A stretch of 64,000 bases of DNA, from contig NZ_KB731324.1 of assembly GCF_000353285.1 (NCBI RefSeq), forward strand, positions 4,544,577 to 4,608,576. The letters run 5' to 3'. This DNA comes from Leptolyngbya boryana PCC 6306. GTDB lineage: Bacteria; Cyanobacteriota; Cyanobacteriia; Leptolyngbyales; Leptolyngbyaceae. The stretch's first letter is position 1; each line of letters starts with the position of its first letter. Of the stretch, positions 1-64,000 are shown piece after piece. The position numbers and the translations under genes were made by a program. The notes under the pieces were generated by a model. It was not told the origin of the DNA, did no database searches, and worked only from the letters and a program-made list of their open reading frames with translations.

Positions 1-1133
1 AAGCAGATGCCAATCCCAATCCTGAAGGATTAGGCTTTGAGATTCACACGCCAGAAGATGTGCATCAAACTGTGGAATGGATTGGTAAGAGAGCGATCGC
101 ACTATTCAACCAGTTTCCACACCGCACTGCTGCTGTGTTAGTGAGAACGAACGACCAAGGGCGATTTGTGGCGAGAGAACTCACACGCTGGTTTGATGAA
201 AAGCTTGCCATCTTTGAGGTGGGAATGCGCGATCGTCAGTCGCATATTCCGGCTGAAATGCTCTCACTTTTGCAATTTCTCGATCGACCGCATTCACCGG
301 ATAATCTCAAAGCAGCCTTATCAGTGTTTGTGCATCGTCGCATCATTCCCGCCCAAGATCTCAATGCGCTGATTGCTTTTCCTGAACAGTTTCTATATCC
401 GGCTCCGCTTGATCCACCGCAATCTCCGCAAGTACAACAAGCTAGTCGGTTCTGTACTAGCTTGCTCCGAGCTAGATTAGAGCTACCGCTGTATCAACTC
501 ATTTCGTTTTTAGCTTATACGCTGAACTATGAGCAAACCGAATTAGCAACCGCAGATAAGCTTGCAGAACGCATCATGCAGCAAACGCGGGAGAATTCGC
601 TGACTGCTATTTTAGAAGTACTCGCAGAGATTGTGACTTCGGAGCGATTTGAGCCAGTCGAAGCAGAAGATGACGATCGCTATGTTCGTGCCAGTCAGAT
701 TACTATCATCACAATGCACAAAGCAAAGGGGCTAGATTGGGACTATGTCTTTATGCCTTTTTTGCATGAGAATATGATTCCTGGATCGCTCTACATTCCT
801 CCAGCAGCAAGGTTCTTGGGAGAGTATACTTTGCCGGAAGTTGCACGAGCACAAATTAGAGCGATCGTGCATCAAGAACCGATTCCTGATAATGATCAAG
901 CTTGGGAACGTGCCGGATATCTGAAAACGGCTGAAGAGTTTCGACTGTTGTATGTTGCGATGACGCGAGCAAAACGATTGTTGTGGCTTTCCGCAGCAAA
1001 ACAGGCTCCGTTTAGTTGGAGCAAGCCAGAAAATTTAGACGATCGCGCACTTTGCCCAGTCATTCCAGCTTTAAAACAGCAATTTCCGCTTTCAGTCATT
1101 GGAGAAGCGGAAGAGGACGATGTAGAGTTTTAG
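1..1133 (+). CDS. UvrD/Rep-type ATP-dependent DNA helicase, C-terminal part (5' end outside window)
   Basis: The reading frame is open from the first bases (frame starting at position 3) and runs to a TAG at 1131-1133, so this is the 3' end of a longer gene. Superfamily 1 helicase motifs are visible: motif V-like ITMHKAKGLDWDYVF, ending in the usual Lys-Gly-Leu-(Asp/Glu)-(Trp/Phe) signature, and motif VI-like LLYVAMTRAKRLLW with the arginine that contacts ATP in UvrD/PcrA/RecB enzymes. The N-terminal Walker A half is not in the window. The family unwinds DNA in repair and recombination; which member this is cannot be decided from the fragment. A GTG at position 60 could be miscalled as a start, but coding sequence clearly continues upstream of it. 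Confidence 0.88.
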   Translation, partial: ADANPNPEGLGFEIHTPEDVHQTVEWIGKRAIALFNQFPHRTAAVLVRTNDQGRFVARELTRWFDEKLAIFEVGMRDRQSHIPAEMLSLLQFLDRPHSPDNLKAALSVFVHRRIIPAQDLNALIAFPEQFLYPAPLDPPQSPQVQQASRFCTSLLRARLELPLYQLISFLAYTLNYEQTELATADKLAERIMQQTRENSLTAILEVLAEIVTSERFEPVEAEDDDRYVRASQITIITMHKAKGLDWDYVFMPFLHENMIPGSLYIPPAARFLGEYTLPEVARAQIRAIVHQEPIPDNDQAWERAGYLKTAEEFRLLYVAMTRAKRLLWLSAAKQAPFSWSKPENLDDRALCPVIPALKQQFPLSVIGEAEEDDVEF

Positions 1134-1171
1134 AGGATGTTTTACAAAGTAATCGTTGAGACACACTCACC

Positions 1172-1298
1172 CGCCCCGGAATGAATTCGGGGCTAGTTGA
1201 ACAAAGTCCACTGAAGGGACTAACAGCCAACCAGAATGGGGTCTTCAGTCCCTTTAGTGGACTTCGCACCGTTAGCCCTGGGATTTCATTCCGGGGCG
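1172..1298. repeat. Nested palindromic repeat element, copy 1
   Basis: An intergenic element of about 127 bp. Outer arms (CCCCGGAATGAATTCGGGG at the left, ATTTCATTCCGGGGCG at the right) are inverted complements. An inner pair, GTCCACTGAAGGGACT and AGTCCCTTTAGTGGAC, is also complementary. The right half (GGACTTCGCACCGTTAGCCC and the CATTCCGGGGCG end) recurs almost exactly at 32815-32942. It has no ORF of its own and looks like a non-coding, possibly mobilisable, hairpin repeat. Confidence 0.75.
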
Positions 1299-1370
1299 AG
1301 CTAGAACGGAGCAAGGAAACAGTTAATACTTTTAAAACACCCTCTTAGACACACAACTGCACTTCTAGCT

Positions 1371-2021
1371 TCAAAGTTGCTTTTTTGCCCAGTCGCGTAG
1401 CACAGTTAAAGCCTGAGCTAGCCCGATCGTATCGCTCTGCTCTAAAAACTCTAAAATTCGCTTTCCAGGTAACGTCGGAAATAATCGACTATTCGCCGTC
1501 TCCACATAGCGATCGCCTTGAAGCTGAAAAATCTGCAAATTCCCTTTCAGCACATCATCCCCAACTGTAGTCAGATAAAACCACAGTTCCGGCACACCCA
1601 TCGAGGCATACATCGAAAAGCGATCGAGTTTGCCGATATTAATCGCAATTTCAACGGCCAAATCAGGAGGAGCCACACGACTCATATCCATTTCTGCTCG
1701 CTTCGTCAAGCGCACCTCGCTCAGCGAATAAGCGCCTTCCGGTTGAATCGCGCGACCCACCTCCGGAAGTGTCAGCAACACCGATCCAAGGGACTGAATT
1801 TTTAGATAGAGTTCATCTGCAATCACCAAAATCAGTGACTCGATCAAGCGATTACAGCGATCGTGTTCTTCAAGCGGGGTCATCATTTCCAGCTTGCCGC
1901 GATCGTAGGTCATCCGGGCGGTGCGCTCTGTCCCCAACTCCCCAAGCAATTCTTCAAATGCTTGCCAACTCACCCCCGATAGCGTCACTCTTTTTTCAGT
2001 GGGAGTCGGTTTTCTGCCCAT
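1371..2021 (-). CDS. Uma2 family (DUF820) putative restriction-endonuclease-fold protein
   Basis: 216 residues. The Uma2/DUF820 family is greatly expanded in cyanobacteria and has a PD-(D/E)xK nuclease-like fold. Features are the N-terminal region with YDRGKLEMMTP and HDRCNRLI, then PPDLAVEIAIN, corresponding to the PDLxVEIxS core strand with the acidic catalytic residues, and a C-terminal part with MGVPELWFY, matching the usual GVxEYWxxD segment. Here the normal WxID is WFYL, so the terminal aspartate of that motif is missing. It is divergent from the next gene with only about 20 bp between the two starts. The biological role of the family is not established, and activity here is uncertain. 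Confidence 0.85.
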   Translation of the reverse strand: MGRKPTPTEKRVTLSGVSWQAFEELLGELGTERTARMTYDRGKLEMMTPLEEHDRCNRLIESLILVIADELYLKIQSLGSVLLTLPEVGRAIQPEGAYSLSEVRLTKRAEMDMSRVAPPDLAVEIAINIGKLDRFSMYASMGVPELWFYLTTVGDDVLKGNLQIFQLQGDRYVETANSRLFPTLPGKRILEFLEQSDTIGLAQALTVLRDWAKKQL

Positions 2022-2042
2022 AATCTCTACTCATAAGTTCAC

Positions 2043-2720
2043 ATGAAGTATCGTACTGCGTTTATTCGCCTCGCTCAGAGCGCAATATGTGGAGTTTTGT
2101 TACTAAGCAGTGCCTTGACGATCGGCTTTTTCACTCCCCGTCGCTGGAACACTGCACAATCTTGCAGCGATCACCCGTATCAAATCTATGTTGAGGGTGA
2201 TGCGATGCATGTGAATTTAATAATGCCAGTTGACAACGGCGTTTATGATTGGCAAAAATTTCTGAACCTGGAACAAATTGGCAGTGATATACATGAAGAT
2301 TACCGATATTTGAAAATGGGATGGGGCGATCGCATTTGGTACACAGAAGTCCCAGACTGGCAAAGCATGAACGTTTTCGATATTGCCAGAGTCTTATTTA
2401 AACCGGGAAATGCCTCTGTCATGTATGTGCAAGGCTATGCGGAGCGACCGCAAGAACTTCGATGTGTCGGAGTCGATCGAGAACAGTATCTTGCGTTTGT
2501 CAATTTCGTGCAGAACTCCTTCGATCGCGATGCTCAAGGTAAGTTAATCCATCTTAAAGATGGAGCCGCCACCACCGATGGCTTTTATGCGGCAACTGGA
2601 CAGTATTCTGCATTACGAACTTGTAACAGTTGGTCAGCCGAAGCTTTAGACGCGGCAGGAATTAATACGCCGCTCTGGTCAGCCCTTGCGCCTGCGGTGA
2701 TGCGGCAACTCCCGAACTAA
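2043..2720 (+). CDS. TIGR02117/DUF2459-like exported protein
   Basis: 225 residues with an N-terminal hydrophobic segment (about residues 10-30) that should act as a signal anchor. The following part has the pattern of TIGR02117/DUF2459 proteins: YQIYVEGDAMHVNLIMPV near residue 47, a GWGDRIWY segment, and a C-terminal CNSWSAEALDAAGI block. The family was named for its frequent occurrence near urease genes, and this window does carry ureDAB, about 33 kb away. The conserved His and the Cys-Asn-Ser-Trp block would fit a hydrolase-like fold, but no activity is known. The start is the ATG at 2043, divergent from the Uma2 gene. Confidence 0.7.
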   Translation: MKYRTAFIRLAQSAICGVLLLSSALTIGFFTPRRWNTAQSCSDHPYQIYVEGDAMHVNLIMPVDNGVYDWQKFLNLEQIGSDIHEDYRYLKMGWGDRIWYTEVPDWQSMNVFDIARVLFKPGNASVMYVQGYAERPQELRCVGVDREQYLAFVNFVQNSFDRDAQGKLIHLKDGAATTDGFYAATGQYSALRTCNSWSAEALDAAGINTPLWSALAPAVMRQLPN

Positions 2721-2788
2721 TCGACAAAAATCTACGCAATGCACCCCTATTCGCTTTATCCTACTGTTTACGGATCTAGGCTACTGAA

Positions 2789-4141
2789 ATGCGTTTCTCA
2801 AAAATTTTAATTGCAAACCGGGGAGAAATTGCCCTACGAATCATTCGCACCTGTGAAGAGATGGGAATCTCGACGGTGGCGGTGCACTCGACCATCGATC
2901 GTAATTCTCTTCACGTTCAGTTAGCCGATGAAGCGGTCTGTATTGGCGAACCTGCCAGTAGCAAGAGCTATCTCAACATTCCCAATATTATTGCCGCAGC
3001 TCTGACGCGCAACGCCACAGCGATTCACCCTGGCTATGGATTCTTAGCCGAGAATGCTCGCTTCGCAGAAATTTGTGCGGATCACCAAATCGCGTTTATT
3101 GGGCCTTCTCCCGATTCGATTCGAGCGATGGGGGACAAATCGACTGCGAAAAAAACGATGCAGCAAGTCGGAGTGCCAACAGTTCCTGGCAGTAAGGGCT
3201 TAGTGCATAGCGAAGAAGAAGCGAGAGAGATTGCAAGATCGATCGGCTATCCGGTCATCATTAAGGCGACAGCAGGCGGCGGCGGTCGTGGTATGCGGCT
3301 GGTTCCCGACGATGATCAACTTGAAAAGCTCTTTCATGCAGCCCAAGGAGAAGCAGAAGCAGCTTTTGGCAATCCAGGGGTATATGTTGAAAAATTTGTT
3401 CAAAATCCGCGACATATTGAGTTTCAGATTTTGGCAGATAGTTATGGAAATGTGGTGCATTTGGGTGAGCGTGAATGCTCGATTCAGCGTCGTCACCAAA
3501 AACTGTTAGAAGAAGCTCCCAGTTCTGCAATTACGCCTGAGTTGCGTCAAAAAATGGGAATAGCAGCGGTTGCAGCCGCCAAGTCGATTAATTACGTCGG
3601 TGCAGGAACCGTTGAGTTTTTGCTCGATCGTTCGGGTGAGTTCTATTTCATGGAGATGAATACTCGCATTCAGGTTGAGCATCCTGTGACTGAGATGATT
3701 ACAGGAACCGACTTAATTGCAGAGCAAATTCGGATCGCCCAAGGGGAAGAACTTCGCTTTACTCAAGACGATATTGAACTGCGTGGACATGCGATCGAGT
3801 GTCGAATTAATGCAGAAGATCCCGATCACAATTTCCGACCTAGCCCTGGACGCATTAGTGGATATCTTCCACCGAGTGGGCCAGGCGTGCGGATGGATTC
3901 TCACGTTTATACCGACTATGAGATTCCGCCGTATTACGATTCTTTGATTGGCAAATTGATTGTTTGGGGACACGATCGTCCGTCTGCCATTCTGCGGATG
4001 AAGCGGGCGCTGCGAGAATGTGCAGTCACAGGTTTACCAACGACAATCAACTTCCATCAACGAATTCTGGAAACCCCTGAGTTTCAGAAAGGCGATATTT
4101 ACACAAATTTCGTCGATAAGGTAATGATGTCGGGAAAATAG
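2789..4141 (+). CDS. accC: Acetyl-CoA carboxylase, biotin carboxylase subunit
   Basis: 450 residues, the normal length for AccC. It carboxylates the biotin on AccB with ATP and bicarbonate, the first step of malonyl-CoA and fatty-acid synthesis in the cytosol. Visible landmarks are the N-terminal [18 protein letters not shown], the glycine-rich ATP-grasp loop [12 protein letters not shown] (about residues 159-170), the substrate-binding region [18 protein letters not shown] (about 288-305) with the catalytic Arg and Glu, and the C-terminal GLPTTINFH. The start is the ATG at 2789. No accB is adjacent, which is common in cyanobacteria where the acc genes are dispersed. Its product feeds the acyl-ACP pool used by the alkane genes at 59-61 kb. 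Confidence 0.97.
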
Positions 4142-4170
4142 GAACTCCTAGACAAATTACTTTGCTTGAG

Positions 4171-4770
4171 ATGGAAGAGTTTTTGAAAGTTAGTGAAATG
4201 ATTGATTGGCAGCATCCCGACGTCTTGGAATGTGCCAATCAGATCGCATTAAAATGTGAGACTCCGATCGCAATTGCAAAAGCGTGTTTTGAGTGGGTAC
4301 GAGATGAAATTCGTCACAGTTATGATTACCAACTGAATCCTGTGACTTGTCGGGCATCAGATGTGCTTCAACATAAAACAGGGTATTGCTTTGCGAAAAG
4401 CCATTTGCTTGCAGCACTATTACGGGCAAACCAGATTCCAACAGGTTTCTGTTATCAGCGCTTGAGTATTGATGATCAGGGTGCGCCGTACAGCTTACAC
4501 GGATTCAATGCAATCTATTTGCCTGAAATTGGTTGGTATCGGGTTGATGCAAGAGGGAACAAGGCAGGAGTTAACGCTCAATTTACTCCTCCTCAAGAGC
4601 AGTTAGCGTTCACAATTCAATTTCCTGAAGAGGCTGATTTTCCAGCAATTCTTTCAGATCCTCTTCCACTGATTGTAGATTCGTTGCATTCACAGAAAAC
4701 GTGGGACGATATGCTTTGCAATCTGCCAGATATTTCATTGGAGTCTGCGAAGAGTTACGGACTGGTATAA
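4171..4770 (+). CDS. Transglutaminase-like cysteine peptidase-fold protein
   Basis: About 199 residues from the ATG at 4171; a TTG at 4162 would add three residues. The transglutaminase core is recognisable: KTGYCFAKSHLLAALLRANQIP holds the catalytic Cys (the usual GxCxxxA pattern), followed by LHGFNAIYLPEIGWYRVDARGN with the His and Asp of the catalytic triad. Bacterial members are mostly proteases or amidases rather than cross-linking enzymes. It follows accC by about 30 bp and could be co-transcribed. There is no signal peptide, so a cytosolic protein is expected. The substrate is unknown. Confidence 0.85.
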   Translation: MEEFLKVSEMIDWQHPDVLECANQIALKCETPIAIAKACFEWVRDEIRHSYDYQLNPVTCRASDVLQHKTGYCFAKSHLLAALLRANQIPTGFCYQRLSIDDQGAPYSLHGFNAIYLPEIGWYRVDARGNKAGVNAQFTPPQEQLAFTIQFPEEADFPAILSDPLPLIVDSLHSQKTWDDMLCNLPDISLESAKSYGLV

Positions 4771-4858
4771 AGACGGCATTCCATGCCAAGTGTATCGAGT
4801 AAGTTGGTGAATTCGAGAAGAGACTAGGAGCGGCTCAACTCGAGCGATCGACAAACTT

Positions 4859-5446
4859 TCAGCCTGCTTTTAGAATCTGCATCGCAGTTAAATTCAGTTG
4901 CGGAAAGCTTGGAGAAAGGACAATATCAGAGTCTTGAAATTGCCCGACTTCTTGATATTGCTTTCCATCTAAGCGCAATACAGTCACTACACTTCGAGCC
5001 GGATCAATGATCCAATATTCAGGGATACCACGTTCTGCGTATTCTCTTCGCTTATCGATATACTCTCTGTCATAATTTTCGCTTCCAGGTTCACCGGGCG
5101 AGACGACTTCAACGATAAGCACTGGGGCAGGCATATTTGCCGTGATTAGAGATTGATTCTGCTGGCTCAGCATCTGATCTAAGTCTTCTGTCAGAATCAT
5201 CAAATCAGGGTTCCGAGCCGTTACAGATGAACTCTTAACCGCGATTTGCGTTCCTCTGGCAATTAAATCGATCGAGACAACTTGTAGAAATTGGCTCAAC
5301 AGCCATAGTGCAATTTTCTCATTCAGTCTCTTTTCCGATCCCATGTTTACCAACACCCCATCCACCAACTCGTAACGGGTGTCAGTTCCATCGTCATACG
5401 CCAAATATTCCTCGATCGTGCTAAATCGAAGTTTCGCTTGTGTCAT
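4859..5446 (-). CDS. Uma2 family (DUF820) putative restriction-endonuclease-fold protein
   Basis: 195 residues, more canonical than the Uma2 gene at 1.4-2.0 kb. The N-terminal RFSTIEEYLAYDDGTDTRYELVDG, the central ARNPDLMILTED and VLIVEVVSPG (core strand with Asp and Glu), and REYAERGIPEYWIIDP are all typical of the family. It is convergent with the transglutaminase-like gene and lies downstream of the YggT gene on the same strand, with a gap of about 30 bp. Two divergent Uma2 members within 4 kb reflect the known expansion of this family in cyanobacteria. No function is established. Confidence 0.9.
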   Translation of the reverse strand: MTQAKLRFSTIEEYLAYDDGTDTRYELVDGVLVNMGSEKRLNEKIALWLLSQFLQVVSIDLIARGTQIAVKSSSVTARNPDLMILTEDLDQMLSQQNQSLITANMPAPVLIVEVVSPGEPGSENYDREYIDKRREYAERGIPEYWIIDPARSVVTVLRLDGKQYQEVGQFQDSDIVLSPSFPQLNLTAMQILKAG

Positions 5447-5473
5447 TTCAGGTAGTGCTGAAGTTCTTTCAGC

Positions 5474-5758
5474 TTAAAACATCATCGTCAAAATGCCTTG
5501 CTGACCCAACAGCATTTCACGCAACAGGCTGAAAATTCCGACCCAAATAATTGGCGTGATATCTACTCCGCCCAACGGTTGAATCACTTTGCGAGTCAGC
5601 GCTAAAAAAGGTTCAGTTGGAATCGCTGCCAGATTAAACGGGAACTTCTGCAATTCCACCTGCGGATACCAAGTCAAAACAATTCGAACAATAAACAGAA
5701 ACGTCATCGCACCCAACGCAATGCTGAGAGAAGTAAGAGCGATCGTTGTAGCATCCAT
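5474..5758 (-). CDS. YggT family (Ycf19-like) membrane protein
   Basis: About 94 residues from the ATG at 5758; a TTG at 5773 would add five residues. There are two hydrophobic helices flanking RIVLTWYPQVELQKFPFNLAAIPTEPFLALTRKVIQPLGGVDITP; the segment from the Trp-Tyr-Pro to the Arg-Lys-Xaa-Ile-Pro-Pro/Gln-Pro motif is the YggT/Ycf19 signature. In cyanobacteria and plastids this family has been linked to thylakoid or nucleoid organisation, and in other bacteria to shape and osmotic tolerance. The gene stands alone, divergent from psbX. Confidence 0.88.
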   Translation of the reverse strand: MDATTIALTSLSIALGAMTFLFIVRIVLTWYPQVELQKFPFNLAAIPTEPFLALTRKVIQPLGGVDITPIIWVGIFSLLREMLLGQQGILTMMF

Positions 5759-5957
5759 AAGTTTTCGTGCCAAATCTTTAAGCTTTGTAACTTGATCTCA
5801 TTCTATCGAGAATCGACGCAAGCATTGTAGCAGTCAAGCAGTTCCTCATTCTTGAATCGAGAAATCCAGGACTTTGCGACGGTTTGCTATACAAATACAT
5901 GACAAACTATTAAAATTATGATGACTTGCGTGTTGTCGATAAGGACTTGAAAGACCT

Positions 5958-6077
5958 ATGACCCCTTCTTTAATGAACTTTCTGTTGAGCTTAGTTGCAG
6001 GACTCGTAATCGTCGTGGTTCCCGCAACTGCATTTTTGATTTTCGTTAGCCAAAAAGACAAAATTCAACGCAATTAA
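5958..6077 (+). CDS. psbX: Photosystem II reaction centre protein PsbX
   Basis: A 39-residue ORF (ATG at 5958, TAA at 6075-6077). It begins [20 protein letters not shown] and ends [11 protein letters not shown]. The single transmembrane helix followed by the Ser-Gln-Lys-Asp-Lys-Ile tail is the PsbX signature. PsbX is a small intrinsic subunit at the periphery of the photosystem II core near cytochrome b559, and it influences plastoquinone turnover at the QB site. It lies about 160 bp upstream of ycf66 on the same strand, an association often seen in cyanobacteria. Confidence 0.95.
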
Positions 6078-6239
6078 TTAGAAACACTGGTGATTTGAAC
6101 CGAACCAGTTATATTAGAGTCGAACCTCAGAACCTGGACGCTTGCGAACAGACTGAGGTTTTTGCCTATTCTAAACGTAGATTTTCGTGGAGAATTGCGG
6201 GAGAAGCCGCTAACATAGGACTATCCTTGGAGACCGGAC

Positions 6240-6917
6240 ATGGTTAATTTTCAGTTCAATTTGGCAAGTATCTCTGGGATCGTCCTGGCGGTCGGCGGGA
6301 CTTCCCTGTATGCAGTTCGATCGTTTCGACCGCAAATTGCTCGTGATACCGATATTTTCTTTTCGGCAGTTGGGCTACTGTGCGGGTTGATTCTGATTTT
6401 TTACGGCTGGCGGTTTGACCCGATCATGCAGTTCGGTCAAGTCCTGCTGACGGGAGCCGCTATCTACTTTGTGTTTGAGAATTTGAGATTACGTCAAATT
6501 TCGACCGAGCAAGCAAAACGGGAAACCCCGATCGTCGATGATAGTCGTCCAGTCAGCCGGAATTATCAGGCTGAGTTTGAAGACGACTATACCGTAAGCT
6601 TTGCAGAACGCGAGCGTCGTGAGCAGCTTCGCGAAGCTCGGCGTAGAAGACCTGAGCGTGAAGAAGAGTACGAGCGTCCAGTGCGTTCGGAGCGGGCAGG
6701 TGAACCTCGTTTAGGTCCGTCAGGTCGTCGCCCGCGTCGGGATGCGTCATTTGATGAGCCTCAAGAAGATTTTACGAGCCGTCCGCCGCGTCGCAATTCT
6801 GCTAAATCTAATCGCCCGCGTCGGAGTTCTTCCTCGGTTGAAGATATCAATCAACCTGAAGACGGCGGTTATGTAGACTACCGCCCGATCGATGGAAATC
6901 GGCAAGACACTTGGTAA
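6240..6917 (+). CDS. ycf66: Ycf66 family membrane protein
   Basis: 225 residues. The N-terminal ~85 residues hold three hydrophobic segments and the conserved core: GIVLAVGGTSLYAVRSFRP, FFSAVGLLCGLILIFYGWRFDPI and a QVLLTGAAIYFVFENLRLR helix. The C-terminal ~120 residues are a low-complexity, strongly charged tail rich in Arg, Glu and Asp, probably disordered. Ycf66 is found in cyanobacteria and some plastids; its function is unknown. It sits directly after psbX and ends at a strong terminator. The ATG at 6240 is the only plausible start. Confidence 0.92.
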   Translation: MVNFQFNLASISGIVLAVGGTSLYAVRSFRPQIARDTDIFFSAVGLLCGLILIFYGWRFDPIMQFGQVLLTGAAIYFVFENLRLRQISTEQAKRETPIVDDSRPVSRNYQAEFEDDYTVSFAERERREQLREARRRRPEREEEYERPVRSERAGEPRLGPSGRRPRRDASFDEPQEDFTSRPPRRNSAKSNRPRRSSSSVEDINQPEDGGYVDYRPIDGNRQDTW

Positions 6918-6942
6918 CGATTGAATTGAACGAATTGAAAAA

Positions 6943-6970
6943 GGAGCGCTAGTCTAGCGCTCCTTTTTTT
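6943..6970 (+). terminator. Rho-independent terminator after ycf66
   Basis: A 9-bp perfect stem, GGAGCGCTA / TAGCGCTCC, with a 3-nt loop and a run of seven T at 6964-6970. The A-run before the stem means it could also act on the opposite strand for the Hlip gene. Confidence 0.88.
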
Positions 6971-6992
6971 ATCTAGATTCTGTATCTAGAGA

Positions 6993-7175
6993 TTAAAAGC
7001 CTAACCAGGTAAAAAAGTCTTGACGGGTGACAAATTGTAGAATCAACAATGCCACAAATCCAATCATGGCAAAACGTCCATTCATTAACTCGGCATAAGG
7101 TGTCCAACCCAATGCAGGTTGATTCTCGGTTTCTTGTTCCACAGTTTCCTGGGATTCAGGGGCACTTTCAGTCAT
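6993..7175 (-). CDS. High-light-inducible (Hlip/one-helix chlorophyll a/b-binding-like) protein
   Basis: 60 residues from the ATG at 7175; a TTG at 7196 would overlap sdhB and is less likely. The single membrane helix carries the chlorophyll-binding motif of the LHC superfamily, in [19 protein letters not shown]: the Glu, Asn-Gly-Arg and Met-Ile-Gly positions are all present. Hlips bind chlorophyll and carotenoid and protect photosystem II assembly intermediates and chlorophyll synthase under high light. The gene starts 17 bp after the sdhB stop and may be read through from it. It ends before the bidirectional ycf66 terminator. Confidence 0.93.
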
Positions 7176-7192
7176 CAAATCGTTCCGAAAAC

Positions 7193-8182
7193 TCAACGTT
7201 TTGATTGTGCCTCAAATGCCTGCACAGATTCAATCAGCGATCGTACAGTCTTCACGCCTTCAGACGGCTCGAATCCCATCGGCAGCTTGCGCTTCGTCAG
7301 CATTCTCACGCCCAATGGAGCCAGACTAATCAACCCACCTAAATCGCGAAAATTATTGGCAACCACCTGCAACCCAAATTGACGCTCATCAATCCAACCG
7401 CCCTTTTTCACCAAATCGATTAAAGTTCTGCGGTGACGAATTGAGCGCGTCACTTCGGTCGTTTTACGCGCGAGAATTTCTTGCTTAATCTTGCCAATTT
7501 GATCCATCGGAGCAACCTCCATTGGACAAACCGCATTGCAGTAATAACAGCGAGTACAGCCCCAAACTCCATCGGTCGATTGGTTGTATTTATCCAAGCG
7601 ATCGTCGCTGCGATCGTCACGCGAATCTTCCACCATCCGATAAGCTTTCGCGAGCGCATGAGGCCCGACAAAATTCGGATTCACCTCGCGCGCATTACAT
7701 TCGGAATAGCAGGCTCCGCACATAATACAATTGCCCGTCTGATTGAGCTTGTCACGCTCTTCTGGAGATTGCAAAAATTCGCGTTCTGGAATTTGGCGAG
7801 ATGCAGTACTGACATAGGGATCAACCGCCTTCAAATTTGCCCAGAAGCTGGACATATCCACAACCAAATCTTTGATCACAGGCATATTTCCCATCGGTGC
7901 GATCGTAATTTCTGGAATCTCAGCATCGGGGGCAAATCTCGCTACCTCACTGCCCACATTTTCCTTACAAGCTAATGCCGAGCGTCCATTAATTCGCATC
8001 GAACAACTGCCACAAATTGTATTGCGGCAATTTTTACGATAGGCAAGTGTGCCATCTTGCTCCCACTTAATTCGATTCAGGCAGTCGAGAATCGTAGTTC
8101 CGGGTTCTACCTCTAATGAATACGATTCCACACGCGAGGCAGCATTTTGATCCTGTCGGACAATCTTAAAAACAACTTGCAT
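7193..8182 (-). CDS. sdhB: Succinate dehydrogenase/fumarate reductase iron-sulfur subunit
   Basis: 329 residues, with a longer C-terminus than the usual ~240-residue SdhB. The N-terminal plant-ferredoxin-like [2Fe-2S] domain has [15 protein letters not shown] and a later Cys. The C-terminal domain has [11 protein letters not shown] for the [4Fe-4S] site and [17 protein letters not shown] for the second and third clusters. It transfers electrons from succinate to the quinone pool in the thylakoid/cytoplasmic membrane. No sdhA or membrane anchor is adjacent; cyanobacterial sdh genes are usually dispersed. Confidence 0.95.
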
Positions 8183-8583
8183 ACACTCTCAGAGTACGGC
8201 TGATCCAGAAGCATAGTTTAACACTGTTGTTTCAAGCTAGGCGATCGATGTAAACTCCTGAAATAAAAGCGATCGTCTTCATTAAATCGAGCTTAAACTT
8301 TCGATTCAAATTCATAATTGTGATCACAATTCTTGATTCGAGCACGGATTTTTTCTGACATTCAGAGTCATAGATTCTACTTCATCAAGCAATGTAAAAA
8401 GGCATTCTTAGAAATGTATCCGGATGGAATTGCAAGATTTAATCAAAAATATTGATAGTGTGGCAAATTATTCAAAGTGACTGTTCAAAAATAGGCGTTT
8501 AGAGATATATTTTATTAAGTCAAACATTCAAACATTGACGCTCAAGAACCATTTCAGAATTCGTTAGGGAAATCCTGTAGCAG
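8183..8583. other. AT-rich divergent intergenic region between sdhB and the cyAbrB gene
   Basis: About 400 bp with no convincing ORF. It is markedly AT-rich and holds a perfect 16-bp palindrome listed separately. Promoters for both divergent genes should lie here, but no -10/-35 pair could be assigned with confidence. Confidence 0.6.
8316..8331. promoter_or_regulatory. Perfect 16-bp palindrome, candidate operator
   Basis: AATTGTGATCACAATT is a perfect palindrome in the 400-bp region upstream of the cyAbrB gene. It resembles a compact CRP-type site (TGTGA/TCACA half-sites without the usual six-base spacer). An outer, imperfect inverted pair (CGATTCAA / TTGATTCG) brackets it. The cognate protein is unknown. 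Confidence 0.5.
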
Positions 8584-8997
8584 ATGAGTGAACCTGCAAC
8601 CACCCCATTAACAGGGAAGGCATTACTTCAAAAAGTAAAAGAACTGTCCCATCTGCCTCGTCGAGAAACGGCTAAGCGATGTGGCTATTACACTGTCACG
8701 AAGAACAACCAAACTCGTGTCAATTTGACTGATTTTTATGATGCTTTATTGGTTGCGAAAGGGCTACCTCTCGACCCAGAAGGCACAAAAGATGGACGGG
8801 GACGTGAACCGACTTATCGCGTCAGTGTTCATCAAAATGGGCAAATTGTGATCGGCGCAGCTTATACAAAAGCGATGGGTTTAAAGCCGGGAGACGAGTT
8901 TGAAATTAAGCTGGGTTACAAGCATATCCATCTGATTCAACTCGATAGCGACAAAGCGAGTAAAAATGGCGCAGTGGACACCGCTGAAGAAGATTAG
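8584..8997 (+). CDS. cyAbrB-type transcriptional regulator
   Basis: 137 residues of the cyanobacterial AbrB (cyAbrB) family. The N-terminal part LTGKALLQKVKELSHLPRRE and GYYTVTKNNQTRVNLTDFYDALL is specific to this group. The C-terminal AbrB-like DNA-binding fold holds YRVSVHQNGQIVIGAAYT and LKPGDEFEIKLGYKHIHLIQL. These proteins are abundant nucleoid-associated regulators that balance carbon and nitrogen metabolism and hydrogenase and CO2-uptake genes. I cannot tell from memory whether this is the Sll0359 or Sll0822 orthologue. It has its own long upstream region with a candidate operator. Confidence 0.93.
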   Translation: MSEPATTPLTGKALLQKVKELSHLPRRETAKRCGYYTVTKNNQTRVNLTDFYDALLVAKGLPLDPEGTKDGRGREPTYRVSVHQNGQIVIGAAYTKAMGLKPGDEFEIKLGYKHIHLIQLDSDKASKNGAVDTAEED

Positions 8998-9032
8998 TTC
9001 GCTTTCTAAATAAATATCAGTTGAGTTTGATA

Positions 9033-9872
9033 ATGAATTTTCCTATCTCGATCGCGTTGGATTCGTTTGTTAAGAGTCTCTCACAAGCGCCTCCTCTGAT
9101 TCAGATAGGATTCTTTTTTTTGGCATGGTTCCTGTTATGGCTACCGCTCGCGATTCCGATCGCAATTGCCATGAAGTGGAGACCATTTGAACCGCTACAA
9201 TCGTCACAGAAATTACCGCTTGTCGCCTCACTTTACGGAATTGCTCCACTCGTTTTATGGGGAGTTTCACGGGTAAAAGAGCGGGATTTCCCGACATTTG
9301 GAGTGAGTTGGGATTTGCATCTTTTCAGTTCCAGTGCGATCGGGTTGGGGATTGGTGCGATCGGAATTTTAATTCTGTTTGGCGTGCAAACTGCGATCGG
9401 TTGGTTGCATTGGAACCTGGAGAATTGGAAGCAATGGCTCGCGGCATGTTTGCCGACGTTAGTATTAGGGATTTGGATTGGATTTACGGAAGAATGGGTG
9501 TTTCGCGGGTTCTGTTTTGGAGAATTTGCGTCTGATTTTTGGAGCGCCGCGATTGTTTCTAGCGTCATTTTTTCGGCACTGCATTTGATTTGGGAGGGTC
9601 GTGCCCAGATTCCACAATTGCCAGGGTTGGCATTAATGGGTGTGGTTTTATGTTTGGCGTTTGTGCAAGATCAAAATAGTATTGGACTCCCTTGGGGACT
9701 GCATGCGGGCTGGGTCTGGATGATTGCGAGCCTGGATACTGCAAAGATTTTGAGGTACGAAGCGACTGCACCAGAATGGGGAACGGGCATCGATCGCAAA
9801 CCCTTAGCAGGATTATTAGGGTTAGTATTTTTGTTGGCAATGGGAATTTTGGTAACGAGATCGTTCACGTAA
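9033..9872 (+). CDS. CPBP (CAAX-like/Abi) family intramembrane metalloprotease
   Basis: About 279 residues from the ATG at 9033 (a TTG at 9021 adds four). Several hydrophobic segments are present. The catalytic motifs of the CPBP family are intact: FTEEWVFRGFCFG gives the EExxxR box, SALHLIWEG gives the first His after it, and GLPWGLHAGWVW gives the later His. In cyanobacteria and plants these membrane proteases or their relatives act in protein processing and in the maintenance of photosynthetic complexes; the substrate here is unknown. It is convergent with btpA across a shared hairpin terminator. Confidence 0.88.
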   Translation: MNFPISIALDSFVKSLSQAPPLIQIGFFFLAWFLLWLPLAIPIAIAMKWRPFEPLQSSQKLPLVASLYGIAPLVLWGVSRVKERDFPTFGVSWDLHLFSSSAIGLGIGAIGILILFGVQTAIGWLHWNLENWKQWLAACLPTLVLGIWIGFTEEWVFRGFCFGEFASDFWSAAIVSSVIFSALHLIWEGRAQIPQLPGLALMGVVLCLAFVQDQNSIGLPWGLHAGWVWMIASLDTAKILRYEATAPEWGTGIDRKPLAGLLGLVFLLAMGILVTRSFT

Positions 9873-9903
9873 TCTCAAACCGCAGAACATCTCAAGCTGC
9901 AAA

Positions 9904-9931
9904 AAAATCGGAGTTTTTACAAGCTCCGATT
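9904..9931. terminator. Bidirectional hairpin between the CPBP gene and btpA
   Basis: Stem AAATCGGAG / CTCCGATTT (9 bp) with a 10-nt loop, A-rich on the left and T-rich on the right, placed between two convergent genes. The T-tract is interrupted, so termination strength is uncertain. Confidence 0.7.
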
Positions 9932-9963
9932 TCTTGCTTTCTGTGAAATTTCTCAAAAATTTC

Positions 9964-10821
9964 TTAAGTATGCAGTTTGACAGAAGGCGGAACCTTGTCA
10001 TTTTTTGGCATTGGAACCCCTCGTCTTGCTGCTTCTACAAATCGACTTACCCGAATCGGATCAATTGAATTCTCTCGTTTCCCTTGCCGTTTCAGTGAAC
10101 TCGAGACAATCACCCCATCGGCAACCTGCATCATCTGAGGCACATTTTCCCAATCTGCTCCACTGCCGACAAAAACAGGCGTGCCCTGAGCCGCATCTCG
10201 CGCTAACTCTAGATCTTCTAAGTTAGGCGGATCACCCGTTGCCCAACCGGAAAGAATCACGGCATCTGCCAAACCACGCTCGATCGTGTCTTGCACTGCG
10301 ACCGTGAGATTCGTCGAACTCAAGGGGCGCGCATGTTTCACCAACACATCGGCAAAAATTTTCACATCACTGCCCAATTCGCGCCGATAGCGCATCAACT
10401 CATGGGCGCGACCTTCAATCAAACCTTGATCGGTCGCCATGATGCCTGTCCAGACATTCACGCGAATGAACTGAGCCTGTGTACAAGACGCGATCGCTAA
10501 CGCACTTTGAGCATCATTTCTCAAAACATTAATGCCGATCGGTAACGCGACCATCTGCATCAACCGCTGAATAATCACCGTCATCGCGCTGACAACAGCG
10601 GGATCAACGTGATCTTTCGGGAACGGTGCGTCAAAGAAATTTTCAACAATAATGCCGTCTACGCCACCTGCGGCCAAGGCGGTTGCCTCTTGTTCAGCGC
10701 GATCGATCACGGTCTTCAAACTACCGCCCCAGCGCGGAGAAGTCGGCAGGGGCAGAAGATGAACGACACCAATAATAGGATTTGGAGTTTTGAATATTTG
10801 TTTTAAGTCCACAGCGCCCAC
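9964..10821 (-). CDS. btpA: BtpA family photosystem I biogenesis protein
   Basis: 285 residues, beginning at a GTG (10821). The TIM-barrel-like BtpA/SgcQ family pattern is clear: IGVVHLLPLPTSPRWGG at the N-terminus, AGGVDGIIVENFFDAPF, GINVLRNDAQSALAIA, ADAVILSGWATG, and the C-terminal VFVGSGADWENVPQMM. In Synechocystis BtpA is a peripheral thylakoid protein needed for stable accumulation of the photosystem I reaction-centre proteins. It is divergent from the creatininase-like gene and convergent with the CPBP protease. Confidence 0.92.
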   Translation of the reverse strand: MGAVDLKQIFKTPNPIIGVVHLLPLPTSPRWGGSLKTVIDRAEQEATALAAGGVDGIIVENFFDAPFPKDHVDPAVVSAMTVIIQRLMQMVALPIGINVLRNDAQSALAIASCTQAQFIRVNVWTGIMATDQGLIEGRAHELMRYRRELGSDVKIFADVLVKHARPLSSTNLTVAVQDTIERGLADAVILSGWATGDPPNLEDLELARDAAQGTPVFVGSGADWENVPQMMQVADGVIVSSSLKRQGKRENSIDPIRVSRFVEAARRGVPMPKNDKVPPSVKLHT

Positions 10822-10916
10822 AAAACCGACTTTCTAAGCAACATCAATATTGAAAATGATAACGCGATTCGGAATGCGAAATTTAAAATAGGATTTTCAA
10901 CTCTGAGCGAACTCTT

Positions 10917-11651
10917 ATGTTATTGCACTTATCGACCTGGTTAGAGGTTGAAGCATATTTAGAACAATCGACGGGAATTATTTTACCGATCGGCTCAACT
11001 GAACAACATGGACCGACGGGGCTGATTGGCACAGATGCGATTTGTGCAGAAGCGATCGCGCAAGGAGTGGGAGCCGAGATCGAGGCTTTGGTTGCGCCGA
11101 CGATCCAGGTCGGAATGGCACTGCATCACACGGCTTTTCCGGGCAGTATGAGCTTACGACCAAGCACAATGATTCTCGTGATTCGAGACTATCTCACCAG
11201 TTTGGCGAAAGCTGGATTTCGGAAATTTTTCTTTATCAATGGACATGGTGGAAATGTTGCGACCTTAAAAGCCGCGTTTTCAGAGACTTATGATCATCTG
11301 TCGAATTTGGGCATTTCCAATGAAGTGCAGTGTGTGGTGAGTAACTGGTATATGTGTAGCTCTGTCTATCAGTTGGCAAAAGAATTATATGGCAATCAAG
11401 AAGGTTCTCATGCGACACCGAGCGAAGTTGCTGTGACTCAATATGTCTATCCCGATTTCATTAAGACTGCACCGTTGAGTGAACCAGTCGCGAAAGGACA
11501 TCGGATCTATGGCGCGATCGACTTTCGACGCAACTACCCAGATGGACGTATGGGATCAAATCCGGCTTTGGCTACTCCAGAGCATGGAGAGCAGTTGTAT
11601 CAATTAGCAGTGAAAGAAATTAGCCGAGAGTATTTAACTTTTTTGGGGTAG
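10917..11651 (+). CDS. Creatininase family amidohydrolase
   Basis: 244 residues. The metal-dependent creatininase fold is supported by ILPIGSTEQHGPTGLIGTDA (Glu and His ligands plus Asp), the central FFINGHGGNVATLKAA (His ligand in NGHGGN) and EGSHATPSEVAVT (Glu). In the wider family members cleave cyclic amides: creatinine, or in riboflavin/F420-related and mycofactocin pathways, formamide or peptide bonds. Cyanobacterial members are mostly uncharacterised. It is divergent from btpA with about 95 bp between the starts, and convergent with the hybrid kinase. Confidence 0.88.
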   Translation: MLLHLSTWLEVEAYLEQSTGIILPIGSTEQHGPTGLIGTDAICAEAIAQGVGAEIEALVAPTIQVGMALHHTAFPGSMSLRPSTMILVIRDYLTSLAKAGFRKFFFINGHGGNVATLKAAFSETYDHLSNLGISNEVQCVVSNWYMCSSVYQLAKELYGNQEGSHATPSEVAVTQYVYPDFIKTAPLSEPVAKGHRIYGAIDFRRNYPDGRMGSNPALATPEHGEQLYQLAVKEISREYLTFLG

Positions 11652-11675
11652 TCGTCTGATCGCATTGATCTCCAC

Positions 11676-14600
11676 TTATGCCGATAGAAGCTGATTGAGA
11701 TGATCTAATAACTCTTCCATCGTCAGGGGAGGTAAGACGATCGTTGCAATTTCTTCTAACACGGGATCGGGTTGAGCTTGCTGATCGATCACAACAATCG
11801 AGACTTTCTCCTTAAATTTCTTCAAGCTTGACAGTTGCGCGATCGCCGATGCATCTAAATCCTCAGCGTGAATCAGCAAGAGATCAATACTCTGAGTGTC
11901 GAGCTTTTGCAGCACATCTTGCCACGATCGCGCAATCATTCCTCGGAATCCAGCCGTTTGGAGATATTGCATCACCGCTTGTAGCCAGTCTGAGCGCTTA
12001 TCGGTCGTTTCGGTCGAGCGCAGCTTAGAAGACTCGATCGCTAATACCAACGGTCGCCACGCAAATCCTGCTGCCACTTGAATCACTTGTAACAGTGCAG
12101 AAGGCTCAGACGCATCTGAAATCGGAGCTAAGCAGGGAAAAACGGATAAGTTTTGGATCTGATTTGCCGCTTGAGTTGTAGCCGGATCAAGTGTGACCAA
12201 AGGCAACGACGCGAGGAAACTACAGTCTCCTAAGAGTTTGAGATAGCCGATTGGATCAGGAATCGCGGCATCGAGGAGCACAAGATTGGGTTTCCAAACT
12301 TGCGCTAAAAGTTCAGCTTGTTCTAAATCGTCGGCTTCGACCACCCGGTAATTATGGCTGTGCAGCAAGGCATTGAGATCGACTTCTGAAACGGTTCCTA
12401 ATCGGTGAAGTTCGCCATACCGAGTCGGACTAAGACGGAGAATCACCAATGTTTGAGGAGAGGATTCCACAATCGAGATCGGCACTTCATCCGGAGTCAG
12501 TTGATTGAGAACTTGCTGAAGCGATTTCTGAAGAATCGGCAATGCCAAAAATCCATCGGCATGATTGCGATAAGCTTGTTCTCGATCGCCCCGAGTTCCC
12601 GTGACAATTATCGGAATCTCTCGCGTCTGCGGTTCTGCTTTTAATAATGTCAAGACATCCCAACCCGATAAAGTCGGCAACAAGGGATTGAGAAAAACCG
12701 CACAAGGTTGGAGACGGCGAGCTTTTTCAACTGCCTCCGTTCCCGATCTCGCAATCACCACTCGATATCCCAGTGCCGCTAATTGCTCAGACAGCACCTC
12801 GATCGACTTCACAACCGCTTCGACAACGAGGACTAAACGATTCTCGATCGCAGTCGGGGTTCTGAGAATCTGACCGCGCTGCACCACAATACTGGTCGTC
12901 GGTTGGGGATGCGTTGGCGGCAGTAACAGTGTAAATTGGCTGCCTTGATGCTCGCGCGACACAAAGGAGACATCTCCTCCGTGTAATCGCGCCAAACGCT
13001 GGGTCAGCACCAGTCCCAATCCTGCACCTTCAAATCGACGAGTCAGGGGATTCTCAAGCTGCTGAAACTTTTGGAAAATTAGATGCTGCTTCTCAGCCGG
13101 AATGCCGATTCCGGTATCCCAAACTGTAAATGCAATCCAGCCTTCCCATCGACTGACCTGTAAGCCAATCCGTCCCGATGGCTCTGTGAATTTCAGTGCA
13201 TTGGACAGAAGATGCACCAGCATTTGACGCAGACGCAATTCATCAGCGACTAATGTTTCTAATCCGGGTTCAATTTCTAAGCTGAATTGAGCTAGATCAG
13301 CCGTCGCGTTCAACTTGGTGCGCGTCTCTGGCTTTTCTTCTTCAAGACAAAGCTGCTGGGCTTGCTCAACGGCGCGCTCACACAAGTTTTTGACATTCAC
13401 CGAATACAACGTCAATTCAATCTGACCCGTTTCAATTCGAGTCAGGTCGAGAATGTCATTGACGATCGCCATTAAATGCCGACCGCTGCGGTGAATCAAT
13501 TGCGCATAGCGAATTTGGCGATCGTTCAAGGTGCCCGACAGTTGATCTTTGAGCAGACTTGATAAGCCCAATACCGCAGTCAACGGCGTTCTTAATTCAT
13601 GGCTGATGCAATTGAGAAACTCATCTTTGAGACGATTCAATTGCACTAAATCCGCATTTTTCGCGGCGAGTTCGCGAGAAAGTTGCTGTTGCTCAGTCAC
13701 ATCTTGCACTAAAACGAGCCACAACTCTTCTGCCGTCGATCGCTCAGTTGCCCGTTCTCCCCCCTCAAATGTGGCTAAATGAAAAGGCTGATGAACCGTT
13801 TCACTCAACGCCTCTCGACCCGATAGCAGCGCTCCGAGTGGAATTTTTGCAAACTGTAAAATTCGTTCCTGCCCATTCTTTAAAGGACAGACACATACGC
13901 AAGTATTCGGATCAGATCCAAGCTGACATAATTTTGCCAGCAATGGATGATCGGCGGCGCTATCTTCTAGCACCGATGCAACATCACGCTGTACCCAACC
14001 TGTATCTACAAAATCTGTCAGTTGCTCGCTCCAATGTTGATTGCGTGCAATCACCCGTCCGGTGCTTGTCTGCAACATCAGCGGCAGGGGCAAATGCTCC
14101 AAAAACTGCATCAGTGTGGTCTTCGTTTCGAGTTCAGTTAAGGCCAATTGAGCAGGCGACAAGCCTAACTCTAGCGATTTGGAATAACCCATCTCGGCAA
14201 TTTGAACTTGAATTTTTTGCTTCAGGCGAGTCGAAGAAGACTCAGGTTCAACAGAAGCCTCGGTTTTTGCTTGTCGCCAGAGCGATTCAGATGAAGGCTT
14301 ATTCGGCGATCGAGTCGAAATGACTTCGACCCACAAGCGCAAATAAACACTATCGACTAATCCTAAAAATCGCTGTTCTGCATCAAGAACAGCCCAATAT
14401 CGCATCGGACTGACAAATTCGAGTTGATGGAAAGAGAGAGTGTCTGCGATCGTGGGCAACTCTTCCACACATTGATCTAAGCGGGGGTCATTTTGGCGCG
14501 CATGAGACAGTAAGCGATGAGCATGAATCACGCCAATCGGAAATTGCCGCTCATCGATTAATACCAAGCGGTCGGATCGATACTGCCCCATGACCTCGAT

Positions 14601-14678
14601 CGCTTCTGCCAGAGTGGCTGACTGAAAACAAACCGGAGCAGGCTCGATAAATTCACGAATCGAGGGTGGATATATCAC
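11676..14678 (-). CDS. Hybrid sensor histidine kinase with CBS pair, PAS-like domain and three receiver-like domains
   Basis: 1000 residues, starting at a GTG (14678). Order: a CBS-type pair (about 1-120); a linker; a PAS-like domain (about 185-330); a coiled segment; HisKA with FLNCISHELRTPLTAVLG (phospho-acceptor His360); HATPase_c with N box LLSNALKF (about 491-497), G1 DTGIGIP (521-527) and G2 GAGLGL (551-556); and three receiver-like domains. Receiver 1 (about 612-725) has Asn664 where the phospho-Asp belongs. Receiver 2 (about 735-870) keeps Asp803. Receiver 3 (about 876-1000) has His937 at that place. No transmembrane helix is evident, so it should be cytosolic. It is divergent from kaiABC across about 400 bp, which makes a clock input or output role worth considering, but nothing in the sequence proves it. 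Confidence 0.9.
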   Translation of the reverse strand: MIYPPSIREFIEPAPVCFQSATLAEAIEVMGQYRSDRLVLIDERQFPIGVIHAHRLLSHARQNDPRLDQCVEELPTIADTLSFHQLEFVSPMRYWAVLDAEQRFLGLVDSVYLRLWVEVISTRSPNKPSSESLWRQAKTEASVEPESSSTRLKQKIQVQIAEMGYSKSLELGLSPAQLALTELETKTTLMQFLEHLPLPLMLQTSTGRVIARNQHWSEQLTDFVDTGWVQRDVASVLEDSAADHPLLAKLCQLGSDPNTCVCVCPLKNGQERILQFAKIPLGALLSGREALSETVHQPFHLATFEGGERATERSTAEELWLVLVQDVTEQQQLSRELAAKNADLVQLNRLKDEFLNCISHELRTPLTAVLGLSSLLKDQLSGTLNDRQIRYAQLIHRSGRHLMAIVNDILDLTRIETGQIELTLYSVNVKNLCERAVEQAQQLCLEEEKPETRTKLNATADLAQFSLEIEPGLETLVADELRLRQMLVHLLSNALKFTEPSGRIGLQVSRWEGWIAFTVWDTGIGIPAEKQHLIFQKFQQLENPLTRRFEGAGLGLVLTQRLARLHGGDVSFVSREHQGSQFTLLLPPTHPQPTTSIVVQRGQILRTPTAIENRLVLVVEAVVKSIEVLSEQLAALGYRVVIARSGTEAVEKARRLQPCAVFLNPLLPTLSGWDVLTLLKAEPQTREIPIIVTGTRGDREQAYRNHADGFLALPILQKSLQQVLNQLTPDEVPISIVESSPQTLVILRLSPTRYGELHRLGTVSEVDLNALLHSHNYRVVEADDLEQAELLAQVWKPNLVLLDAAIPDPIGYLKLLGDCSFLASLPLVTLDPATTQAANQIQNLSVFPCLAPISDASEPSALLQVIQVAAGFAWRPLVLAIESSKLRSTETTDKRSDWLQAVMQYLQTAGFRGMIARSWQDVLQKLDTQSIDLLLIHAEDLDASAIAQLSSLKKFKEKVSIVVIDQQAQPDPVLEEIATIVLPPLTMEELLDHLNQLLSA

Positions 14679-15084
14679 TCTCTTCTATCCTGCCGAGCGG
14701 CACAACGCATCGCAAACCAGTGCTGGTTCTGATCTTAATCGCTTCTCAACCGCTGTAGACGGTAATTTAGCCGACAAACGCACTGCCTGAAATGGAAATT
14801 AATAAGTGCAAATGTAAATGCTTCAAACGAAGCGAAAATTTAAAAAGAAATTCAAATCTATCTCATTCAGCGTAATTGACGCTCGAATGGAAAGCGTTTA
14901 TGTAATTATAGTTAACAGTTCGCCAAGTCTGTAAATCTATATCAATGCAAATTCGAGAGTTTGATGGCACTTTCCTTTTATTCCAGGTAAGTCCTGGCTC
15001 GGAGTGTCACAATAGAACGATCAGATAACAAGCGCTAACCATTCCTTCTAAAATTTGCCCTTGATAGCCCTAGTTTCCTCGATC
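14679..15084. other. Divergent intergenic region between the hybrid kinase and kaiA
   Basis: About 400 bp without a convincing ORF. It is AT-rich from about 14800 to 14960 and should carry the kinase promoter and the kai promoter. An AT-rich stretch near 14898-14920 (TAATTATAGTTAACAG) is a reasonable place for a kaiA promoter, but no element was assigned with certainty. Confidence 0.5.
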
Positions 15085-15948
15085 GTGCGTCCTCAACTTT
15101 CGATTGGCGTATATCTCAACTCTCCAGCGTTGCCGCAATCACTGGAGCAGATTCTGGCTAGCCACGAGCGCTATGCAATGACGGTGGTCGAATCGACCCA
15201 GGACTTTTTTCAGCTCATTCAGCAGCACAAACAGCAGCTCGATTGCCTAATTTTGCAAGACAGTTCTGAATTGCCTGCAATTATTGAATGGCTTCACAGC
15301 CAAGCCACACTGTTGCCTGCGATTTTAGTCGAATCTGAACCCCACACTACTCGTCCACCAGATTTCACATTTTTGTATCACACGGGCGAAGTTTGGGCGA
15401 CTCTAGCGGACCTCGAACAGGTTGACAATCTGATTGCGAACGCGATCGAAGGATTTCTGAATCTCTCGCCATCTTGTCAAATTCCGCGCGAAACGGCTCC
15501 GCCGGATCCGACACGAGATCTGACGACCCAGAATTTTCTCATGCTGCAACAGCGACGGCTGACTGAAAAACTGCATGAGCGACTTGGATATTTGGGGGTC
15601 TATTACAAACGCAATCCTCAGGCTTATCTGAGAAATCTTCCGCCTCAAGAGCAGCATGAACTGATCGAGGCGCTGCGGCTCGAATATCGTGCGATTATTT
15701 TGAGCTATTTCACAGACGAGACGGCTCTCAATCATCGCATTGACAATTTCGTGAATGCTGCTTTTTTCGCAGATGTCTCAGTCGCCCAAATTGTGGAAAT
15801 CCACATGGAACTCATGGATGAATTTGCCAAACAGCTAAAATTAGAAGGGCGAAATGAAGAAGTTTTGCTGGATTATCGACTGACGCTGATTGATACGATT
15901 GCACATTTGTGTGAGATGTATCGGCGTTCTATTCCGCGAGAATCTTAA
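15085..15948 (+). CDS. kaiA: Circadian clock protein KaiA
   Basis: 287 residues from the GTG at 15085; a TTG at 15055 would add ten. The GTG start is preferred because it aligns with the N-terminus of S. elongatus KaiA (284 residues). The N-terminal ~130 residues are the pseudo-receiver domain (DQ-like LDCLILQDSSELPAI). The C-terminal ~120 residues are the KaiC-binding four-helix domain: RLGYLGVYYKRNPQAYLRNL, NHRIDNFVNAAFFADVSV, EIHMELMDEFAKQLKLEGR and IAHLCEMYRRSIPRES. KaiA stimulates KaiC autophosphorylation by binding its C-terminal tail. The full-length form separates this organism from Nostoc-type strains with truncated KaiA. It is first of a kaiABC unit. Confidence 0.96.
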   Translation: MRPQLSIGVYLNSPALPQSLEQILASHERYAMTVVESTQDFFQLIQQHKQQLDCLILQDSSELPAIIEWLHSQATLLPAILVESEPHTTRPPDFTFLYHTGEVWATLADLEQVDNLIANAIEGFLNLSPSCQIPRETAPPDPTRDLTTQNFLMLQQRRLTEKLHERLGYLGVYYKRNPQAYLRNLPPQEQHELIEALRLEYRAIILSYFTDETALNHRIDNFVNAAFFADVSVAQIVEIHMELMDEFAKQLKLEGRNEEVLLDYRLTLIDTIAHLCEMYRRSIPRES

Positions 15949-16013
15949 CTTAGAATGCGGATTTTGACTGTAATGCTAGTCGTAATCTAGAGTGAATAGC
16001 GATCGATCAAACT

Positions 16014-16331
16014 ATGAGTCCTTTAAAGAAGACCTACGTCTTAAAACTATACGTCGCTGGAAATACACCGAATTCGGTTCGGGCACTCAAGACGTTAAAT
16101 AACATTCTCGAAAAGGAGTTTCAAGGAGTCTATGCGCTAAAAGTCATTGATGTTTTGAAAAACCCGCAACTTGCAGAAGAAGACAAAATCCTCGCAACTC
16201 CAACTTTGGCAAAAATCCTGCCCCCGCCTGTACGCAAAATTATTGGCGACTTGTCCGATCGAGAAAAAGTTTTGATCGGGTTGGACTTGCTTTATGAAGA
16301 ACTGCGAGAAGAAGAGCTTGATTCGCAATAA
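16014..16331 (+). CDS. kaiB: Circadian clock protein KaiB
   Basis: 105 residues, almost collinear with S. elongatus KaiB (102). Conserved blocks are [60 protein letters not shown] (including the cis-proline region) and [20 protein letters not shown]. KaiB is a metamorphic thioredoxin-like protein; its fold-switched form binds phosphorylated KaiC, sequesters KaiA and recruits SasA/CikA. It starts 65 bp after kaiA. The acidic C-terminal tail is slightly longer than in S. elongatus. Confidence 0.98.
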
Positions 16332-16347
16332 CTCTGGAATTGAACGG

Positions 16348-16375
16348 CTTATTTACAAGTTTTGTGGTAAATAAG
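16348..16375 (+). other. Stem-loop in the kaiB-kaiC intercistronic gap
   Basis: CTTATTTAC and GTAAATAAG form a perfect 9-bp inverted repeat with a 10-nt loop, 17 bp after the kaiB stop and about 75 bp before the kaiC start. It lacks a T-tract, so it is not a standard terminator. It could stabilise or process the kaiBC transcript. Confidence 0.6.
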
Positions 16376-16451
16376 TGAAACGGCATAATCTAACCCCTTT
16401 GAGATCTTCTGATACTCAGGAGCTTGCTCCATTTTGTCTGACCCTAATCCT

Positions 16452-18005
16452 ATGACTTCGATTAATCAAACCGAACCGCGTAATCCCGCTGATCTTTCTA
16501 GCGTGCGAAAAATTCGTACGCTGATCGAAGGCTTCGACGATATTAGTCACGGAGGACTGCCCGTTGGTCGCACAACCCTCGTCAGTGGCACTTCTGGAAC
16601 AGGCAAAACGCTACTCGCAGTACAGTTTCTCTATAACGGAATCACTCAATTTGACGAAGCAGGTGTGTTTGTCACCTTTGAAGAATCCCCTGCTGACATT
16701 ATCAAAAACGCCTATAGCTTCGGATGGGATCTACAACGATTTGTAGATGAAGGAAAACTGTTTATTCTCGATGCGTCTCCTGATCCTGAAGGTCAAGATG
16801 TCGTCGGAAATTTTGACCTTTCAGCTTTAATTGAACGAATTCAGTATGCGATTCGGAAATACAAAGCGCGGCGGGTGTCGATCGACTCTGTGACGGCAGT
16901 GTTTCAGCAATATGATGCAGCGTCGGTCGTGCGGCGAGAAATTTTTCGCCTCGTCGCCCGGTTAAAGCAAGTCGGGGCAACCACGATTATGACCACCGAG
17001 CGGATTGAGGAATATGGTCCGGTCGCACGTTTTGGCGTGGAAGAATTTGTCTCAGATAATGTCGTAATTGTGCGCAACGTCCTCGAAGGAGAGCGGCGCA
17101 GAAGAACGATCGAGATTCTCAAACTTCGCGGGACAACTCACATGAAAGGGGAATACCCTTTCACGATCACGAATCAAGGGGTCAATATCTTCCCGCTAGG
17201 TGCGATGCGCCTGACTCAGCGATCGTCGAATGTGCGCGTCTCGTCGGGGGTCAACACCCTAGACGAAATGTGCGGCGGTGGATTCTTCAAAGATTCGATC
17301 ATTCTGGCAACGGGCGCAACCGGAACCGGAAAAACGCTGCTGGTTAGCAAATTTTTGCAGGAAGCGTGTCAAAGAGGCGATCGCGCAATCTTGTTTGCCT
17401 ACGAAGAATCGCGGGCGCAATTGTCACGAAACGCCTACTCGTGGGGCATCGACTTTGAAGAACTCGAACAACAAGGATTGTTAAAAATTATTTGTGCGTA
17501 TCCTGAGTCAGCAGGCTTAGAAGATCACTTGCAGATTATTAAATCGGAAATTTCGGAATTTAAGCCGTCCAGGATTGCGATCGACTCGCTTTCTGCCTTG
17601 GCGCGAGGCGTCAGTAACAATGCGTTCCGACAGTTTGTGATTGGCGTGACCGGATTTGCGAAACAAGAGGAGATCACCGGATTCTTCACGAATACGACCG
17701 ATCAGTTTATGGGATCGCATTCGATTACCGATTCGCATATTTCCACGATCACCGACACGATTATCATGCTGCAATACGTCGAGATCCGGGGCGAAATGTC
17801 GCGTGCCTTGAACGTGTTTAAGATGCGGGGATCTTGGCATGATAAGGGAATTCGCGAATACACCATTAGTGCTCAAGGTCCAGAAATTAAGGACTCGTTC
17901 CGCAATTTCGAGCGAATTATTAGCGGTTCACCGACTCGGATTGCAGTCGATGAGAAAGTTGATCTGTCACGAATTACGAAAGGATTACGCTCAGAAGACA
18001 AATAA
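16452..18005 (+). CDS. kaiC: Circadian clock ATPase/kinase KaiC
   Basis: 517 residues from the ATG at 16452, matching the S. elongatus N-terminus residue for residue in spacing; a TTG at 16434 adds six. Two RecA-like domains are present. CI has Walker A GTSGTGKT and catalytic Glu pair in VTFEESP. CII has Walker A GATGTGKT and FAYEESRAQL. The two autophosphorylated residues fall in DSHISTITD and count to Ser431 and Thr432, the same numbers as in S. elongatus. The C-terminal tail, needed for KaiA binding, is present. KaiC is the hexameric core of the clock; CI ATP hydrolysis sets the period and CII carries the phosphorylation cycle. Confidence 0.98.
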   Translation: MTSINQTEPRNPADLSSVRKIRTLIEGFDDISHGGLPVGRTTLVSGTSGTGKTLLAVQFLYNGITQFDEAGVFVTFEESPADIIKNAYSFGWDLQRFVDEGKLFILDASPDPEGQDVVGNFDLSALIERIQYAIRKYKARRVSIDSVTAVFQQYDAASVVRREIFRLVARLKQVGATTIMTTERIEEYGPVARFGVEEFVSDNVVIVRNVLEGERRRRTIEILKLRGTTHMKGEYPFTITNQGVNIFPLGAMRLTQRSSNVRVSSGVNTLDEMCGGGFFKDSIILATGATGTGKTLLVSKFLQEACQRGDRAILFAYEESRAQLSRNAYSWGIDFEELEQQGLLKIICAYPESAGLEDHLQIIKSEISEFKPSRIAIDSLSALARGVSNNAFRQFVIGVTGFAKQEEITGFFTNTTDQFMGSHSITDSHISTITDTIIMLQYVEIRGEMSRALNVFKMRGSWHDKGIREYTISAQGPEIKDSFRNFERIISGSPTRIAVDEKVDLSRITKGLRSEDK

Positions 18006-18289
18006 TCCAAGGCTCTTAACGCGATCATCAGACTTGATTAAGTTGAATTCCAAAAAAATTAATCGATTTAAGTTGTAATTTTCTATCAAGATGTAGTGTG
18101 AAGAACAAAAATAATGGTTCAAAAAGAGGGATGATCAGAGTGGGTTCTTGACGAATTTGAAAATGAACACTGCAATGACCTGAATGAGTTGGAGAATTTA
18201 TCAGCTCGTGTGCAAATTGCCCTAGGACGCAGTGCTTCCGGCTCAACAGTTCATAGAATCCAGTTTTGCTCTTCGTTTCGGACATTCTC

Positions 18290-18538
18290 ATGACCATTTA
18301 CGTTGGAAATCTTTCATACCAAGCGACCGTAGACGACCTGAAATCGGTCTTTGCCGAATATGGCACGGTAAAGCGGGTCGTCCTGCCTACCGATCGCGAA
18401 ACTGGACGGATGCGAGGCTTCGCATTTGTGGAAATGGAACAAGACGCGCAAGAAGATGCCGCAATTACTGACTTAGACGGGGCAGAGTGGATGGGTCGGC
18501 AGCTTCGAGTCAATAAAGCGAAACCGAAGGGAGAGTAA
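18290..18538 (+). CDS. RRM-type RNA-binding protein (cyanobacterial Rbp)
   Basis: 82 residues forming one RNA-recognition motif. RNP2 is MTIYVGNLSY at the N-terminus and RNP1 is RGFAFVEM (about residues 40-47), both with their aromatic RNA-stacking residues. The protein ends shortly after the domain without the glycine-rich tail of some Rbps. Cyanobacterial Rbps are cold- or light-responsive and help localise photosystem mRNAs to thylakoids. The ATG at 18290 is preferred over the upstream TTG at 18266. The ~280 bp between kaiC and this gene could hold its long 5' untranslated region, typical of rbp genes. Confidence 0.94.
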   Translation: MTIYVGNLSYQATVDDLKSVFAEYGTVKRVVLPTDRETGRMRGFAFVEMEQDAQEDAAITDLDGAEWMGRQLRVNKAKPKGE

Positions 18539-18577
18539 ATCTAAAACCGAATACATCGCACCTTTGCATCGTTAAGT

Positions 18578-18615
18578 AAAAGCGCTTTCCGGCGATTCAG
18601 TTGGAAAGCGCTTTT
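18578..18615. terminator. Strong bidirectional hairpin terminator
   Basis: AAAAGCGCTTTCC and GGAAAGCGCTTTT form a perfect 13-bp stem with a 12-nt loop between the convergent RRM and GlsB-like genes. A-rich on the left and T-rich on the right, so it can serve both strands. Confidence 0.88.
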
Positions 18616-18636
18616 ATCGATCTTGAAGCCATGCAG

Positions 18637-18906
18637 TTACGCTGCGCGACGGGTTAAGAGTCCCCACAGGAAAATTGCCACAATTGCGCCTAAGACTGCA
18701 ATCAAAATTCCACCAATACTGAGGGATGCTGCGGTCAAATTCAGCGCGCCCGTAGTTAGGAAAGTATAGAGACTTCCTCCGACAAAGGCACCAATGATGC
18801 CTAGGATGATTGTTCCGAGAATGCCGCCGCCTTGACTACCCGGATAAATTGCTTTCGCGATCGCCCCTGCAATCAGACCTAAAATAATCCACGCAATCAG
18901 ATTCAT
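18637..18906 (-). CDS. GlsB/YeaQ/YmgE family small membrane protein
   Basis: 89 residues, almost entirely hydrophobic, with three helices. The signature WIILGLIAGAIAKAIYPG at the N-terminus and GGILGTIILGIIGAFVGG are typical of the transglycosylase-associated/GlsB family. The family is often stress-induced, and its molecular role is not firmly known. This member has an extra third helix after the usual two. It is convergent with the RRM gene and divergent from the pentapeptide gene. Confidence 0.9.
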   Translation of the reverse strand: MNLIAWIILGLIAGAIAKAIYPGSQGGGILGTIILGIIGAFVGGSLYTFLTTGALNLTAASLSIGGILIAVLGAIVAIFLWGLLTRRAA

Positions 18907-19065
18907 AATTCAGTGCCTCTTAAAAGTTTTTAGCCCATGAGTAGAAGGTATCAATTTGCCTCGAATTTACCCATCTGCCATCAGAGTTAATCAGAGAAAA
19001 CCTTAAGGAGGAGAATGCCTGATAGAATTACGAAATGTAAAGCTGTTGGGATATTGAGCGATCGT

Positions 19066-19563
19066 ATGCAAACTCTGCGCGTGTTTTTTGGACTGTGTCT
19101 TGCCGTCCTCGTGATGATTGGAATGCCTGGAATGGCTCATGCTGCGAGTTCTAATGCAACTCGCGCGATCGATGATGTTGCAGCAACAACAAAGGACTAT
19201 TCGGGACAAAATTTAATTCGGGCTGAGTTTGCTGCGGTGCGATTGCCGAATAGTAATTTTAGCAACGCTGATCTCAGGGGTGCGGTATTTAGCGGTTCAG
19301 ATTTGAGAAATTCAAACTGGAGTGGAGCAGATTTTAGCGATGGCATTGCTTACATTACAGACCTGTCTGGTGTAGATCTCACAGATACTGTTCTGACTTC
19401 TGCCATGATGATTGGTTCGGTATTGAAGGGTGCGAAGATCACGGGCGCAGATTTTAGCTTTGCAGTGCTCGATCGTCCGCAAGTGGTCGAACTTTGTAAG
19501 ACTGCCAGTGGTGTGAATTCAAAAACGGGAATCAGTACTCGCGAATCGCTAGAGTGTCCTTAA
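19066..19563 (+). CDS. Exported pentapeptide-repeat protein
   Basis: 165 residues from the ATG at 19066, which directly precedes a good signal peptide (hydrophobic core to about residue 22, cleavage after AHA). The body has A(D/N)LXX-type pentapeptides from about residue 60 to 140, such as FSNADLRGAVFSGSDLRNSN, forming a right-handed quadrilateral beta-helix. A Cys pair near the C-terminus (LCKTASGVNS...LECP) could form a disulfide. The pattern matches thylakoid-lumen pentapeptide proteins of plants and cyanobacteria. An upstream in-frame GTG/ATG would remove the signal from the N-terminus. Confidence 0.88.
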   Translation: MQTLRVFFGLCLAVLVMIGMPGMAHAASSNATRAIDDVAATTKDYSGQNLIRAEFAAVRLPNSNFSNADLRGAVFSGSDLRNSNWSGADFSDGIAYITDLSGVDLTDTVLTSAMMIGSVLKGAKITGADFSFAVLDRPQVVELCKTASGVNSKTGISTRESLECP

Positions 19564-19668
19564 TTTTCCTGATTAAATCGTTCTAAGATACGGGTGACGA
19601 TCGCAACGCTAATCGAGCAAAAAACTCGTTAGTGTGCGATCGTGATAAATGTCGCCTTTATCTGTCCG

Positions 19669-22389
19669 ATGCTTTTCATATCCGAGTTTCTGACCTGTTT
19701 AAGTTCCGCATCCCCTAGATCTTGTCTCGTCATTGCGCTAGGTGGCTTGTATCCGTTAGCCTTTGCTTCAACAGCACAGCGATCTTTTGCACAGGTTATT
19801 CCCGATCGTACCTTGCCGCAAAATTCGCTCGTCACAGATACCTTAGTCACAGGCGGAACGAAATCAGGCACAAACCTTTTTCACAGCTTTCAAGATTTTT
19901 CTGTCAAGGGATCAATTCTCTTCGTTCCAGATCCAGACATTCGCAACATCATTACTCGCGTCACAGGCAATCAGCGATCGCTGATTGATGGCATCCTCGC
20001 AGTTAACGGGAGAGCCAACTTTTTCTTAATCAATCCGAATGGCATTACTTTCGGTCAAAATGCTCAACTTGGCATCAATGGTTCATTCTTTGCCAGTACT
20101 GCACAGAGCGTGAAATTTTCAGATGGCAGTGAATTTAGTGCAAAATCGCCTCAAGCTCCACTCCTCACGATTAGTGCTCCCATTGGCTTACAGTTTGGGA
20201 CTCGTCCAGCTAGCATTGAGCAAACGGGTTCGCAATTGCTCGTGCCACCAGGGCAAACTTTAGCTTTACTGGGTGGAGATGTGCTGGTGAATGGGGGGAG
20301 TCTCATCGCAAATTCTGGAAAAATTTCGCTAAAGACTGTAGACCGTCCCGAATACGTGAGTTTGTCTGAACCGAGTAACTTACGACTGGGAAATCTTGAA
20401 ATTTCGCATCAAGCACAACTTGATGCCAGTGGGCTGGGTGGGGGACGCATTGAAATTGATGCAGGCAACGTCGTCCTGAGTAATGCTCGAATTGTCTCTC
20501 TTACGGTTGGCGATCAAAATGGGCAAGGAATTTCGATCCGATCCAATCAGTTCCGACTCCAAGATGGCGCACAAATCGCAGCTATCACAACTGGATCGGG
20601 AAAAGGTGGCAATATTGATATTTCTGCAACTGAGTCTTTTAGACTACGAGGAATTGATTCTGCACTTTATCAAAGAGACGTAGCGAGTCTCATTCAGACT
20701 GGAGTGCTAGATCTGAATAGTCCAACAATCGCCATTACAAACAGTACTTTTGGTCAAGGTCAAGCAGGAAATATTTCAATTGCTGCAAATCAAATTCAGT
20801 TTGAGAATGGCATTGGAATTGGTGGAACCACGCTACAAGCCGGACAAGTTGGAGCAGTCAATTTACAGGCAAAAGATGTCAGTATTGCAAGTGGATCAGT
20901 CGTAACCTCAGCATTTCGAGGCAGTACAGGAGCAGCAGGCAATATTAATATTCAAGCCGATCTCTTAACCGTTCGAGAAGGTGCAGCGATTACGACGAGT
21001 ACATTTGGTCGAGGTAATTCTGGCAAGATTGATCTGAATGTGAAAGATACAATTACCCTAGCAGACACTCCAAAAGGCAGCGTGATTCAGACTGCGATCG
21101 GATCAAATGCTTTTGGAGATAATCAAGCACAAGCAGGCAATATCAGCATTAAGACGGGCAGGCTCTTAGTTTCTGACGGAGCAGGAATTAGCGCTGGTTC
21201 CGGTGGAGCATCGGGTACAGTTTTAATCTCACCAACCGGTGGAAAAGCTGGAGATTTGGAGATTTCAGCAACCGAATTAATTGATGTATCTGGGATTTCT
21301 GAAGTCTTAGCAAATGGCACTCAAACTTCTAGCTACCTTTCAACTGATACTGGCACAAGTAGTCAGAGCGGCAACCTTTTTATTCAAACTCCTATTTTGC
21401 GAGTCCGAGATGGAGCGAACATTTCGGTAGGGTCACTGGGATTTGGTCAAGCAGGTACTTTGACCATTAATGCCACCCGGATCGAAGTGTCAGGACGCAA
21501 AGGAGATTTACCCAGTCGAATTCAAGCGTCTACTGGCAAACTTTCTTTTTCTTCAATCATCAATCCCAAAGCAACTTCCGATGCTGGGGATTTAAATCTC
21601 AACGTGCGAGAACTATCGATTCGAGATGGTGCAACTGTCACCGTAGAAAATATTGGTTCTGGCAAAGCTGGCAATCTGAATATTAATGCCGATCGGATCT
21701 TCGTCAATAATGGCTCAAGTATCGATGCCAGAACTGGGACTGCGGGAGGAGGAAACGTGAATCTGCGATCGCAACTCATTCTCTTACGTCGCGGAAGTAA
21801 CATTCAAACCGATGCAAATCTCTCTAATGGCGGCAATATCACCATTAATACTGGACTTTTACTCGCAGTGCCAACCGAAGATAGTAACATTACTGCAACT
21901 GCGCAAGGCGGTCGTGGTGGGAATATCAACATTGCGGCTCAAGGCATCTTTGGCTTGCAGCAGAGTCGATCTCTGACCTTTAACAGCGATATTACTGCTA
22001 GCTCAAGAATTGGGTTGGATGGAACCGTAACACTGACGACATTTGGCACAGAACCCAACGTAAGCACTGATCTTCCAGGGACTCAGATTATCTCTTCAGA
22101 TCAGATCTCCCAGACCTGCACTCGCTTAGCTAAAACAGGTCAGTTTGTGATTACAGCCAGAGGAGGATTAGAACCGCCTGTGAGTGAAGTTGTGCAATCA
22201 ACTCCGATTTGGATGGATGAAAGAGCGAGCACTCACTCACTTAGCTTACAAAAATCTATGCCAGAAATGATAGAAGCAACCGGATGGGTGAAGCGAGCCG
22301 ATGGAGAGATCATGTTAGTTTCTGAATCTACTCATCGTCAGATTCTAGCATCCTGTCTCTTGCCATCTCGTGCTGCTCATGGCTCATGA
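19669..22389 (+). CDS. Secreted filamentous-haemagglutinin N-terminal-domain protein, paralogue 1
   Basis: About 906 residues from the ATG at 19669 (a GTG at 19642 adds nine). An N-terminal signal is followed by the TPS/haemagglutination-activity domain: VTGGTKSGTNLFHSFQDFSV, RVTGNQRSLIDGILAVNG, FFLINPNGITFGQNAQLGIN and GSFFASTAQS. The middle ~550 residues are beta-helix repeats of the GNI.I.A..L.V.DGA.I type, ending at the LLAVPTED / IFGLQQSR segment. The last ~100 residues form a separate module with QTCTRLAKTGQFVITARGG, EVVQSTPIW, ATGWVKRADGEIMLVSES and a final Cys. It is predicted to be secreted and surface-exposed. The stop overlaps the next start (ATGA), so translation is coupled. No TpsB transporter gene is nearby. 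Confidence 0.9.
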   Translation: MLFISEFLTCLSSASPRSCLVIALGGLYPLAFASTAQRSFAQVIPDRTLPQNSLVTDTLVTGGTKSGTNLFHSFQDFSVKGSILFVPDPDIRNIITRVTGNQRSLIDGILAVNGRANFFLINPNGITFGQNAQLGINGSFFASTAQSVKFSDGSEFSAKSPQAPLLTISAPIGLQFGTRPASIEQTGSQLLVPPGQTLALLGGDVLVNGGSLIANSGKISLKTVDRPEYVSLSEPSNLRLGNLEISHQAQLDASGLGGGRIEIDAGNVVLSNARIVSLTVGDQNGQGISIRSNQFRLQDGAQIAAITTGSGKGGNIDISATESFRLRGIDSALYQRDVASLIQTGVLDLNSPTIAITNSTFGQGQAGNISIAANQIQFENGIGIGGTTLQAGQVGAVNLQAKDVSIASGSVVTSAFRGSTGAAGNINIQADLLTVREGAAITTSTFGRGNSGKIDLNVKDTITLADTPKGSVIQTAIGSNAFGDNQAQAGNISIKTGRLLVSDGAGISAGSGGASGTVLISPTGGKAGDLEISATELIDVSGISEVLANGTQTSSYLSTDTGTSSQSGNLFIQTPILRVRDGANISVGSLGFGQAGTLTINATRIEVSGRKGDLPSRIQASTGKLSFSSIINPKATSDAGDLNLNVRELSIRDGATVTVENIGSGKAGNLNINADRIFVNNGSSIDARTGTAGGGNVNLRSQLILLRRGSNIQTDANLSNGGNITINTGLLLAVPTEDSNITATAQGGRGGNINIAAQGIFGLQQSRSLTFNSDITASSRIGLDGTVTLTTFGTEPNVSTDLPGTQIISSDQISQTCTRLAKTGQFVITARGGLEPPVSEVVQSTPIWMDERASTHSLSLQKSMPEMIEATGWVKRADGEIMLVSESTHRQILASCLLPSRAAHGS

Positions 22390-25040
22390 AAAAGATACTC
22401 GGCTTTCCAGTCTCATTCTGTTCATTTCTACCCTTACTTTCAGGCTCTCAAACATTACTCGCTCAGATTGTTCCTGATGCAACACTGTCTCAACCTTCGA
22501 TCGTGAACAACAATACGATTCAAGGTGGAACACGCTCTGGAACAGCCCTCTTTCACAGCTTTAAAGAGTTCTCAATTCCAACAGATAGCCAAGCTCAGTT
22601 TCTCCCCGATGCTCAAGTTCAAAACATTATTTTGCGCGTCACAGGCAATCAGCGATCGCTCATTGATGGCACGCTCTCAGTCAATGGCACCGCTAATCTC
22701 TTCTTTCTCAATCCCAATGGCATCACCTTCGGGCAGAATGCTCGCTTGGCAATCAATGGCTCTCTGATTGCCAGTACCGCCGATAGCTGGACTTTCTCCA
22801 ATGGCAGCGAATACAGTGCCAGAAACCCTCAGGCTCCCCCACTTCTCACGATTAGCACGCCTATCGGCTTACAGTTTGGCGCTCGTCCAGGAAACATTGT
22901 CCATCAAGCTAACCTCTCGCTTCCTCCTGGAAAAATACTCGGATTCGCAGGCGGAGAGATTCGGCTCGACAATGCGAGCTTAAACAGTCCGAGTGGCACG
23001 ATTTTCTTAGTCAGTGCGATGCAATCAGGCACGCTGCAACTGCTGACAACGGGGCTTGGAGAAACGAACATCGAACAGTTTGGCAATATTGAGCTATCAG
23101 GAGCGAGTGCGATCGATGCCAGCGGTTTAGGGGGTGGAGCGGTTCAGATTCGAGGTAATCAAGTAACATTGCGCGACCAAGCTACGATTTTCTCGGATAC
23201 GATCGGTGCGATCGACGGTCGAGACATTGAGATTCAGTCCAATCAATTTAGCCTGCAAGATCGTGCTTTCGTTCGAGCCTTTACGGTTGGCTCTGGAAGT
23301 GGGGGGAATTTATCGATTCGAGCCAAAGATGCGATCGCACTTACTGGCATGGGCTATCCAGCTTTTGAGCAGAACCTTTTAGGAAATTACCTGTTTGGCA
23401 ATCTCGATCCGCGTACTGTAGAGAGTGCAATTTTGACAGGAACCGCCGGATCTGCGCGAGGGGGCAATCTGACGATCTCAACTCCACAACTCAGCCTGAA
23501 AGAAGGATCTGCAATCGTCGATCTCACACAAGCATCAGGCGCAGGAGGAAATTTATCAGTTCGAGGAGCAGATACGATCGAGGTCATCAGTTCTTCACTT
23601 GGAACGCTCGCCAGTGGAGATGGAAAATCTGGAGATGTCCAGATTCAAACCAGACGCTTGAACGTAAGTAACACGGGAATTATTACGTCCGGGACGATCG
23701 GGTCAGGAAATAGCGGAAATCTAACGATTACTGCCGATACAGTCAAGGTCAGTGGCGCATTTCCTCAAGGGGTCGTCGCATCCAATATTGTCACGTCTAC
23801 TCTGGCAGGAACAGGGAACGCAGGCAACTTAACGATCAATGCTCGGCAAATCCACATTGAGAATGGAGCCTCGATCGTCAGCGAAAGTGGCGTGAATCTC
23901 GGAGGCAGCGTTTTGGTCAGTTCTGGAAAAGGGGGGAACGTCATTCTCAATGCATCGGATGAAATTCGCTTATCAGGAGTCGGTCTACCTCAAAGTCCGA
24001 ATAGTTCAATCTCGACGCTGACATTTGGGACAGCCCAAGCAGGAGACATTTATATCAACACTCGTCGGCTCCTGATTTTCGATCAAAGCTTGATCGAGGC
24101 TTCGAGTTTGACTTTCGGCAAAGGCGGAAACATTACGATTAATGCCTCTGAATCCATCCAAATTGTGGGAAATCTCAATCGTGTGATTGGAATTAATACG
24201 AATGCTGAAGGAGGTGAGCCGTTCACGAACACCAATTCGGCTGGAAATATTAGACTTCGCACGTCCAAACTCTCACTGAGCAATCTTGGACAAATTAGTG
24301 TCTCAAGTTTTGGAAAAGGGGCAACTGGATCAATTGATGTGCAGGCAGATACGATCGAACTCAACAACAGTCGAATCAGCGCCACAACTCGCGCAGGCAG
24401 CAAAGGCAATATCGGAATTCAGGCACAAAATATTGTGCTGAGAAACGGCAGCAAGATTCAAACCGATGCAGGAGATTCGGATGGTGGCAACATTGATCTT
24501 CAAACCAAAATTCTGTTGGCAATTCCATTAGAAAATAGTGACATTACAGCAGACGCACAGGCAGGTCGGGGCGGCAATATCAATATCAAGACTCAAGGCA
24601 TTTTTGGTTTTCAGCTAGGAAGTGCCTCTGATTTCAGTGATGTCAATGCGAGTTCTGGACTTGGGCTAGATGGCACAGTCAAGCTCACAACTTTTGCACA
24701 GGAACCTACGATTAGAAGTAATTTGCCGAATGGCATGGTCGATCGTTCGACTCAAATTGCTCCAACTTGTGCAAAGGTCGCAACCACCAGTCAGTTTGTC
24801 GTCACACAGCGAAGTGGCTTAGAACCCAATGTGAATGAAGCGGTGCAATCAACTCCAGTATGGATAGACGTCCGAGGTGAGCGATCGCACAAAATACTTC
24901 AAGAATCTGCCCCTGAAATTACAGAAGCATCCGGATGGGTGAAGCGAGCCGATGGAGAGATTATGTTAGTCTCAGAATCGGCAAATCGCCCAATTCTGAA
25001 TCCCTGTTTGATTCCTGCTCGTGCTGATTCGGCTCCATGA
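22386..25040 (+). CDS. Secreted filamentous-haemagglutinin N-terminal-domain protein, paralogue 2
   Basis: 884 residues with an obvious signal peptide (hydrophobic to about residue 25). Same plan as its neighbours: haemagglutination-activity domain (GGTRSGTALFHSFKEFSI, RVTGNQRSLIDGTLSVNG, NPNGITFGQNARLAINGS), a long beta-helix, the conserved ILLAIPLENSDITADAQAGR segment, and the C-terminal module with Cys795 and Cys874, 79 residues apart as in paralogue 1. It overlaps both neighbours by ATGA, so the three genes form one translationally coupled unit. DNA similarity to paralogues 1 and 3 is visible in the N-terminal third, indicating tandem duplication followed by divergence of the repeat region. 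Confidence 0.92.
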   Translation: MKKILGFPVSFCSFLPLLSGSQTLLAQIVPDATLSQPSIVNNNTIQGGTRSGTALFHSFKEFSIPTDSQAQFLPDAQVQNIILRVTGNQRSLIDGTLSVNGTANLFFLNPNGITFGQNARLAINGSLIASTADSWTFSNGSEYSARNPQAPPLLTISTPIGLQFGARPGNIVHQANLSLPPGKILGFAGGEIRLDNASLNSPSGTIFLVSAMQSGTLQLLTTGLGETNIEQFGNIELSGASAIDASGLGGGAVQIRGNQVTLRDQATIFSDTIGAIDGRDIEIQSNQFSLQDRAFVRAFTVGSGSGGNLSIRAKDAIALTGMGYPAFEQNLLGNYLFGNLDPRTVESAILTGTAGSARGGNLTISTPQLSLKEGSAIVDLTQASGAGGNLSVRGADTIEVISSSLGTLASGDGKSGDVQIQTRRLNVSNTGIITSGTIGSGNSGNLTITADTVKVSGAFPQGVVASNIVTSTLAGTGNAGNLTINARQIHIENGASIVSESGVNLGGSVLVSSGKGGNVILNASDEIRLSGVGLPQSPNSSISTLTFGTAQAGDIYINTRRLLIFDQSLIEASSLTFGKGGNITINASESIQIVGNLNRVIGINTNAEGGEPFTNTNSAGNIRLRTSKLSLSNLGQISVSSFGKGATGSIDVQADTIELNNSRISATTRAGSKGNIGIQAQNIVLRNGSKIQTDAGDSDGGNIDLQTKILLAIPLENSDITADAQAGRGGNINIKTQGIFGFQLGSASDFSDVNASSGLGLDGTVKLTTFAQEPTIRSNLPNGMVDRSTQIAPTCAKVATTSQFVVTQRSGLEPNVNEAVQSTPVWIDVRGERSHKILQESAPEITEASGWVKRADGEIMLVSESANRPILNPCLIPARADSAP

Positions 25041-27703
25041 AAAAGATACCGTGTTCTCTCGTCTTATGTGGCGTATTGACTTACGGGCTTGCAACGGCTC
25101 AAAAGTTACAGGCTCAAATTATTCCAGATGCGACACTGCCCCAGTCTTCGATCGTCAATCAAGAGACCATCACAGGCGGGACTGCTTCAGGAGCAACGCT
25201 TTTTCACAGTTTTCAAACGTTTTCAATTCCGACAGGGGGAGTCGCTCAATTTTTACCCAATGCCGGAATTCAGAACATTGTGACTCGCGTGACGGGAACT
25301 GAACGATCGCAAATTAACGGCTTACTTTCAATTCAAGGTCAGGCGAATCTTTTCTTTCTCAATCCGAATGGCATCACCTTCGGGCAAGATGCTCGACTCG
25401 ATATCAATGGGTCATTCATTGCCAGTACGGCTGACAGTTGGACATTCTCCAATGGCGGCGAATTTAGTGCGAGAACTCCGCAAGCTCCACCTTTACTCAG
25501 GATGAGTACGCCCATCGGCTTACAGTTTGGCACTCGTCCAGGGAGCATTATCAATCAAGCCAGGCTAGCTCTTCCACCCTTGCGAATGCTTGGATTCGCA
25601 GGCGGAGACATTCGGTTCGATCAGGGGAGCTACACCAGCCTTGGCGGCAATATTTTTCTGATGAGCGCGATCGCTCCTGGGACGGTTTGCATCGCACCCG
25701 ATTTGAGCCTGGGAGAAAGTAGTCTCATGTCACTTGGCAAGATTGAACTGTCAGGAACATCCGCAGTGAATGTAGGTGGATTGCGAGGAGGAGCCGTTCA
25801 GATTCGGGGCGGGGATGTAATCGTACGCGATCAAGCGAGAATTTTCTCGGATACGGTTGGCGCGATCGACGGTCGAGACATTGAGATTCAAGCCCATCAA
25901 TTTAGACTTCAAGATCGGGCTGTAGTTCGAGCCTTTACGGTCGGCACTGGTACTGGAGGAGATATTACAGTGCAGGCGAAAGATACTATCACACTCACCG
26001 GAGCAGGCTATGAAGCTTTTGATCGGAACTATCTCAAGGTTCCTTTCGATCGCACTGTGCAACCGAACAACTTAGAAAGTGCGATCTTAGCGGGAACCTT
26101 TGGTCAGGGAAACGCAGGCAATCTCACTCTGGAAGCGCGACAGGTCAGATTAGAAAATGGGGCAGTGCTTGGCAATCCGACTCAGGGAGCAGGCGCAGGC
26201 GGAGATTTAACAATGCGGGTGGCTGAGAGCATTGATGTGACTAGCTCTGGAATTGGCACAACGGCAATCGATCGCGGCAAAGCCGGAGATCTCTCAATTC
26301 AGACAGGCAGTTTGCGCTTAAATCGTACCGGGGTTATTACCGCAATTACGCTGGGTGACGGAGATAGTGGAAGGATTACGATTCATGCAACGGATGACGT
26401 AATCGTTAATGGGGGAGTCAGAGATGGTTTTTTGCCATCGTACATTGCCACCACGACAATTTCTGACAAGGGCAATGCCGGAAATTTAGAGATCAATGCT
26501 CGACGCATTCAGATTGAAAACGGTGGCACGATTTCAACTTCAAGTGGATCAGCCGTGGTCGATCGCATTTTTGTCAGTTCTGGAACGAGCGGAAATCTTA
26601 CCCTCAATGCTTCCGAAGAGATTCGGCTAGACGGCATTGGATTAAACCGAGACTCTGCCAGTCTAATCGCGACTAATACATTTGGCAGTGCGAACGCAGG
26701 CAATATTCATCTCAATACTCGGCGCTTCGTGAGCCTGGGTCAGAGTTTCGTCGTGGCTTCTACATTTGCATCGGGACAAGGCGGCACAATTACGGTCAAT
26801 GCTTTAGATTCCATCAATATTGTTGGGCAACCGAGTGATTCCTTTGGAATTGGGACGTACTCCGGCAAGTCATCTTTTCTCACTATCTCCCAATTGCCGA
26901 CGGCAACGGGCGCAGCAGGAGATGTGAGACTCTCCACTTCACAACTATCGATTCAGAATAACGGACGAATTAATGTTGACAGTATTGGCAGTGGCAATGC
27001 CGGAACGATTCAGGTGAATGCGAATGTCATTCGATTAGAGAATGCCGGAATTACTGCGACCACGAATTCTGGAGGAAAAGGCAATATTGATCTGCGATCT
27101 CAGTTGATTCTGCTGAGAAATGGTAGCCAAATTACAACTAGGGCAGACAATTCGGATGGCGGCAACATCGATATCAAGACAGGTGTTTTGGCAGCGATTC
27201 CCAAAGAAAATAGCGACATCACTGCAAATGCTAAACGGCAAGGCGGAGCAATCAACATTACAGCTCAAGGAATCTTTGGCTTCCAGCAAAGTCGATCGCT
27301 GACCTCAAAAAGTGAGATTACGGCAAGTTCTGAGATCAAGGGTCTTGATGGAACAGTCACCTTAACGACTTTTGGAACTGAGCCAAACGTGACGGCTGAA
27401 CTCCCTGTTACCGTGATGGAGAATTCTGCCCGGATTGCTCAAACTTGTGCAAGATTTGCCAAAACCAGTCAGTTTGTAATGACAGAACGAGGAGGATTAG
27501 AGCCTTCGATCAGTGAAGTTGTGCAATCGACTCCCATCTGGCGAGATGAACGAGATGGCAAGGCTATTGAACATGGGAGCGAACAATCTGCGATCGTCGA
27601 AGCAACTCAATGGATTCGACAATCCGATGGCACGATCGCACTGGTTGCTGCTGCTCCTTATCCTCAAACAACGATAGACTGCTCGGCAGGAGAATCGAAG
27701 TGA
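25037..27703 (+). CDS. Secreted filamentous-haemagglutinin N-terminal-domain protein, paralogue 3
   Basis: 888 residues, signal peptide followed by the same haemagglutination-activity domain (GGTASGATLFHSFQTFSI, RVTGTERSQINGLLSIQG, NPNGITFGQDARLDINGS), beta-helix repeats and the LLAAIPKENSDITA-like segment. The C-terminal module has Cys804 and Cys882, but its last ~40 residues diverge from the other two (VEATQWIRQSDGTIALVAAA in place of the WVKRADGEIMLVSES block). It overlaps paralogue 2 by ATGA and the CHAT gene by GTGA. Being next to the CHAT gene and divergent only at the extreme C-terminus, it may be a specialised partner. Confidence 0.92.
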   Translation: MKKIPCSLVLCGVLTYGLATAQKLQAQIIPDATLPQSSIVNQETITGGTASGATLFHSFQTFSIPTGGVAQFLPNAGIQNIVTRVTGTERSQINGLLSIQGQANLFFLNPNGITFGQDARLDINGSFIASTADSWTFSNGGEFSARTPQAPPLLRMSTPIGLQFGTRPGSIINQARLALPPLRMLGFAGGDIRFDQGSYTSLGGNIFLMSAIAPGTVCIAPDLSLGESSLMSLGKIELSGTSAVNVGGLRGGAVQIRGGDVIVRDQARIFSDTVGAIDGRDIEIQAHQFRLQDRAVVRAFTVGTGTGGDITVQAKDTITLTGAGYEAFDRNYLKVPFDRTVQPNNLESAILAGTFGQGNAGNLTLEARQVRLENGAVLGNPTQGAGAGGDLTMRVAESIDVTSSGIGTTAIDRGKAGDLSIQTGSLRLNRTGVITAITLGDGDSGRITIHATDDVIVNGGVRDGFLPSYIATTTISDKGNAGNLEINARRIQIENGGTISTSSGSAVVDRIFVSSGTSGNLTLNASEEIRLDGIGLNRDSASLIATNTFGSANAGNIHLNTRRFVSLGQSFVVASTFASGQGGTITVNALDSINIVGQPSDSFGIGTYSGKSSFLTISQLPTATGAAGDVRLSTSQLSIQNNGRINVDSIGSGNAGTIQVNANVIRLENAGITATTNSGGKGNIDLRSQLILLRNGSQITTRADNSDGGNIDIKTGVLAAIPKENSDITANAKRQGGAINITAQGIFGFQQSRSLTSKSEITASSEIKGLDGTVTLTTFGTEPNVTAELPVTVMENSARIAQTCARFAKTSQFVMTERGGLEPSISEVVQSTPIWRDERDGKAIEHGSEQSAIVEATQWIRQSDGTIALVAAAPYPQTTIDCSAGESK

Positions 27704-29916
27704 AAAAACAGTATGTTTTAATTCTGTGCCTGAGTTGTTTTCTAGCACTGATGTTGCAATATCCAGGATTCGCACAACTCGCGACAGCTCAATCTTTGAA
27801 TGAAACAGGACGACAACAATTTGAGCAGGGACAACCTGAACTCGCCTTGGAAAGCTGGCAAAAAGCGGAACAAGCTTATCGCGATCGCAAAGATCAGACC
27901 GGAATTCTCGGTTCTCAACTCAATCAGGCTAAAGCACTTGAAGCTTTAGGATTCTACCGTCGTGCTCAACAGCTTTTAGAACGCTTAATGTCCACTCAGC
28001 AACCTGATTCCACCCTAAAAGCCAATCAATTTCTAACATTTGGCAAGAATCTACGACTGATCGGAGACTTTGCAGGCTCTCAACAAGCTTTAAAGAAAAG
28101 TTTAGAGATTGCTCAGAAGGTTCAGGCAAATTCTGACATTCAAGCAGCGCTTTTACAATTGGGCAATACTGCGATCGCACAACAACAATTTGAACCTGCA
28201 CTGAACTTACTGCAGCAAGCTACTACTTACGAAGGTGACTTACAACATGCAGCACAACTTCAACAAGTTAGAGTTCTCCAAAAGCTCGATCGCGCAACTG
28301 AAGCCGCAACTATCATCAAAACATTGCAAACTCAACTTACAGCTCTCCCTGCCACTCAGCAAACCCTCTATGAAAAGATTGAGCTTGCCTCGATCGCATC
28401 AGAAACACTGAATTCAGCACAGCTACTAGCTGCGACCATTCAAGATGCCAGACAGCTTAAAAACAAACGAGTTGAATCTTATGCGCTCGGAACTTTAGCA
28501 CACTTATATGAACAATCGAAACAATGGTCAGAAGCCGCTCAACTGACTGAGCAAGCTTTAAGATTAGCAAAACAGTTAAACATTCCAGAAATTGCGTACC
28601 AATGGCAGTGGCAACTCGGCAGAATTCTCAAAGCACAGGGCAAAGTCCAACCTGCTGAGATTGCTTATGCAGATGCAATCGATTCGCTCAAAACTCTACG
28701 TCGAGACATTGCCGCCATTGATCAATCGATTCAATTCTCATTTCGCGAACAAATCGAACCCGTCTACCGCGAATTCGTCGATCTGCTTCTCGTCGAGCAA
28801 ACGCCTCCCGAGAACCTGAGAAAAGCTCGTCAAGCCATTGAATCCTTACAATTAGCAGAACTTAACAATTTCTTCCGAGAGGCTTGCTTAAATGCCTCAA
28901 CACAGCCGATCGAATCGATTGATTCAACGGCTGCCGTCATCTATCCAATCATTCTTCCGAATCGACTAGAAGTTATTATTTCGCTCCCGAATCAACCTCT
29001 GAAGCACTTTGCCACCATGCGATCGCAATCCGAAATCGAAGATATTATCTTCAAAATGCGGCAATCTCTGCGTCCGACATCTTTTGATCAAGAGCGGCTT
29101 CCACTGGCTCAAACCTTATATTCGTGGCTCATTCAACCTACGCAGGCGGACTTAGAGAAGGCTCAAATTAAAACGATCGCGTTTGTACTTGATGGCTCGC
29201 TCCGCAATATTCCGATGGCAGCCCTGCATAACGGACAACGCTATCTCATCGAAGACTATCGAATTGCAGTGACCCCAAGTTTGCAGCTTTTTGCAAGTCC
29301 AGAACCGAAAAATACGCAAGCTTTAATCGCAGGATTAAGCAAACCTGTGCAAGATGAAGATCCACTGCCAGGCGTTCAGCAAGAAGTTGAGCAAATTCGC
29401 TCAATGCTACCCTCAAAGGTTCTACTCAATGAAACCTTTACTACTCGATCGTTTAAGACAACCACAGAAGACTCTCCTTTCTCGATCGTACATCTTGCCA
29501 CTCATGGGCAATTTAGCTCCAATCCAGACGATACTTTTCTCTTAACTTGGGATGGTCGCATTAACTTAGAAGAACTGAGAACTATCTTGAACAATCGCGA
29601 GCTAGAACAATCCACATCTATTGATTTACTCATTTTAAGTGCCTGCCAAACGGCTCAAGGTGATCGTCGTTCTGCGATCGGTCTTGCGGGTGTCGCAGTT
29701 CGTTCTGGCGCTAGCAGCACCCTTGCAAGCTTATGGACAGTAAACGATACATCAACGACATCGTTTATGATTGAATTCTATAAATCTTTCCTCAGCACTG
29801 AGAAGCCCTCTAAAGCAGAAGCTGTTCGTCAAGCCCAACTGAAACTCCTACAGAGAGCGGAGTTTCGTCATCCTTACTACTGGGCATCTTTTGTTTTAGT
29901 AGGAAGATGGATATAA
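27700..29916 (+). CDS. Secreted TPR-CHAT domain protein (caspase-like peptidase)
   Basis: 738 residues from the GTG at 27700, which overlaps the upstream stop (GTGA). In-frame sequence upstream lies inside paralogue 3 and is not part of this gene. A clear signal peptide (LILCLSCFLALMLQYPGFAQ) is followed by tetratricopeptide-like helical repeats (about 35-300), a helical linker and a C-terminal CHAT domain (about 400-735). The peptidase dyad is intact: His602 in HLATHGQF and Cys649 in ILSACQTAQG. The family is clan CD, related to caspases and separases; some relatives are effector proteases of CRISPR and gasdermin systems, but those are cytosolic. Export plus coupling to three adhesin-like genes suggests it processes or inspects them in the periplasm; this is inference. 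Confidence 0.92.
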   Translation: MKKQYVLILCLSCFLALMLQYPGFAQLATAQSLNETGRQQFEQGQPELALESWQKAEQAYRDRKDQTGILGSQLNQAKALEALGFYRRAQQLLERLMSTQQPDSTLKANQFLTFGKNLRLIGDFAGSQQALKKSLEIAQKVQANSDIQAALLQLGNTAIAQQQFEPALNLLQQATTYEGDLQHAAQLQQVRVLQKLDRATEAATIIKTLQTQLTALPATQQTLYEKIELASIASETLNSAQLLAATIQDARQLKNKRVESYALGTLAHLYEQSKQWSEAAQLTEQALRLAKQLNIPEIAYQWQWQLGRILKAQGKVQPAEIAYADAIDSLKTLRRDIAAIDQSIQFSFREQIEPVYREFVDLLLVEQTPPENLRKARQAIESLQLAELNNFFREACLNASTQPIESIDSTAAVIYPIILPNRLEVIISLPNQPLKHFATMRSQSEIEDIIFKMRQSLRPTSFDQERLPLAQTLYSWLIQPTQADLEKAQIKTIAFVLDGSLRNIPMAALHNGQRYLIEDYRIAVTPSLQLFASPEPKNTQALIAGLSKPVQDEDPLPGVQQEVEQIRSMLPSKVLLNETFTTRSFKTTTEDSPFSIVHLATHGQFSSNPDDTFLLTWDGRINLEELRTILNNRELEQSTSIDLLILSACQTAQGDRRSAIGLAGVAVRSGASSTLASLWTVNDTSTTSFMIEFYKSFLSTEKPSKAEAVRQAQLKLLQRAEFRHPYYWASFVLVGRWI

Positions 29917-30008
29917 AGATTCGGTAATGAATGTCTAGTACCTTCTCGACCAAGTAAAAAACTGTAGTAAAAAAGATTGTCTGCTATAAGCTCCCGGCAT
30001 TGAATGCA

Positions 30009-30695
30009 ATGAACAAGTCTACTTTTTTTCTGGCTATAAATCTGTCGATTCCACTAGCAAGTCTGTTGATTTCACTAGCAGCTCCACTCCGCGCCCAAAT
30101 CGAGCCACCCGAAGGTTCGCCTGCCCCTACTGCAACCACAAGCGGTGGAACTCGTCCAACCCAAACCTGCCTCAAATCCATCCCGAAAGTCTCTCAAAGG
30201 CTGATGGTCCTGAATCCTAGTAAAACAATCGGATTGACTCGTTCAGATCAGCCAACGCTTTTCGTTTATATTCCTCGCAACGAAGCGCACGCGCTTGAGT
30301 TTAGCCTCTTCGATGAAAAAAAGCGCGGACTTTATCAAACGACGCTCTCGATTCACAATCAATCCGGTTTAATTCGTGTAGCATTCCCGAGCGATGCGCC
30401 TAAGCTTGTTCAAGGAAAAAACTACTATTGGACAGTCGCGGTGATTTGTAATATCGACGATCGCACTGAAGATCAAATCATCGGGGGCTGGATTCAACAT
30501 CGCACTCTGTCTGAGGATATTTCCCGGCTTCTGCCCATTGAGCGCATCGAACTGTATGCAAGAAAGGGCTTCTGGTACGACGCTTTCTCAGAATGGGCAA
30601 TGCTCCACCAACAACAGCCTCATCATCCGATGGTGAAGCAGGCTTGGACGAATTTGATTGAAGCGATCGGCTTACCGACCTCATTACTGCCTTAA
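30009..30695 (+). CDS. DUF928 domain exported protein
   Basis: About 228 residues from the ATG at 30009 (a TTG at 30000 adds three). Signal peptide (hydrophobic to about residue 30, ends LRA), a short proline/threonine-rich stretch, then the DUF928 domain: LNPSKTIGLTRSDQPTLFVY, an immunoglobulin-like part with FSLFDEKKRGLYQTTL, YYWTVAVICN, GGWIQH, and a helical end with ELYARKGFWYDAFSEWAML. DUF928 is almost confined to cyanobacteria and commonly neighbours CHAT and haemagglutinin-type genes. Its function is unknown. It follows the CHAT gene by about 90 bp on the same strand and is probably the last member of the cluster. Confidence 0.88.
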   Translation: MNKSTFFLAINLSIPLASLLISLAAPLRAQIEPPEGSPAPTATTSGGTRPTQTCLKSIPKVSQRLMVLNPSKTIGLTRSDQPTLFVYIPRNEAHALEFSLFDEKKRGLYQTTLSIHNQSGLIRVAFPSDAPKLVQGKNYYWTVAVICNIDDRTEDQIIGGWIQHRTLSEDISRLLPIERIELYARKGFWYDAFSEWAMLHQQQPHHPMVKQAWTNLIEAIGLPTSLLP

Positions 30696-30763
30696 CCCTT
30701 CTTTCCCCGTTATCCTCTTCGGCATTTGGGCATGTTGAAGATCAACAGTTGCGGGAAAAGTTC

Positions 30764-32290
30764 ATGCTGTCAAGAGTTTGGAGTGCATCACTGATTGGCA
30801 TTGATGCAGTCAAGGTTGGAGTCGAAGTTGATGTAGCTGGAGGATTGCCTGCAATTGTAGTCGTCGGTCTTCCGGACGCGGCGGTGCAAGAATCAAAAGA
30901 ACGCGTGAGAACCGCTCTCAAAAACGCCGGATTTACCTTCCCCATGCGTCGCATCGTCATCAACTTATCGCCCGCCGACCTCAGGAAAGAAGGTCCTAGT
31001 TTTGATCTTCCCATCAGCATTGGAATCTTAGCCGCGACTCAACAGATTAAGCTTGACTTGCTCGAAGATTCATTGTTCTTAGGAGAAGTACTTTTAGATG
31101 GAAGTCTGAGACCCGTCGCAGGAGTTTTGGCGATCGCAGCTGCGGCTCAACAGCTTGGAATTAAGAACTTGATTATTCCGGCGGATAACGTTCGCGAAGC
31201 TGCGGTCGTTCAAAATTTGAATGTATATGGTTTCAAGCATCTCTCTGAAGTTGGCGCATTCCTCAATGATCCAAACGGCTATATTCCAGCTTGCATCGAC
31301 GGCGAATTGGAACTGACACAGGGGCAGATCTCGGCTCCAGATCTCGGCGATGTCAAAGGGCAAGCTCATGCTCGTCGTGCCTTAGAAATTGCTGCTGCGG
31401 GCGGACATAACTTAATTTTTGTCGGACCGCCTGGCAGTGGCAAAACCATGCTGGCTCGTAGACTTCCTGGAATTATGCCGCCTTTGCAATTTCAAGAAGC
31501 TTTAGAAGTCACACAAATTCACTCTGTTGCAGGCTTGCTGAAAGATAAAGGAGCCTTAATCGGAGTTCGACCGTTTCGGAGTCCGCATCATTCAGCTTCA
31601 GGGACAGCTTTAGTCGGTGGGGGGAGCTTTCCTCGTCCGGGCGAAATTTCATTAGCTCATAGAGGCATTCTCTTCTTGGACGAATTGACAGAATTTCGAC
31701 GAGACGTTTTAGAGTTTCTACGACAGCCACTTGAAGATGGCAATGTCACGATTTCTCGGACTCGTCAATCTGTGTCATTTCCGGCTCAGTTTACATTAGT
31801 TGCGAGCACGAATCCTTGTCCTTGTGGATTTTATGCAGATACGGTGCAAGCTTGTACTTGTTCGCCCAGAGCGAGAGAGCAATATTGGGCAAGGTTATCC
31901 GGCCCATTGATGGACAGAATTGATTTACAAGTCGGGGTCAACCGTCTCAAGCCAGAAGAAATTACCCAACAACCGACTGGAGAAGATTCCGCAACAGTTC
32001 GCGCTAGAGTTCAGCAGGCTCGCGATCGCGCTTCTGTTCGTTTCAAAGGCACTTCTCTACGCTGCAATGCTGAAATGCAAAGCGCGCATCTTCGTCAGTG
32101 GTGCAGTTTAGATGAGACAACGCGATCGCTGCTTGAAAATGCAATTCGACGCTTAGGCCTATCTGTTCGCGCCAGCGATCGCATTCTCAAAGTGGCAAGA
32201 ACGATCGCAGATTTAGCAGGCGATGAGCAGCTACAAACCCAGCATGTTGCAGAAGCGATACAATATCGAACCATCGATCGAATGCAATAA
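30764..32290 (+). CDS. comM: ComM/YifB family Mg-chelatase-like AAA+ ATPase
   Basis: 508 residues from the ATG at 30764; a TTG at 30749 adds five. The N-terminal Lon-substrate-like (ChlI) domain runs from LIGIDAVKVGVEVDVAGGLP to LGEVLLDGSLRPVAGVLAIA. The central AAA+ core has Walker A FVGPPGSGKTMLARRLPG and Walker B GILFLDEL, and a Cys-rich insert (NPCPCGFY...CTCSP). The C-terminal Mg_chelatase_C domain ends with AEAIQYRTIDR. ComM homologues are hexameric branch-migration helicases that integrate single-stranded donor DNA during natural transformation, and natural competence occurs in many cyanobacteria. It is downstream of DUF928 but is probably a separate function. Confidence 0.94.
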   Translation: MLSRVWSASLIGIDAVKVGVEVDVAGGLPAIVVVGLPDAAVQESKERVRTALKNAGFTFPMRRIVINLSPADLRKEGPSFDLPISIGILAATQQIKLDLLEDSLFLGEVLLDGSLRPVAGVLAIAAAAQQLGIKNLIIPADNVREAAVVQNLNVYGFKHLSEVGAFLNDPNGYIPACIDGELELTQGQISAPDLGDVKGQAHARRALEIAAAGGHNLIFVGPPGSGKTMLARRLPGIMPPLQFQEALEVTQIHSVAGLLKDKGALIGVRPFRSPHHSASGTALVGGGSFPRPGEISLAHRGILFLDELTEFRRDVLEFLRQPLEDGNVTISRTRQSVSFPAQFTLVASTNPCPCGFYADTVQACTCSPRAREQYWARLSGPLMDRIDLQVGVNRLKPEEITQQPTGEDSATVRARVQQARDRASVRFKGTSLRCNAEMQSAHLRQWCSLDETTRSLLENAIRRLGLSVRASDRILKVARTIADLAGDEQLQTQHVAEAIQYRTIDRMQ

Positions 32291-32434
32291 CATGCAAACC
32301 TGCAAATCTCTGATTATTCTGATTATGATGAGAACACTCAACGTGATGTGCAACTCCAAGTTCGAGGGGTGAAAACCTACGCTTGGCACAGAAAAGTTGT
32401 CTATCACCTAGCTCATCCGTTTCCGAGAGTTGCA

Positions 32435-32767
32435 ATGCAGACCTATTACAATCCTGAACACTTACCAAATTTTGGCAAAATTGGCGAAGGCAATCCAGAA
32501 CTCGCAGAAAAGTTTTTTGCCTACTACAATTCAGTTTTTGAAGAAGGTGCATTGTCGAAGCGGGAAAAAGCGTTAATCGCGATCGCAGTTGCTCACACGG
32601 TTCAATGTCCCTACTGCATTGATGCCTACACCAAAGAATGCTTACAGCAAGGCGCAGACCTAGAACAAATGACCGAAGCAGTTCATGTTGCGACTGCAAT
32701 TCGAGGCGGAGCTTCATTAATCCACGGTTTGCAAATGTTGGATCAAGTGAACAAACTCGCAATGTAA
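32435..32767 (+). CDS. Alkylhydroperoxidase/carboxymuconolactone decarboxylase-like protein of the arsenosugar locus
   Basis: 110 residues from the ATG at 32435; the longer GTG frame from 32348 adds unconserved sequence. The AhpD-like fold carries the redox motif CPYCIDAYTKEC and a nearby His/Glu set (KALIAIAVAHTVQ). The pairing of this small protein with the radical SAM enzyme ArsS, located next, matches the known peroxidase-like partner family. Its exact role in arsenosugar synthesis is not established. A palindromic repeat separates it from arsS. Confidence 0.85.
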   Translation: MQTYYNPEHLPNFGKIGEGNPELAEKFFAYYNSVFEEGALSKREKALIAIAVAHTVQCPYCIDAYTKECLQQGADLEQMTEAVHVATAIRGGASLIHGLQMLDQVNKLAM

Positions 32768-32814
32768 GCCGGGAGGTGAAATGAATTGGAAGATCGTCGC
32801 TCTCGTTTGCGTCT

Positions 32815-32942
32815 CGCCCTGAACTAGAAGTTTGGGCTAACCGTGCGAAGTGGGTTGAAACCCACTGAAGAAGCCGTTTTCATTGGCTGTTAGTCCCAGA
32901 GCGGACTTCGCACCGTTAGCCCCGAATTCATTCCGGGGCGGG
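32815..32942. repeat. Nested palindromic repeat element, copy 2
   Basis: GGGCTAACCGTGCGAAGT at 32834-32851 and ACTTCGCACCGTTAGCCC on the right are inverted complements with one mismatch, with an inner GTGGGTTGAAACCCAC hairpin. The right end matches the copy at 1172-1298 (GGACTTCGCACCGTTAGCCC and CATTCCGGGGCG). It lies between the peroxidase-like gene and arsS, splitting an expected operon. Confidence 0.75.
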
Positions 32943-33003
32943 TGAGCAACGAAGCGAAAGAATGTGCCGAACTAATGTTGAATTACGCCCATCTACTTGA
33001 GTT

Positions 33004-34020
33004 ATGTCTTCGTTACTGAACCGTCAATCGCCGCTTACCTCCACCAAGTATCAGCAAACGCTTTTAAACAGCCTGCCTCTGAACAATGCGAACTTTGCAG
33101 AACGATTAGGAGCATCGCTCCACCCAAGCGAGCTAGAAATCTTTCAAATCAATGTTGGCAAGCTCTGTAATATGACTTGTCGCCATTGCCATGTCGATGC
33201 CAGTCCCGATCGCAAAGAGATCATGACTCGCGAAACGATCGATCTTTGCTTACAGGCGTTAGATCAAACCTCTGCTCACACTGTTGATCTCACAGGTGGC
33301 GCACCTGAACTGAATCCAAACTTTCGCTATCTCGTTGATCAATGTGTCGCCCGTGGAAAACATGTGATCGATCGCTGTAATCTCACTGTTCTCCTGCTCC
33401 CAACGCTGCAAGACTTACCCGAATGGTTCGCAGAACGAGGAGTCGAAATCGTCTGTTCTCTGCCGCACTATCGGCAACGCAATACCGATGCACAACGCGG
33501 TGATGGCACATTTGAAAAATCGATCGAGGCACTGAAACGATTAAATGCAGTCGGATATGGAACAGGTGATCCAAATCGCCAACTGACTTTAATGAGCAAT
33601 CCGGTTGGAGCTTTTCTCGCCAGTGGACAAACAAAACTGGAACAAGAATGGAAAGCTGGATTGAAGAAATATCAGGGTGTCAGCTTCGATCGCTTAATTA
33701 CACTCAACAACATGCCGATTTCTCGATTTCTGGAATGGTTAGAATCATCTGGTAATCTTCAAGGCTACATGGAGTTATTGGTCAATTCATTTAATCCAGC
33801 TACCGTCGATGGGTTAATGTGTCGCAACACGCTCTCAATCTCCTGGGACGGGTATCTCTATGATTGCGATTTTAATCAGATGCTCGATCTCAAGTGCGAG
33901 ACGAATCATATTCGATCGTTTGATCTAGCCCGGTTAAGAAACCGGACTGTAATCACAGATCGGCATTGTTTTGGTTGCACTGCCGGCTCGGGAAGTTCTT
34001 GTGGGGGTGCATTAATTTAG
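33004..34020 (+). CDS. arsS: Arsenosugar biosynthesis radical SAM protein ArsS-like
   Basis: 338 residues. The radical SAM cluster motif is CNMTCRHCHVD (CxxxCxxC, about residues 57-64), followed by TGGAPELNPNF, the SAM-binding GGE-like motif. A C-terminal DUF3641-type domain has LYDCDFNQML and a Cys-rich end (HCFGCTAGSGSSCGG) that can hold an auxiliary cluster. ArsS transfers the 5'-deoxyadenosyl group to dimethylarsenite to form the arsenosugar precursor, detoxifying arsenic. Its usual methyltransferase partner ArsM is not in this window. The upstream peroxidase-like gene is its standard neighbour. Confidence 0.93.
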   Translation: MSSLLNRQSPLTSTKYQQTLLNSLPLNNANFAERLGASLHPSELEIFQINVGKLCNMTCRHCHVDASPDRKEIMTRETIDLCLQALDQTSAHTVDLTGGAPELNPNFRYLVDQCVARGKHVIDRCNLTVLLLPTLQDLPEWFAERGVEIVCSLPHYRQRNTDAQRGDGTFEKSIEALKRLNAVGYGTGDPNRQLTLMSNPVGAFLASGQTKLEQEWKAGLKKYQGVSFDRLITLNNMPISRFLEWLESSGNLQGYMELLVNSFNPATVDGLMCRNTLSISWDGYLYDCDFNQMLDLKCETNHIRSFDLARLRNRTVITDRHCFGCTAGSGSSCGGALI

Positions 34021-34184
34021 CTTGCTTCTATAATTCAAGCAGAGTTTACACAAAGTTCTCTGTAAATTCACCTAAATTGCTTGGAAAATCGAGAGAATTA
34101 AGTCAACCCTCCAATAGAGTCAGCACCGTATCGTTGACCGATCGCCTCAGCATTTAAGACTTAATTCTTTGACAATCCAGCAAT

Positions 34185-35105
34185 ATGGACAGTAATCTAC
34201 CCACCGTTTCGATCGGGCTGCCTGTTTTTAATGGTGAAGACTATTTAGAAGCAGCTTTAGAGTCTCTCTTAGCACAAACTTATACTAATTTTGAGATCGT
34301 TCTCTGCGATAACGCTTCGAGCGATCGCACCGCAGAAATTTGCCAAACCTACGCGGCAAAAGATGCTCGAATTCGCTACTACCGTAACGATCACAACATT
34401 GGAGCCGCAGAAAACTTCGATCGCGTCTTTCAACTCTCTCGCGGCAAATACTTCAAATGGGCAGCACATGATGACCTCTGTAAACCCACCTTTTTAGAAC
34501 GCTGCATCGAAGTTCTAGACCGTGACCTCTCAGTCGTTCTCTGCACTTCTGAAGCAGGACGCATCGATTGGGCAGGCAACGAGCAACCTCCGAAAGCGGA
34601 TAGTCCTCGCCCGATCGATGCATGGGAAGTGGCTGAACGGTTTGAGGCGATCGTATTAAAAACATTCTGGTCTTATGAAATCTTTGGTCTGATCCGTTCG
34701 AGCGCGCTGAAAAAACTGAATTTACGGCGCAGTAATTATGGCAGCGATCGCGTCATCTTGGCAGAACTGAGCCTACAAGGTCGGCTCGTTCACGTTCCCG
34801 AAATGCTGTTCTTTCGGCGGTTTCATCTCAAGCAATCGACGTGTATGCAATCAGCAAAAGAGCGGCAACAATGGCACAGCGGCAATCGGAAACGTTCGAT
34901 CTGGGAACGTGGTTCAGTCGGATTTATGCAAGCGGTTTTTCAGGCAGACCTGACTCCGGCAGAACGAGTTCAATGCATGGGAGTTGTCCTACGCTATTTA
35001 ACCAAAGCAGGCAACTGGCGTTACTTCTTGCCCAAACACTTCCGGCAAACCAAAAAGCTAACGCTGACACAGATGCCTGCTCAATCCATCGCTTCTAAAG
35101 GTTAG
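34185..35105 (+). CDS. Family 2 glycosyltransferase
   Basis: 306 residues. The GT-A fold signature is at the N-terminus: TVSIGLPVFNGEDYLEAALE, then IVLCDNASSDRTAEIC (the Asp that binds the nucleotide base), YYRNDHNIGAAENF, and the metal-binding AAHDDLC, in which HDD replaces the usual DxD. The acceptor half resembles Rha-type and polysaccharide transferases. It lies about 165 bp after arsS on the same strand. A role in glycosylating the arsenosugar is conceivable, but a cell-surface glycan is at least as likely. Its 3' end overlaps the convergent DUF2141 gene by 4 bp. Confidence 0.9.
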   Translation: MDSNLPTVSIGLPVFNGEDYLEAALESLLAQTYTNFEIVLCDNASSDRTAEICQTYAAKDARIRYYRNDHNIGAAENFDRVFQLSRGKYFKWAAHDDLCKPTFLERCIEVLDRDLSVVLCTSEAGRIDWAGNEQPPKADSPRPIDAWEVAERFEAIVLKTFWSYEIFGLIRSSALKKLNLRRSNYGSDRVILAELSLQGRLVHVPEMLFFRRFHLKQSTCMQSAKERQQWHSGNRKRSIWERGSVGFMQAVFQADLTPAERVQCMGVVLRYLTKAGNWRYFLPKHFRQTKKLTLTQMPAQSIASKG

Positions 35106-35563
35106 CCGCCTAGCAAATACTGCAATTGCACCTGCGCCGTATTGTTTGTGCCTGCGACAAAAACAGCAACTTCACTAAACTTCGGCGCACCTGTGCGAAT
35201 CGTTGGATTGCGTGAGAAGCCAAATCCTTCTTTGGGAATGCCGAGAAAATTGCGATCGAGCTTTCCGTTACTATTGCGATCGTGAAACACTGCGACCCCA
35301 TAATTTCCTAACGGCAAATTCTGGAAGGTCACAGCAGTCTGTCCTTTTCCAACCCCAACACATTGCGCTCGCACAGCTCGATCTCCTCGATCCGGAAATC
35401 CCTGACTATTGGCAAATAGGCTGACACAGACTCTACCCTGCTGATTTTGCACGCCACCCACGACGACCGTGAAGTTACTGGTTGGATTGGCTTGAGCGAC
35501 CGTTGCGATCATCGCACTTGATCCGAGAGCCAGTAGCGCTAACTGAGAGACATTCCATTGCAC
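35102..35563 (-). CDS. DUF2141 exported protein
   Basis: 153 residues with a signal peptide (hydrophobic to about residue 22, cleavage near VAQA). The mature part has the DUF2141 pattern: FTVVVGGVQNQQGRVCVSLF near the start, LPLGNYGVAVFHDRNSNGKL in the middle and GIPKEGFGFSRNP after it. The FHDRNxNGKLD stretch resembles a calcium-binding loop. The family is widespread, exported and of unknown function. It is convergent with the glycosyltransferase (4-bp overlap) and divergent from ureD. Confidence 0.88.
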   Translation of the reverse strand: MQWNVSQLALLALGSSAMIATVAQANPTSNFTVVVGGVQNQQGRVCVSLFANSQGFPDRGDRAVRAQCVGVGKGQTAVTFQNLPLGNYGVAVFHDRNSNGKLDRNFLGIPKEGFGFSRNPTIRTGAPKFSEVAVFVAGTNNTAQVQLQYLLGG

Positions 35564-35764
35564 AAGCTTTTCTCCTCACTTTACCTTTTGTAACAAGTTG
35601 ACAGCTTATTTTTACACTAACGATCGAATCTGAAAAGAGATAGAGATTCATCTGTGCCAAACCGCATACTCTTGGGGCAAATGTAAAAATACTCGGTGAA
35701 TTTGTAGACAAGAGGCGATTTTACGAAAAGCTAAGGATGAACTCCTTAATAGCTGCTCTATTCC

Positions 35765-36631
35765 GTGAATTATCCTCGTCTCGTTGAACCTGATTTAAAC
35801 CCGACCGATTGGCATGGCATCCTGCAATTGGGATTTGAATATCGCCAGGGGAAAACTCAACTGATTCGGAACCAGGGGCAAGCTCCCCTAAAAGTGCAGC
35901 GCCCTTTTTATCCAGAAGGCGACGAGGTTTGTCATAGCGTGATTATGCACACAGCAGGCGGCATCGTCGGGGGAGATCGTTTAACCTTTGACTTCCACCT
36001 TGCATCAGGTAGTCAAGCACTGATCACAACTCCGGCAGCCAGTAAGATTTACCGCACCAATGGGCGCGAGGCTCATCAGGTCATTCGGGTTGATGTTGCC
36101 GAAGGCGCGTGCTTAGAATGGTTGCCGCTTGACTCGATCGTATTTAACCAAGCGATCTATCGGCAAACGATGCAGATCAATTTAGCTCAGGGAGCAAACT
36201 GGCTCGGCTGGGAGATTACCCGATTTGGGCGCAGTGCTCGGGGTGAGAAATTTGTTGAAGGCAATTGGCGATCGCGAACTGAAGTTTGGCAAGCGGGCAA
36301 GCCGATTTGGATCGATCGTCAATGGATGCCTGGCAGCGAAGAAAATTTTGCGAGTCCGCATGGCTTAGCGGGTTGTCCTGTGGTGGGAAGTTTTGCTTGG
36401 GTCGGGCAAGTGGTCACACCAGAATTAGTCGAGAAAGCGAGAGAACTCTGGGCGGGATCATCCGGTGAGATCGGGGTGACGCGATTATCGATCGGGCTAC
36501 TGTGCCGATATCGAGGACATTCCAGCAGCGAAGCCCGCCGATGGTTTCTGGCGGTTTGGCAGTTGATTCGGGTGTCTTATTTTCAGCGTCCAGCCTGTAT
36601 TCCCAGAGTTTGGCAGCTGGAAATGCGCTGA
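35765..36631 (+). CDS. ureD: Urease accessory protein UreD
   Basis: 288 residues, starting at a GTG (35765). UreD landmarks are GKTQLIRNQGQAPLKVQRPF near the N-terminus, HTAGGIVGGDRLTFD (the conserved GGxxxGD segment), ALITTPAASKIYR, and WLPLDSIVFNQA. UreD forms the platform on the apo-urease through which UreF-UreG delivers nickel to the active site. It begins a ureD-ureA-ureB run with gaps of about 90 and 9 bp. The catalytic ureC and the other accessory genes are not downstream. Confidence 0.95.
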   Translation: MNYPRLVEPDLNPTDWHGILQLGFEYRQGKTQLIRNQGQAPLKVQRPFYPEGDEVCHSVIMHTAGGIVGGDRLTFDFHLASGSQALITTPAASKIYRTNGREAHQVIRVDVAEGACLEWLPLDSIVFNQAIYRQTMQINLAQGANWLGWEITRFGRSARGEKFVEGNWRSRTEVWQAGKPIWIDRQWMPGSEENFASPHGLAGCPVVGSFAWVGQVVTPELVEKARELWAGSSGEIGVTRLSIGLLCRYRGHSSSEARRWFLAVWQLIRVSYFQRPACIPRVWQLEMR

Positions 36632-36718
36632 ACTTCCTTTAGACAAGATTACAGAATTTGGTCAAAGCAATTCGATTGATAAACTGTCTTTGTTTGGCTT
36701 AATTGACAGAAAGAAACG

Positions 36719-37021
36719 ATGCAACTCACACCGCAAGAAAAAGATAAGCTTTTGATTTTCACGGCTGCTTTGGTTGCCGAGCGTCGTAAGGCGAGAGGCT
36801 TGAAATTGAACTATCCTGAAGCAGTGGCGTTGATTTCTGCGGCAATTTTGGAAGGCGCAAGAGATGGACAAACGGTTGCCGAATTGATGAACTATGGCAC
36901 AACGCTTCTCACCCAAGATGAGGTGATGGAAGGTGTGGCAGAGATGATTCATGAAGTGCAAGTCGAAGCAACTTTTCCAGATGGTACAAAATTAGTTACA
37001 GTTCATCATCCGATTCGATAG
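36719..37021 (+). CDS. ureA: Urease gamma subunit
   Basis: 100 residues, the standard length. Conserved UreA blocks are [53 protein letters not shown] and [19 protein letters not shown]. It forms the (alpha-beta-gamma)3 urease with UreB and UreC, hydrolysing urea to ammonia and carbamate in the cytosol. It starts 87 bp after ureD and is followed 9 bp later by ureB. Confidence 0.97.
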
Positions 37022-37030
37022 GAGCAAGCG

Positions 37031-37372
37031 ATGATTCCCGGTGAAATGTTGATTGAAGAAGGCGAGATCGAACTGAATGCAGGACGCGAAACGGTCACAA
37101 TACAGGTTGCAAATCAAGGTGATCGACCGATTCAAGTTGGCTCTCATTTTCACTTTTTTGAAGTGAATGCAGCTTTGGAATTTGATCGCGATCGCGCCCG
37201 TGGAATGCGGTTAGATATTCCGGCAGGGACAGCCGTACGATTTGAACCGGGAGACGATCGCGAAGTGACGCTCGTGCCTTTAGTTGGCTCGCGGCAGGTG
37301 TATGGATTCAATGCCAAAATCGAAGGGGCATTGGATGAGAAAGCGAAAAAAGGTAAAAAGAAAGCTAAATAA
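37031..37372 (+). CDS. ureB: Urease beta subunit
   Basis: 113 residues. UreB signatures are [40 protein letters not shown] and [20 protein letters not shown], then [12 protein letters not shown]. The C-terminus is a run of lysines and alanines. It is a structural subunit that packs against UreC. The next gene is not ureC but a Coq4 homologue, so the catalytic subunit must be encoded elsewhere if the enzyme is functional. Confidence 0.97.
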
Positions 37373-37430
37373 TCGAGGACGTTTGAGAAGCCATCGATTA
37401 TGGTGGGCATGACCTTTGATCAGGAGCGTT

Positions 37431-38111
37431 ATGCATTTCAAAGAATTACGCCGTTTAAACTTAAATTACTTAAATACCTTAAAGTCGGTTGTGAATGTGT
37501 TGCGCGATCCAACACAGACAGACTCGATTTATGACATTGAGGATTCGCTCTTGCGATCGCATCCTCAAACGATGGCAGCCTCTTTAAATTACATGCTGAG
37601 TCGCCCTGAAATTGCAGCTTTTGCTAAAGAGCGTTACTCGCCATCTGAGCCAGAGTTAGTCAAGCTGATGACGTATCCGCCAAACTCTTTAGGCTATGCG
37701 TTTGCACAGTACATTTCATCCTCGGGATTTGATCCAGGATTCTACCGCAAAATGGACGTTGTGGATGATGCGTCTTGCTTATTGTTTCGACTGCGGCAGA
37801 CCCATGACATCTGGCATGTGGTCACCGGGATGAGTGTGGATGTAGCTGGCGAAATTGGGTTAAAAGCGTTTGAATTGGCACAAACTCGTCGTCCACTCGC
37901 TGGAATTTTAATCGCGGCAGCTTTTGTGAGTACATTGCTCAATCAACCAGAACAGTTGGATCGATTGCTCGATCGAGTCGCATCAGGCTATCGCATGGGT
38001 GCAAAGGCGAAACCACTATTGGCACAGAAATGGGAAGATCATTGGGAGAAACCTGTTGCAGAATGGCGAGCCGAGTTAGGGATTGAGCCGATGCCCGTTT
38101 ATGTGCCTTGA
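37431..38111 (+). CDS. Coq4 family protein
   Basis: 226 residues from the ATG at 37431; a TTG at 37416 adds five. The Coq4 signature is complete: HDIWHVVTGM followed by EIGLKAFELAQ, giving the HDxxH-(x11)-E zinc-ligand pattern. The C-terminal YRMGAKAKPLLAQKWEDHWE is also typical. In mitochondria and proteobacteria Coq4 acts in ubiquinone synthesis, with an oxidative decarboxylation role reported for C1. Cyanobacteria make plastoquinone, so the substrate here is open. It follows ureB by 58 bp on the same strand. Confidence 0.88.
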   Translation: MHFKELRRLNLNYLNTLKSVVNVLRDPTQTDSIYDIEDSLLRSHPQTMAASLNYMLSRPEIAAFAKERYSPSEPELVKLMTYPPNSLGYAFAQYISSSGFDPGFYRKMDVVDDASCLLFRLRQTHDIWHVVTGMSVDVAGEIGLKAFELAQTRRPLAGILIAAAFVSTLLNQPEQLDRLLDRVASGYRMGAKAKPLLAQKWEDHWEKPVAEWRAELGIEPMPVYVP

Positions 38112-38179
38112 TTGATTCGTCGATCGAGCATGTAACATCACTGTAGTAATCCTGATTGAGTTGTAAATGCTAAAAAAAG

Positions 38180-38230
38180 AGTAGGGAGTAGAGAGCTAGT
38201 AAGTTCCCCCACTCCCCACTCCTCAACTAA
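38180..38230. repeat. Hairpin-forming CCCCACTCCCCACTC repeat, left of the methyltransferase gene
   Basis: CCCCACTCCCCACTCC at 38207-38222 can pair with GAGTAGGGAGT at 38180-38190. The sequence from 38207 continues CTCAACTAA and is repeated with two mismatches at 38908-38931, so the methyltransferase gene is flanked by direct repeats. Confidence 0.65.
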
Positions 38231-38244
38231 TTTAGGACGGCTAT

Positions 38245-38862
38245 ATGAGTTTTTATGAACAACGAATTCTGCCTTATCTCATCGATTTATCTTGCTCTGC
38301 ATCTGCGATAGAAAAGCATCGCCGAGCAATTTTGGCAGGTGTGACAGGAGACATCTTAGAAATTGGATTTGGAACGGGTTTGAACTTGCCTCACTATCCC
38401 GAGAGTGTTCGTAAAATCGTAACAGTTGACTCAAATTCTGGCGTGCATACGATCGCTCAAAAACGGATTGCAGCTTCTCCCATTACCGTAGAACACCATG
38501 TTCTCAGTGGTGAAAACTTGCCAATGGCGGATTGTTCTTTTGATAGTGTCGTGAGTACTTTTACGCTCTGTAGCATTCCTAATGTAGCTCAAGCGCTTGC
38601 AGAGATATATCGAGTCCTGAAGCCAGGAGGAAAATTCTTTTTTGTTGAACATGGCTTGAGTTGTGAACCGAATGTGCAAGTTTGGCAAAATCGACTCACA
38701 CCGATTCAGAAGAAAATTGCAGGAGGATGTCACTTCAATCGGAATATTCGAGAGTTAGTTGAACATCAGTTTGAGCAAGTTAGAGTACAAGAATTGTATT
38801 TAGAAAATGCCCCGAAAGTTGCCGCATATTTGTACAAGGGCACTGCAACCAAGGTCAGTTAG
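38245..38862 (+). CDS. Class I SAM-dependent methyltransferase (METTL7-like)
   Basis: 205 residues. Rossmann-type motif I is GDILEIGFGTGLNLPHYP, motif II region is TVDSNSG, and the later strands are FDSVVSTFTLCSIPNVAQAL and VLKPGGKFFFVEHG. The N-terminal FYEQRILPYLIDLSC and C-terminal AAYLYKGTA resemble the METTL7/thiol- or phospholipid-type group rather than ArsM, which carries arsenite-binding cysteines in conserved positions. The substrate is unknown. Direct 24-bp repeats lie on both sides, hinting that the gene came as a cassette. Confidence 0.88.
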   Translation: MSFYEQRILPYLIDLSCSASAIEKHRRAILAGVTGDILEIGFGTGLNLPHYPESVRKIVTVDSNSGVHTIAQKRIAASPITVEHHVLSGENLPMADCSFDSVVSTFTLCSIPNVAQALAEIYRVLKPGGKFFFVEHGLSCEPNVQVWQNRLTPIQKKIAGGCHFNRNIRELVEHQFEQVRVQELYLENAPKVAAYLYKGTATKVS

Positions 38863-38907
38863 TTCAATCACAATTCAAGAAGTTATAGCATTCTCAATCA
38901 ATTAGCT

Positions 38908-38931
38908 CCCCACTCCCCACTCTTCAACCAA
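38908..38931. repeat. CCCCACTCCCCACTC repeat, right of the methyltransferase gene
   Basis: CCCCACTCCCCACTCTTCAA followed by CCAA; 22 of 24 bases match 38207-38230 in the same orientation. This copy lacks the left complementary arm that would make a hairpin. Confidence 0.6.
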
Positions 38932-39049
38932 GTTCGCGATGGCTCTCTTGCTGCTGTGTTTTTTGTGTATTTACAGCTTATCGCCGGAGAGCTTTTTTAT
39001 CCCCTCGATTGTCTTTTAAAGCATCCTCTGACTCTACGATGCAGCCAGA

Positions 39050-40501
39050 TCAAGTTTGATGCCAGCGAGTCAGTCCGCCAGGTTGATCGATTATAGTAAT
39101 TCCCATTGATTGCAATTCATCCCGAATACGATCGCTCTCTGCATACTGTCTAGCCTGACGCGCTTGTTGCCGCTGCTGAAGGCGTGCTTCAATCCAATCT
39201 GCATCAATCGCGAATTTAGCTGGAGATTGTTGAATTTCCAGACCTAATACTTGAGCCAGTTGAATTAAGGCTTGAGATCGCTGAACCAATTGAATGTCGG
39301 ATAGTTTATGCGATTCACAGTAGTAACGCAAGTAGAACTCTCGCTTCAGTAACTTTGCCAACTCAAACAGCATCGCTAGGGCTGTTGCTGTGTTGAGATC
39401 ATCGTCCAATGCTGTTTGAAATTGCTCTACTGATGCTGAATCAGGCTGACTGAGAATCTGAGGGGATAGATTAAGCAACTGAAGATCGAGAGATAATGCT
39501 TCTTTGAGTGTTTGCCAACCCTTCTCGGCAGCCTCGATCGCGTTTGGCGTAAAATCGAGCGGCTTACGATAATGCGCTTGTAGCACAAACAATCGAATCG
39601 CCATCGGATCAATTGGACGCGGATACTCCAACCATTTGCCGTCTAGTAAATCTCGAATCGTGGTGAAATTGCCAAGCGACTTCGACATTTTCTCGCCGTT
39701 TACTGTCACCATGCCGTTATGCAGCCAGTACCGAGCTAATGGCTGGTCAGTTAGAGCTTCCGATTGAGCAATTTCATTCTCGTGGTGCGGAAAAATTAAA
39801 TCGCCACCACCACCATGAATATCGATCGTGCCTCCTAACCGCGCCCGAATCATCGCAGAGCATTCAATATGCCATCCAGGTCGTCCTTTTCCCCAAGGAG
39901 AATCCCAAGCAGATTCATCAGATTTTGCTGCTTTCCACAGAGCGAAGTCCGCCGGATAACGCTTTTTTCGCTCCGGATCGTTAGGGTCAACTCGTCTACT
40001 TGCGCCTGCTTGCATTTGGTTGAGCGATCGTCCAGACAGTTTGCCGTAGTCTGCAAACTGCCGCACGTCATAATAGACATCACCCTCGATCGCGTAAACA
40101 TATCCTTTGGCTTCTAATGCTTGAATCAGTTGATGAATCTCTGGAATATGGTCGGTAACACGAGGATACTCATCTGCATCGAGAATGTTTAACGGTCGAA
40201 TGTCTCGAAAATAGGCAGCAATATAGCGATCTGCTACGTCTTTCATTGCAAGCTTCTCCGCTTTCGCGCGGTTCAGAATCTTATCGTCGATATCCGTAAA
40301 GTTCTGAACATAGCGCACAGAATAGCCTCGCCACTGTAAATATCGCCGCACCACATCCCAGCCAATGTAAGAACGAGCATGACCTAAGTGGCAGTCATCG
40401 TATACCGTCACTCCGCAGCAGTACATTGTCACCTGATCCCGATTGAGTGGCGTGAAGGGTTCTTTGCGGCGCGTCAGGGTGTTGTAGAGGGTAAGACTCA
40501 T
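39050..40501 (-). CDS. cysS: Cysteinyl-tRNA synthetase, Zur-controlled copy
   Basis: 483 residues from the ATG at 40501; the longer frame to 40546 runs into the promoter. Class I landmarks are [17 protein letters not shown] (HIGH-type HLGH) and [11 protein letters not shown] (KMSKS). The zinc ligands are present: Cys in MYCCGVTVY, Cys in GWHIECSAM, and His/Glu in [13 protein letters not shown]. It is the first gene left of a Zur box shared with the divergent mini-CcmM gene, so it is probably a second copy induced under zinc limitation. A housekeeping cysS elsewhere is expected but cannot be seen here. Confidence 0.95.
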
Positions 40502-40553
40502 GGCAGATAAAGTTCGATCGTGAACAGCAGCAACTTTCAGGTACACTTCATAA

Positions 40554-40568
40554 TGATAATCGTTCTCA
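40554..40568. promoter_or_regulatory. Zur box 1 (cysS / mini-ccmM divergent promoter)
   Basis: TGATAATCGTTCTCA, an imperfect palindrome fitting TGANAAYNRTTNTCA. It lies between cysS (start 40501) and the CcmM-like gene (start 40576), so one site could control both. Confidence 0.85.
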
Positions 40569-40575
40569 TATTAAC

Positions 40576-41523
40576 ATGGACATTCATTCGATTCCCGCTC
40601 CACCCACACCTTGGGCACAAACTCTAATTGAGCCAACCCTTGATCCGAGTGTCTATATCCATCCATTAACAAACGTGATTGGAGACGTGAGAATTGGCAC
40701 ACAGGTTCATATCGCGCCTGGAGTCTCGATTCGGGCAGATGAAGGGATGCCGTTTTACATTGGCTCAAATGTGAATATTCAAGATGGCGCGGTGATTCAC
40801 GGTTTGGAACAGGGGCGGATCACGGGAGAAGATGGTGAATCTTACTCAGTGTGGATTGGTGAGAATGCTTCGATTACTCACATGGCGTTGATTCATGGGC
40901 CTGCTTATGTGGGAAAAGATTGCTTTATTGGCTTCCGCTCTACAGTGTTTAATGCTCGTGTGGGCAATGGCTGCATTGTAATGTCTCATGCGCTGATCGA
41001 GAATGTTCAAATTCCAGCCGGGAGATACATTGCTTCTGGTTCTATCATCACGCATCAGCAACAAGCGGATCGCCTACCAACTGTTCAGGATACAGATTCA
41101 ACATTTGCACGTCATGTGGTGAGTATCAATCAAAAGCTGCGTCAAGGTTATCTCTGTGCTGAAGATAATGCTTGCATTGCTGCAATTCAGAATGAAGTGG
41201 ATGGACAGTCTGAACCAGAAAATGGTGCTCAAAAGCTACGATCGACAACTTTAAATTCTGCAACTTTGAATTCTGCAACATTGGCTTGGGTTCAAGATCA
41301 ATTAGCTCAAGGATTAGAGATTGGAATTGAGCAGGCGGATAATAGACGCTTTCGAGCAAATTCCTGGTCAAATTGTGGTTTGATTAGGACTCGTCATGAA
41401 GGCGATGCGATCGCGACTTTAGAGCAGCTTCTACATCAATATCCACGCCAGTATTTGCGCCTATTTAGCGTTGCCCCAAAGACTAGGCAGCGGGGTAAAA
41501 GTTTAGTGATTCAACAGCCTTAA
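40576..41523 (+). CDS. Short CcmM paralogue: gamma-carbonic anhydrase domain plus one RbcS-like (SSUL) domain
   Basis: 315 residues, against about 540-670 for CcmM with three to five SSUL domains. Residues 1-205 are the left-handed beta-helix carbonic anhydrase: [30 protein letters not shown] and [10 protein letters not shown] supply three metal-ligand histidines (75, 102, 107). Cys194 and Cys200 match, by number, the disulfide that activates the CcmM gamma-CA domain of Thermosynechococcus (from memory of that work). Residues 225-315 are one SSUL domain ([23 protein letters not shown]), with a single Cys instead of the redox pair. It shares a Zur box with cysS. It may be a carboxysome carbonic anhydrase isoform for low zinc; Rubisco or carboxysome binding is inferred from the SSUL domain. 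Confidence 0.9.
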
Positions 41524-41873
41524 ACGCGAAGTCGAACAGGGTTAAAAAAGCAGCTTTTTACCCCTGTGTGACAGGCAACATTTCCCACTTGCTCAACTTG
41601 GAGCAGAAGAGCATCCGCATCGCAATCGTAGTACAATGCTTTGACTTTCTGAATATGTCCTGAAGTTGCACCCTTATGCCACAGTTCAGCGCGAGAACGG
41701 CTCCAGTAGTGTGCTTCTCCTGTCTCTAGCGTTCGCTGGATCGATTCACGGCTCATCCACGCCATCATGAGTACAGAGCTATCTTGATAGTCTTGAGCAA
41801 TGGCTGGAACTAACCCTGCTTCGTTAAATTTGAGGCGTTCTATCCACAGGTAATTTTGATCGATCGTTGTCAT
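41520..41873 (-). CDS. hisI: Phosphoribosyl-AMP cyclohydrolase, stand-alone HisI, Zur-controlled copy
   Basis: 117 residues from the ATG at 41873, which overlaps the upstream cobW-like stop by 4 bp (ATGA). HisI motifs are [37 protein letters not shown] and [15 protein letters not shown], followed by ACHTG and SCFF; the three zinc cysteines are kept. It opens the purine ring of PR-AMP in histidine synthesis. There is no fused HisE. Its position as last gene of a COG0523-folE-COG0523-hisI unit behind Zur box 2 marks it as a zinc-limitation isoform. Its 3' end overlaps the convergent mini-CcmM gene by 4 bp. Confidence 0.93.
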
Positions 41874-42841
41874 CGGGTGAGGCAATTATTCAGGGTTTGC
41901 GTCAGAAATAAAGCATCGAGTTTACGCCCGATTAGAACCATTTCATTTCTAGGCTTGCCATCCCAATCGCTGTCTTCAAGGTGAAATCGCTTTCCACTCA
42001 GTTGAAAAATATGACGGGCTGGACTCTCGGAAAACCAGAGAATGCCTTTGGCGCGAAATACATTTTCAGGAAGTTGATAATCGAGAAATTCCTGGAACTT
42101 TTTGACTGAAAAGGGTCGATCGCTCTCGAAAGCAACCGCCGTGAATCCTTCAATCGATCGCAATTGCCTTGATTGTTCTAAATTCTCTGGAGCCGATTGG
42201 ATTCCTTGATAAAAGCTGTTTTGGGATAGATTCACATCTAAAATGAGTGACAGCGGCAGATACCCTTGTTGAGTTCTTAGAACTCGCGCTTTCTCTTTGA
42301 CATCTCGGATAAAGTCTTCTAGCTCGTTTGCTTGATCTTCTGAAACGAGATCCATTTTGTTGAGAATGATGATATCTCCATAACAGATTTGCTGTAGCGC
42401 GATTGCACTCTCATAGTGGTCAGGTGTAAAGGTTGCAGCATCAACCAGCGTTAAGATCGAATCGAGGCGGGTAAAATCGCGAAGTTCTGTGCTTAAAAAA
42501 GTTAGTGCGATCGGTAACGGATCAGCGAGTCCTGTTGTCTCGACAATGAGATAGTCAATGCGATCGCGTCGTTCTAAAATCGAGTAAACTGCATCTACTA
42601 AATTGCCATTCATCGTACAGCAGATACAGCCATTTGAAAGCTCGATCATATCTTCGTCGATCGAGATAAGTAGCTGACTATCAATATTGATACTGCCAAA
42701 CTCATTGACTAAAACTGCAACTTTGACATCCTGATAGTTCTTCAGAATTTGATTGAGCAGTGTTGTCTTTCCGCTTCCTAAAAAACCTGTAATGATGGTT
42801 ACAGGTAGGCGAGTTTCTGGAATGGACAATTCTTCTGGCAT
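41870..42841 (-). CDS. COG0523 (CobW/ZNG1-like) metallochaperone GTPase
   Basis: 323 residues from the ATG at 42841; the frame stays open to an ATG at 42913 directly after the folE stop, which would add 24. Walker A is TGFLGSGKTTLL, the metal-binding CxCC is NGCICCTMNG, NKMD is the guanine motif and the CobW_C domain is at the C-terminus. No histidine-rich insert. COG0523 proteins use GTP hydrolysis to insert metal into client enzymes. Flanked by folE upstream and hisI downstream (ATGA overlap), both zinc enzymes, it is likely to service one of them. It is about 70% similar by eye to the GTPase at 43.7-44.7 kb. Confidence 0.93.
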   Translation of the reverse strand: MPEELSIPETRLPVTIITGFLGSGKTTLLNQILKNYQDVKVAVLVNEFGSINIDSQLLISIDEDMIELSNGCICCTMNGNLVDAVYSILERRDRIDYLIVETTGLADPLPIALTFLSTELRDFTRLDSILTLVDAATFTPDHYESAIALQQICYGDIIILNKMDLVSEDQANELEDFIRDVKEKARVLRTQQGYLPLSLILDVNLSQNSFYQGIQSAPENLEQSRQLRSIEGFTAVAFESDRPFSVKKFQEFLDYQLPENVFRAKGILWFSESPARHIFQLSGKRFHLEDSDWDGKPRNEMVLIGRKLDALFLTQTLNNCLTR

Positions 42842-42913
42842 TGCAGGCACACTCAAATGATTAGGAAAGAGCAATCCAATCGGCTTAAGGATATGGATTG
42901 CTCGACAAAGCAT

Positions 42914-43570
42914 TTAGTTAAACTTTGGACTATGGCGGATCAAATCCATAAATTCCTGCCGCGTCTTCGCATCATCCGCAAACACACCTTTCATTGCGCT
43001 GGTAACCGTCCATGATCCAGGCTTTTGTACCCCTCTCATGACCATACACATGTGCGATGCTTCGACGACAACTGCAACGCCTTGTGGCTTGAGCAAGCCC
43101 TGAAGTGCATCTGCAATTTGGCTGGTTAATCGCTCTTGAACCTGTAAACGTCGAGCATACATTTCACAAATTCGAGCGATTTTTGACAGTCCGATCACTT
43201 TACCATTGGGAATGTACGCAACATGAGCGCGTCCCAGAATCGGTAAGATGTGATGTTCGCAAGAGCTAAACAGATCGATGTCACGAACTAACACCATCTC
43301 ATTGGCATTCTCGTGAAAGACCGCACCATTGAGCAATTCATCTAGCGATTGATTGTAGCCTTGGGTCAAGAACTTCAAGGCTTTTACAACTCGTTTCGGC
43401 GTATCGCGTAAGCCTTCTCGATCAGGATCTTCTCCCAATCCCAGCAGCAAAGTCCTGACGGCTTGCATCATTTCAGCATCGGAAACAGGTGGCTTTGATT
43501 GAGTCTTAAGCGCAGCAAACGTTTCAGACGAATCGGGCAGGACAAGATCAGAGGAGGATTGTGGGTTCAT
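42914..43570 (-). CDS. folE: GTP cyclohydrolase I (type IA), Zur-controlled copy
   Basis: 218 residues. Type IA motifs: [40 protein letters not shown] (zinc Cys and His), [19 protein letters not shown], and [20 protein letters not shown] (second zinc Cys). It makes dihydroneopterin triphosphate for folate and pterin cofactors. Unlike many Zur regulons that use the zinc-independent FolE2 (type IB), this island carries a FolE that keeps all zinc ligands, next to two COG0523 GTPases. That fits a model in which the chaperone ensures its metallation. It is co-directional with both neighbours (gaps about 90 and 0-70 bp). Confidence 0.95.
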
Positions 43571-43660
43571 GTTGCTATTTCTAGAAGGGTAGACAATCGG
43601 ACATTACGCCAGTTCTGCACTGACGGTTTTCACCTCTAACATGGAGTGTGAAAGCTGAAA

Positions 43661-44698
43661 TTACTGAGCAACTAGCTTAGAAGGAATCGGCTCTAAGCAT
43701 TGATCAAGCTGTTGTCGCAGCTGCTCAGTGTCTAAATTTCGACCAATCAGCACAAGCTGATTCGAGGGAGATTTTTGCCATTCTTCGGTTTGAATGTCGT
43801 ACCGTTTTCCACTCAACTGAAAGATATGTTTCAGATAGCTTTCTTTGAACCAGAGCAATCCTTTTGCACGGAAAATCTCGATCGGTAATTCATCCAGAAA
43901 GCTTTGAAATTTGTGAACCGAAAAAGGTCGATCGCTCTGGTAAGACATTGAAACAAAACCATCATTGGCTAAGTGATTGGAATGGTGGTGATGGTGGTCA
44001 TGATCGTGGTGGTGATGTTCGTGATGTTCGTGATGATGGTGATGTTCGTCCTCATAGGCTTCGGGTTGGAAGTAGCCGACATCCAAAATTAGAGGTAGTG
44101 GAACCTCGCCATACTGAGTCTGTAGAACTCTTGCACCTGTTTTAGTACTACGAATCCAATGATCGAGTTCAGCAACTTTCTCTTGTCCTGCCAAATCTGT
44201 TTTGTTGAGCAGAATGATATCGCCATATGTAATCTGGCTGATTGCAGCTTGACTCTCAAAATGCTCCGGGGTGAATGTCTCTGCATCAACAACCGTCAAA
44301 ATTGAATCGAGATGCGTTAAGTCTCTGAGTTCAGAGCTAACAAAGGTAAGCACGATCGGTAACGGATCAGCTACCCCTGTCGTCTCAATTACCATGTAAT
44401 CAATTCGATCTTCTCGCTCCAAGATCCGATAGACCGCATTGATCAAGTCATCATTGATTGTGCAGCAGATACAGCCGTTGCTCAGTTCCATCATGTCTTC
44501 ATCTAGCGAAACGAGAAGCTGTGAGTCAATGTTGATGTCTCCAAATTCATTGACTAGCACTGCAACTTTGAGATCATCGCGATTTTTCAGGATTTGATTC
44601 AGCAGGGTTGTTTTGCCACTGCCTAAGAATCCGGTGATGATCGTAACGGGCATCCCCCGCTTCGGGATCTCGAGGTGGGATTGAGTTGCTGCGTTCAT
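43661..44698 (-). CDS. COG0523 metallochaperone GTPase with histidine-rich insert
   Basis: 345 residues. Walker A GFLGSGKT (23-30), metal site NGCICCTIND (CICC at 76-79), NKTD (165-168), and a histidine-rich stretch at about 219-242 containing some 18 histidines between the GTPase and CobW_C domains. The insert is a likely zinc-binding reservoir. First gene of the unit behind Zur box 2, followed by folE, a second COG0523 gene and hisI. Close similarity with the GTPase at 41.9-42.8 kb shows a duplication in which only this copy has the His insert. Confidence 0.95.
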   Translation of the reverse strand: MNAATQSHLEIPKRGMPVTIITGFLGSGKTTLLNQILKNRDDLKVAVLVNEFGDINIDSQLLVSLDEDMMELSNGCICCTINDDLINAVYRILEREDRIDYMVIETTGVADPLPIVLTFVSSELRDLTHLDSILTVVDAETFTPEHFESQAAISQITYGDIILLNKTDLAGQEKVAELDHWIRSTKTGARVLQTQYGEVPLPLILDVGYFQPEAYEDEHHHHHEHHEHHHHDHDHHHHHSNHLANDGFVSMSYQSDRPFSVHKFQSFLDELPIEIFRAKGLLWFKESYLKHIFQLSGKRYDIQTEEWQKSPSNQLVLIGRNLDTEQLRQQLDQCLEPIPSKLVAQ

Positions 44699-44713
44699 AG
44701 TATGAGGAGGTTT

Positions 44714-44728
44714 TGAGAACGGTTATCA
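44714..44728 (-). promoter_or_regulatory. Zur box 2 (COG0523-folE-COG0523-hisI unit)
   Basis: TGAGAACGGTTATCA, 15 bp upstream of the His-rich COG0523 start at 44698, in the 53-bp gap after the DUF1636 gene. Confidence 0.85.
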
Positions 44729-44751
44729 TTCTACATTAATTTGAGAGAAAT

Positions 44752-45126
44752 CTACGTCACAGGTGGAATTCTTGCTAAGATGCCTCTTTTCAGAAGGTCT
44801 GGACGATCGCTTCTCGGTACAATGCCGTCAGCACTACGGAAATACTGCTGGCAAAGTTCTCGAATGGCAGGAGCACTTTCAAACGGTGATAAGTCTCCAA
44901 ACATCAACGTCGTTTTACCTGGAGCCGAAAGCGCAACGACACAAGGACGATTACAGGCGCTCAAACATTCCACTTCTCGAATTACAAAGGGTGCATTCAT
45001 CTCCCAAGTTTTAAATTGCTGCTTGAGGTGTTCGAGCAGATGAAATCCGCCACGATGTTTGAGATGTTCTCGCTGGTGCTTGGAAACAGCACACGATCGA
45101 CAAATAAACAGGACATGATCCGTCAT
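44752..45126 (-). CDS. DUF1636 cysteine-containing protein
   Basis: 124 residues. The thioredoxin-like ferredoxin-type DUF1636 pattern is visible: LFICRSCAVS near the N-terminus and ECLSACNRPCVVALSAPGKT in the middle, giving CxxC and CxxxCxxxC spacing for a possible [2Fe-2S] cluster or metal. DUF1636 genes commonly lie beside CobW/COG0523 genes. Here it sits between thrS (90 bp upstream on the same strand) and the His-rich COG0523 gene, so it is probably transcribed from the thrS Zur promoter. Function unknown; a metal- or redox-carrier role with COG0523 is inference. Confidence 0.85.
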   Translation of the reverse strand: MTDHVLFICRSCAVSKHQREHLKHRGGFHLLEHLKQQFKTWEMNAPFVIREVECLSACNRPCVVALSAPGKTTLMFGDLSPFESAPAIRELCQQYFRSADGIVPRSDRPDLLKRGILARIPPVT

Positions 45127-45216
45127 CTAAAGCCTCGTGAAATACAAAACAGTTCGATAGTTTCAGGGATTGAACGAAGAAAGGTTGTCATTGCCTGATG
45201 CCTTTTGATGCAATGG

Positions 45217-47076
45217 TTACAGAGTTGCGTGATTGAAGACGGCTTGCTGGAGTCGATCGCAGAGTTCCGAGAGCGTCAAGGCTCCTAATTCTCCTTTGGG
45301 TCGAGTCCGAATGCTCAGGGTTTGAGACTCAACTTCTTTTTTGCCAACAACCGCGACAACTGGAATTTTTTCAAGTTCAGCCGTGCGAATTTGCTTACCT
45401 AATCGTTCGTTGGTGCGATCGACTTCAGCACGGAATCCAGTTTGCTTAAGTTGCAGCGCGATCGCTTCGGCATAGTCCCGTTGGTCTTGACTGATTGGAA
45501 GTAATCGAACTTGAATCGGTGCAAGCCACAGCGGAAAGTCTCCCGCATAGTTCTCAATGAGAATGCCAAAGAAGCGCTCTAACGATCCGAAGATTGCTCG
45601 GTGAATCATGATCGGACGCTGGCGAGTCCCATCTGCCGCCACATATTCCATCTCAAACCGTTCTGGTAAATTGAAATCAACTTGAATCGTGGAACATTGC
45701 CAACGACGTGCGATCGCATCTTCAATTTTCAAATCGATTTTAGGTCCGTAGAATGCGCCGCCGCCTTCATCGATCACATAGTTCCAACCTTTTCGATCTA
45801 AGGCTTGTTGGAGCGCGATCGTGGCTTTCTCCCAAATCTGATCACTCCCAACCGATTGAGGTGGACGAGTGGAAAGATTGACCTCATAGTTCGAGAAACC
45901 AAAGTCTGACAAAATCTGCTCTGTGAGATTGAGAACGCCGAGAATTTCATCTTCAATCTGTTCCGGCAGACAAAAGATATGCGCATCATCTTGAGTAAAG
46001 CCGCGTACTCGCATCAAACCATGTAACGCCCCTGAACGCTCATATCGATACACAGTTCCAAGCTCTGCCCATCGGATCGGGAACTCTCGGTAGGAATGGA
46101 GTTCATGCTTGTAGGTCAACACATGAAACGGGCAGTTCATGGGCTTAATTTGATACTGCTGTTCTTCGATGTCCATCTGATCAAACATACTGTCACGATA
46201 GAAATCGAAATGACCCGATGTTTTCCAGAGGTCTAGGTTCGCAATGTGCGGAGTGTAGAGCAATTCATAGCCTGCATCAATGTGTGACTGTCTCCAGTAA
46301 TCTTCAATGATTCGACGCATTCTTGCGCCGCGTGGATGCCAGAAGACTAATCCACCGCCTGCATCTTCCTCCAAACTAAACAGCTTCAAGTCTTGTCCGA
46401 GCTTACGATGGTCGCGACGTTTTGCTTCTTCTCGTTGCTGTAAGTAGGCTTGTAGCTGTTCTGGAGTTTCCCAGGCTGTGCCATAAATGCGTTGGAGTTG
46501 TGCTTTGGTTTCATCCCCGCGCCAGTACGCGCCCGCAATGCTTTCTAACGAGATCGCATCGGGATGAATTTCACCTGTAAAGTCTAAATGCGGTCCTGCA
46601 CAGAGATCCCACCAATATTCATCAGGCGGCAGTGCGATCGCATCAATCAGCGAAGGTTCGATCTGAGTTGCACGTCCACTATCAGGATTACCAATAAAGT
46701 AGCGAGTAATCGGTTCTCCAGCAGGAATACGATCGAGGATTTCCAACTTATACGGCTCATTCAACTGCTCAATCTCGGCTCGAATCGAGTCATACCCCAC
46801 CACCTCTCGAATGATGGGAAGATTGGCTCGAATGATTCGCCGCATTTCTGCTTCAATCTGCACCAAATCTTCTGAAGTAAAGGAAATAGCTCGATCAAAG
46901 TCGTAATAGAATCCGGTGTCTGTCCAAGGTCCAATCGTCGCTTTCGCCTCAGGAAACAGCGTTTGAACTGCCATTGCCAAAATGTGAGCACAAGTATGGC
47001 GAATTTTCAGCAATTGTTGCGGATCGCTCTGCTGCCAGGTATTACCGGAGAAGGAGCGAGAAAGTTGGCTGACCAT
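45217..47076 (-). CDS. thrS: Threonyl-tRNA synthetase, Zur-controlled copy
   Basis: 619 residues. It lacks the N-terminal TGS domain but keeps the editing domain (HTCAHILAMAV, with the HxxxH motif, and DLCAGPHLDFTGEI) and the class II catalytic core: MNCPFHVLTYKHELHSYREF, ALHGLMRVRGFTQDDAHIFC, and MIHRAIFGSLERFFGILIE supply the zinc ligands Cys, His and His. The anticodon-binding domain follows. Zur box 3 lies 14 bp upstream, so it is probably the second, zinc-stress ThrRS known from other cyanobacteria. Because the ligands are intact, it should still need zinc, perhaps with higher affinity or COG0523 help. Confidence 0.95.
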   Translation of the reverse strand: MVSQLSRSFSGNTWQQSDPQQLLKIRHTCAHILAMAVQTLFPEAKATIGPWTDTGFYYDFDRAISFTSEDLVQIEAEMRRIIRANLPIIREVVGYDSIRAEIEQLNEPYKLEILDRIPAGEPITRYFIGNPDSGRATQIEPSLIDAIALPPDEYWWDLCAGPHLDFTGEIHPDAISLESIAGAYWRGDETKAQLQRIYGTAWETPEQLQAYLQQREEAKRRDHRKLGQDLKLFSLEEDAGGGLVFWHPRGARMRRIIEDYWRQSHIDAGYELLYTPHIANLDLWKTSGHFDFYRDSMFDQMDIEEQQYQIKPMNCPFHVLTYKHELHSYREFPIRWAELGTVYRYERSGALHGLMRVRGFTQDDAHIFCLPEQIEDEILGVLNLTEQILSDFGFSNYEVNLSTRPPQSVGSDQIWEKATIALQQALDRKGWNYVIDEGGGAFYGPKIDLKIEDAIARRWQCSTIQVDFNLPERFEMEYVAADGTRQRPIMIHRAIFGSLERFFGILIENYAGDFPLWLAPIQVRLLPISQDQRDYAEAIALQLKQTGFRAEVDRTNERLGKQIRTAELEKIPVVAVVGKKEVESQTLSIRTRPKGELGALTLSELCDRLQQAVFNHATL

Positions 47077-47089
47077 AGAAGCAAAATAA

Positions 47090-47104
47090 TGATAATCATT
47101 CTCA
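47090..47104 (-). promoter_or_regulatory. Zur box 3 (thrS promoter)
   Basis: TGATAATCATTCTCA, directly upstream of the thrS ATG (47076). No other gene starts nearby. Confidence 0.85.
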
Positions 47105-47223
47105 TTTTAGCGTAAACTGAGAAATCGGATCAGACATGCAGCAAAGTCATTCATTCTGGGTCTACAGTCTTGAGGAGAAAGCTAATGTGATCGCGCAAAT
47201 CTTCGACCAGTCGTCATATTGCA

Positions 47224-47955
47224 CTACCTTTTGATCTGAAATCCTTTTCCTGAATCATACCGAACGGTGCAAAACTTGAGTGCGTTGGTATTCGGATTGT
47301 AGATCGTGTAAATCGCCTGTCCCGCAGCTCGCCCAACGTTTCCAACTCCAATAATTTTACGCGGATGAAGGCTCGTTGGCTCTGGCTCTGATCGTCGATC
47401 GAGCGTTGTCACTGAAGTCAGCACTCCTCCAGATTCGATCTCGTATTCAAAAGCCAGTCCAGAGCGACCGCAGAAGAGATAGTTTGCATCCATTCGCATG
47501 GCGCGATCGAGCATTTGAATCGGATCAGTCTCAGGGGTTAGCTCATCGCTGACGCTGACTGTACTGCCATGAATCAGTAAGCAATCTAGCTCAAAGATGC
47601 CAAATTCTAGTGATTGTACCCACCGTACTAAATTACGAGGCACAGAATCCCAGAGTTTCTTAGTCATCTGAATGCCATATCGCCCAATTAGCTCGGTTGG
47701 TTCTCCCACACGCCCTAAACCATGCAAAACGAGTAATTGTTCTTCCCACCAACCCTGACAGACTTGTGGGACAAGTTCACCTCGACGTGGAGAAGTCAAT
47801 CGATTAATCAATTTCTCATTATCGGCTCTGGGACTAATCACATCGCCCAACACAAACAAAGCATCAACCCTTTGCCGCTGAATATCTTTTAGAACTGCTT
47901 CGTAGGCGGCAAGATTACCTTCAATACCGCTCAAAATTGCCCAAGATGACATCAT
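47224..47955 (-). CDS. Pseudo-metallophosphoesterase (ligand-depleted calcineurin-like fold)
   Basis: 243 residues. It is clearly a paralogue of the next gene upstream: WAILSGIEGNLAAYEAVLKD, FVLGDVISPRADN, QVCQGWWEEQ, CLLIHGS and YLFCGRSGLAFEY line up with the five metallophosphoesterase motifs. Most metal ligands are gone: SDxHGN is SGIEGN, GNHD is GWWE and GHTH is GRSG; only the GD and HG motifs remain. It is therefore predicted to be catalytically inactive and may bind a ligand or its active paralogue. It starts 4 bp after the upstream stop, the last gene of the operon from Zur box 4. Confidence 0.85.
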   Translation of the reverse strand: MMSSWAILSGIEGNLAAYEAVLKDIQRQRVDALFVLGDVISPRADNEKLINRLTSPRRGELVPQVCQGWWEEQLLVLHGLGRVGEPTELIGRYGIQMTKKLWDSVPRNLVRWVQSLEFGIFELDCLLIHGSTVSVSDELTPETDPIQMLDRAMRMDANYLFCGRSGLAFEYEIESGGVLTSVTTLDRRSEPEPTSLHPRKIIGVGNVGRAAGQAIYTIYNPNTNALKFCTVRYDSGKGFQIKR

Positions 47956-47959
47956 TTAA

Positions 47960-48769
47960 TTATCGCTCACAGATATGAGTCGGATCGTCGGCGCGTTCTG
48001 CAAATTCCATCCCTTTTGAAAGTCTCCAGGCAAAGATGGCAGGCAGTCCTTTTTCGACAATTGCAGCACAGGTTTTTTGGTAGTCATATTCAACTTCTCG
48101 CAGCGCAATTTGATCAGTACTATCGTCGTAAATCACATACGTTGCATTGGGTCTGCCATGTCGAGGCTCACCGACTGAGCCAGCATTAACAATGCGCTTT
48201 AAGGGCGCAGTAAAGCGAATGGATTGATCTTGTTTCGACTGTTGTACTTTGATTTGGAGTTCTCCAGAGTCCAGCGATCGCACATAGGGCACATGCGTAT
48301 GACCGCAAAATAGAATATCGGCTCCGGTTGATAGCACGCGTTCCATCGCCACAAATGCATCAATCTCAGGCAGCAAGTATTCATGATTACTATGCGGGCT
48401 TCCATGGACAAAGCAGAGATTTCCATCCCGTAAAGTATGAGGGAGTTGTGCTAAAAATGCTCTCACTTCTGGATGAATTTCTTGGTTTGTCCATTCATGC
48501 GCCTGTCGTCCTCGTTTTTCAGCGAGTAGAGATGGATAGCTACATTCACAAGCGTTCAAGCCTTCAACGACATCTTCATCCCAACAGCCTTGAACGGTCG
48601 GAATATCTAGAGAGCGAATCATTTCCACAACTGCATTGGGATACGGACCATATCCAACCAAATCACCGAGACAGAACATTCGATCGACGTTTTGATCATC
48701 GATATCTGATAGCACGGCATTCAGCGCCTCAAAGTTTCCATGAATGCAGGATAAAACTGCTGTTCTCAT
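47960..48769 (-). CDS. Metallophosphoesterase-fold protein with cysteine-substituted metal site
   Basis: 269 residues from the ATG at 48769; the longer frame to 48850 runs into the previous gene. The calcineurin-like fold is clear: LSCIHGNFEALNAVL, FCLGDLVGYGPYPNAV, VQGCWDEDV, CFVHGSPHSN and FCGHTHVPYVR. Two metal-binding positions are unusual: the Asp of SDxH is Cys8, and the Asn of GNHD is Cys62 (GCWD). The remaining ligands (His10, Asp36, the HG and GHTH histidines) are kept. This suggests a metal preference different from relatives such as YfcE. It starts 11 bp after the degenerate COG0523-like gene, in the operon from Zur box 4. Substrate unknown. Confidence 0.88.
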   Translation of the reverse strand: MRTAVLSCIHGNFEALNAVLSDIDDQNVDRMFCLGDLVGYGPYPNAVVEMIRSLDIPTVQGCWDEDVVEGLNACECSYPSLLAEKRGRQAHEWTNQEIHPEVRAFLAQLPHTLRDGNLCFVHGSPHSNHEYLLPEIDAFVAMERVLSTGADILFCGHTHVPYVRSLDSGELQIKVQQSKQDQSIRFTAPLKRIVNAGSVGEPRHGRPNATYVIYDDSTDQIALREVEYDYQKTCAAIVEKGLPAIFAWRLSKGMEFAERADDPTHICER

Positions 48770-48780
48770 TGTGTTTTCCT

Positions 48781-49503
48781 CTAAGCAGGGATTTCTAACG
48801 ACTGCCGAATTTGATGTTGATAATATGCCAATGCATCGTCTGCCAAACAACAGTCCTGAAGCGTTTGCTTAATAGCAGTTTGATCAAAGGCTTCACCAAC
48901 GACCTCAATGCCACTAAAGCGATCGGGTCTGCCTTTGAACGATCGCGCAACATTCAATTCGGTGTAGTTCGTTTCATGACCCTGAACATAGTTAAAGTGA
49001 AAGGCTCTACCATCAACGACTTCAAAGATTCCCTTTGCACGTTGAATGGTTCCATACGCGCCTTCGATCAGTTCATCCCACAAGGTATCGAGGCTTGCGG
49101 GATCAAGAACCTGACCGGACAAGTTCGATCGCCAAATTTGTGAACCCTTTGCAGCTTGAATTCCTACGACAATTCGATCTGCCCATCGATGCCATTCTGT
49201 GTCGTTCGTATTGGGAGCCACGATCGCAAGCTTTTGGAAATGCCCTAGCGGAATTGTCAGCGAGTCTAAATCTAACTGAGCGCTAACTTCCAGATAGACT
49301 GGAACCCTCAAAGATAGGAGTTCCGTCAGATCGGAGAACACATTAATGCTGCTCATTTCAGTCGTCAGATACGTTGCATCGATCGCAATGCCATCGCTAC
49401 CAAGCGAACAATACGCGATCGATGAATTCAAACCTTGCTGCTGAATCCAGGTTGTCTTACCTGTTCCAGACGCACCAGCCACGAGAATTACCGGGAAGTC
49501 CAT
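48781..49503 (-). CDS. Degenerate COG0523-like P-loop protein
   Basis: 240 residues from the ATG at 49503. It starts like a COG0523 GTPase (FPVILVAGASGTGKTTWIQQ, Walker A) and ends like a CobW_C domain (GIFEVVDGRAFHFNYVQG and FSGIEVVGEAFDQTAIKQTL). It lacks the CxCC metal motif and an NKxD guanine motif, and it is about 100 residues shorter than true family members. It may be a nucleotide-sensing adaptor rather than a metal carrier. Zur box 4 lies 9 bp upstream, and two metallophosphoesterase-fold genes follow in the same operon. Confidence 0.8.
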   Translation of the reverse strand: MDFPVILVAGASGTGKTTWIQQQGLNSSIAYCSLGSDGIAIDATYLTTEMSSINVFSDLTELLSLRVPVYLEVSAQLDLDSLTIPLGHFQKLAIVAPNTNDTEWHRWADRIVVGIQAAKGSQIWRSNLSGQVLDPASLDTLWDELIEGAYGTIQRAKGIFEVVDGRAFHFNYVQGHETNYTELNVARSFKGRPDRFSGIEVVGEAFDQTAIKQTLQDCCLADDALAYYQHQIRQSLEIPA

Positions 49504-49511
49504 AATTAGAA

Positions 49512-49526
49512 TGAAAATCATTCTCG
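49512..49526 (-). promoter_or_regulatory. Zur box 4 (degenerate COG0523-phosphoesterase operon)
   Basis: TGAAAATCATTCTCG, one of the weaker matches (final G instead of A), 9 bp upstream of the ATG at 49503. Confidence 0.75.
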
Positions 49527-49573
49527 TAAATTATACAGGCTTCTAGCGATTTTGTTCACTCAATCTAAAAAGC

Positions 49574-49969
49574 TTAAGAATTGTTTTGACAAAGCCAGCA
49601 GATTCCAAACAGTTCTAGCGTGTGATAGTACAGTTGGAAGGTTTGAGACTGTCGCCACTGTTGTTCTAATGTTTCAAAGGGGCAAGTTTCTAATGGGGTT
49701 GAAGTGCCACAGCGTAGACAAGTCATAAAGTGCCGATGATCGTCAGCTACAACCGTATAAAGGGCTTCGCCTTGCGGAGTCACTCGACTCTGGACTAACC
49801 CCTCACGCTTGAGCGCTTCTAATGCTCGATAAATGGTTGCTAATCCTAAGGGTTGATCTCGCTGTCTCAGTTCTGCGAAGAGCGTTTGAGCAGAAATCGG
49901 TTGCTGACTCTGTCTCAATACTTCCAAGACTTTGACCTGTCCGCGTGTTTGTCGTGTTTGGGTTGCCAT
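49574..49969 (-). CDS. Fur-family regulator, probable Zur
   Basis: 131 residues from the ATG at 49969; an upstream ATG at 49984 adds five but lies only 5 bp from the Zur box. The Fur-type winged helix is at the N-terminus (LGLATIYRALEALKREGLV recognition helix region). The C-terminal metal and dimer domain has DDHRHF, a first CxxC in MTCLRCGT and a second CxxC in GICWLCQNN, the structural zinc site. Zur box 5 directly upstream indicates autoregulation, and the gene lies inside the zinc island. That makes a Zur assignment more likely than Fur or PerR. Confidence 0.88.
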   Translation of the reverse strand: MATQTRQTRGQVKVLEVLRQSQQPISAQTLFAELRQRDQPLGLATIYRALEALKREGLVQSRVTPQGEALYTVVADDHRHFMTCLRCGTSTPLETCPFETLEQQWRQSQTFQLYYHTLELFGICWLCQNNS

Positions 49970-49988
49970 TGCTTTAGAGCGCATTGCT

Positions 49989-50003
49989 TGATAACCATTA
50001 TCA
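49989..50003 (-). promoter_or_regulatory. Zur box 5 (Fur-family gene promoter)
   Basis: TGATAACCATTATCA, a near-perfect palindrome upstream of the Fur-family gene; implies autoregulation. Confidence 0.85.
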
Positions 50004-50017
50004 TTTTAGTTGATCAA

Positions 50018-51223
50018 TCAAGCGATTTTTCGACCGAGTGCGGTTCTCGGTTTGATCAAAGTTGGAACCATCCGATCGCTGGCTAACATTGCCCCAGAAA
50101 TATTTCGGGCTGTTGGTCCGACTTGCAGTGCTGCTAATCCGCCCATCACATAGAGTTCAGAACTTGCCCATCGCAAGCATGGATCTAACACAGGTAGTCC
50201 GTTCACAATTTGAATTGGATAAGCTTCTAGCATCTCTGCCAACAACGGATCTTGAGTCACATCGAATCGGGTTCCTGTAGCCAACCAGATACGATCGTAT
50301 TCCTGCACTATGCCATCCTCACAGACGACCTTCCAGTGCTGACCGTTCCAACTTGCTTGAGCGATTTGACAGTTAGGATAAAACGTGAGTTTTCCACCAT
50401 GACGGGCACGACGCAGTTGAGTCATCATTGCCGGGGTCATTGATCCGCCATTGCGAGCTTGTTGGATCATCTGCCAGCGAACGAACCAATCAGGTTCCCG
50501 ATAAAAGCCTTTTAAGTGCTTCGGTCTTGTCCAGCCTGGATCAGCGTCAAATAGCTTTTCGTAGAGCGATCGACGTGACATTAAACTTACTTGTGCGCCT
50601 CGATTCACTGCTCCGATCGCTAAGTGTCCGCTCGTTAATCCACCTCCTACAATCAAAATGCGATCTCCAGTTAATTTCAGTAGGCGTAAATCGATTGCCT
50701 TTGAATGGACTAAGCGATCGTCTGGATAAACTGTTGAAATCTGGTTCACCCAACTTGGAACTTGCGTCACAGCACTTCCGGTTGCCATAATGACTCTTCG
50801 TGCTAGAACTGTTCGCCCATCTCGAAGCCATAATCGAAACCGTTGCGCTAAAGGCTCAATTCGCACGATCGAAGCTGAAATTACACACTCTTGTAGCTGC
50901 CAACGCCGAATCACATCCTGGCAAAACGATTCATACAAAGCAGTTCCCGGCAAATCATAGGGCGGAAATAGTTGATTCGGTCGGGACTCTGCAAATCGTC
51001 GCAGTGCAAACGAATCGGGGTCAGGATGATGAGCAGCAGGCGATCGCAAATGCGGAATCTCATACGCTGCAAATTGATGATTCCACTGCTGTATCCAGTT
51101 GCCGCTTGGATCAAACACCCTAAACCGATTTCGCATCTTTTCGCGCTTCTGGAGCAGATGAGCAACGAGCGTAAGAGCTTGCATTCCAGCACCAACGATC
51201 GCGATATCAATTTCCTGGGGCAT
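50018..51223 (-). CDS. FAD/NAD(P)-binding flavoprotein, N-hydroxylase-like
   Basis: 401 residues. FAD site IDIAIVGAGMQALTLVAHLL at the N-terminus, a PHLRSPAAHHPDPDSFALRR segment like the substrate region of flavin N-monooxygenases, NADPH site ILIVGGGLTSGHLAIGAVNR, and ATG motifs (IMATGSAV, IWLATGTRFD) near the end of the second half. The layout resembles lysine/ornithine N-hydroxylases and related reductases, but the substrate cannot be named. It is divergent from hemB, with Zur boxes 6 and 7 between them. A role in metallophore chemistry or in replacing a zinc enzyme is speculation. Confidence 0.85.
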   Translation of the reverse strand: MPQEIDIAIVGAGMQALTLVAHLLQKREKMRNRFRVFDPSGNWIQQWNHQFAAYEIPHLRSPAAHHPDPDSFALRRFAESRPNQLFPPYDLPGTALYESFCQDVIRRWQLQECVISASIVRIEPLAQRFRLWLRDGRTVLARRVIMATGSAVTQVPSWVNQISTVYPDDRLVHSKAIDLRLLKLTGDRILIVGGGLTSGHLAIGAVNRGAQVSLMSRRSLYEKLFDADPGWTRPKHLKGFYREPDWFVRWQMIQQARNGGSMTPAMMTQLRRARHGGKLTFYPNCQIAQASWNGQHWKVVCEDGIVQEYDRIWLATGTRFDVTQDPLLAEMLEAYPIQIVNGLPVLDPCLRWASSELYVMGGLAALQVGPTARNISGAMLASDRMVPTLIKPRTALGRKIA

Positions 51224-51240
51224 GAGAAATACGACGATTT

Positions 51241-51255
51241 AGAGAATGATTATCA
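51241..51255 (-). promoter_or_regulatory. Zur box 6 (flavoprotein promoter)
   Basis: AGAGAATGATTATCA, with one half-site base off the consensus, 17 bp upstream of the flavoprotein start (51223). Confidence 0.75.
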
Positions 51256-51278
51256 TTGTTTCACAAAATATCTCATAA

Positions 51279-51293
51279 TGATAATCGTTGTCG
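51279..51293 (+). promoter_or_regulatory. Zur box 7 (hemB promoter)
   Basis: TGATAATCGTTGTCG, weaker in the right half, 14 bp upstream of the hemB ATG (51308). Confidence 0.75.
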
Positions 51294-51301
51294 TTCTTTA
51301 G

Positions 51302-52300
<999 letters not shown>

Positions 52301-52303
52301 CGT

Positions 52304-52636
52304 ATGGCAGATTCGGAACTGATGACGCGATTATTAAAAGCAATTGATGTTCTCGAACACTTAGAGAGCGCGATGGAAATTGCGCCGACTCAAGAGATTG
52401 AGCAGATTCTACAAGAGGCTTGGCTGAAAGTGAGTCATACTTTTCCTGAAGATTTCAAAGATGCAACTCATTTAGATGCTAGTTCTGAAGGATTGCGGCG
52501 TTATCTGAAAGTACAAGCTTTTTTTCTTGATCCGACTCGGCAGACGATCAGCCCAGAAGAACTAGAACTTTACTATCAAAATCAATCTCTTCCAGCTGAG
52601 GACGCAACAGACTTTTTCTTTCCTGATGAATCGTGA
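52304..52636 (+). CDS. Hypothetical acidic protein linked to hemB
   Basis: 110 residues, not recognised. It is acidic and predicted mostly helical, with no cysteine and one histidine pair region (SHTFPEDF, THLDASSEG). The C-terminus is strongly acidic (PAEDATDFFFPDES). It starts 3 bp after the hemB stop and must be co-transcribed, so it belongs to the same Zur-controlled unit. It could be a small partner or regulator of HemB, but no motif supports this. Confidence 0.7.
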   Translation: MADSELMTRLLKAIDVLEHLESAMEIAPTQEIEQILQEAWLKVSHTFPEDFKDATHLDASSEGLRRYLKVQAFFLDPTRQTISPEELELYYQNQSLPAEDATDFFFPDES

Positions 52637-52800
52637 GCAAGCAAAGTATTTGGTGCGATCTCAAACCGTGTGTCGTATGTTTACAGAATAACCCCCCCGC
52701 CGTGTGAAGACAGAAGCATTGAGCGCAGAGTTTCGATCGTGCTTTGTTGAAATTCAATAAGCCTGCTTGCCTACTCGAACGATCTCTTTAATAATAAGCT

Positions 52801-52815
52801 TGATAACGATTATCA
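52801..52815 (+). promoter_or_regulatory. Zur box 8 (COG0523-WD40 unit)
   Basis: TGATAACGATTATCA, a near-perfect palindrome and the strongest of the set. It lies 14 bp upstream of the ATG at 52830, which shows that longer start choices for that gene (to 52767) are wrong. Confidence 0.9.
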
Positions 52816-52829
52816 TTATAAAGGTTGCG

Positions 52830-53798
52830 ATGGTTACTGAACTAGAAACGGCCGTACCTGTCACCGTCTTGACGGGCTACTTAGGAGCAGGAAAAACAAC
52901 TTTGTTAAACCGCATTCTCACCCACGAACACGGCAAGAAAGTTGCGGTGATTGTGAATGAGTTTGGCGAAGTCGGAATCGATAATCAGCTTGTGATCGAT
53001 ACCGATGAAGAAATTTTTGAGATGAATAATGGCTGTATCTGCTGTACAGTGCGGGGTGATCTAATCCGGATGATTGGCAATCTGATGAAACGGCGTGATC
53101 GCTTTGATCACATTGTCATCGAAACAACTGGTCTAGCTGATCCGGCTCCAGTCATTCAAACCTTTTTCATGGATGAAGATGTGCAATCTTTAACCAGTTT
53201 GGATGCAGTTGTAACGGTTGTAGATGCAAAGCATATTGCACATCATTGGGAGGCAGATGAGGCACAAGAACAAATTGCATTTGCGGATGTGATTTTGCTG
53301 AATAAGATCGATTTAATTTCAGTAGCAGAACTCGATGAGCTTGAAAAGAAGATTCGATCGATGAATGTAATGGCAAAAATTTATCGAACTAGAGATGCTC
53401 AAATCGAGATGGATGCGTTGCTAGGTGTGAAAGCATTTGATCTCGATCGCGCTTTAGAAATCGATCCGAATTTCCTCGGTGAAGATGCTCACGAACATGA
53501 TGAAACAGTGACTTCAGTCGCGATCGTTGAATCTGGTGCACTGGATGGAGAAAAGCTAAATGCCTGGTTGGGTAGATTGTTGCGCTATCAAGGACAAGAT
53601 ATCTTTCGGATGAAAGGAATTCTAAACATTGCAAGCGAAGACAATCGTTTTGTATTTCAAGGGGTGCATATGTTGTTTGATGGTAAGCTCGATCGACCTT
53701 GGAAACCGAATGAGACGCGCAAAAATGAATTAGTCTTTATTGGTCGCAACTTAGATGAAACAGCGTTGAAAGAGGATTTTCGAGCATGTTTAGTGTAA
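52830..53798 (+). CDS. COG0523 metallochaperone GTPase
   Basis: 322 residues from the ATG at 52830, placed just after Zur box 8. Walker A TGYLGAGKTTLLNR, metal site NGCICCTVRGD, IETTGLADPAP (Walker B region), NKID and a CobW_C domain near the C-terminus with MKGILNIA. It belongs to a different subgroup from the two GTPases at 41.9-44.7 kb: the switch region and the C-terminus are more like the cyanobacterial YeiR/CobW type, and there is only a short acidic/His spot (HEHDE). Its last 13 bases overlap the WD40 gene, so the two are translationally coupled. Confidence 0.94.
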   Translation: MVTELETAVPVTVLTGYLGAGKTTLLNRILTHEHGKKVAVIVNEFGEVGIDNQLVIDTDEEIFEMNNGCICCTVRGDLIRMIGNLMKRRDRFDHIVIETTGLADPAPVIQTFFMDEDVQSLTSLDAVVTVVDAKHIAHHWEADEAQEQIAFADVILLNKIDLISVAELDELEKKIRSMNVMAKIYRTRDAQIEMDALLGVKAFDLDRALEIDPNFLGEDAHEHDETVTSVAIVESGALDGEKLNAWLGRLLRYQGQDIFRMKGILNIASEDNRFVFQGVHMLFDGKLDRPWKPNETRKNELVFIGRNLDETALKEDFRACLV

Positions 53799-54862
53799 GT
53801 GCGAAACAGCGATCGCTCTTTGAGTTACGTCATCAGAGTGCGCTATCTGACTATGTGACTGGAATTGCCTGGTCGCCCAATGGCGAAGGGTTAGCAGTGT
53901 GTTCTGCTGCGGGAGAAATCCTCCTCTATTCGATGAAGACTCTTGAATCAGTTGTTCTGCAAGCTGCAACAGGGTACTCGATCGATGGTTTAGCCTTTTC
54001 TCATGATGGGCAATTTCTCGCCGCAGGAGGACAGTCAGGAGAAGTCAATATTTGGCAGTTCAAGCCAAAGCCCGAATTGATTCAGACCTTCAAAAACAAA
54101 TCAGCTTGGATTGATCAACTTCAATGGAGTCCTACTCAGAATGATCTCGCATTCAGTCTAGGCAAAACAGTACAGATTTGGAATGCTGAATCTAGAGAGC
54201 GAGTAACGACACTCTTATTTGGTGATTCTTCAGTCTCTCAAATCGTTTGGCATCCTAGCGGAGAGAGTATCAGTCTCGGTGGTTATCAAGGGATCAAAAT
54301 TTGGATGACAAGCAACTGGGATGATGATCCCTATCATTTGATGGTTCCTTCTGCGAGTGTTGCAGTCGCTTGGTCGCCGAGTGGTCGATATGTGGCATCG
54401 GGAAACTTCGATCGGACAATCACTGTTTTAGAATGGGGAAATCCTGAACCGTGGATGATGAGAGGTTTTCCAGGAAAGATTCGCGACCTGGCTTGGTCAG
54501 ATCAATTCGCTAGCAATGCGCCCTTACTAGCCTCTGCGAGTGTAGAGGGCATTGTGGTCTGGGAAAAGCATGAAGAGGAAGCGATCGGATGGGAAAGCCG
54601 CGTTTTGGGCACTCATGAGGGTGTCGTTCAAGGACTTTGTTTTCAACCGGCTACAATGCTATTAGCTTCAGCTTCTGAAGACGGTTCGGTCATTTTATGG
54701 TGGCAAGCAACTTCAATCGCTCAAGTCTTAGAAGGCGTCTCAGATGGGTTTTCCTGCCTCGCGTGGCATCCTCAAGGGAGCTACCTTGTAGCAGGCGGAG
54801 AACAAGGTGAGCTTCTGATTTGGGGGAAATCTTCGCGAGGGCAAGGATTTAAGCGGCGCTAG
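53786..54862 (+). CDS. WD40 repeat protein coupled to COG0523
   Basis: 358 residues with about seven WD40 blades, each carrying the SPNG/SHDG turn and a terminal W-containing strand (for example AWSPNGEGLAVCSAAGEI, FSHDGQFLAAGGQSGEV, AWSPSGRYVASGNFDRT, ASEDGSVILWW). It lacks a signal peptide and other domains, so a cytosolic beta-propeller. It overlaps the COG0523 gene by 13 bp and thus is made with it under zinc limitation. A propeller is a protein-interaction platform; it may present client apo-enzymes to the GTPase. This is inference. Confidence 0.9.
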   Translation: MFSVSAKQRSLFELRHQSALSDYVTGIAWSPNGEGLAVCSAAGEILLYSMKTLESVVLQAATGYSIDGLAFSHDGQFLAAGGQSGEVNIWQFKPKPELIQTFKNKSAWIDQLQWSPTQNDLAFSLGKTVQIWNAESRERVTTLLFGDSSVSQIVWHPSGESISLGGYQGIKIWMTSNWDDDPYHLMVPSASVAVAWSPSGRYVASGNFDRTITVLEWGNPEPWMMRGFPGKIRDLAWSDQFASNAPLLASASVEGIVVWEKHEEEAIGWESRVLGTHEGVVQGLCFQPATMLLASASEDGSVILWWQATSIAQVLEGVSDGFSCLAWHPQGSYLVAGGEQGELLIWGKSSRGQGFKRR

Positions 54863-54897
54863 CGACGATTGAAGCTGAACAGCAGCGTGTTTTCATT

Positions 54898-55755
54898 CTA
54901 ACGAAATCGTTGTGATAAAGGATTTTTAGTCCGGGTGAGAATGCCCTGGGTGGGGCTGAATAGTAGCGATAGAATGAATAGGGTCGATGAAACGAGCACG
55001 ATCGCAGGTCCCGATGGCAGATTGTAATAGTAGCTGAGATAGATTCCTGTGATACTAGAGAAAACTCCGATCACTGAGCCTAATATCATCATATGATGGA
55101 GTTCTTTGACTAGTAAGTAAGCACTCAAAGCGGGACCGACTAGCATCGAAATGACTAAAATTACGCCGACCGCCTTCATACTGACAATGATTGTAAGTGT
55201 AACGGCTGACATAAATGCAAAGTAAATGAGATTGATTGGGAGTCCAATTGCTTGAGCGCCCGTCTTATCAAACGTATAGAACAGCATTTCCTTATAAGCC
55301 AATCGAACGACAAGCAGAATGATCAAAGTAACCATTAAAGTCCGTTGGATATCTGCACCCGTTACACCGAGAATATCACCAAACAAAAAGCTATCTAGAT
55401 CGAGCTTATTTTTTAGAACTGTAATCAGCGTCACACCAAGCGCGAAGAAAGACGAGAAAGTTAACGCCATGGCTGCATCAGCTTTTACACGACTTTGAGA
55501 TCGAATCCAAGCAATCAAAGACGCACCTAAGATTCCAGCACCGAATGCCCCAATCAAAATATCAATCCCCAAAAAGAACGAAATCGATAGTCCTGGTAGC
55601 ACGCAATGCGCGACCACATCCCCAAACAGTGCCATTCGTTGCACAATGAGGTAGCTTCCGACCACTGGGCAGAGTATACCGACTAAAAGCCCGATTGCTA
55701 GAGCATTTCGCATAAACTCAAATCCAAGTGGCTCTGTCAGTATCTGTAGCATCAT
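54898..55755 (-). CDS. znuB: Zinc ABC transporter permease
   Basis: 285 residues, eight to nine hydrophobic segments. ABC-3 family landmarks are VGSYLIVQRMALFGDVVAHC, SRVKADAAMALTFSSFFALG, DTLFGDILG-like SFLFGDILGVT and KAVGVILVISMLVGPALSAY. It forms the inner-membrane channel for zinc with ZnuC and ZnuA. It starts 5 bp after znuC and is the second gene of the unit behind Zur box 9. Clustering with znuA and Zur boxes makes zinc rather than manganese the likely substrate. Confidence 0.93.
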   Translation of the reverse strand: MMLQILTEPLGFEFMRNALAIGLLVGILCPVVGSYLIVQRMALFGDVVAHCVLPGLSISFFLGIDILIGAFGAGILGASLIAWIRSQSRVKADAAMALTFSSFFALGVTLITVLKNKLDLDSFLFGDILGVTGADIQRTLMVTLIILLVVRLAYKEMLFYTFDKTGAQAIGLPINLIYFAFMSAVTLTIIVSMKAVGVILVISMLVGPALSAYLLVKELHHMMILGSVIGVFSSITGIYLSYYYNLPSGPAIVLVSSTLFILSLLFSPTQGILTRTKNPLSQRFR

Positions 55756-55760
55756 TTACC

Positions 55761-56507
55761 TTAGCAAGCGAGTGTAGAATCAAAATCTTGATGGAACGGG
55801 TTCTGTAGATATGTTCCATAAGCCTGTTGCAAATTTTCAGCCGTCATCACTTCTTGCGGCGTTCCGGATGCAATGAGCCGCTGATTGAGCAACAGCAGTC
55901 GATCGAGTTGCGAGAGCGATTTTCCCCATTCATGAGTACTCAGCAGCAGGATTTTCCCCTGAGATCGCAGTTCATCAAACACATCGAGCATAATTCCCTC
56001 TGTCTTCTTGTCTACACCCGTAAATGGCTCATCAAAGAAGAAGAGATCTGCTTGTTGGGCTAATGCTCGTGCGAGAAATACCCGTTGTTGTTGTCCACCC
56101 GATAGCTCTCCGATTCTACGATGTCTCAAATCGAGCATCTCAACTCGTGCTAAAGCAGACTTGACAAGCTCGTTTGCAGGGCGACCGGGACTGCGAAACC
56201 AGCCTAAGTTACGAGTTCGCGCCATGAGCACCACATTCCAAACCGTGATTGGATAGTCCCAATCAATCTGCGATCGCTGGGGAATATAGGCGACTTTTTC
56301 CAACTGACGATGCAACGGACAAGTACAATATTCAACTTTTCCATGCTCAATCGGAATCAAGCCCAACATTGCTTTGAGCATCGTACTTTTCCCGGCTCCG
56401 TTCGGTCCAACCACCCCAACGAGTTCACCCGCTCGAATTGAGAAGCTCACTGCATCCAGCCCCCTCATTCCTCGATAACTAACTGCTAATTGCTGAACCT
56501 TCAACAT
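55761..56507 (-). CDS. znuC: Zinc ABC transporter ATP-binding protein
   Basis: 248 residues. Walker A GVVGPNGAGKSTMLKAML, Q-loop PQRSQIDWDYPITVWNVVLM, ABC signature GELSGGQQQRVFLARALAQ and Walker B DLFFFDEPFTGVDKKTE are intact. The PQRSxIDWDYP stretch is typical of Mn/Zn-type ABC ATPases. It energises zinc import through ZnuB. First gene of the znuCB unit, divergent from znuA; both are controlled by Zur box 9. Confidence 0.94.
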   Translation of the reverse strand: MLKVQQLAVSYRGMRGLDAVSFSIRAGELVGVVGPNGAGKSTMLKAMLGLIPIEHGKVEYCTCPLHRQLEKVAYIPQRSQIDWDYPITVWNVVLMARTRNLGWFRSPGRPANELVKSALARVEMLDLRHRRIGELSGGQQQRVFLARALAQQADLFFFDEPFTGVDKKTEGIMLDVFDELRSQGKILLLSTHEWGKSLSQLDRLLLLNQRLIASGTPQEVMTAENLQQAYGTYLQNPFHQDFDSTLAC

Positions 56508-56527
56508 TCATTTAGATTTGAGTTAAG

Positions 56528-56542
56528 TGAGAACGATTATCA
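56528..56542. promoter_or_regulatory. Zur box 9 (znuCB / znuA divergent promoter)
   Basis: TGAGAACGATTATCA between znuC (start 56507) and znuA (start 56582); one site could repress both units. Confidence 0.88.
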
Positions 56543-56581
56543 TTGTAGAGTCAAGATGTTCACTTTAAATCTTAAAAAAGT

Positions 56582-57565
56582 ATGGATAAGCCCTTTCGGC
56601 TGCGTTGGACTATGGCAACGATCTCAATCGCTCTCAGTGGATTCGCCTGTACGCCTCAGTCATCCTCTACTCATCAAGCCGCCTCAACTCCGCAAGCCTC
56701 ACCCAGGTTAGAAGGTGTACCCAAAGTTGTTGCAACTAATACAATCCTCTGTGATTTAACCAAGCAAATTGCAGCAGCGACAGTGAATTTAACTTGTTTA
56801 GTCAAACCTGGTGCAGATCCGCATATCTATCAAGCGACTCCCGAAGATCGTAAAGCGATCGAGCAAGCCAATTTAGTTCTATATGGAGGTTACAATTTTG
56901 AACCGACTCTGATCAAACTGATTCAAGCCTCATCGAATTCGGCTCCAAAAGTTGCAGTCAACGAACTTGCAGTTCCCAAGCCTCAGCAGTTTGAAGAAGA
57001 TGGACAAACCGAGACTGATCCTCATGTCTGGCACAATGCCCAAAACGGAGTGCGAATTGCAGAAGTTATTCGCGATAACCTTGCAAACATTGCTCCAAAC
57101 AATGCCACACTCTATGCAGACAATGCTAAAAAAGTAACCGGAGAAATTAGTCAAATTGATAGCTGGATCAAAACCCAGATCAATAGCATTCCTCAAGCTT
57201 CTAGAACATTAGTAACAACCCACGATGCACTAGGATACTATTCACAAGCTTATAACATTCCTGTTGCAGCCCTCGAAGGTATCAGTACTGAAGAAAAACC
57301 AACGGCTGCGAAGGTAAAAGAGCTAGTCGGGGAAATCCAAAAGAAAAAAGTCCCGACTATCTACGCTGAACTCTCGATCAATCCGCAGGTCATTCAAACA
57401 GTTGCGAACGAGGCAAACGTCAAGGTTGCTGAAGAAGAGATCTATGCCGATGGATTGGGTGAAGCAGGGAGTCGTGGAGAAACTTATCAGAAGATGCTAA
57501 TTGCAAACACAAAAGCGATCGTCGAAGGATTGAGAGGTCAATTTACTCCGTTTCAAGCGAAATAG
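56582..57565 (+). CDS. znuA: Zinc ABC transporter substrate-binding lipoprotein
   Basis: 327 residues. A lipoprotein signal with lipobox LSGFAC (Cys23) is followed by a low-complexity Ser/Thr/Gln linker and a cluster A-I solute-binding domain. Metal ligands are seen in GADPHIYQATP, TDPHVWHNAQN, TTHDALGYYS and EIYADGLGEAG: His, His, His and Asp, the zinc-type set. The flexible His-rich loop that many ZnuA proteins have is absent. It is divergent from znuCB and shares Zur box 9. Confidence 0.94.
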   Translation: MDKPFRLRWTMATISIALSGFACTPQSSSTHQAASTPQASPRLEGVPKVVATNTILCDLTKQIAAATVNLTCLVKPGADPHIYQATPEDRKAIEQANLVLYGGYNFEPTLIKLIQASSNSAPKVAVNELAVPKPQQFEEDGQTETDPHVWHNAQNGVRIAEVIRDNLANIAPNNATLYADNAKKVTGEISQIDSWIKTQINSIPQASRTLVTTHDALGYYSQAYNIPVAALEGISTEEKPTAAKVKELVGEIQKKKVPTIYAELSINPQVIQTVANEANVKVAEEEIYADGLGEAGSRGETYQKMLIANTKAIVEGLRGQFTPFQAK

Positions 57566-57627
57566 TTAGCGTGACTCAGAAATCAATGAAAATCAGGCTT
57601 CTCAATCAACGATTCAACGAGCGCATT

Positions 57628-57957
57628 TCAAGCCGTTGCCGATGGGAGTCCGCCACTTAAGATTTCAACCAAGCAGTTGAGAGGAGCAATGCGAGTTTGA
57701 TCCAATACCGAAACTACTGGGAAGATATCACCGACGATCGTACATCCAGCGTTGAGCGCATTACGAGCGGCAGCGATCGTATCTCGACTCCGACGCACAA
57801 ACTCGAATCAGGTTTTATCTGCGATCGCTTCTCCCTCGTCAGCAAGCGATAGAATTGCTGCTTTCAAACCTTCAGGGTTCTCTTGCGTAAATCCAGCTGG
57901 TGCTAAAAACTTTGATTTGTCATGTCTGAGCTTCTGCACCACGAGATAGCCAGGCAT
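57628..57957 (-). pseudogene. ORF interrupted by an in-frame TGA
   Basis: On the minus strand an ATG at 57957 opens a 49-codon frame (MPGYLVVQKLRHDKSKFLA...) that meets a TGA at 57808-57810. The same frame continues another 59 codons with protein-like sequence (FEFVRRSRDTIAAARNALNA, CTIVGDIFPVVSVLDQ) to a second TGA at 57628-57630. Joined, it reads as one 109-residue protein. Both halves look genuinely coding. A faint resemblance to precorrin-8X methylmutase (CobH/CbiC) around the second half is a guess. It is either a recent pseudogene or a recoded TGA. Confidence 0.5.
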
Positions 57958-58013
57958 TTTTTATCTGGAAGAATTGCATCTGTGGGAATCTTCACGGTCG
58001 TTTTTTGCAAAAC

Positions 58014-58811
58014 CTAATTCTTAATTCCTGTCGTCGCAATGCCCCGAATCAATTGCCGTTGACCCAATGCGAAAATCACCACGATCGGTAAAGTCGCAAT
58101 CACCACTGCCGCCATCATCAGCGACCAACTATTCGTAAACTGCTCCTGAAAACTCGCCAACGCCAACTGCACCGTTCTTAACTCCGGTCGCGTCGTAAAC
58201 ACCAACGGCTTAAACAAATCATTCCACTCGCCAATAAACGTAAACAGCGATAACGTCACCAACGCCGGACGCGACAACGGCAACATCACCCGCCAAATCA
58301 CCTGCCACCGATTCGCCCCATCCAACATCGCCGCTTCCTCAAGCTCGATCGGAATCCCCTGAAAAAATTGCCGCATCAGAAAAATCCCGAACCCATTCAC
58401 CGCAGTTGGTAAAATTAATGCTCCGTAAGTATTAATCAAATGCCCCGCTTTCAAAACAAGAAAAATTGGGATTACCAAAATCTGAAACGGAATCACCAAC
58501 GTCGCCAGAATGATTAATAAAATCGCCTGTTTTCCCTGAAACTTCAGCCGCGCCAGCGCATACCCCGCCAGCGCCGACGTAAACAGTTGAAACAGCGTTA
58601 CCGCGATCGCCACAAAAATCGAATTCGCAAATGCCAGCAAAAACTGTCCCTTTTCCCAAGCTGAGCGATAATTTTCCAGCGTCCAACCTGGGGAACCTTC
58701 CGCCGACTGCAACGACGTTAGAAAAACGACTCCTAATGGCAACAGCACCACTCCTGCCCCCGCCACCAGCAGTCCCAAACTGAGACGCTTCTGAACTTCC
58801 ATACCGCTCAC
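58014..58811 (-). CDS. Carbohydrate ABC transporter permease (MalG-type)
   Basis: 265 residues, six transmembrane helices. The MetI-like domain carries the EAA loop LEEAAMLDGANRWQVIWRVM that docks the ATPase. The N-terminal GLLVAGAGVVLLPLGVVFLT and the YALARLKFQGK segment are typical of the inner-membrane MalG/UgpE class (CUT1). No binding protein, second permease or ATPase is adjacent in this window, so the rest of the transporter must be elsewhere. Start at ATG 58811 or 58802. Confidence 0.93.
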   Translation of the reverse strand: MSGMEVQKRLSLGLLVAGAGVVLLPLGVVFLTSLQSAEGSPGWTLENYRSAWEKGQFLLAFANSIFVAIAVTLFQLFTSALAGYALARLKFQGKQAILLIILATLVIPFQILVIPIFLVLKAGHLINTYGALILPTAVNGFGIFLMRQFFQGIPIELEEAAMLDGANRWQVIWRVMLPLSRPALVTLSLFTFIGEWNDLFKPLVFTTRPELRTVQLALASFQEQFTNSWSLMMAAVVIATLPIVVIFALGQRQLIRGIATTGIKN

Positions 58812-59000
58812 AAAACTGAAGAATCGGTTATTTTAGCGCTTCAATGCTCGATCGCCTATAGATTTTATCGATTCTTAGCGTCATCCTCAACCTTAGACGG
58901 TAAAGTGAGAGGGGGGAAGAATGAGAAATTCTACTCAGACCACCCCAACCCTAACCCGCAGCACGCGGAAATGTAGTCATGACCAGGAGAAATCTGATCT

Positions 59001-59696
59001 ATGCCGCAACTTGAGGCGACCCCAGAGATTGACTTCCAGAGTGAACTCTATAAAGATGCCTATAGCCGAATTAACGCGATCGTCATCGAAGGCGAACAGG
59101 AAGCGAACGACAATTATCAAAAATTGGCAGACCTGCTGCCCAATGATAAAGACCAATTGATCGGACTCGCTCGCATGGAAAACCGCCACAAAAAAGGCTT
59201 TGAAGCCTGTGGTCGGAATCTCAGCGTCACCCCAGACATGGACTTCGCACGCGAATTTTTCTCCGAATTGCACAAAAACTTCCAAGTTGCGGCAGCCGAA
59301 GGAAAAATCGTCACCTGTCTGTTGATTCAATCGCTGATTATTGAATGCTTTGCGATCTCGGCATACAACATCTACATTCCTGTTGCAGACGACTTTGCTC
59401 GCAAAATCACTGAAGGTGTCATCAAAGACGAATACATGCACCTCAACTACGGCGAAGAATGGCTAAAAGCCAATTTTGAAGCCTCGAAAGCCGAATTGGA
59501 AGAAGCCAATAAAGCCAATTTGCCTTTAGTCTGGAAAATGCTGAATCAAGTTGCAGACGACGCACAAGTTCTCGGCATGGAACGCGAAGCCCTCGTCGAA
59601 GACTTCATGATTCAATACGGCGAAGCCCTCACCAACATTGGATTTACGACCCGTGATGTGATGCGGATGTCCGCGCATGGATTAGCTGCGGCATAG
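59001..59696 (+). CDS. ado: Aldehyde-deformylating oxygenase (alkane synthesis)
   Basis: 231 residues, the standard length. A ferritin-like di-iron helix bundle: the metal ligands come from [26 protein letters not shown] (ExxH), [12 protein letters not shown] and [14 protein letters not shown] (ExxxH). It converts fatty aldehydes (C16/C18) to C15/C17 alkanes plus formate, using oxygen and reduced ferredoxin. A good ribosome-binding site (AGGAG) lies ahead of the ATG at 59001. The partner acyl-ACP reductase follows about 230 bp later. Confidence 0.98.
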
Positions 59697-59741
59697 GTTC
59701 CTGAATTTGAAGTCTGCGGCAGTGAACTCTGGAGTTAGGAG

Positions 59742-59827
59742 AATCGGGGAATCGGGAAATGAAGGAATCGGGAAATGGCAAAATACAAGGCTTCCCACTC
59801 CCCCACTCCCCACTCCCCACTCCCTCC
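59742..59827. repeat. Low-complexity repeats between ado and aar
   Basis: GGAATCGGGAAATG occurs twice within 30 bp (about 59751-59778), followed by CCCACTCCCCCACTCCCCACTCC-type repeats at 59793-59827 of the kind flanking the methyltransferase gene at 38 kb. It lies in the gap before aar. Confidence 0.55.
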
Positions 59828-59928
59828 TACAAATTCATTGCCAATTTTTTGATATTTTCTCTTAAATTAGAATACGGTTCCGTTCATATCCATCTCGCCG
59901 CCTGATACCGGGCTTCTTCATACGATCG

Positions 59929-60960
59929 ATGTTTGGTTTAATTGGTCATCTCACAAGTTTGGAACACGCTCAGTCTGTTGCACGAGAACTAGGGTATCCC
60001 GAATACGCGGATCAAGGTTTGGACTTCTGGTGTAGTGCACCGCCGCAGATTGTCGATACAATCCGAGTCAAAAGCGCCACGGGGCAAGAAATTGAAGGAC
60101 GCTACGTGGAATCTTGCTTTTTGCCAGAAATGTTGGCAACTCGACGGATTAAAGCAGCGACACGCAAAGTGATTAACGCCATGGCACATGCTCAAAAAAA
60201 TGGCATTAATATTACAGCACTCGGCGGATTCTCTTCGATTATTTTTGAGAATTTCAATCTGGCACAGATTAAACAAGTGCGGAATGTCATGCTGGAGTTT
60301 GAACGGTTTACGACCGGAAATACTCACACGGCGTACATTTTGTGTCGCCAGGTCGAACAAGCTTCCAGACAGTTGGGCATCAACTTGTCAGATGCAACGG
60401 TGGCGGTTTGTGGTGCAACGGGCGATATTGGCAGTGCCGTCTGTCGCTGGTTGAACACACGCGCTGATGTGGCAGAATTGCTGCTGATTGCTCGTAATCA
60501 AGAACGCTTGCAAGCTTTGCAAGATGAACTTGGGCGCGGCAAAATTCAGGGCTTAGAAGAAGCCCTGCCGCAAGCAGACATCATTGTCTGGGTCGCCAGT
60601 ATGCCGAAAGGTGTGGAGATTGATCCGACTCAGTTAAAACAACCTTGTTTGCTGATTGATGGCGGCTACCCGAAAAACTTGGGAACCAAAATCCAGCATC
60701 CGGGCGTGACCGTACTCAACGGTGGCATTGTGGAACATTCACTGGACATTGATTGGAAAATCATGAGCATTGTCAATATGGATGTCCCGGCACGGCAACT
60801 GTTTGCTTGTTTTGCAGAATCGATGCTGCTGGAATTCGAGAAACTGCATACGAACTTCTCTTGGGGTCGCAATCGCATCACCGTCGAGAAGATGGAGCAG
60901 ATTGGAGAGGCATCGGTTCGACATGGATTCCGTCCATTATTGCTGCCGAATCCAAACTAG
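59929..60960 (+). CDS. aar: Long-chain acyl-ACP reductase (alkane synthesis)
   Basis: 343 residues. AAR signatures: [55 protein letters not shown] (containing Ser/Gly near the thioester site), the catalytic Cys region [10 protein letters not shown] and the NADPH-binding [17 protein letters not shown]. It reduces fatty acyl-ACP to the aldehyde that ADO consumes. In many cyanobacteria accA follows; here a glycosyltransferase follows instead. Confidence 0.98.
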
Positions 60961-61074
60961 CGATCGCACTAGCTTTCAGTACTGTCTCGGCTGAAAGCCT
61001 TGATCCCTTGAGTAAAGTGCTAAGGGATACGATATACTGTCGCTGTGTGAAAGCCCCTAACTCTGAATCAGCCT

Positions 61075-61878
61075 ATGCACGGTACTGAGGGATCTACTAT
61101 CGGTTTCGATCGCTTGTCTCGCTTAAAACTCTCGGTTGTGATTCCTTGCTATAACGAGCGAGGCACGATCGAGACCGTAATTCAAGCGGTAAAAGCCTCT
61201 CCTATTCGCAATCTCGAAATCATTATTGTCGATGATTGCTCTACAGATGGCACAACAGAACTGTTGAAATCGAAAATTGAACCGATCGTTGATCAAGTGC
61301 TCTACCACAGTACAAATCGGGGCAAAGGGGCAGCATTACGAACCGGATTCGCAGCGGTGACAGGAGATGTTGCGATCGTTCAAGACGCAGATTTAGAATA
61401 TGATCCGCAGGAATTTCCGCTATTGTTAAGGCCGATCGCAGAGGGTCGAGCAGACGTTGTATTTGGTTCACGATTTGCGGGAAATCAGCCGCATCGCGTC
61501 GTTTACTATTGGCATATGGTCGGCAACAAATTTCTGACCACACTCTCGAATATGCTGACCAATATTAATCTGACCGATATGGAAACCTGCTACAAGGCAT
61601 TTCGGCGTGAGGTGATTCAATCGATTCGGATTGAAGAAAATCGATTTGGATTTGAACCTGAAGTCACTGCTAAAGTCGCTCGCATGGGATGTCGTATCTA
61701 CGAAGTTGGCATCTCTTACTATGGGCGAACCTACAAAGAAGGTAAGAAAATCGGCTGGAAAGATGGATTTCGCGCCATCTACTGCATTATGAAATACAAC
61801 TTATTCGCCTCGAAGCGTGCTTATCCTGTTTCAGACGCTAGCCAAACGCTCAGACAGCAGCCCTCACCTCACCGATAA
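61075..61878 (+). CDS. DPM1-like family 2 glycosyltransferase
   Basis: 267 residues. GT-A fold: [32 protein letters not shown] (Asp pair), [20 protein letters not shown] and [10 protein letters not shown] (DxD-type metal site), then [16 protein letters not shown] in the acceptor part. No C-terminal membrane helix, as in DPM1/polyisoprenyl-phosphate glycosyltransferases of type III. It probably makes a lipid-linked sugar for the membrane protein encoded 6 bp downstream, which resembles an integral glycosyltransferase. Confidence 0.92.
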
Positions 61879-61884
61879 TCTGCT

Positions 61885-63735
61885 ATGTCGATAAAATGGC
61901 AGTCTTTACTTGATGCACAGCGCTTTAAGCTCAAAGATTCGTGGCTGATTTTTTTTGCTTGCCTGCTTGTCTACTCATGGAGTGCAAAGGGCATCGTCAA
62001 TTATCAGGCGCTCGCATCACCGGATAGTATTCCGAATTCCTTACTTGCCTTCAATTGGTTATTCAACGGCAGATTGGATTTTGATAACTTCAGGCAGGGA
62101 ATTTACTACAACGGCGGTCTGCCTCCTTACTTCTTTTGGGAGTCGAAGAGTGCTCATCTTGTCTCGGTCTATCCGATTGGACCTGCGATCGTCAGTTTTC
62201 CGATTTATGTCTGCTTTGCGCTCTTGTTATGGATCAGTCATGGCTTTCAGTCGATCGAGATTACCAGTGCTGCATTTTCTGACACGCGATTACTGTTAGA
62301 AAGATTTGCTGCTGCGATCATCGCAAGCTTTGCTGTCGCTTTGTTTTATCAATTAAGTCGCCTGAAGTTTGAGCGATCAGTTGCACTGATTTCTGCTTTT
62401 ATTTATGCGTTTGCAACGCATCATTGGGTGATTAATTCACAAGCTTTATGGCAGCATGGCTCGACAAATTTGGTCTTGATTGCCGTCATGCTCTGCTTTT
62501 TCAAAGCAAATCGTGACCCAACGACAAAATCTCTCTTGCTCTTAAATGCCGGAATTTTGGGCGGATTGATGTTAGGGATTCGCCCAACGAATTTGGTGTT
62601 TTTATTATCGATCGTGGTTTATGCGATCGCGCTGTATCGCCGCCAAGCATTTTTTACAGTTCTAGGGTTATCTTCTGCCCTAATTAGTATTGCTTGGAAT
62701 CTCTATTACTTTAAAAGTTTCACAGGCGGATATGGCACGTTTTCTAATCTTTTTACACTGACATTTGAACAGTTTATTGCAGGATTTACGGGACTTTTAT
62801 TTAGCCCAAGTCGAGGTTTATTTGTTTATAGTCCAATCTTAGTTTTGGCAATTCCAGGATTCATACAAATCTTTCGACGCTGGAAGCAAAAAGATGAAAA
62901 ATTATTGATTCTGCTGTTTTTAAGCTGTATTCCGCTCTTGTTGCAATATTGCTTGTTTAGAATGTGGTGGGCAGGTGCGTCTTATGGATATCGTTTTTTA
63001 ACGGATCTGCTGCCGATTCTATGCTTTTCGGTGAACTATGCGATCGCAGATGCTCTTTCCCGGCGTAAACTGCTGAATTTGAAAATTTTGATCGTTTCCG
63101 GGTTATTGACCTTCTCAGTCTTTGTCCAAGTTGTTGGCGTGTTTGGTGCATGTTTTTGGGATGGAATTCCGACGGTGATCGAATATGATCCGTTCTCATC
63201 GAAATTAACTGATGCAGAAGGAAAACTGTGGCAGTATCCAGACAGCCAAATCGAGCGACATGCCCATAGTCTGATGTTTCGGATCACGCACCCCACTCGT
63301 CAGCCCAACTATACATCTGGATTAGCTGGTCAAATTCTCCAGCTTCGAGATGCAGAAAAAAATCCTCTACCGGACACGCTCTCGATTCCAGTGGGCGGAA
63401 AAATTCGCGTGCGTGCGATCGTACAAAATACAGGCACATCTCGCTGGTTTGGCTATCAAACCGGGGCAAGCCATCTAGGAGAAGCCCGAGTTCGGGTCTT
63501 ATTTACTGATATTCTCAAGCAGAATGTGGCGGAATATCGCCTATTTATCTCTGGACAGCCCCGACGTGGAAAAACCGCAGAAGCGATCGGAGATATCACG
63601 TTCCCGTCCAAACCTGGAACATACACCCTGAGATTTTCTTTGATTGCTGAAGGAGTCAGCGAGATGCCGACCCATCTGCCACAGTCAACTCAAGCAATTG
63701 AAGCAACGGTTACGTCTATTGATCAGCGTTACTAG
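61885..63735 (+). CDS. Multi-span membrane protein, glycosyltransferase-like (GT39/GT83-type fold possible)
   Basis: 616 residues with about ten to eleven hydrophobic helices over residues 15-430, and a soluble, beta-rich C-terminal domain (about 460-616). A conserved early loop has FNGRLDFDNFRQGIYYNGG and FFWESKSAHLVSVYPIGPAI. The topology matches GT-C enzymes that use polyprenyl-phosphate sugars, though no clear catalytic DD/DE motif can be named. It follows the DPM1-like gene by 6 bp and precedes another membrane gene. The C-terminal domain resembles a beta-sandwich. Confidence 0.8.
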   Translation: MSIKWQSLLDAQRFKLKDSWLIFFACLLVYSWSAKGIVNYQALASPDSIPNSLLAFNWLFNGRLDFDNFRQGIYYNGGLPPYFFWESKSAHLVSVYPIGPAIVSFPIYVCFALLLWISHGFQSIEITSAAFSDTRLLLERFAAAIIASFAVALFYQLSRLKFERSVALISAFIYAFATHHWVINSQALWQHGSTNLVLIAVMLCFFKANRDPTTKSLLLLNAGILGGLMLGIRPTNLVFLLSIVVYAIALYRRQAFFTVLGLSSALISIAWNLYYFKSFTGGYGTFSNLFTLTFEQFIAGFTGLLFSPSRGLFVYSPILVLAIPGFIQIFRRWKQKDEKLLILLFLSCIPLLLQYCLFRMWWAGASYGYRFLTDLLPILCFSVNYAIADALSRRKLLNLKILIVSGLLTFSVFVQVVGVFGACFWDGIPTVIEYDPFSSKLTDAEGKLWQYPDSQIERHAHSLMFRITHPTRQPNYTSGLAGQILQLRDAEKNPLPDTLSIPVGGKIRVRAIVQNTGTSRWFGYQTGASHLGEARVRVLFTDILKQNVAEYRLFISGQPRRGKTAEAIGDITFPSKPGTYTLRFSLIAEGVSEMPTHLPQSTQAIEATVTSIDQRY

Positions 63736-63740
63736 CAGTT

Positions 63741-64000
63741 ATGACTTTATCAAAAGCTCCCGATCGCAAATTCATGACGAGCCTTTTCTATATCGTCATC
63801 AGCTTGATTGGCACCCTGATGATGTATTCACCTACCATCCTCAGTGGCTTCACCAAAATTCAAGCAGAGCGCGGAGATACTCGCATCCTGCACTATTTTT
63901 TGGAGCATTCCTTTCAGCTTCTAGTGAATCGTAACTATACAGGAACGCTCTGGTCACCTTCTTTTTTCTATCCTTTCAAGAATGCTTTAGCATTTTCAGA
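63741..64000 (+). CDS. Membrane protein, N-terminal part (cut by window end)
   Basis: The frame opens at ATG 63741, 5 bp after the previous stop, and continues in frame to the window end (86 codons seen). A hydrophobic helix runs at about residues 15-36 (LFYIVISLIGTLMMYSPTIL), then NYTGTLWSPSFFYPFKNA. It is probably a further integral membrane protein, likely related to the previous gene's pathway. No function can be assigned. Confidence 0.7.
   Translation, partial: MTLSKAPDRKFMTSLFYIVISLIGTLMMYSPTILSGFTKIQAERGDTRILHYFLEHSFQLLVNRNYTGTLWSPSFFYPFKNALAFS

Follow-up and report, generated by a model that had tools for sequence, protein, structure and literature searches.

A three-gene unit of Leptolyngbya boryana PCC 6306 may be a new metal-handling machine for life at low zinc. 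It lies on the minus strand of the window (the whole stretch of 64,000 nucleotides analysed here) and comprises ploop (positions 48781–49503), encoding a shortened NTPase-like protein of 240 amino acids that appears to derive from the G3E/COG0523 family; MPE-C (47960–48769), a Metallophos_2 protein of 269 amino acids carrying Cys74 and Cys76 together with Cys8, Cys62 and Trp63; and MPE-D (47224–47955), a degenerate but conserved protein of metallophosphoesterase fold (243 amino acids), recognizable by GWWEEQ, His129 and Arg164. From the sequences and their conservation, we tentatively read the trio as a zinc-starvation unit for metal handling, a split metallochaperone in which MPE-C would carry the thiol site that the COG0523-derived NTPase has lost; this reading is quite possible, though we stop short of calling it probable.

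Organization and control of the locus

As originally predicted, the three genes run in tandem behind a Zur-type box, with gaps of 11 bp (ploop/MPE-C) and 4 bp (MPE-C/MPE-D) between the open reading frames (ORFs) of the window. The box ahead of the ploop start (49512–49526) matches 11 of the 14 fixed bases of TGATAATNATTATCA, which we take to be the Zur/Fur consensus, and lies three bases past the −10 element of a promoter-like site (TGAACA-17-TATAAT, 49558–49530, minus strand) located upstream of ploop. The scans for promoter-like sites and terminators were no richer than shuffles. The box itself was matched 16 times in the window at no more than three mismatches (several of these matches being overlapping pairs) versus 4.4 expected, and none of 100 shuffled windows reached 16. 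Upstream, ploop adjoins a Fur-family regulator gene (49574–49984, minus strand; PF01475, 1.4e-19), probably Zur, for which the box scan found a site of its own (49989–50003); we infer the name Zur because no NCBIfam equivalog reached its cut-off for this protein. On the other side, a Zur-type box with one mismatch (47090–47104) separates MPE-D from thrS (45217–47076) and is the downstream bound of the unit. Fur-family boxes resemble one another, and the box ahead of ploop is putatively assigned to Zur on the basis of the surrounding zinc genes. Neither a tRNA nor, at gathering scores, an Rfam match was found between positions 36000 and 62000 of the window.

Zur-like sites recur in other genomes. 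Among the 90 loci with a ploop ORF, 74 have one ahead of ploop or of the chain of genes upstream of it, versus 6 of 90 in the reversed control and 10.0 of 90 in shuffles, and 16 loci displayed no site at 11/14. At ploop itself, such a site (at least 11/14) was found in 59 or 60 of the 90 loci depending on the search range, versus 5 in the reversed control; ORF starts were taken as the first ATG, GTG or TTG, hence a range of −300 to +90 or +120. Published RNA-seq of one strain, Synechococcus PCC 7002, fits a zinc-starvation unit only in part: in the corresponding plasmid cluster, a GTPase-like gene rises in the zur mutant and with TPEN, and two others, one of them a phosphoesterase gene, do not (PMC4628125). 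The eight Zur-dependent genes of WH8102, as given in an excerpt of PMC9337993 and compared as a gene list only, include no obvious trio member. Save for the passing mention of a cluster phosphoesterase in PMC4628125, searches of open-licence PMC papers brought up no account of the trio.

Distribution and gene neighbourhood

MPE-C is present in 92 of the 386 genomes of the phylum (a set including many of another class, family f31), MPE-D in all of these 92 and ploop in 91. For MPE-C the threshold was a score of at least 200 bits, with broken genes, found in at least two of the 92 genomes, and one partial match counted in, whereas MPE-D was counted at listed places with an E-value of 1e-23 or better, weak matches in four genomes being left out. 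A separate sample, overlapping the 386 genomes and searched for MPE-C only, yielded 100 of 291 Cyanophyceae genomes, and the gene is absent from all seven further genomes that share the genus of the window. The unit is accessory and patchy in cyanobacteria; it persists even in the genomes of about 1.6–1.9 Mb of family f19, which we regard as picocyanobacteria. Nearly all loci examined have the three genes on the same strand, with ploop first, MPE-C second and MPE-D last. In 47 of 89 loci the ploop and MPE-C reading frames share 4 nt, and in 69 of 89 the start of MPE-D is at most 100 bp away. Both the co-occurrence of the three genes and the conservation of their order across cyanobacteria, on which the original prediction turned, are thereby observed. 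One genome carries two complete copies of the trio on two contigs, one of which matches a named plasmid; in viral contigs scanned with the MPE-C profile, no relative was confirmed and no sign of phage carriage was seen. Chance is excluded because the substitutions described below and the gene order are conserved, and an oddity specific to the window is ruled out by the co-occurrence and the same conserved substitutions across genomes. Co-occurrence and overlapping reading frames may also hint at a complex of the three proteins.

The recurrent neighbours of the trio are zinc-response genes: a canonical COG0523 gene (37 of 92 loci), folE (33), thrS (18), hemB (15) and hisI (13), as counted over about 5 kb on each side for ORFs of at least 80 amino acids, some contigs being shorter. 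Directly upstream of ploop, folE is found in 13 loci and hisI in 9. In many loci neither gene lies within about 5 kb, and this includes all 25 loci of f19, where the trio is nearly isolated. No arsenic gene figures among the 17 clusters that recur in at least 5 of the 92 trio loci (one cluster being without a Pfam match).

MPE-C: a rebuilt metal site

MPE-C matches PF12850 (Metallophos_2) above cut-off (5.2e-20), and its closest solved sequence is the Sphaerobacter metallophosphoesterase 3rqz (1.1e-31). However, the canonical D-x-H, GD, GNHD, GHxH set is incomplete. In the motifs SCIHG and GCWDED, Cys8 and Cys62 stand where aligned relatives have SD(I/V)H and GN(H/Y/T)D, the replacements of Asp8 and Asn62 presumably affecting one ligand in each of the two metal sites, and the general-acid His of GNHD is Trp63. 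Five of the seven ligands are unchanged (His10, Asp36, His122, His157 and His159), so that the reading of a phosphoesterase with two cysteine substitutions and most ligands kept was borne out. Nor are these substitutions missing from orthologues, an absence that would have spoken against the prediction: Cys62, Trp63, Cys74, Cys76 and Cys267 occur in all 156 distinct MPE-C sequences (out of 172 from two sources sharing genomes, with L187, L188 and three outgroup loci left out), and Cys8 in 150. The other six, all from Crocosphaera/Cyanothece or an isolate related to them, have Asp at this position, and the Cys8 thiol is therefore dispensable. Invariant or nearly invariant cysteines are further found at positions 33, 74, 76, 155, 234 and 267; like Trp63 and the arsenic-operon relatives described next, they were not part of the original prediction.

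The nearest relatives found outside cyanobacteria are metallophosphoesterases of arsenic operons (38% identity to an Adhaeribacter protein). Their CxC aligns exactly at positions 74/76 of MPE-C, and their GNYD lacks the GNHD His as MPE-C does. In PMC12124457, one such protein is likened to Car1 of Rufibacter tibetensis, which reduces As(V) and needs Cys74 and Cys76, and the CxC of the group is described as redox-active and not as a zinc ligand; this numbering is that of the paper, and the sequences aligned with MPE-C were those of the relatives. None of the nine Car1-type loci inspected has an equivalent of Cys8, of Cys62 or of either partner. An active/inactive phosphoesterase pair had been proposed. 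The inactive half of this proposal stands with MPE-D (see below), whereas an active phosphatase is doubtful for MPE-C because the GNHD His is missing in 156 of 156 sequences and the protein is closest to the CxC-bearing Car1-type group.

ploop and MPE-D

The P-loop partner fits a degenerate COG0523 protein, as had been suggested. Its Walker A residues G15 and K16 are invariant in 65 of 65 members, the Walker A pattern occurs in 144 of 162 ploop ORFs of at least 220 amino acids, and CobW_C is detected in 60 of the 65 members (E ≤ 0.01). By contrast, neither the CxCC metal-binding motif nor, within the first 150 residues, the NKxD guanine-recognition motif was found in any of the 162 ORFs, and no His-rich stretch was found in ploop. 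The G domain spans 116 residues versus about 176 in the window's own COG0523 protein, being about 60 shorter. Only 4 of 65 members matched PF02492 (best 0.0011), hhalign against one canonical COG0523 protein gave a weak 55.6%, and the profile retrieved nothing at E ≤ 0.01 among solved structures. The best Foldseek match of the predicted ploop structure is Zn(II)-bound YjiA (E 2.8e-7); the superposition is poor over the whole length (TM 0.33) but better domain by domain, the CobW_C region (residues 121–220 of ploop) falling on 224–318 of YjiA (Z 9.9, rmsd 2.2, 93 aligned). We infer that ploop descends from G3E/COG0523 NTPases.

MPE-D displays the motifs SGIEG, GWWEEQ, IHGS and CGRSG and keeps only Asp38 and His129 of the seven ligand positions, in agreement with the claim that the last gene had lost nearly all of them. 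A decaying gene is ruled out by the conservation of D38, W70, H129 and R164, kept in 86–88 of 88 sequences. None of 61 members matched a Pfam Metallophos family at E ≤ 0.01. The AF2 model (pLDDT 89.8) nevertheless superposes on 2gju (Z 23.7, rmsd 3.0, 207 aligned), on the Ap4A hydrolase SapH (Z 22.1, rmsd 2.8, 206 aligned) and on VPS29 (Z 14.9, rmsd 3.4, 158 aligned); a fold missing from the VIA lists is evidence neither way. MPE-C and MPE-D are homologous (hhalign 99.9%), and in a tree of 48 rows from one search they separate together from the 18 other rows (support 99/96). This split and the shared Trp63/Trp70 suggest that both arose from one duplication, an origin that long branches leave uncertain.

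Proposed mechanism and alternatives

When Zur leaves its box, ploop, MPE-C and MPE-D would be made as one zinc-starvation unit, and the three proteins would jointly, as a complex, handle a metal ion. To ploop, which has neither CxCC nor NKxD, the thiol site would be supplied in trans by MPE-C, where Trp replaces the general acid, the CxC pair is kept and each metal site would have exchanged one ligand for Cys; MPE-D would serve as a lid or as a pseudoenzyme partner. Metal would then be loaded, or released to a client, as ploop binds or hydrolyses NTP, perhaps together with a redox cycle of the CxC. Several observations weigh against this reading: the partial fit of the PCC 7002 RNA-seq, the lack of an obvious trio member among the Zur-dependent genes of WH8102, the patchy distribution, Asp in place of Cys8 in six sequences, the redox-active CxC described for the arsenic-operon relatives, and the 16 loci with no site at 11/14. 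A bolder version, conceivable but on the unlikely side, is a new kind of three-protein metallochaperone: the phosphoesterase fold would have passed via an ancestor of arsenic-redox type to a carrier that binds through thiolates. With its di-metal site and CxC, this carrier would take up zinc, or another thiophilic metal, and release it again through a redox step; a COG0523-derived NTPase that has lost its own metal site would drive the process, and the pseudoenzyme twin would be the scaffold.

The same arsenic-operon relatives, with their aligned CxC and missing GNHD His, would also suit a redox enzyme of Car1 type, in which Cys74 attacks, Cys76 resolves and thioredoxin recycles, ploop and MPE-D regulating or feeding it; the substrate would be something other than arsenate, perhaps an oxyanion or the oxidised thiols of zinc proteins. 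We consider this unlikely: the box is of zinc type, arsenic genes are not among the clusters recurring in at least 5 of the 92 trio loci, and Cys8, Cys62 and the two partners set the unit apart from the nine Car1-type loci inspected. Distinctly less plausible is a phosphatase pair, active and inactive, working on a nucleotide or pterin, for instance clearing the FolE product or a zinc-stress alarmone. The Metallophos_2 match, the five unchanged ligands, the proximity of the MPE-D fold to SapH and the presence of folE in 33 of 92 loci could all be invoked, but the general acid is Trp throughout, two ligands are Cys, and the 25 f19 loci have no folE in the roughly 5 kb on either side.

These f19 loci, among the many without folE or hisI nearby, also weigh against a dedicated activator of a single zinc enzyme, most simply the adjoining FolE or HisI paralogue. 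ZagA, which serves FolE in Bacillus, is a precedent for such an activator, and it would agree with folE and hisI immediately preceding ploop, in 13 and 9 loci respectively; we nonetheless regard it as improbable. Finally, Zur-type control and near-obligate partners might be expected of a signalling device, in which the MPE-C thiolate site senses zinc and ploop and the pseudoenzyme pass its state to a target. However, Pfam detects neither a DNA-binding nor a kinase domain, nor any other output module, in the three window proteins, and zinc is already sensed by Zur. We regard this as the most improbable of the readings.

If the split metallochaperone is the correct reading, it would be a natural system with NTPase and thiol site on separate proteins, in which the way COG0523 NTPases move zinc could be tested piecewise. 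It would likewise be a case of a phosphoesterase scaffold moving from hydrolysis to metal handling by way of redox chemistry of the arsenic type. Zinc shapes how marine and freshwater cyanobacteria live, and the trio is kept even in the small f19 genomes, where few accessory genes survive.

Comparison with known systems

With the COG0523/G3E GTPases (YjiA, ZigA, ZagA, CobW), ploop shares Walker A, CobW_C, a zinc-linked context and what appears to be a G3E/SRP-like nucleotide domain, but it differs by its shorter G domain, by the absence of CxCC, NKxD and a His-rich stretch, and by its metallophosphoesterase partners. In the window, the trio stands among the zinc-sparing genes of cyanobacterial Zur (hemB2, thrS2, folE, COG0523, znuABC) with the same type of box, although it is neither a zinc-enzyme paralogue nor a transporter.

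Car1 of R. tibetensis is reportedly the subject of Shen et al. 2024. MPE-C resembles Car1-type proteins in fold family, in the CxC at 74/76, in the missing GNHD His and in the kept His/Asp ligands; it differs by Asp8 to Cys, Asn62 to Cys and Tyr63 to Trp and by the extra Cys234 and Cys267, and the trio by its Zur-type box, two near-obligate partners and the lack of recurrent ars genes nearby. The structures 3rqz and SapH (3qfm/3qfn) belong to the folds nearest to that of MPE-D and are not known to act with such partners; unlike MPE-C, 3rqz has its own Asp of DxH and GNHD, with no CxC in the alignment. Lastly, although no relation exists beyond the fold, MPE-D keeps this fold without most ligands, as do the VPS29-like pseudo-metallophosphoesterases, and VPS29 has a scaffold role.

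The trio and its genomic setting

Three consecutive minus-strand genes of the window, which belongs to a cyanobacterial genome of 7.26 Mb, encode a shortened NTPase-like protein of G3E/COG0523 derivation (ploop, 48781-49503), a Metallophos_2 protein with a cysteine-substituted metal site (MPE-C, 47960-48769, 11 bp after ploop) and a degenerate protein of metallophosphoesterase fold (MPE-D, 47224-47955, 4 bp after MPE-C). A Zur/Fur-type box (49512-49526) lies directly past a promoter-like -10, and the next gene upstream of ploop (49574-49984), of the Fur family, is probably zur. The trio is embedded in a dense zinc-response island (39050-57565), which comprises, besides this Fur-family gene, cysS, hisI, folE, three canonical COG0523 genes, thrS, DUF1636, hemB, genes for an FAD/NAD protein and a WD40 protein, and znuA adjoined by ABC permease and ATPase genes; 16 box matches were observed in the window versus 4.4 expected.

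The WD40-repeat gene of the island (53786-54862, plus strand) belongs to a cluster that is present at 8 of the 92 trio loci. At 40576-41523 (plus strand), behind a Zur-type box (40554-40568), lies a gene for a short CcmM/gamma-carbonic-anhydrase-like protein, in which hexapeptide repeats are combined with a single RuBisCO-small-subunit-like domain; the protein may be a carboxysome paralogue or a carbonic anhydrase for zinc starvation.

Distribution and regulation

One set of 386 genomes from the phylum was searched three times: 92 contain MPE-C, and of these all 92 contain MPE-D and 91 ploop. MPE-D pieces and ploop were counted without MPE-C in three and four genomes, respectively. Within an overlapping sample of 291 Cyanophyceae genomes, MPE-C (counted at E<=1e-40) was present in 100 genomes and 62 of 130 genera, and none of the seven further genomes in the genus to which the window belongs had it. 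The trio is thus accessory and patchy, its parts being nonetheless inherited together. Gene order and strand are maintained across the loci examined, ploop overlapping MPE-C by 4 bases in 47 of 89. The trio is also plasmid-borne (Trichormus variabilis plasmid A; Picosynechococcus PCC 7117), and one genome (G064) has it on two contigs. Twenty-five loci, with hardly any recurrent neighbour, come from a single family with genomes of 1.6-2.9 Mb, which we take to be picocyanobacteria. Near 7 of the 92 trio loci (e.g. L139, 6824-7885, minus strand) lies a fusion of precorrin-8X methylmutase with a MerR helix-turn-helix (MerR-CbiC), an architecture known from cobalt-efflux regulators.

Scored against a Zur/Fur-type consensus with 14 fixed bases, a site of at least 11/14 precedes ploop itself at 59 of 90 loci (reversed control: 5). 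When genes upstream of ploop in the same same-strand chain are counted in, the number is 74 (reversed: 6; shuffles: 10.0), and at 12/14 it is 53 (reversed: 1; shuffles: 1.2). Copies of ploop without a site often come after COG0523, folE or hisI in a single chain. Evidence against such regulation comes from the matching plasmid cluster of Synechococcus PCC 7002 (PMC4628125), whose gene numbers are assigned to the trio by position only: the GTPase-like gene is up in a zur mutant and with TPEN, whereas neither a phosphoesterase gene nor one further cluster gene rises. For WH8102, PMC9337993 reports eight Zur-responsive genes, six of which lie around znu as the cluster synw0968-0973. Haas et al. 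2009 (PMC2770081) describe putative Zur sites in front of COG0523 genes in Prochlorococcus marinus, Nostoc PCC 7120 and Cyanothece species, and ploop may be among these genes. Both the folds and the regulon of the trio are already known; searches of open-licence PMC papers gave no description of the trio itself, bar a passing mention in PMC4628125.

Three divergent proteins

The predicted structure of ploop (pLDDT 92.8) resembles nucleotide domains of SRP and G3E proteins over residues 1-116 (FtsY: Z 11.4, rmsd 2.3, 115 aligned; HypB: Z 9.6, rmsd 2.6, 111 aligned; UreG: Z 9.3, rmsd 2.8, 112 aligned) and the YjiA C-terminal domain over residues 121-220 (Z 9.9, rmsd 2.2, 93 aligned). Zn(II)-bound YjiA is also the top Foldseek match (2.8e-7), the two domains not superposing as a single body (TM 0.33, rmsd 16.4). 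CobW_C was recognized in 60 of 65 members and PF02492 in 4. The protein appears to descend from COG0523 GTPases; it is not classed as a member, because two motifs that define these, CxCC and NKxD, each occur in 0 of 162 sequences.

MPE-C gives matches to Metallophos_2 (5.2e-20) and to 3rqz, a protein of solved structure (1.1e-31). Across 156 distinct sequences, Cys62, Trp63, Cys74, Cys76, Cys155 and Cys267 are invariant, as are the ligand-type residues His10, Asp36, His122, His157 and His159; Cys8 is found in 150, Cys33 in 153 and Cys234 in 155. Cys155 and Cys33 are not trio-specific, since the outgroup proteins also have the former and two of three the latter. In the metallophosphoesterase fold, Asp8 and Asn62 each ligand one of two metals, so that one thiolate is gained per MPE-C metal site. 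Trp stands where the residue usually protonating the leaving group is located. The six sequences with Asp8 (L242, L251, L255, L257, L261 and L264), of the Crocosphaera/Cyanothece type, retain Cys62, Trp63 and CxC and are a natural partial reversal.

MPE-D, by its sequence, is a conserved pseudoenzyme. No Pfam Metallophos family matched any of 61 sequences at E<=0.01; a profile comparison with MPE-C gave 99.9%, and the predicted structure (pLDDT 89.8) aligns with 2gju (Z 23.7, rmsd 3.0, 207 aligned) and SapH (Z 22.1, rmsd 2.8, 206 aligned). Two of seven ligands are left (Asp38 and His129), and Gly10, Trp70, Glu71 and Arg164 are retained in 86 of 88. In the tree, MPE-D and MPE-C group together apart from 18 other rows (99/96), on long branches.

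Origin and possible functions

The best non-cyanobacterial plasmid matches to MPE-C come from Bacteroidota, Paraclostridium and Rubrobacter. Arsenic genes adjoin the relative in all nine such loci opened (Adhaeribacter, Pedobacter, two Rubrobacter, Paraclostridium, Mucilaginibacter, Flammeovirga, Hymenobacter and Pontibacter), and GNYD and CGC motifs occur in eight, the Flammeovirga protein having neither; in four aligned relatives, CGC coincides with Cys74-x-Cys76 of MPE-C. No arsenic genes were found within 2.5-3 kb at four more distant plasmid loci (Rhodobacter, Halapricum, Haladaptatus and Thalassospira); at the Halapricum locus (L303, 1548-3139), an ADP-ribosylglycohydrolase gene is overlapped by the metallophosphoesterase gene. 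Car1, the arsenate reductase of Rufibacter tibetensis, reportedly has a binuclear metal centre that is weakly active as a phosphatase, along with a CxC cycle coupled to thioredoxin. An arsenic-operon protein of this type is approximately 40% identical to Car1, in which Cys74 and Cys76 are essential (PMC12124457). From the similarity ranking and the shared CxC, a redox-active branch seems a likelier source of MPE-C than a plain phosphatase, a point that the tree leaves undecided. A cyanobacterial Car1-like protein (G170; L298, approx. 1285-2292) has GNYD and CGC and a broken DxH motif.

The trio is a conserved, co-inherited unit behind a Zur-type box, composed of an NTPase-like protein devoid of the metal motif typical of its family, a thiol-rich protein related to a redox phosphoesterase, and a pseudoenzyme. 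We tentatively favour a split metallochaperone: ploop, MPE-C and MPE-D would form a complex, MPE-C would bind metal through thiolates, and the metal would be released to a client in an NTP- or redox-gated manner. A Car1-like redox enzyme, with which the CxC pair is consistent, is a rather unlikely explanation. A phosphatase pair appears improbable; that the trio activates a specific client is less probable still, and a role as a sensor is the least probable.

The MPE-C/MPE-D pair has a parallel in the arsenic operons of Pedobacter (L286, 2227-3738) and Mucilaginibacter (L300, 2501-3993), where two metallophosphoesterases stand in tandem, one with CxC and GNYD, the other with GNHD and no CxC.
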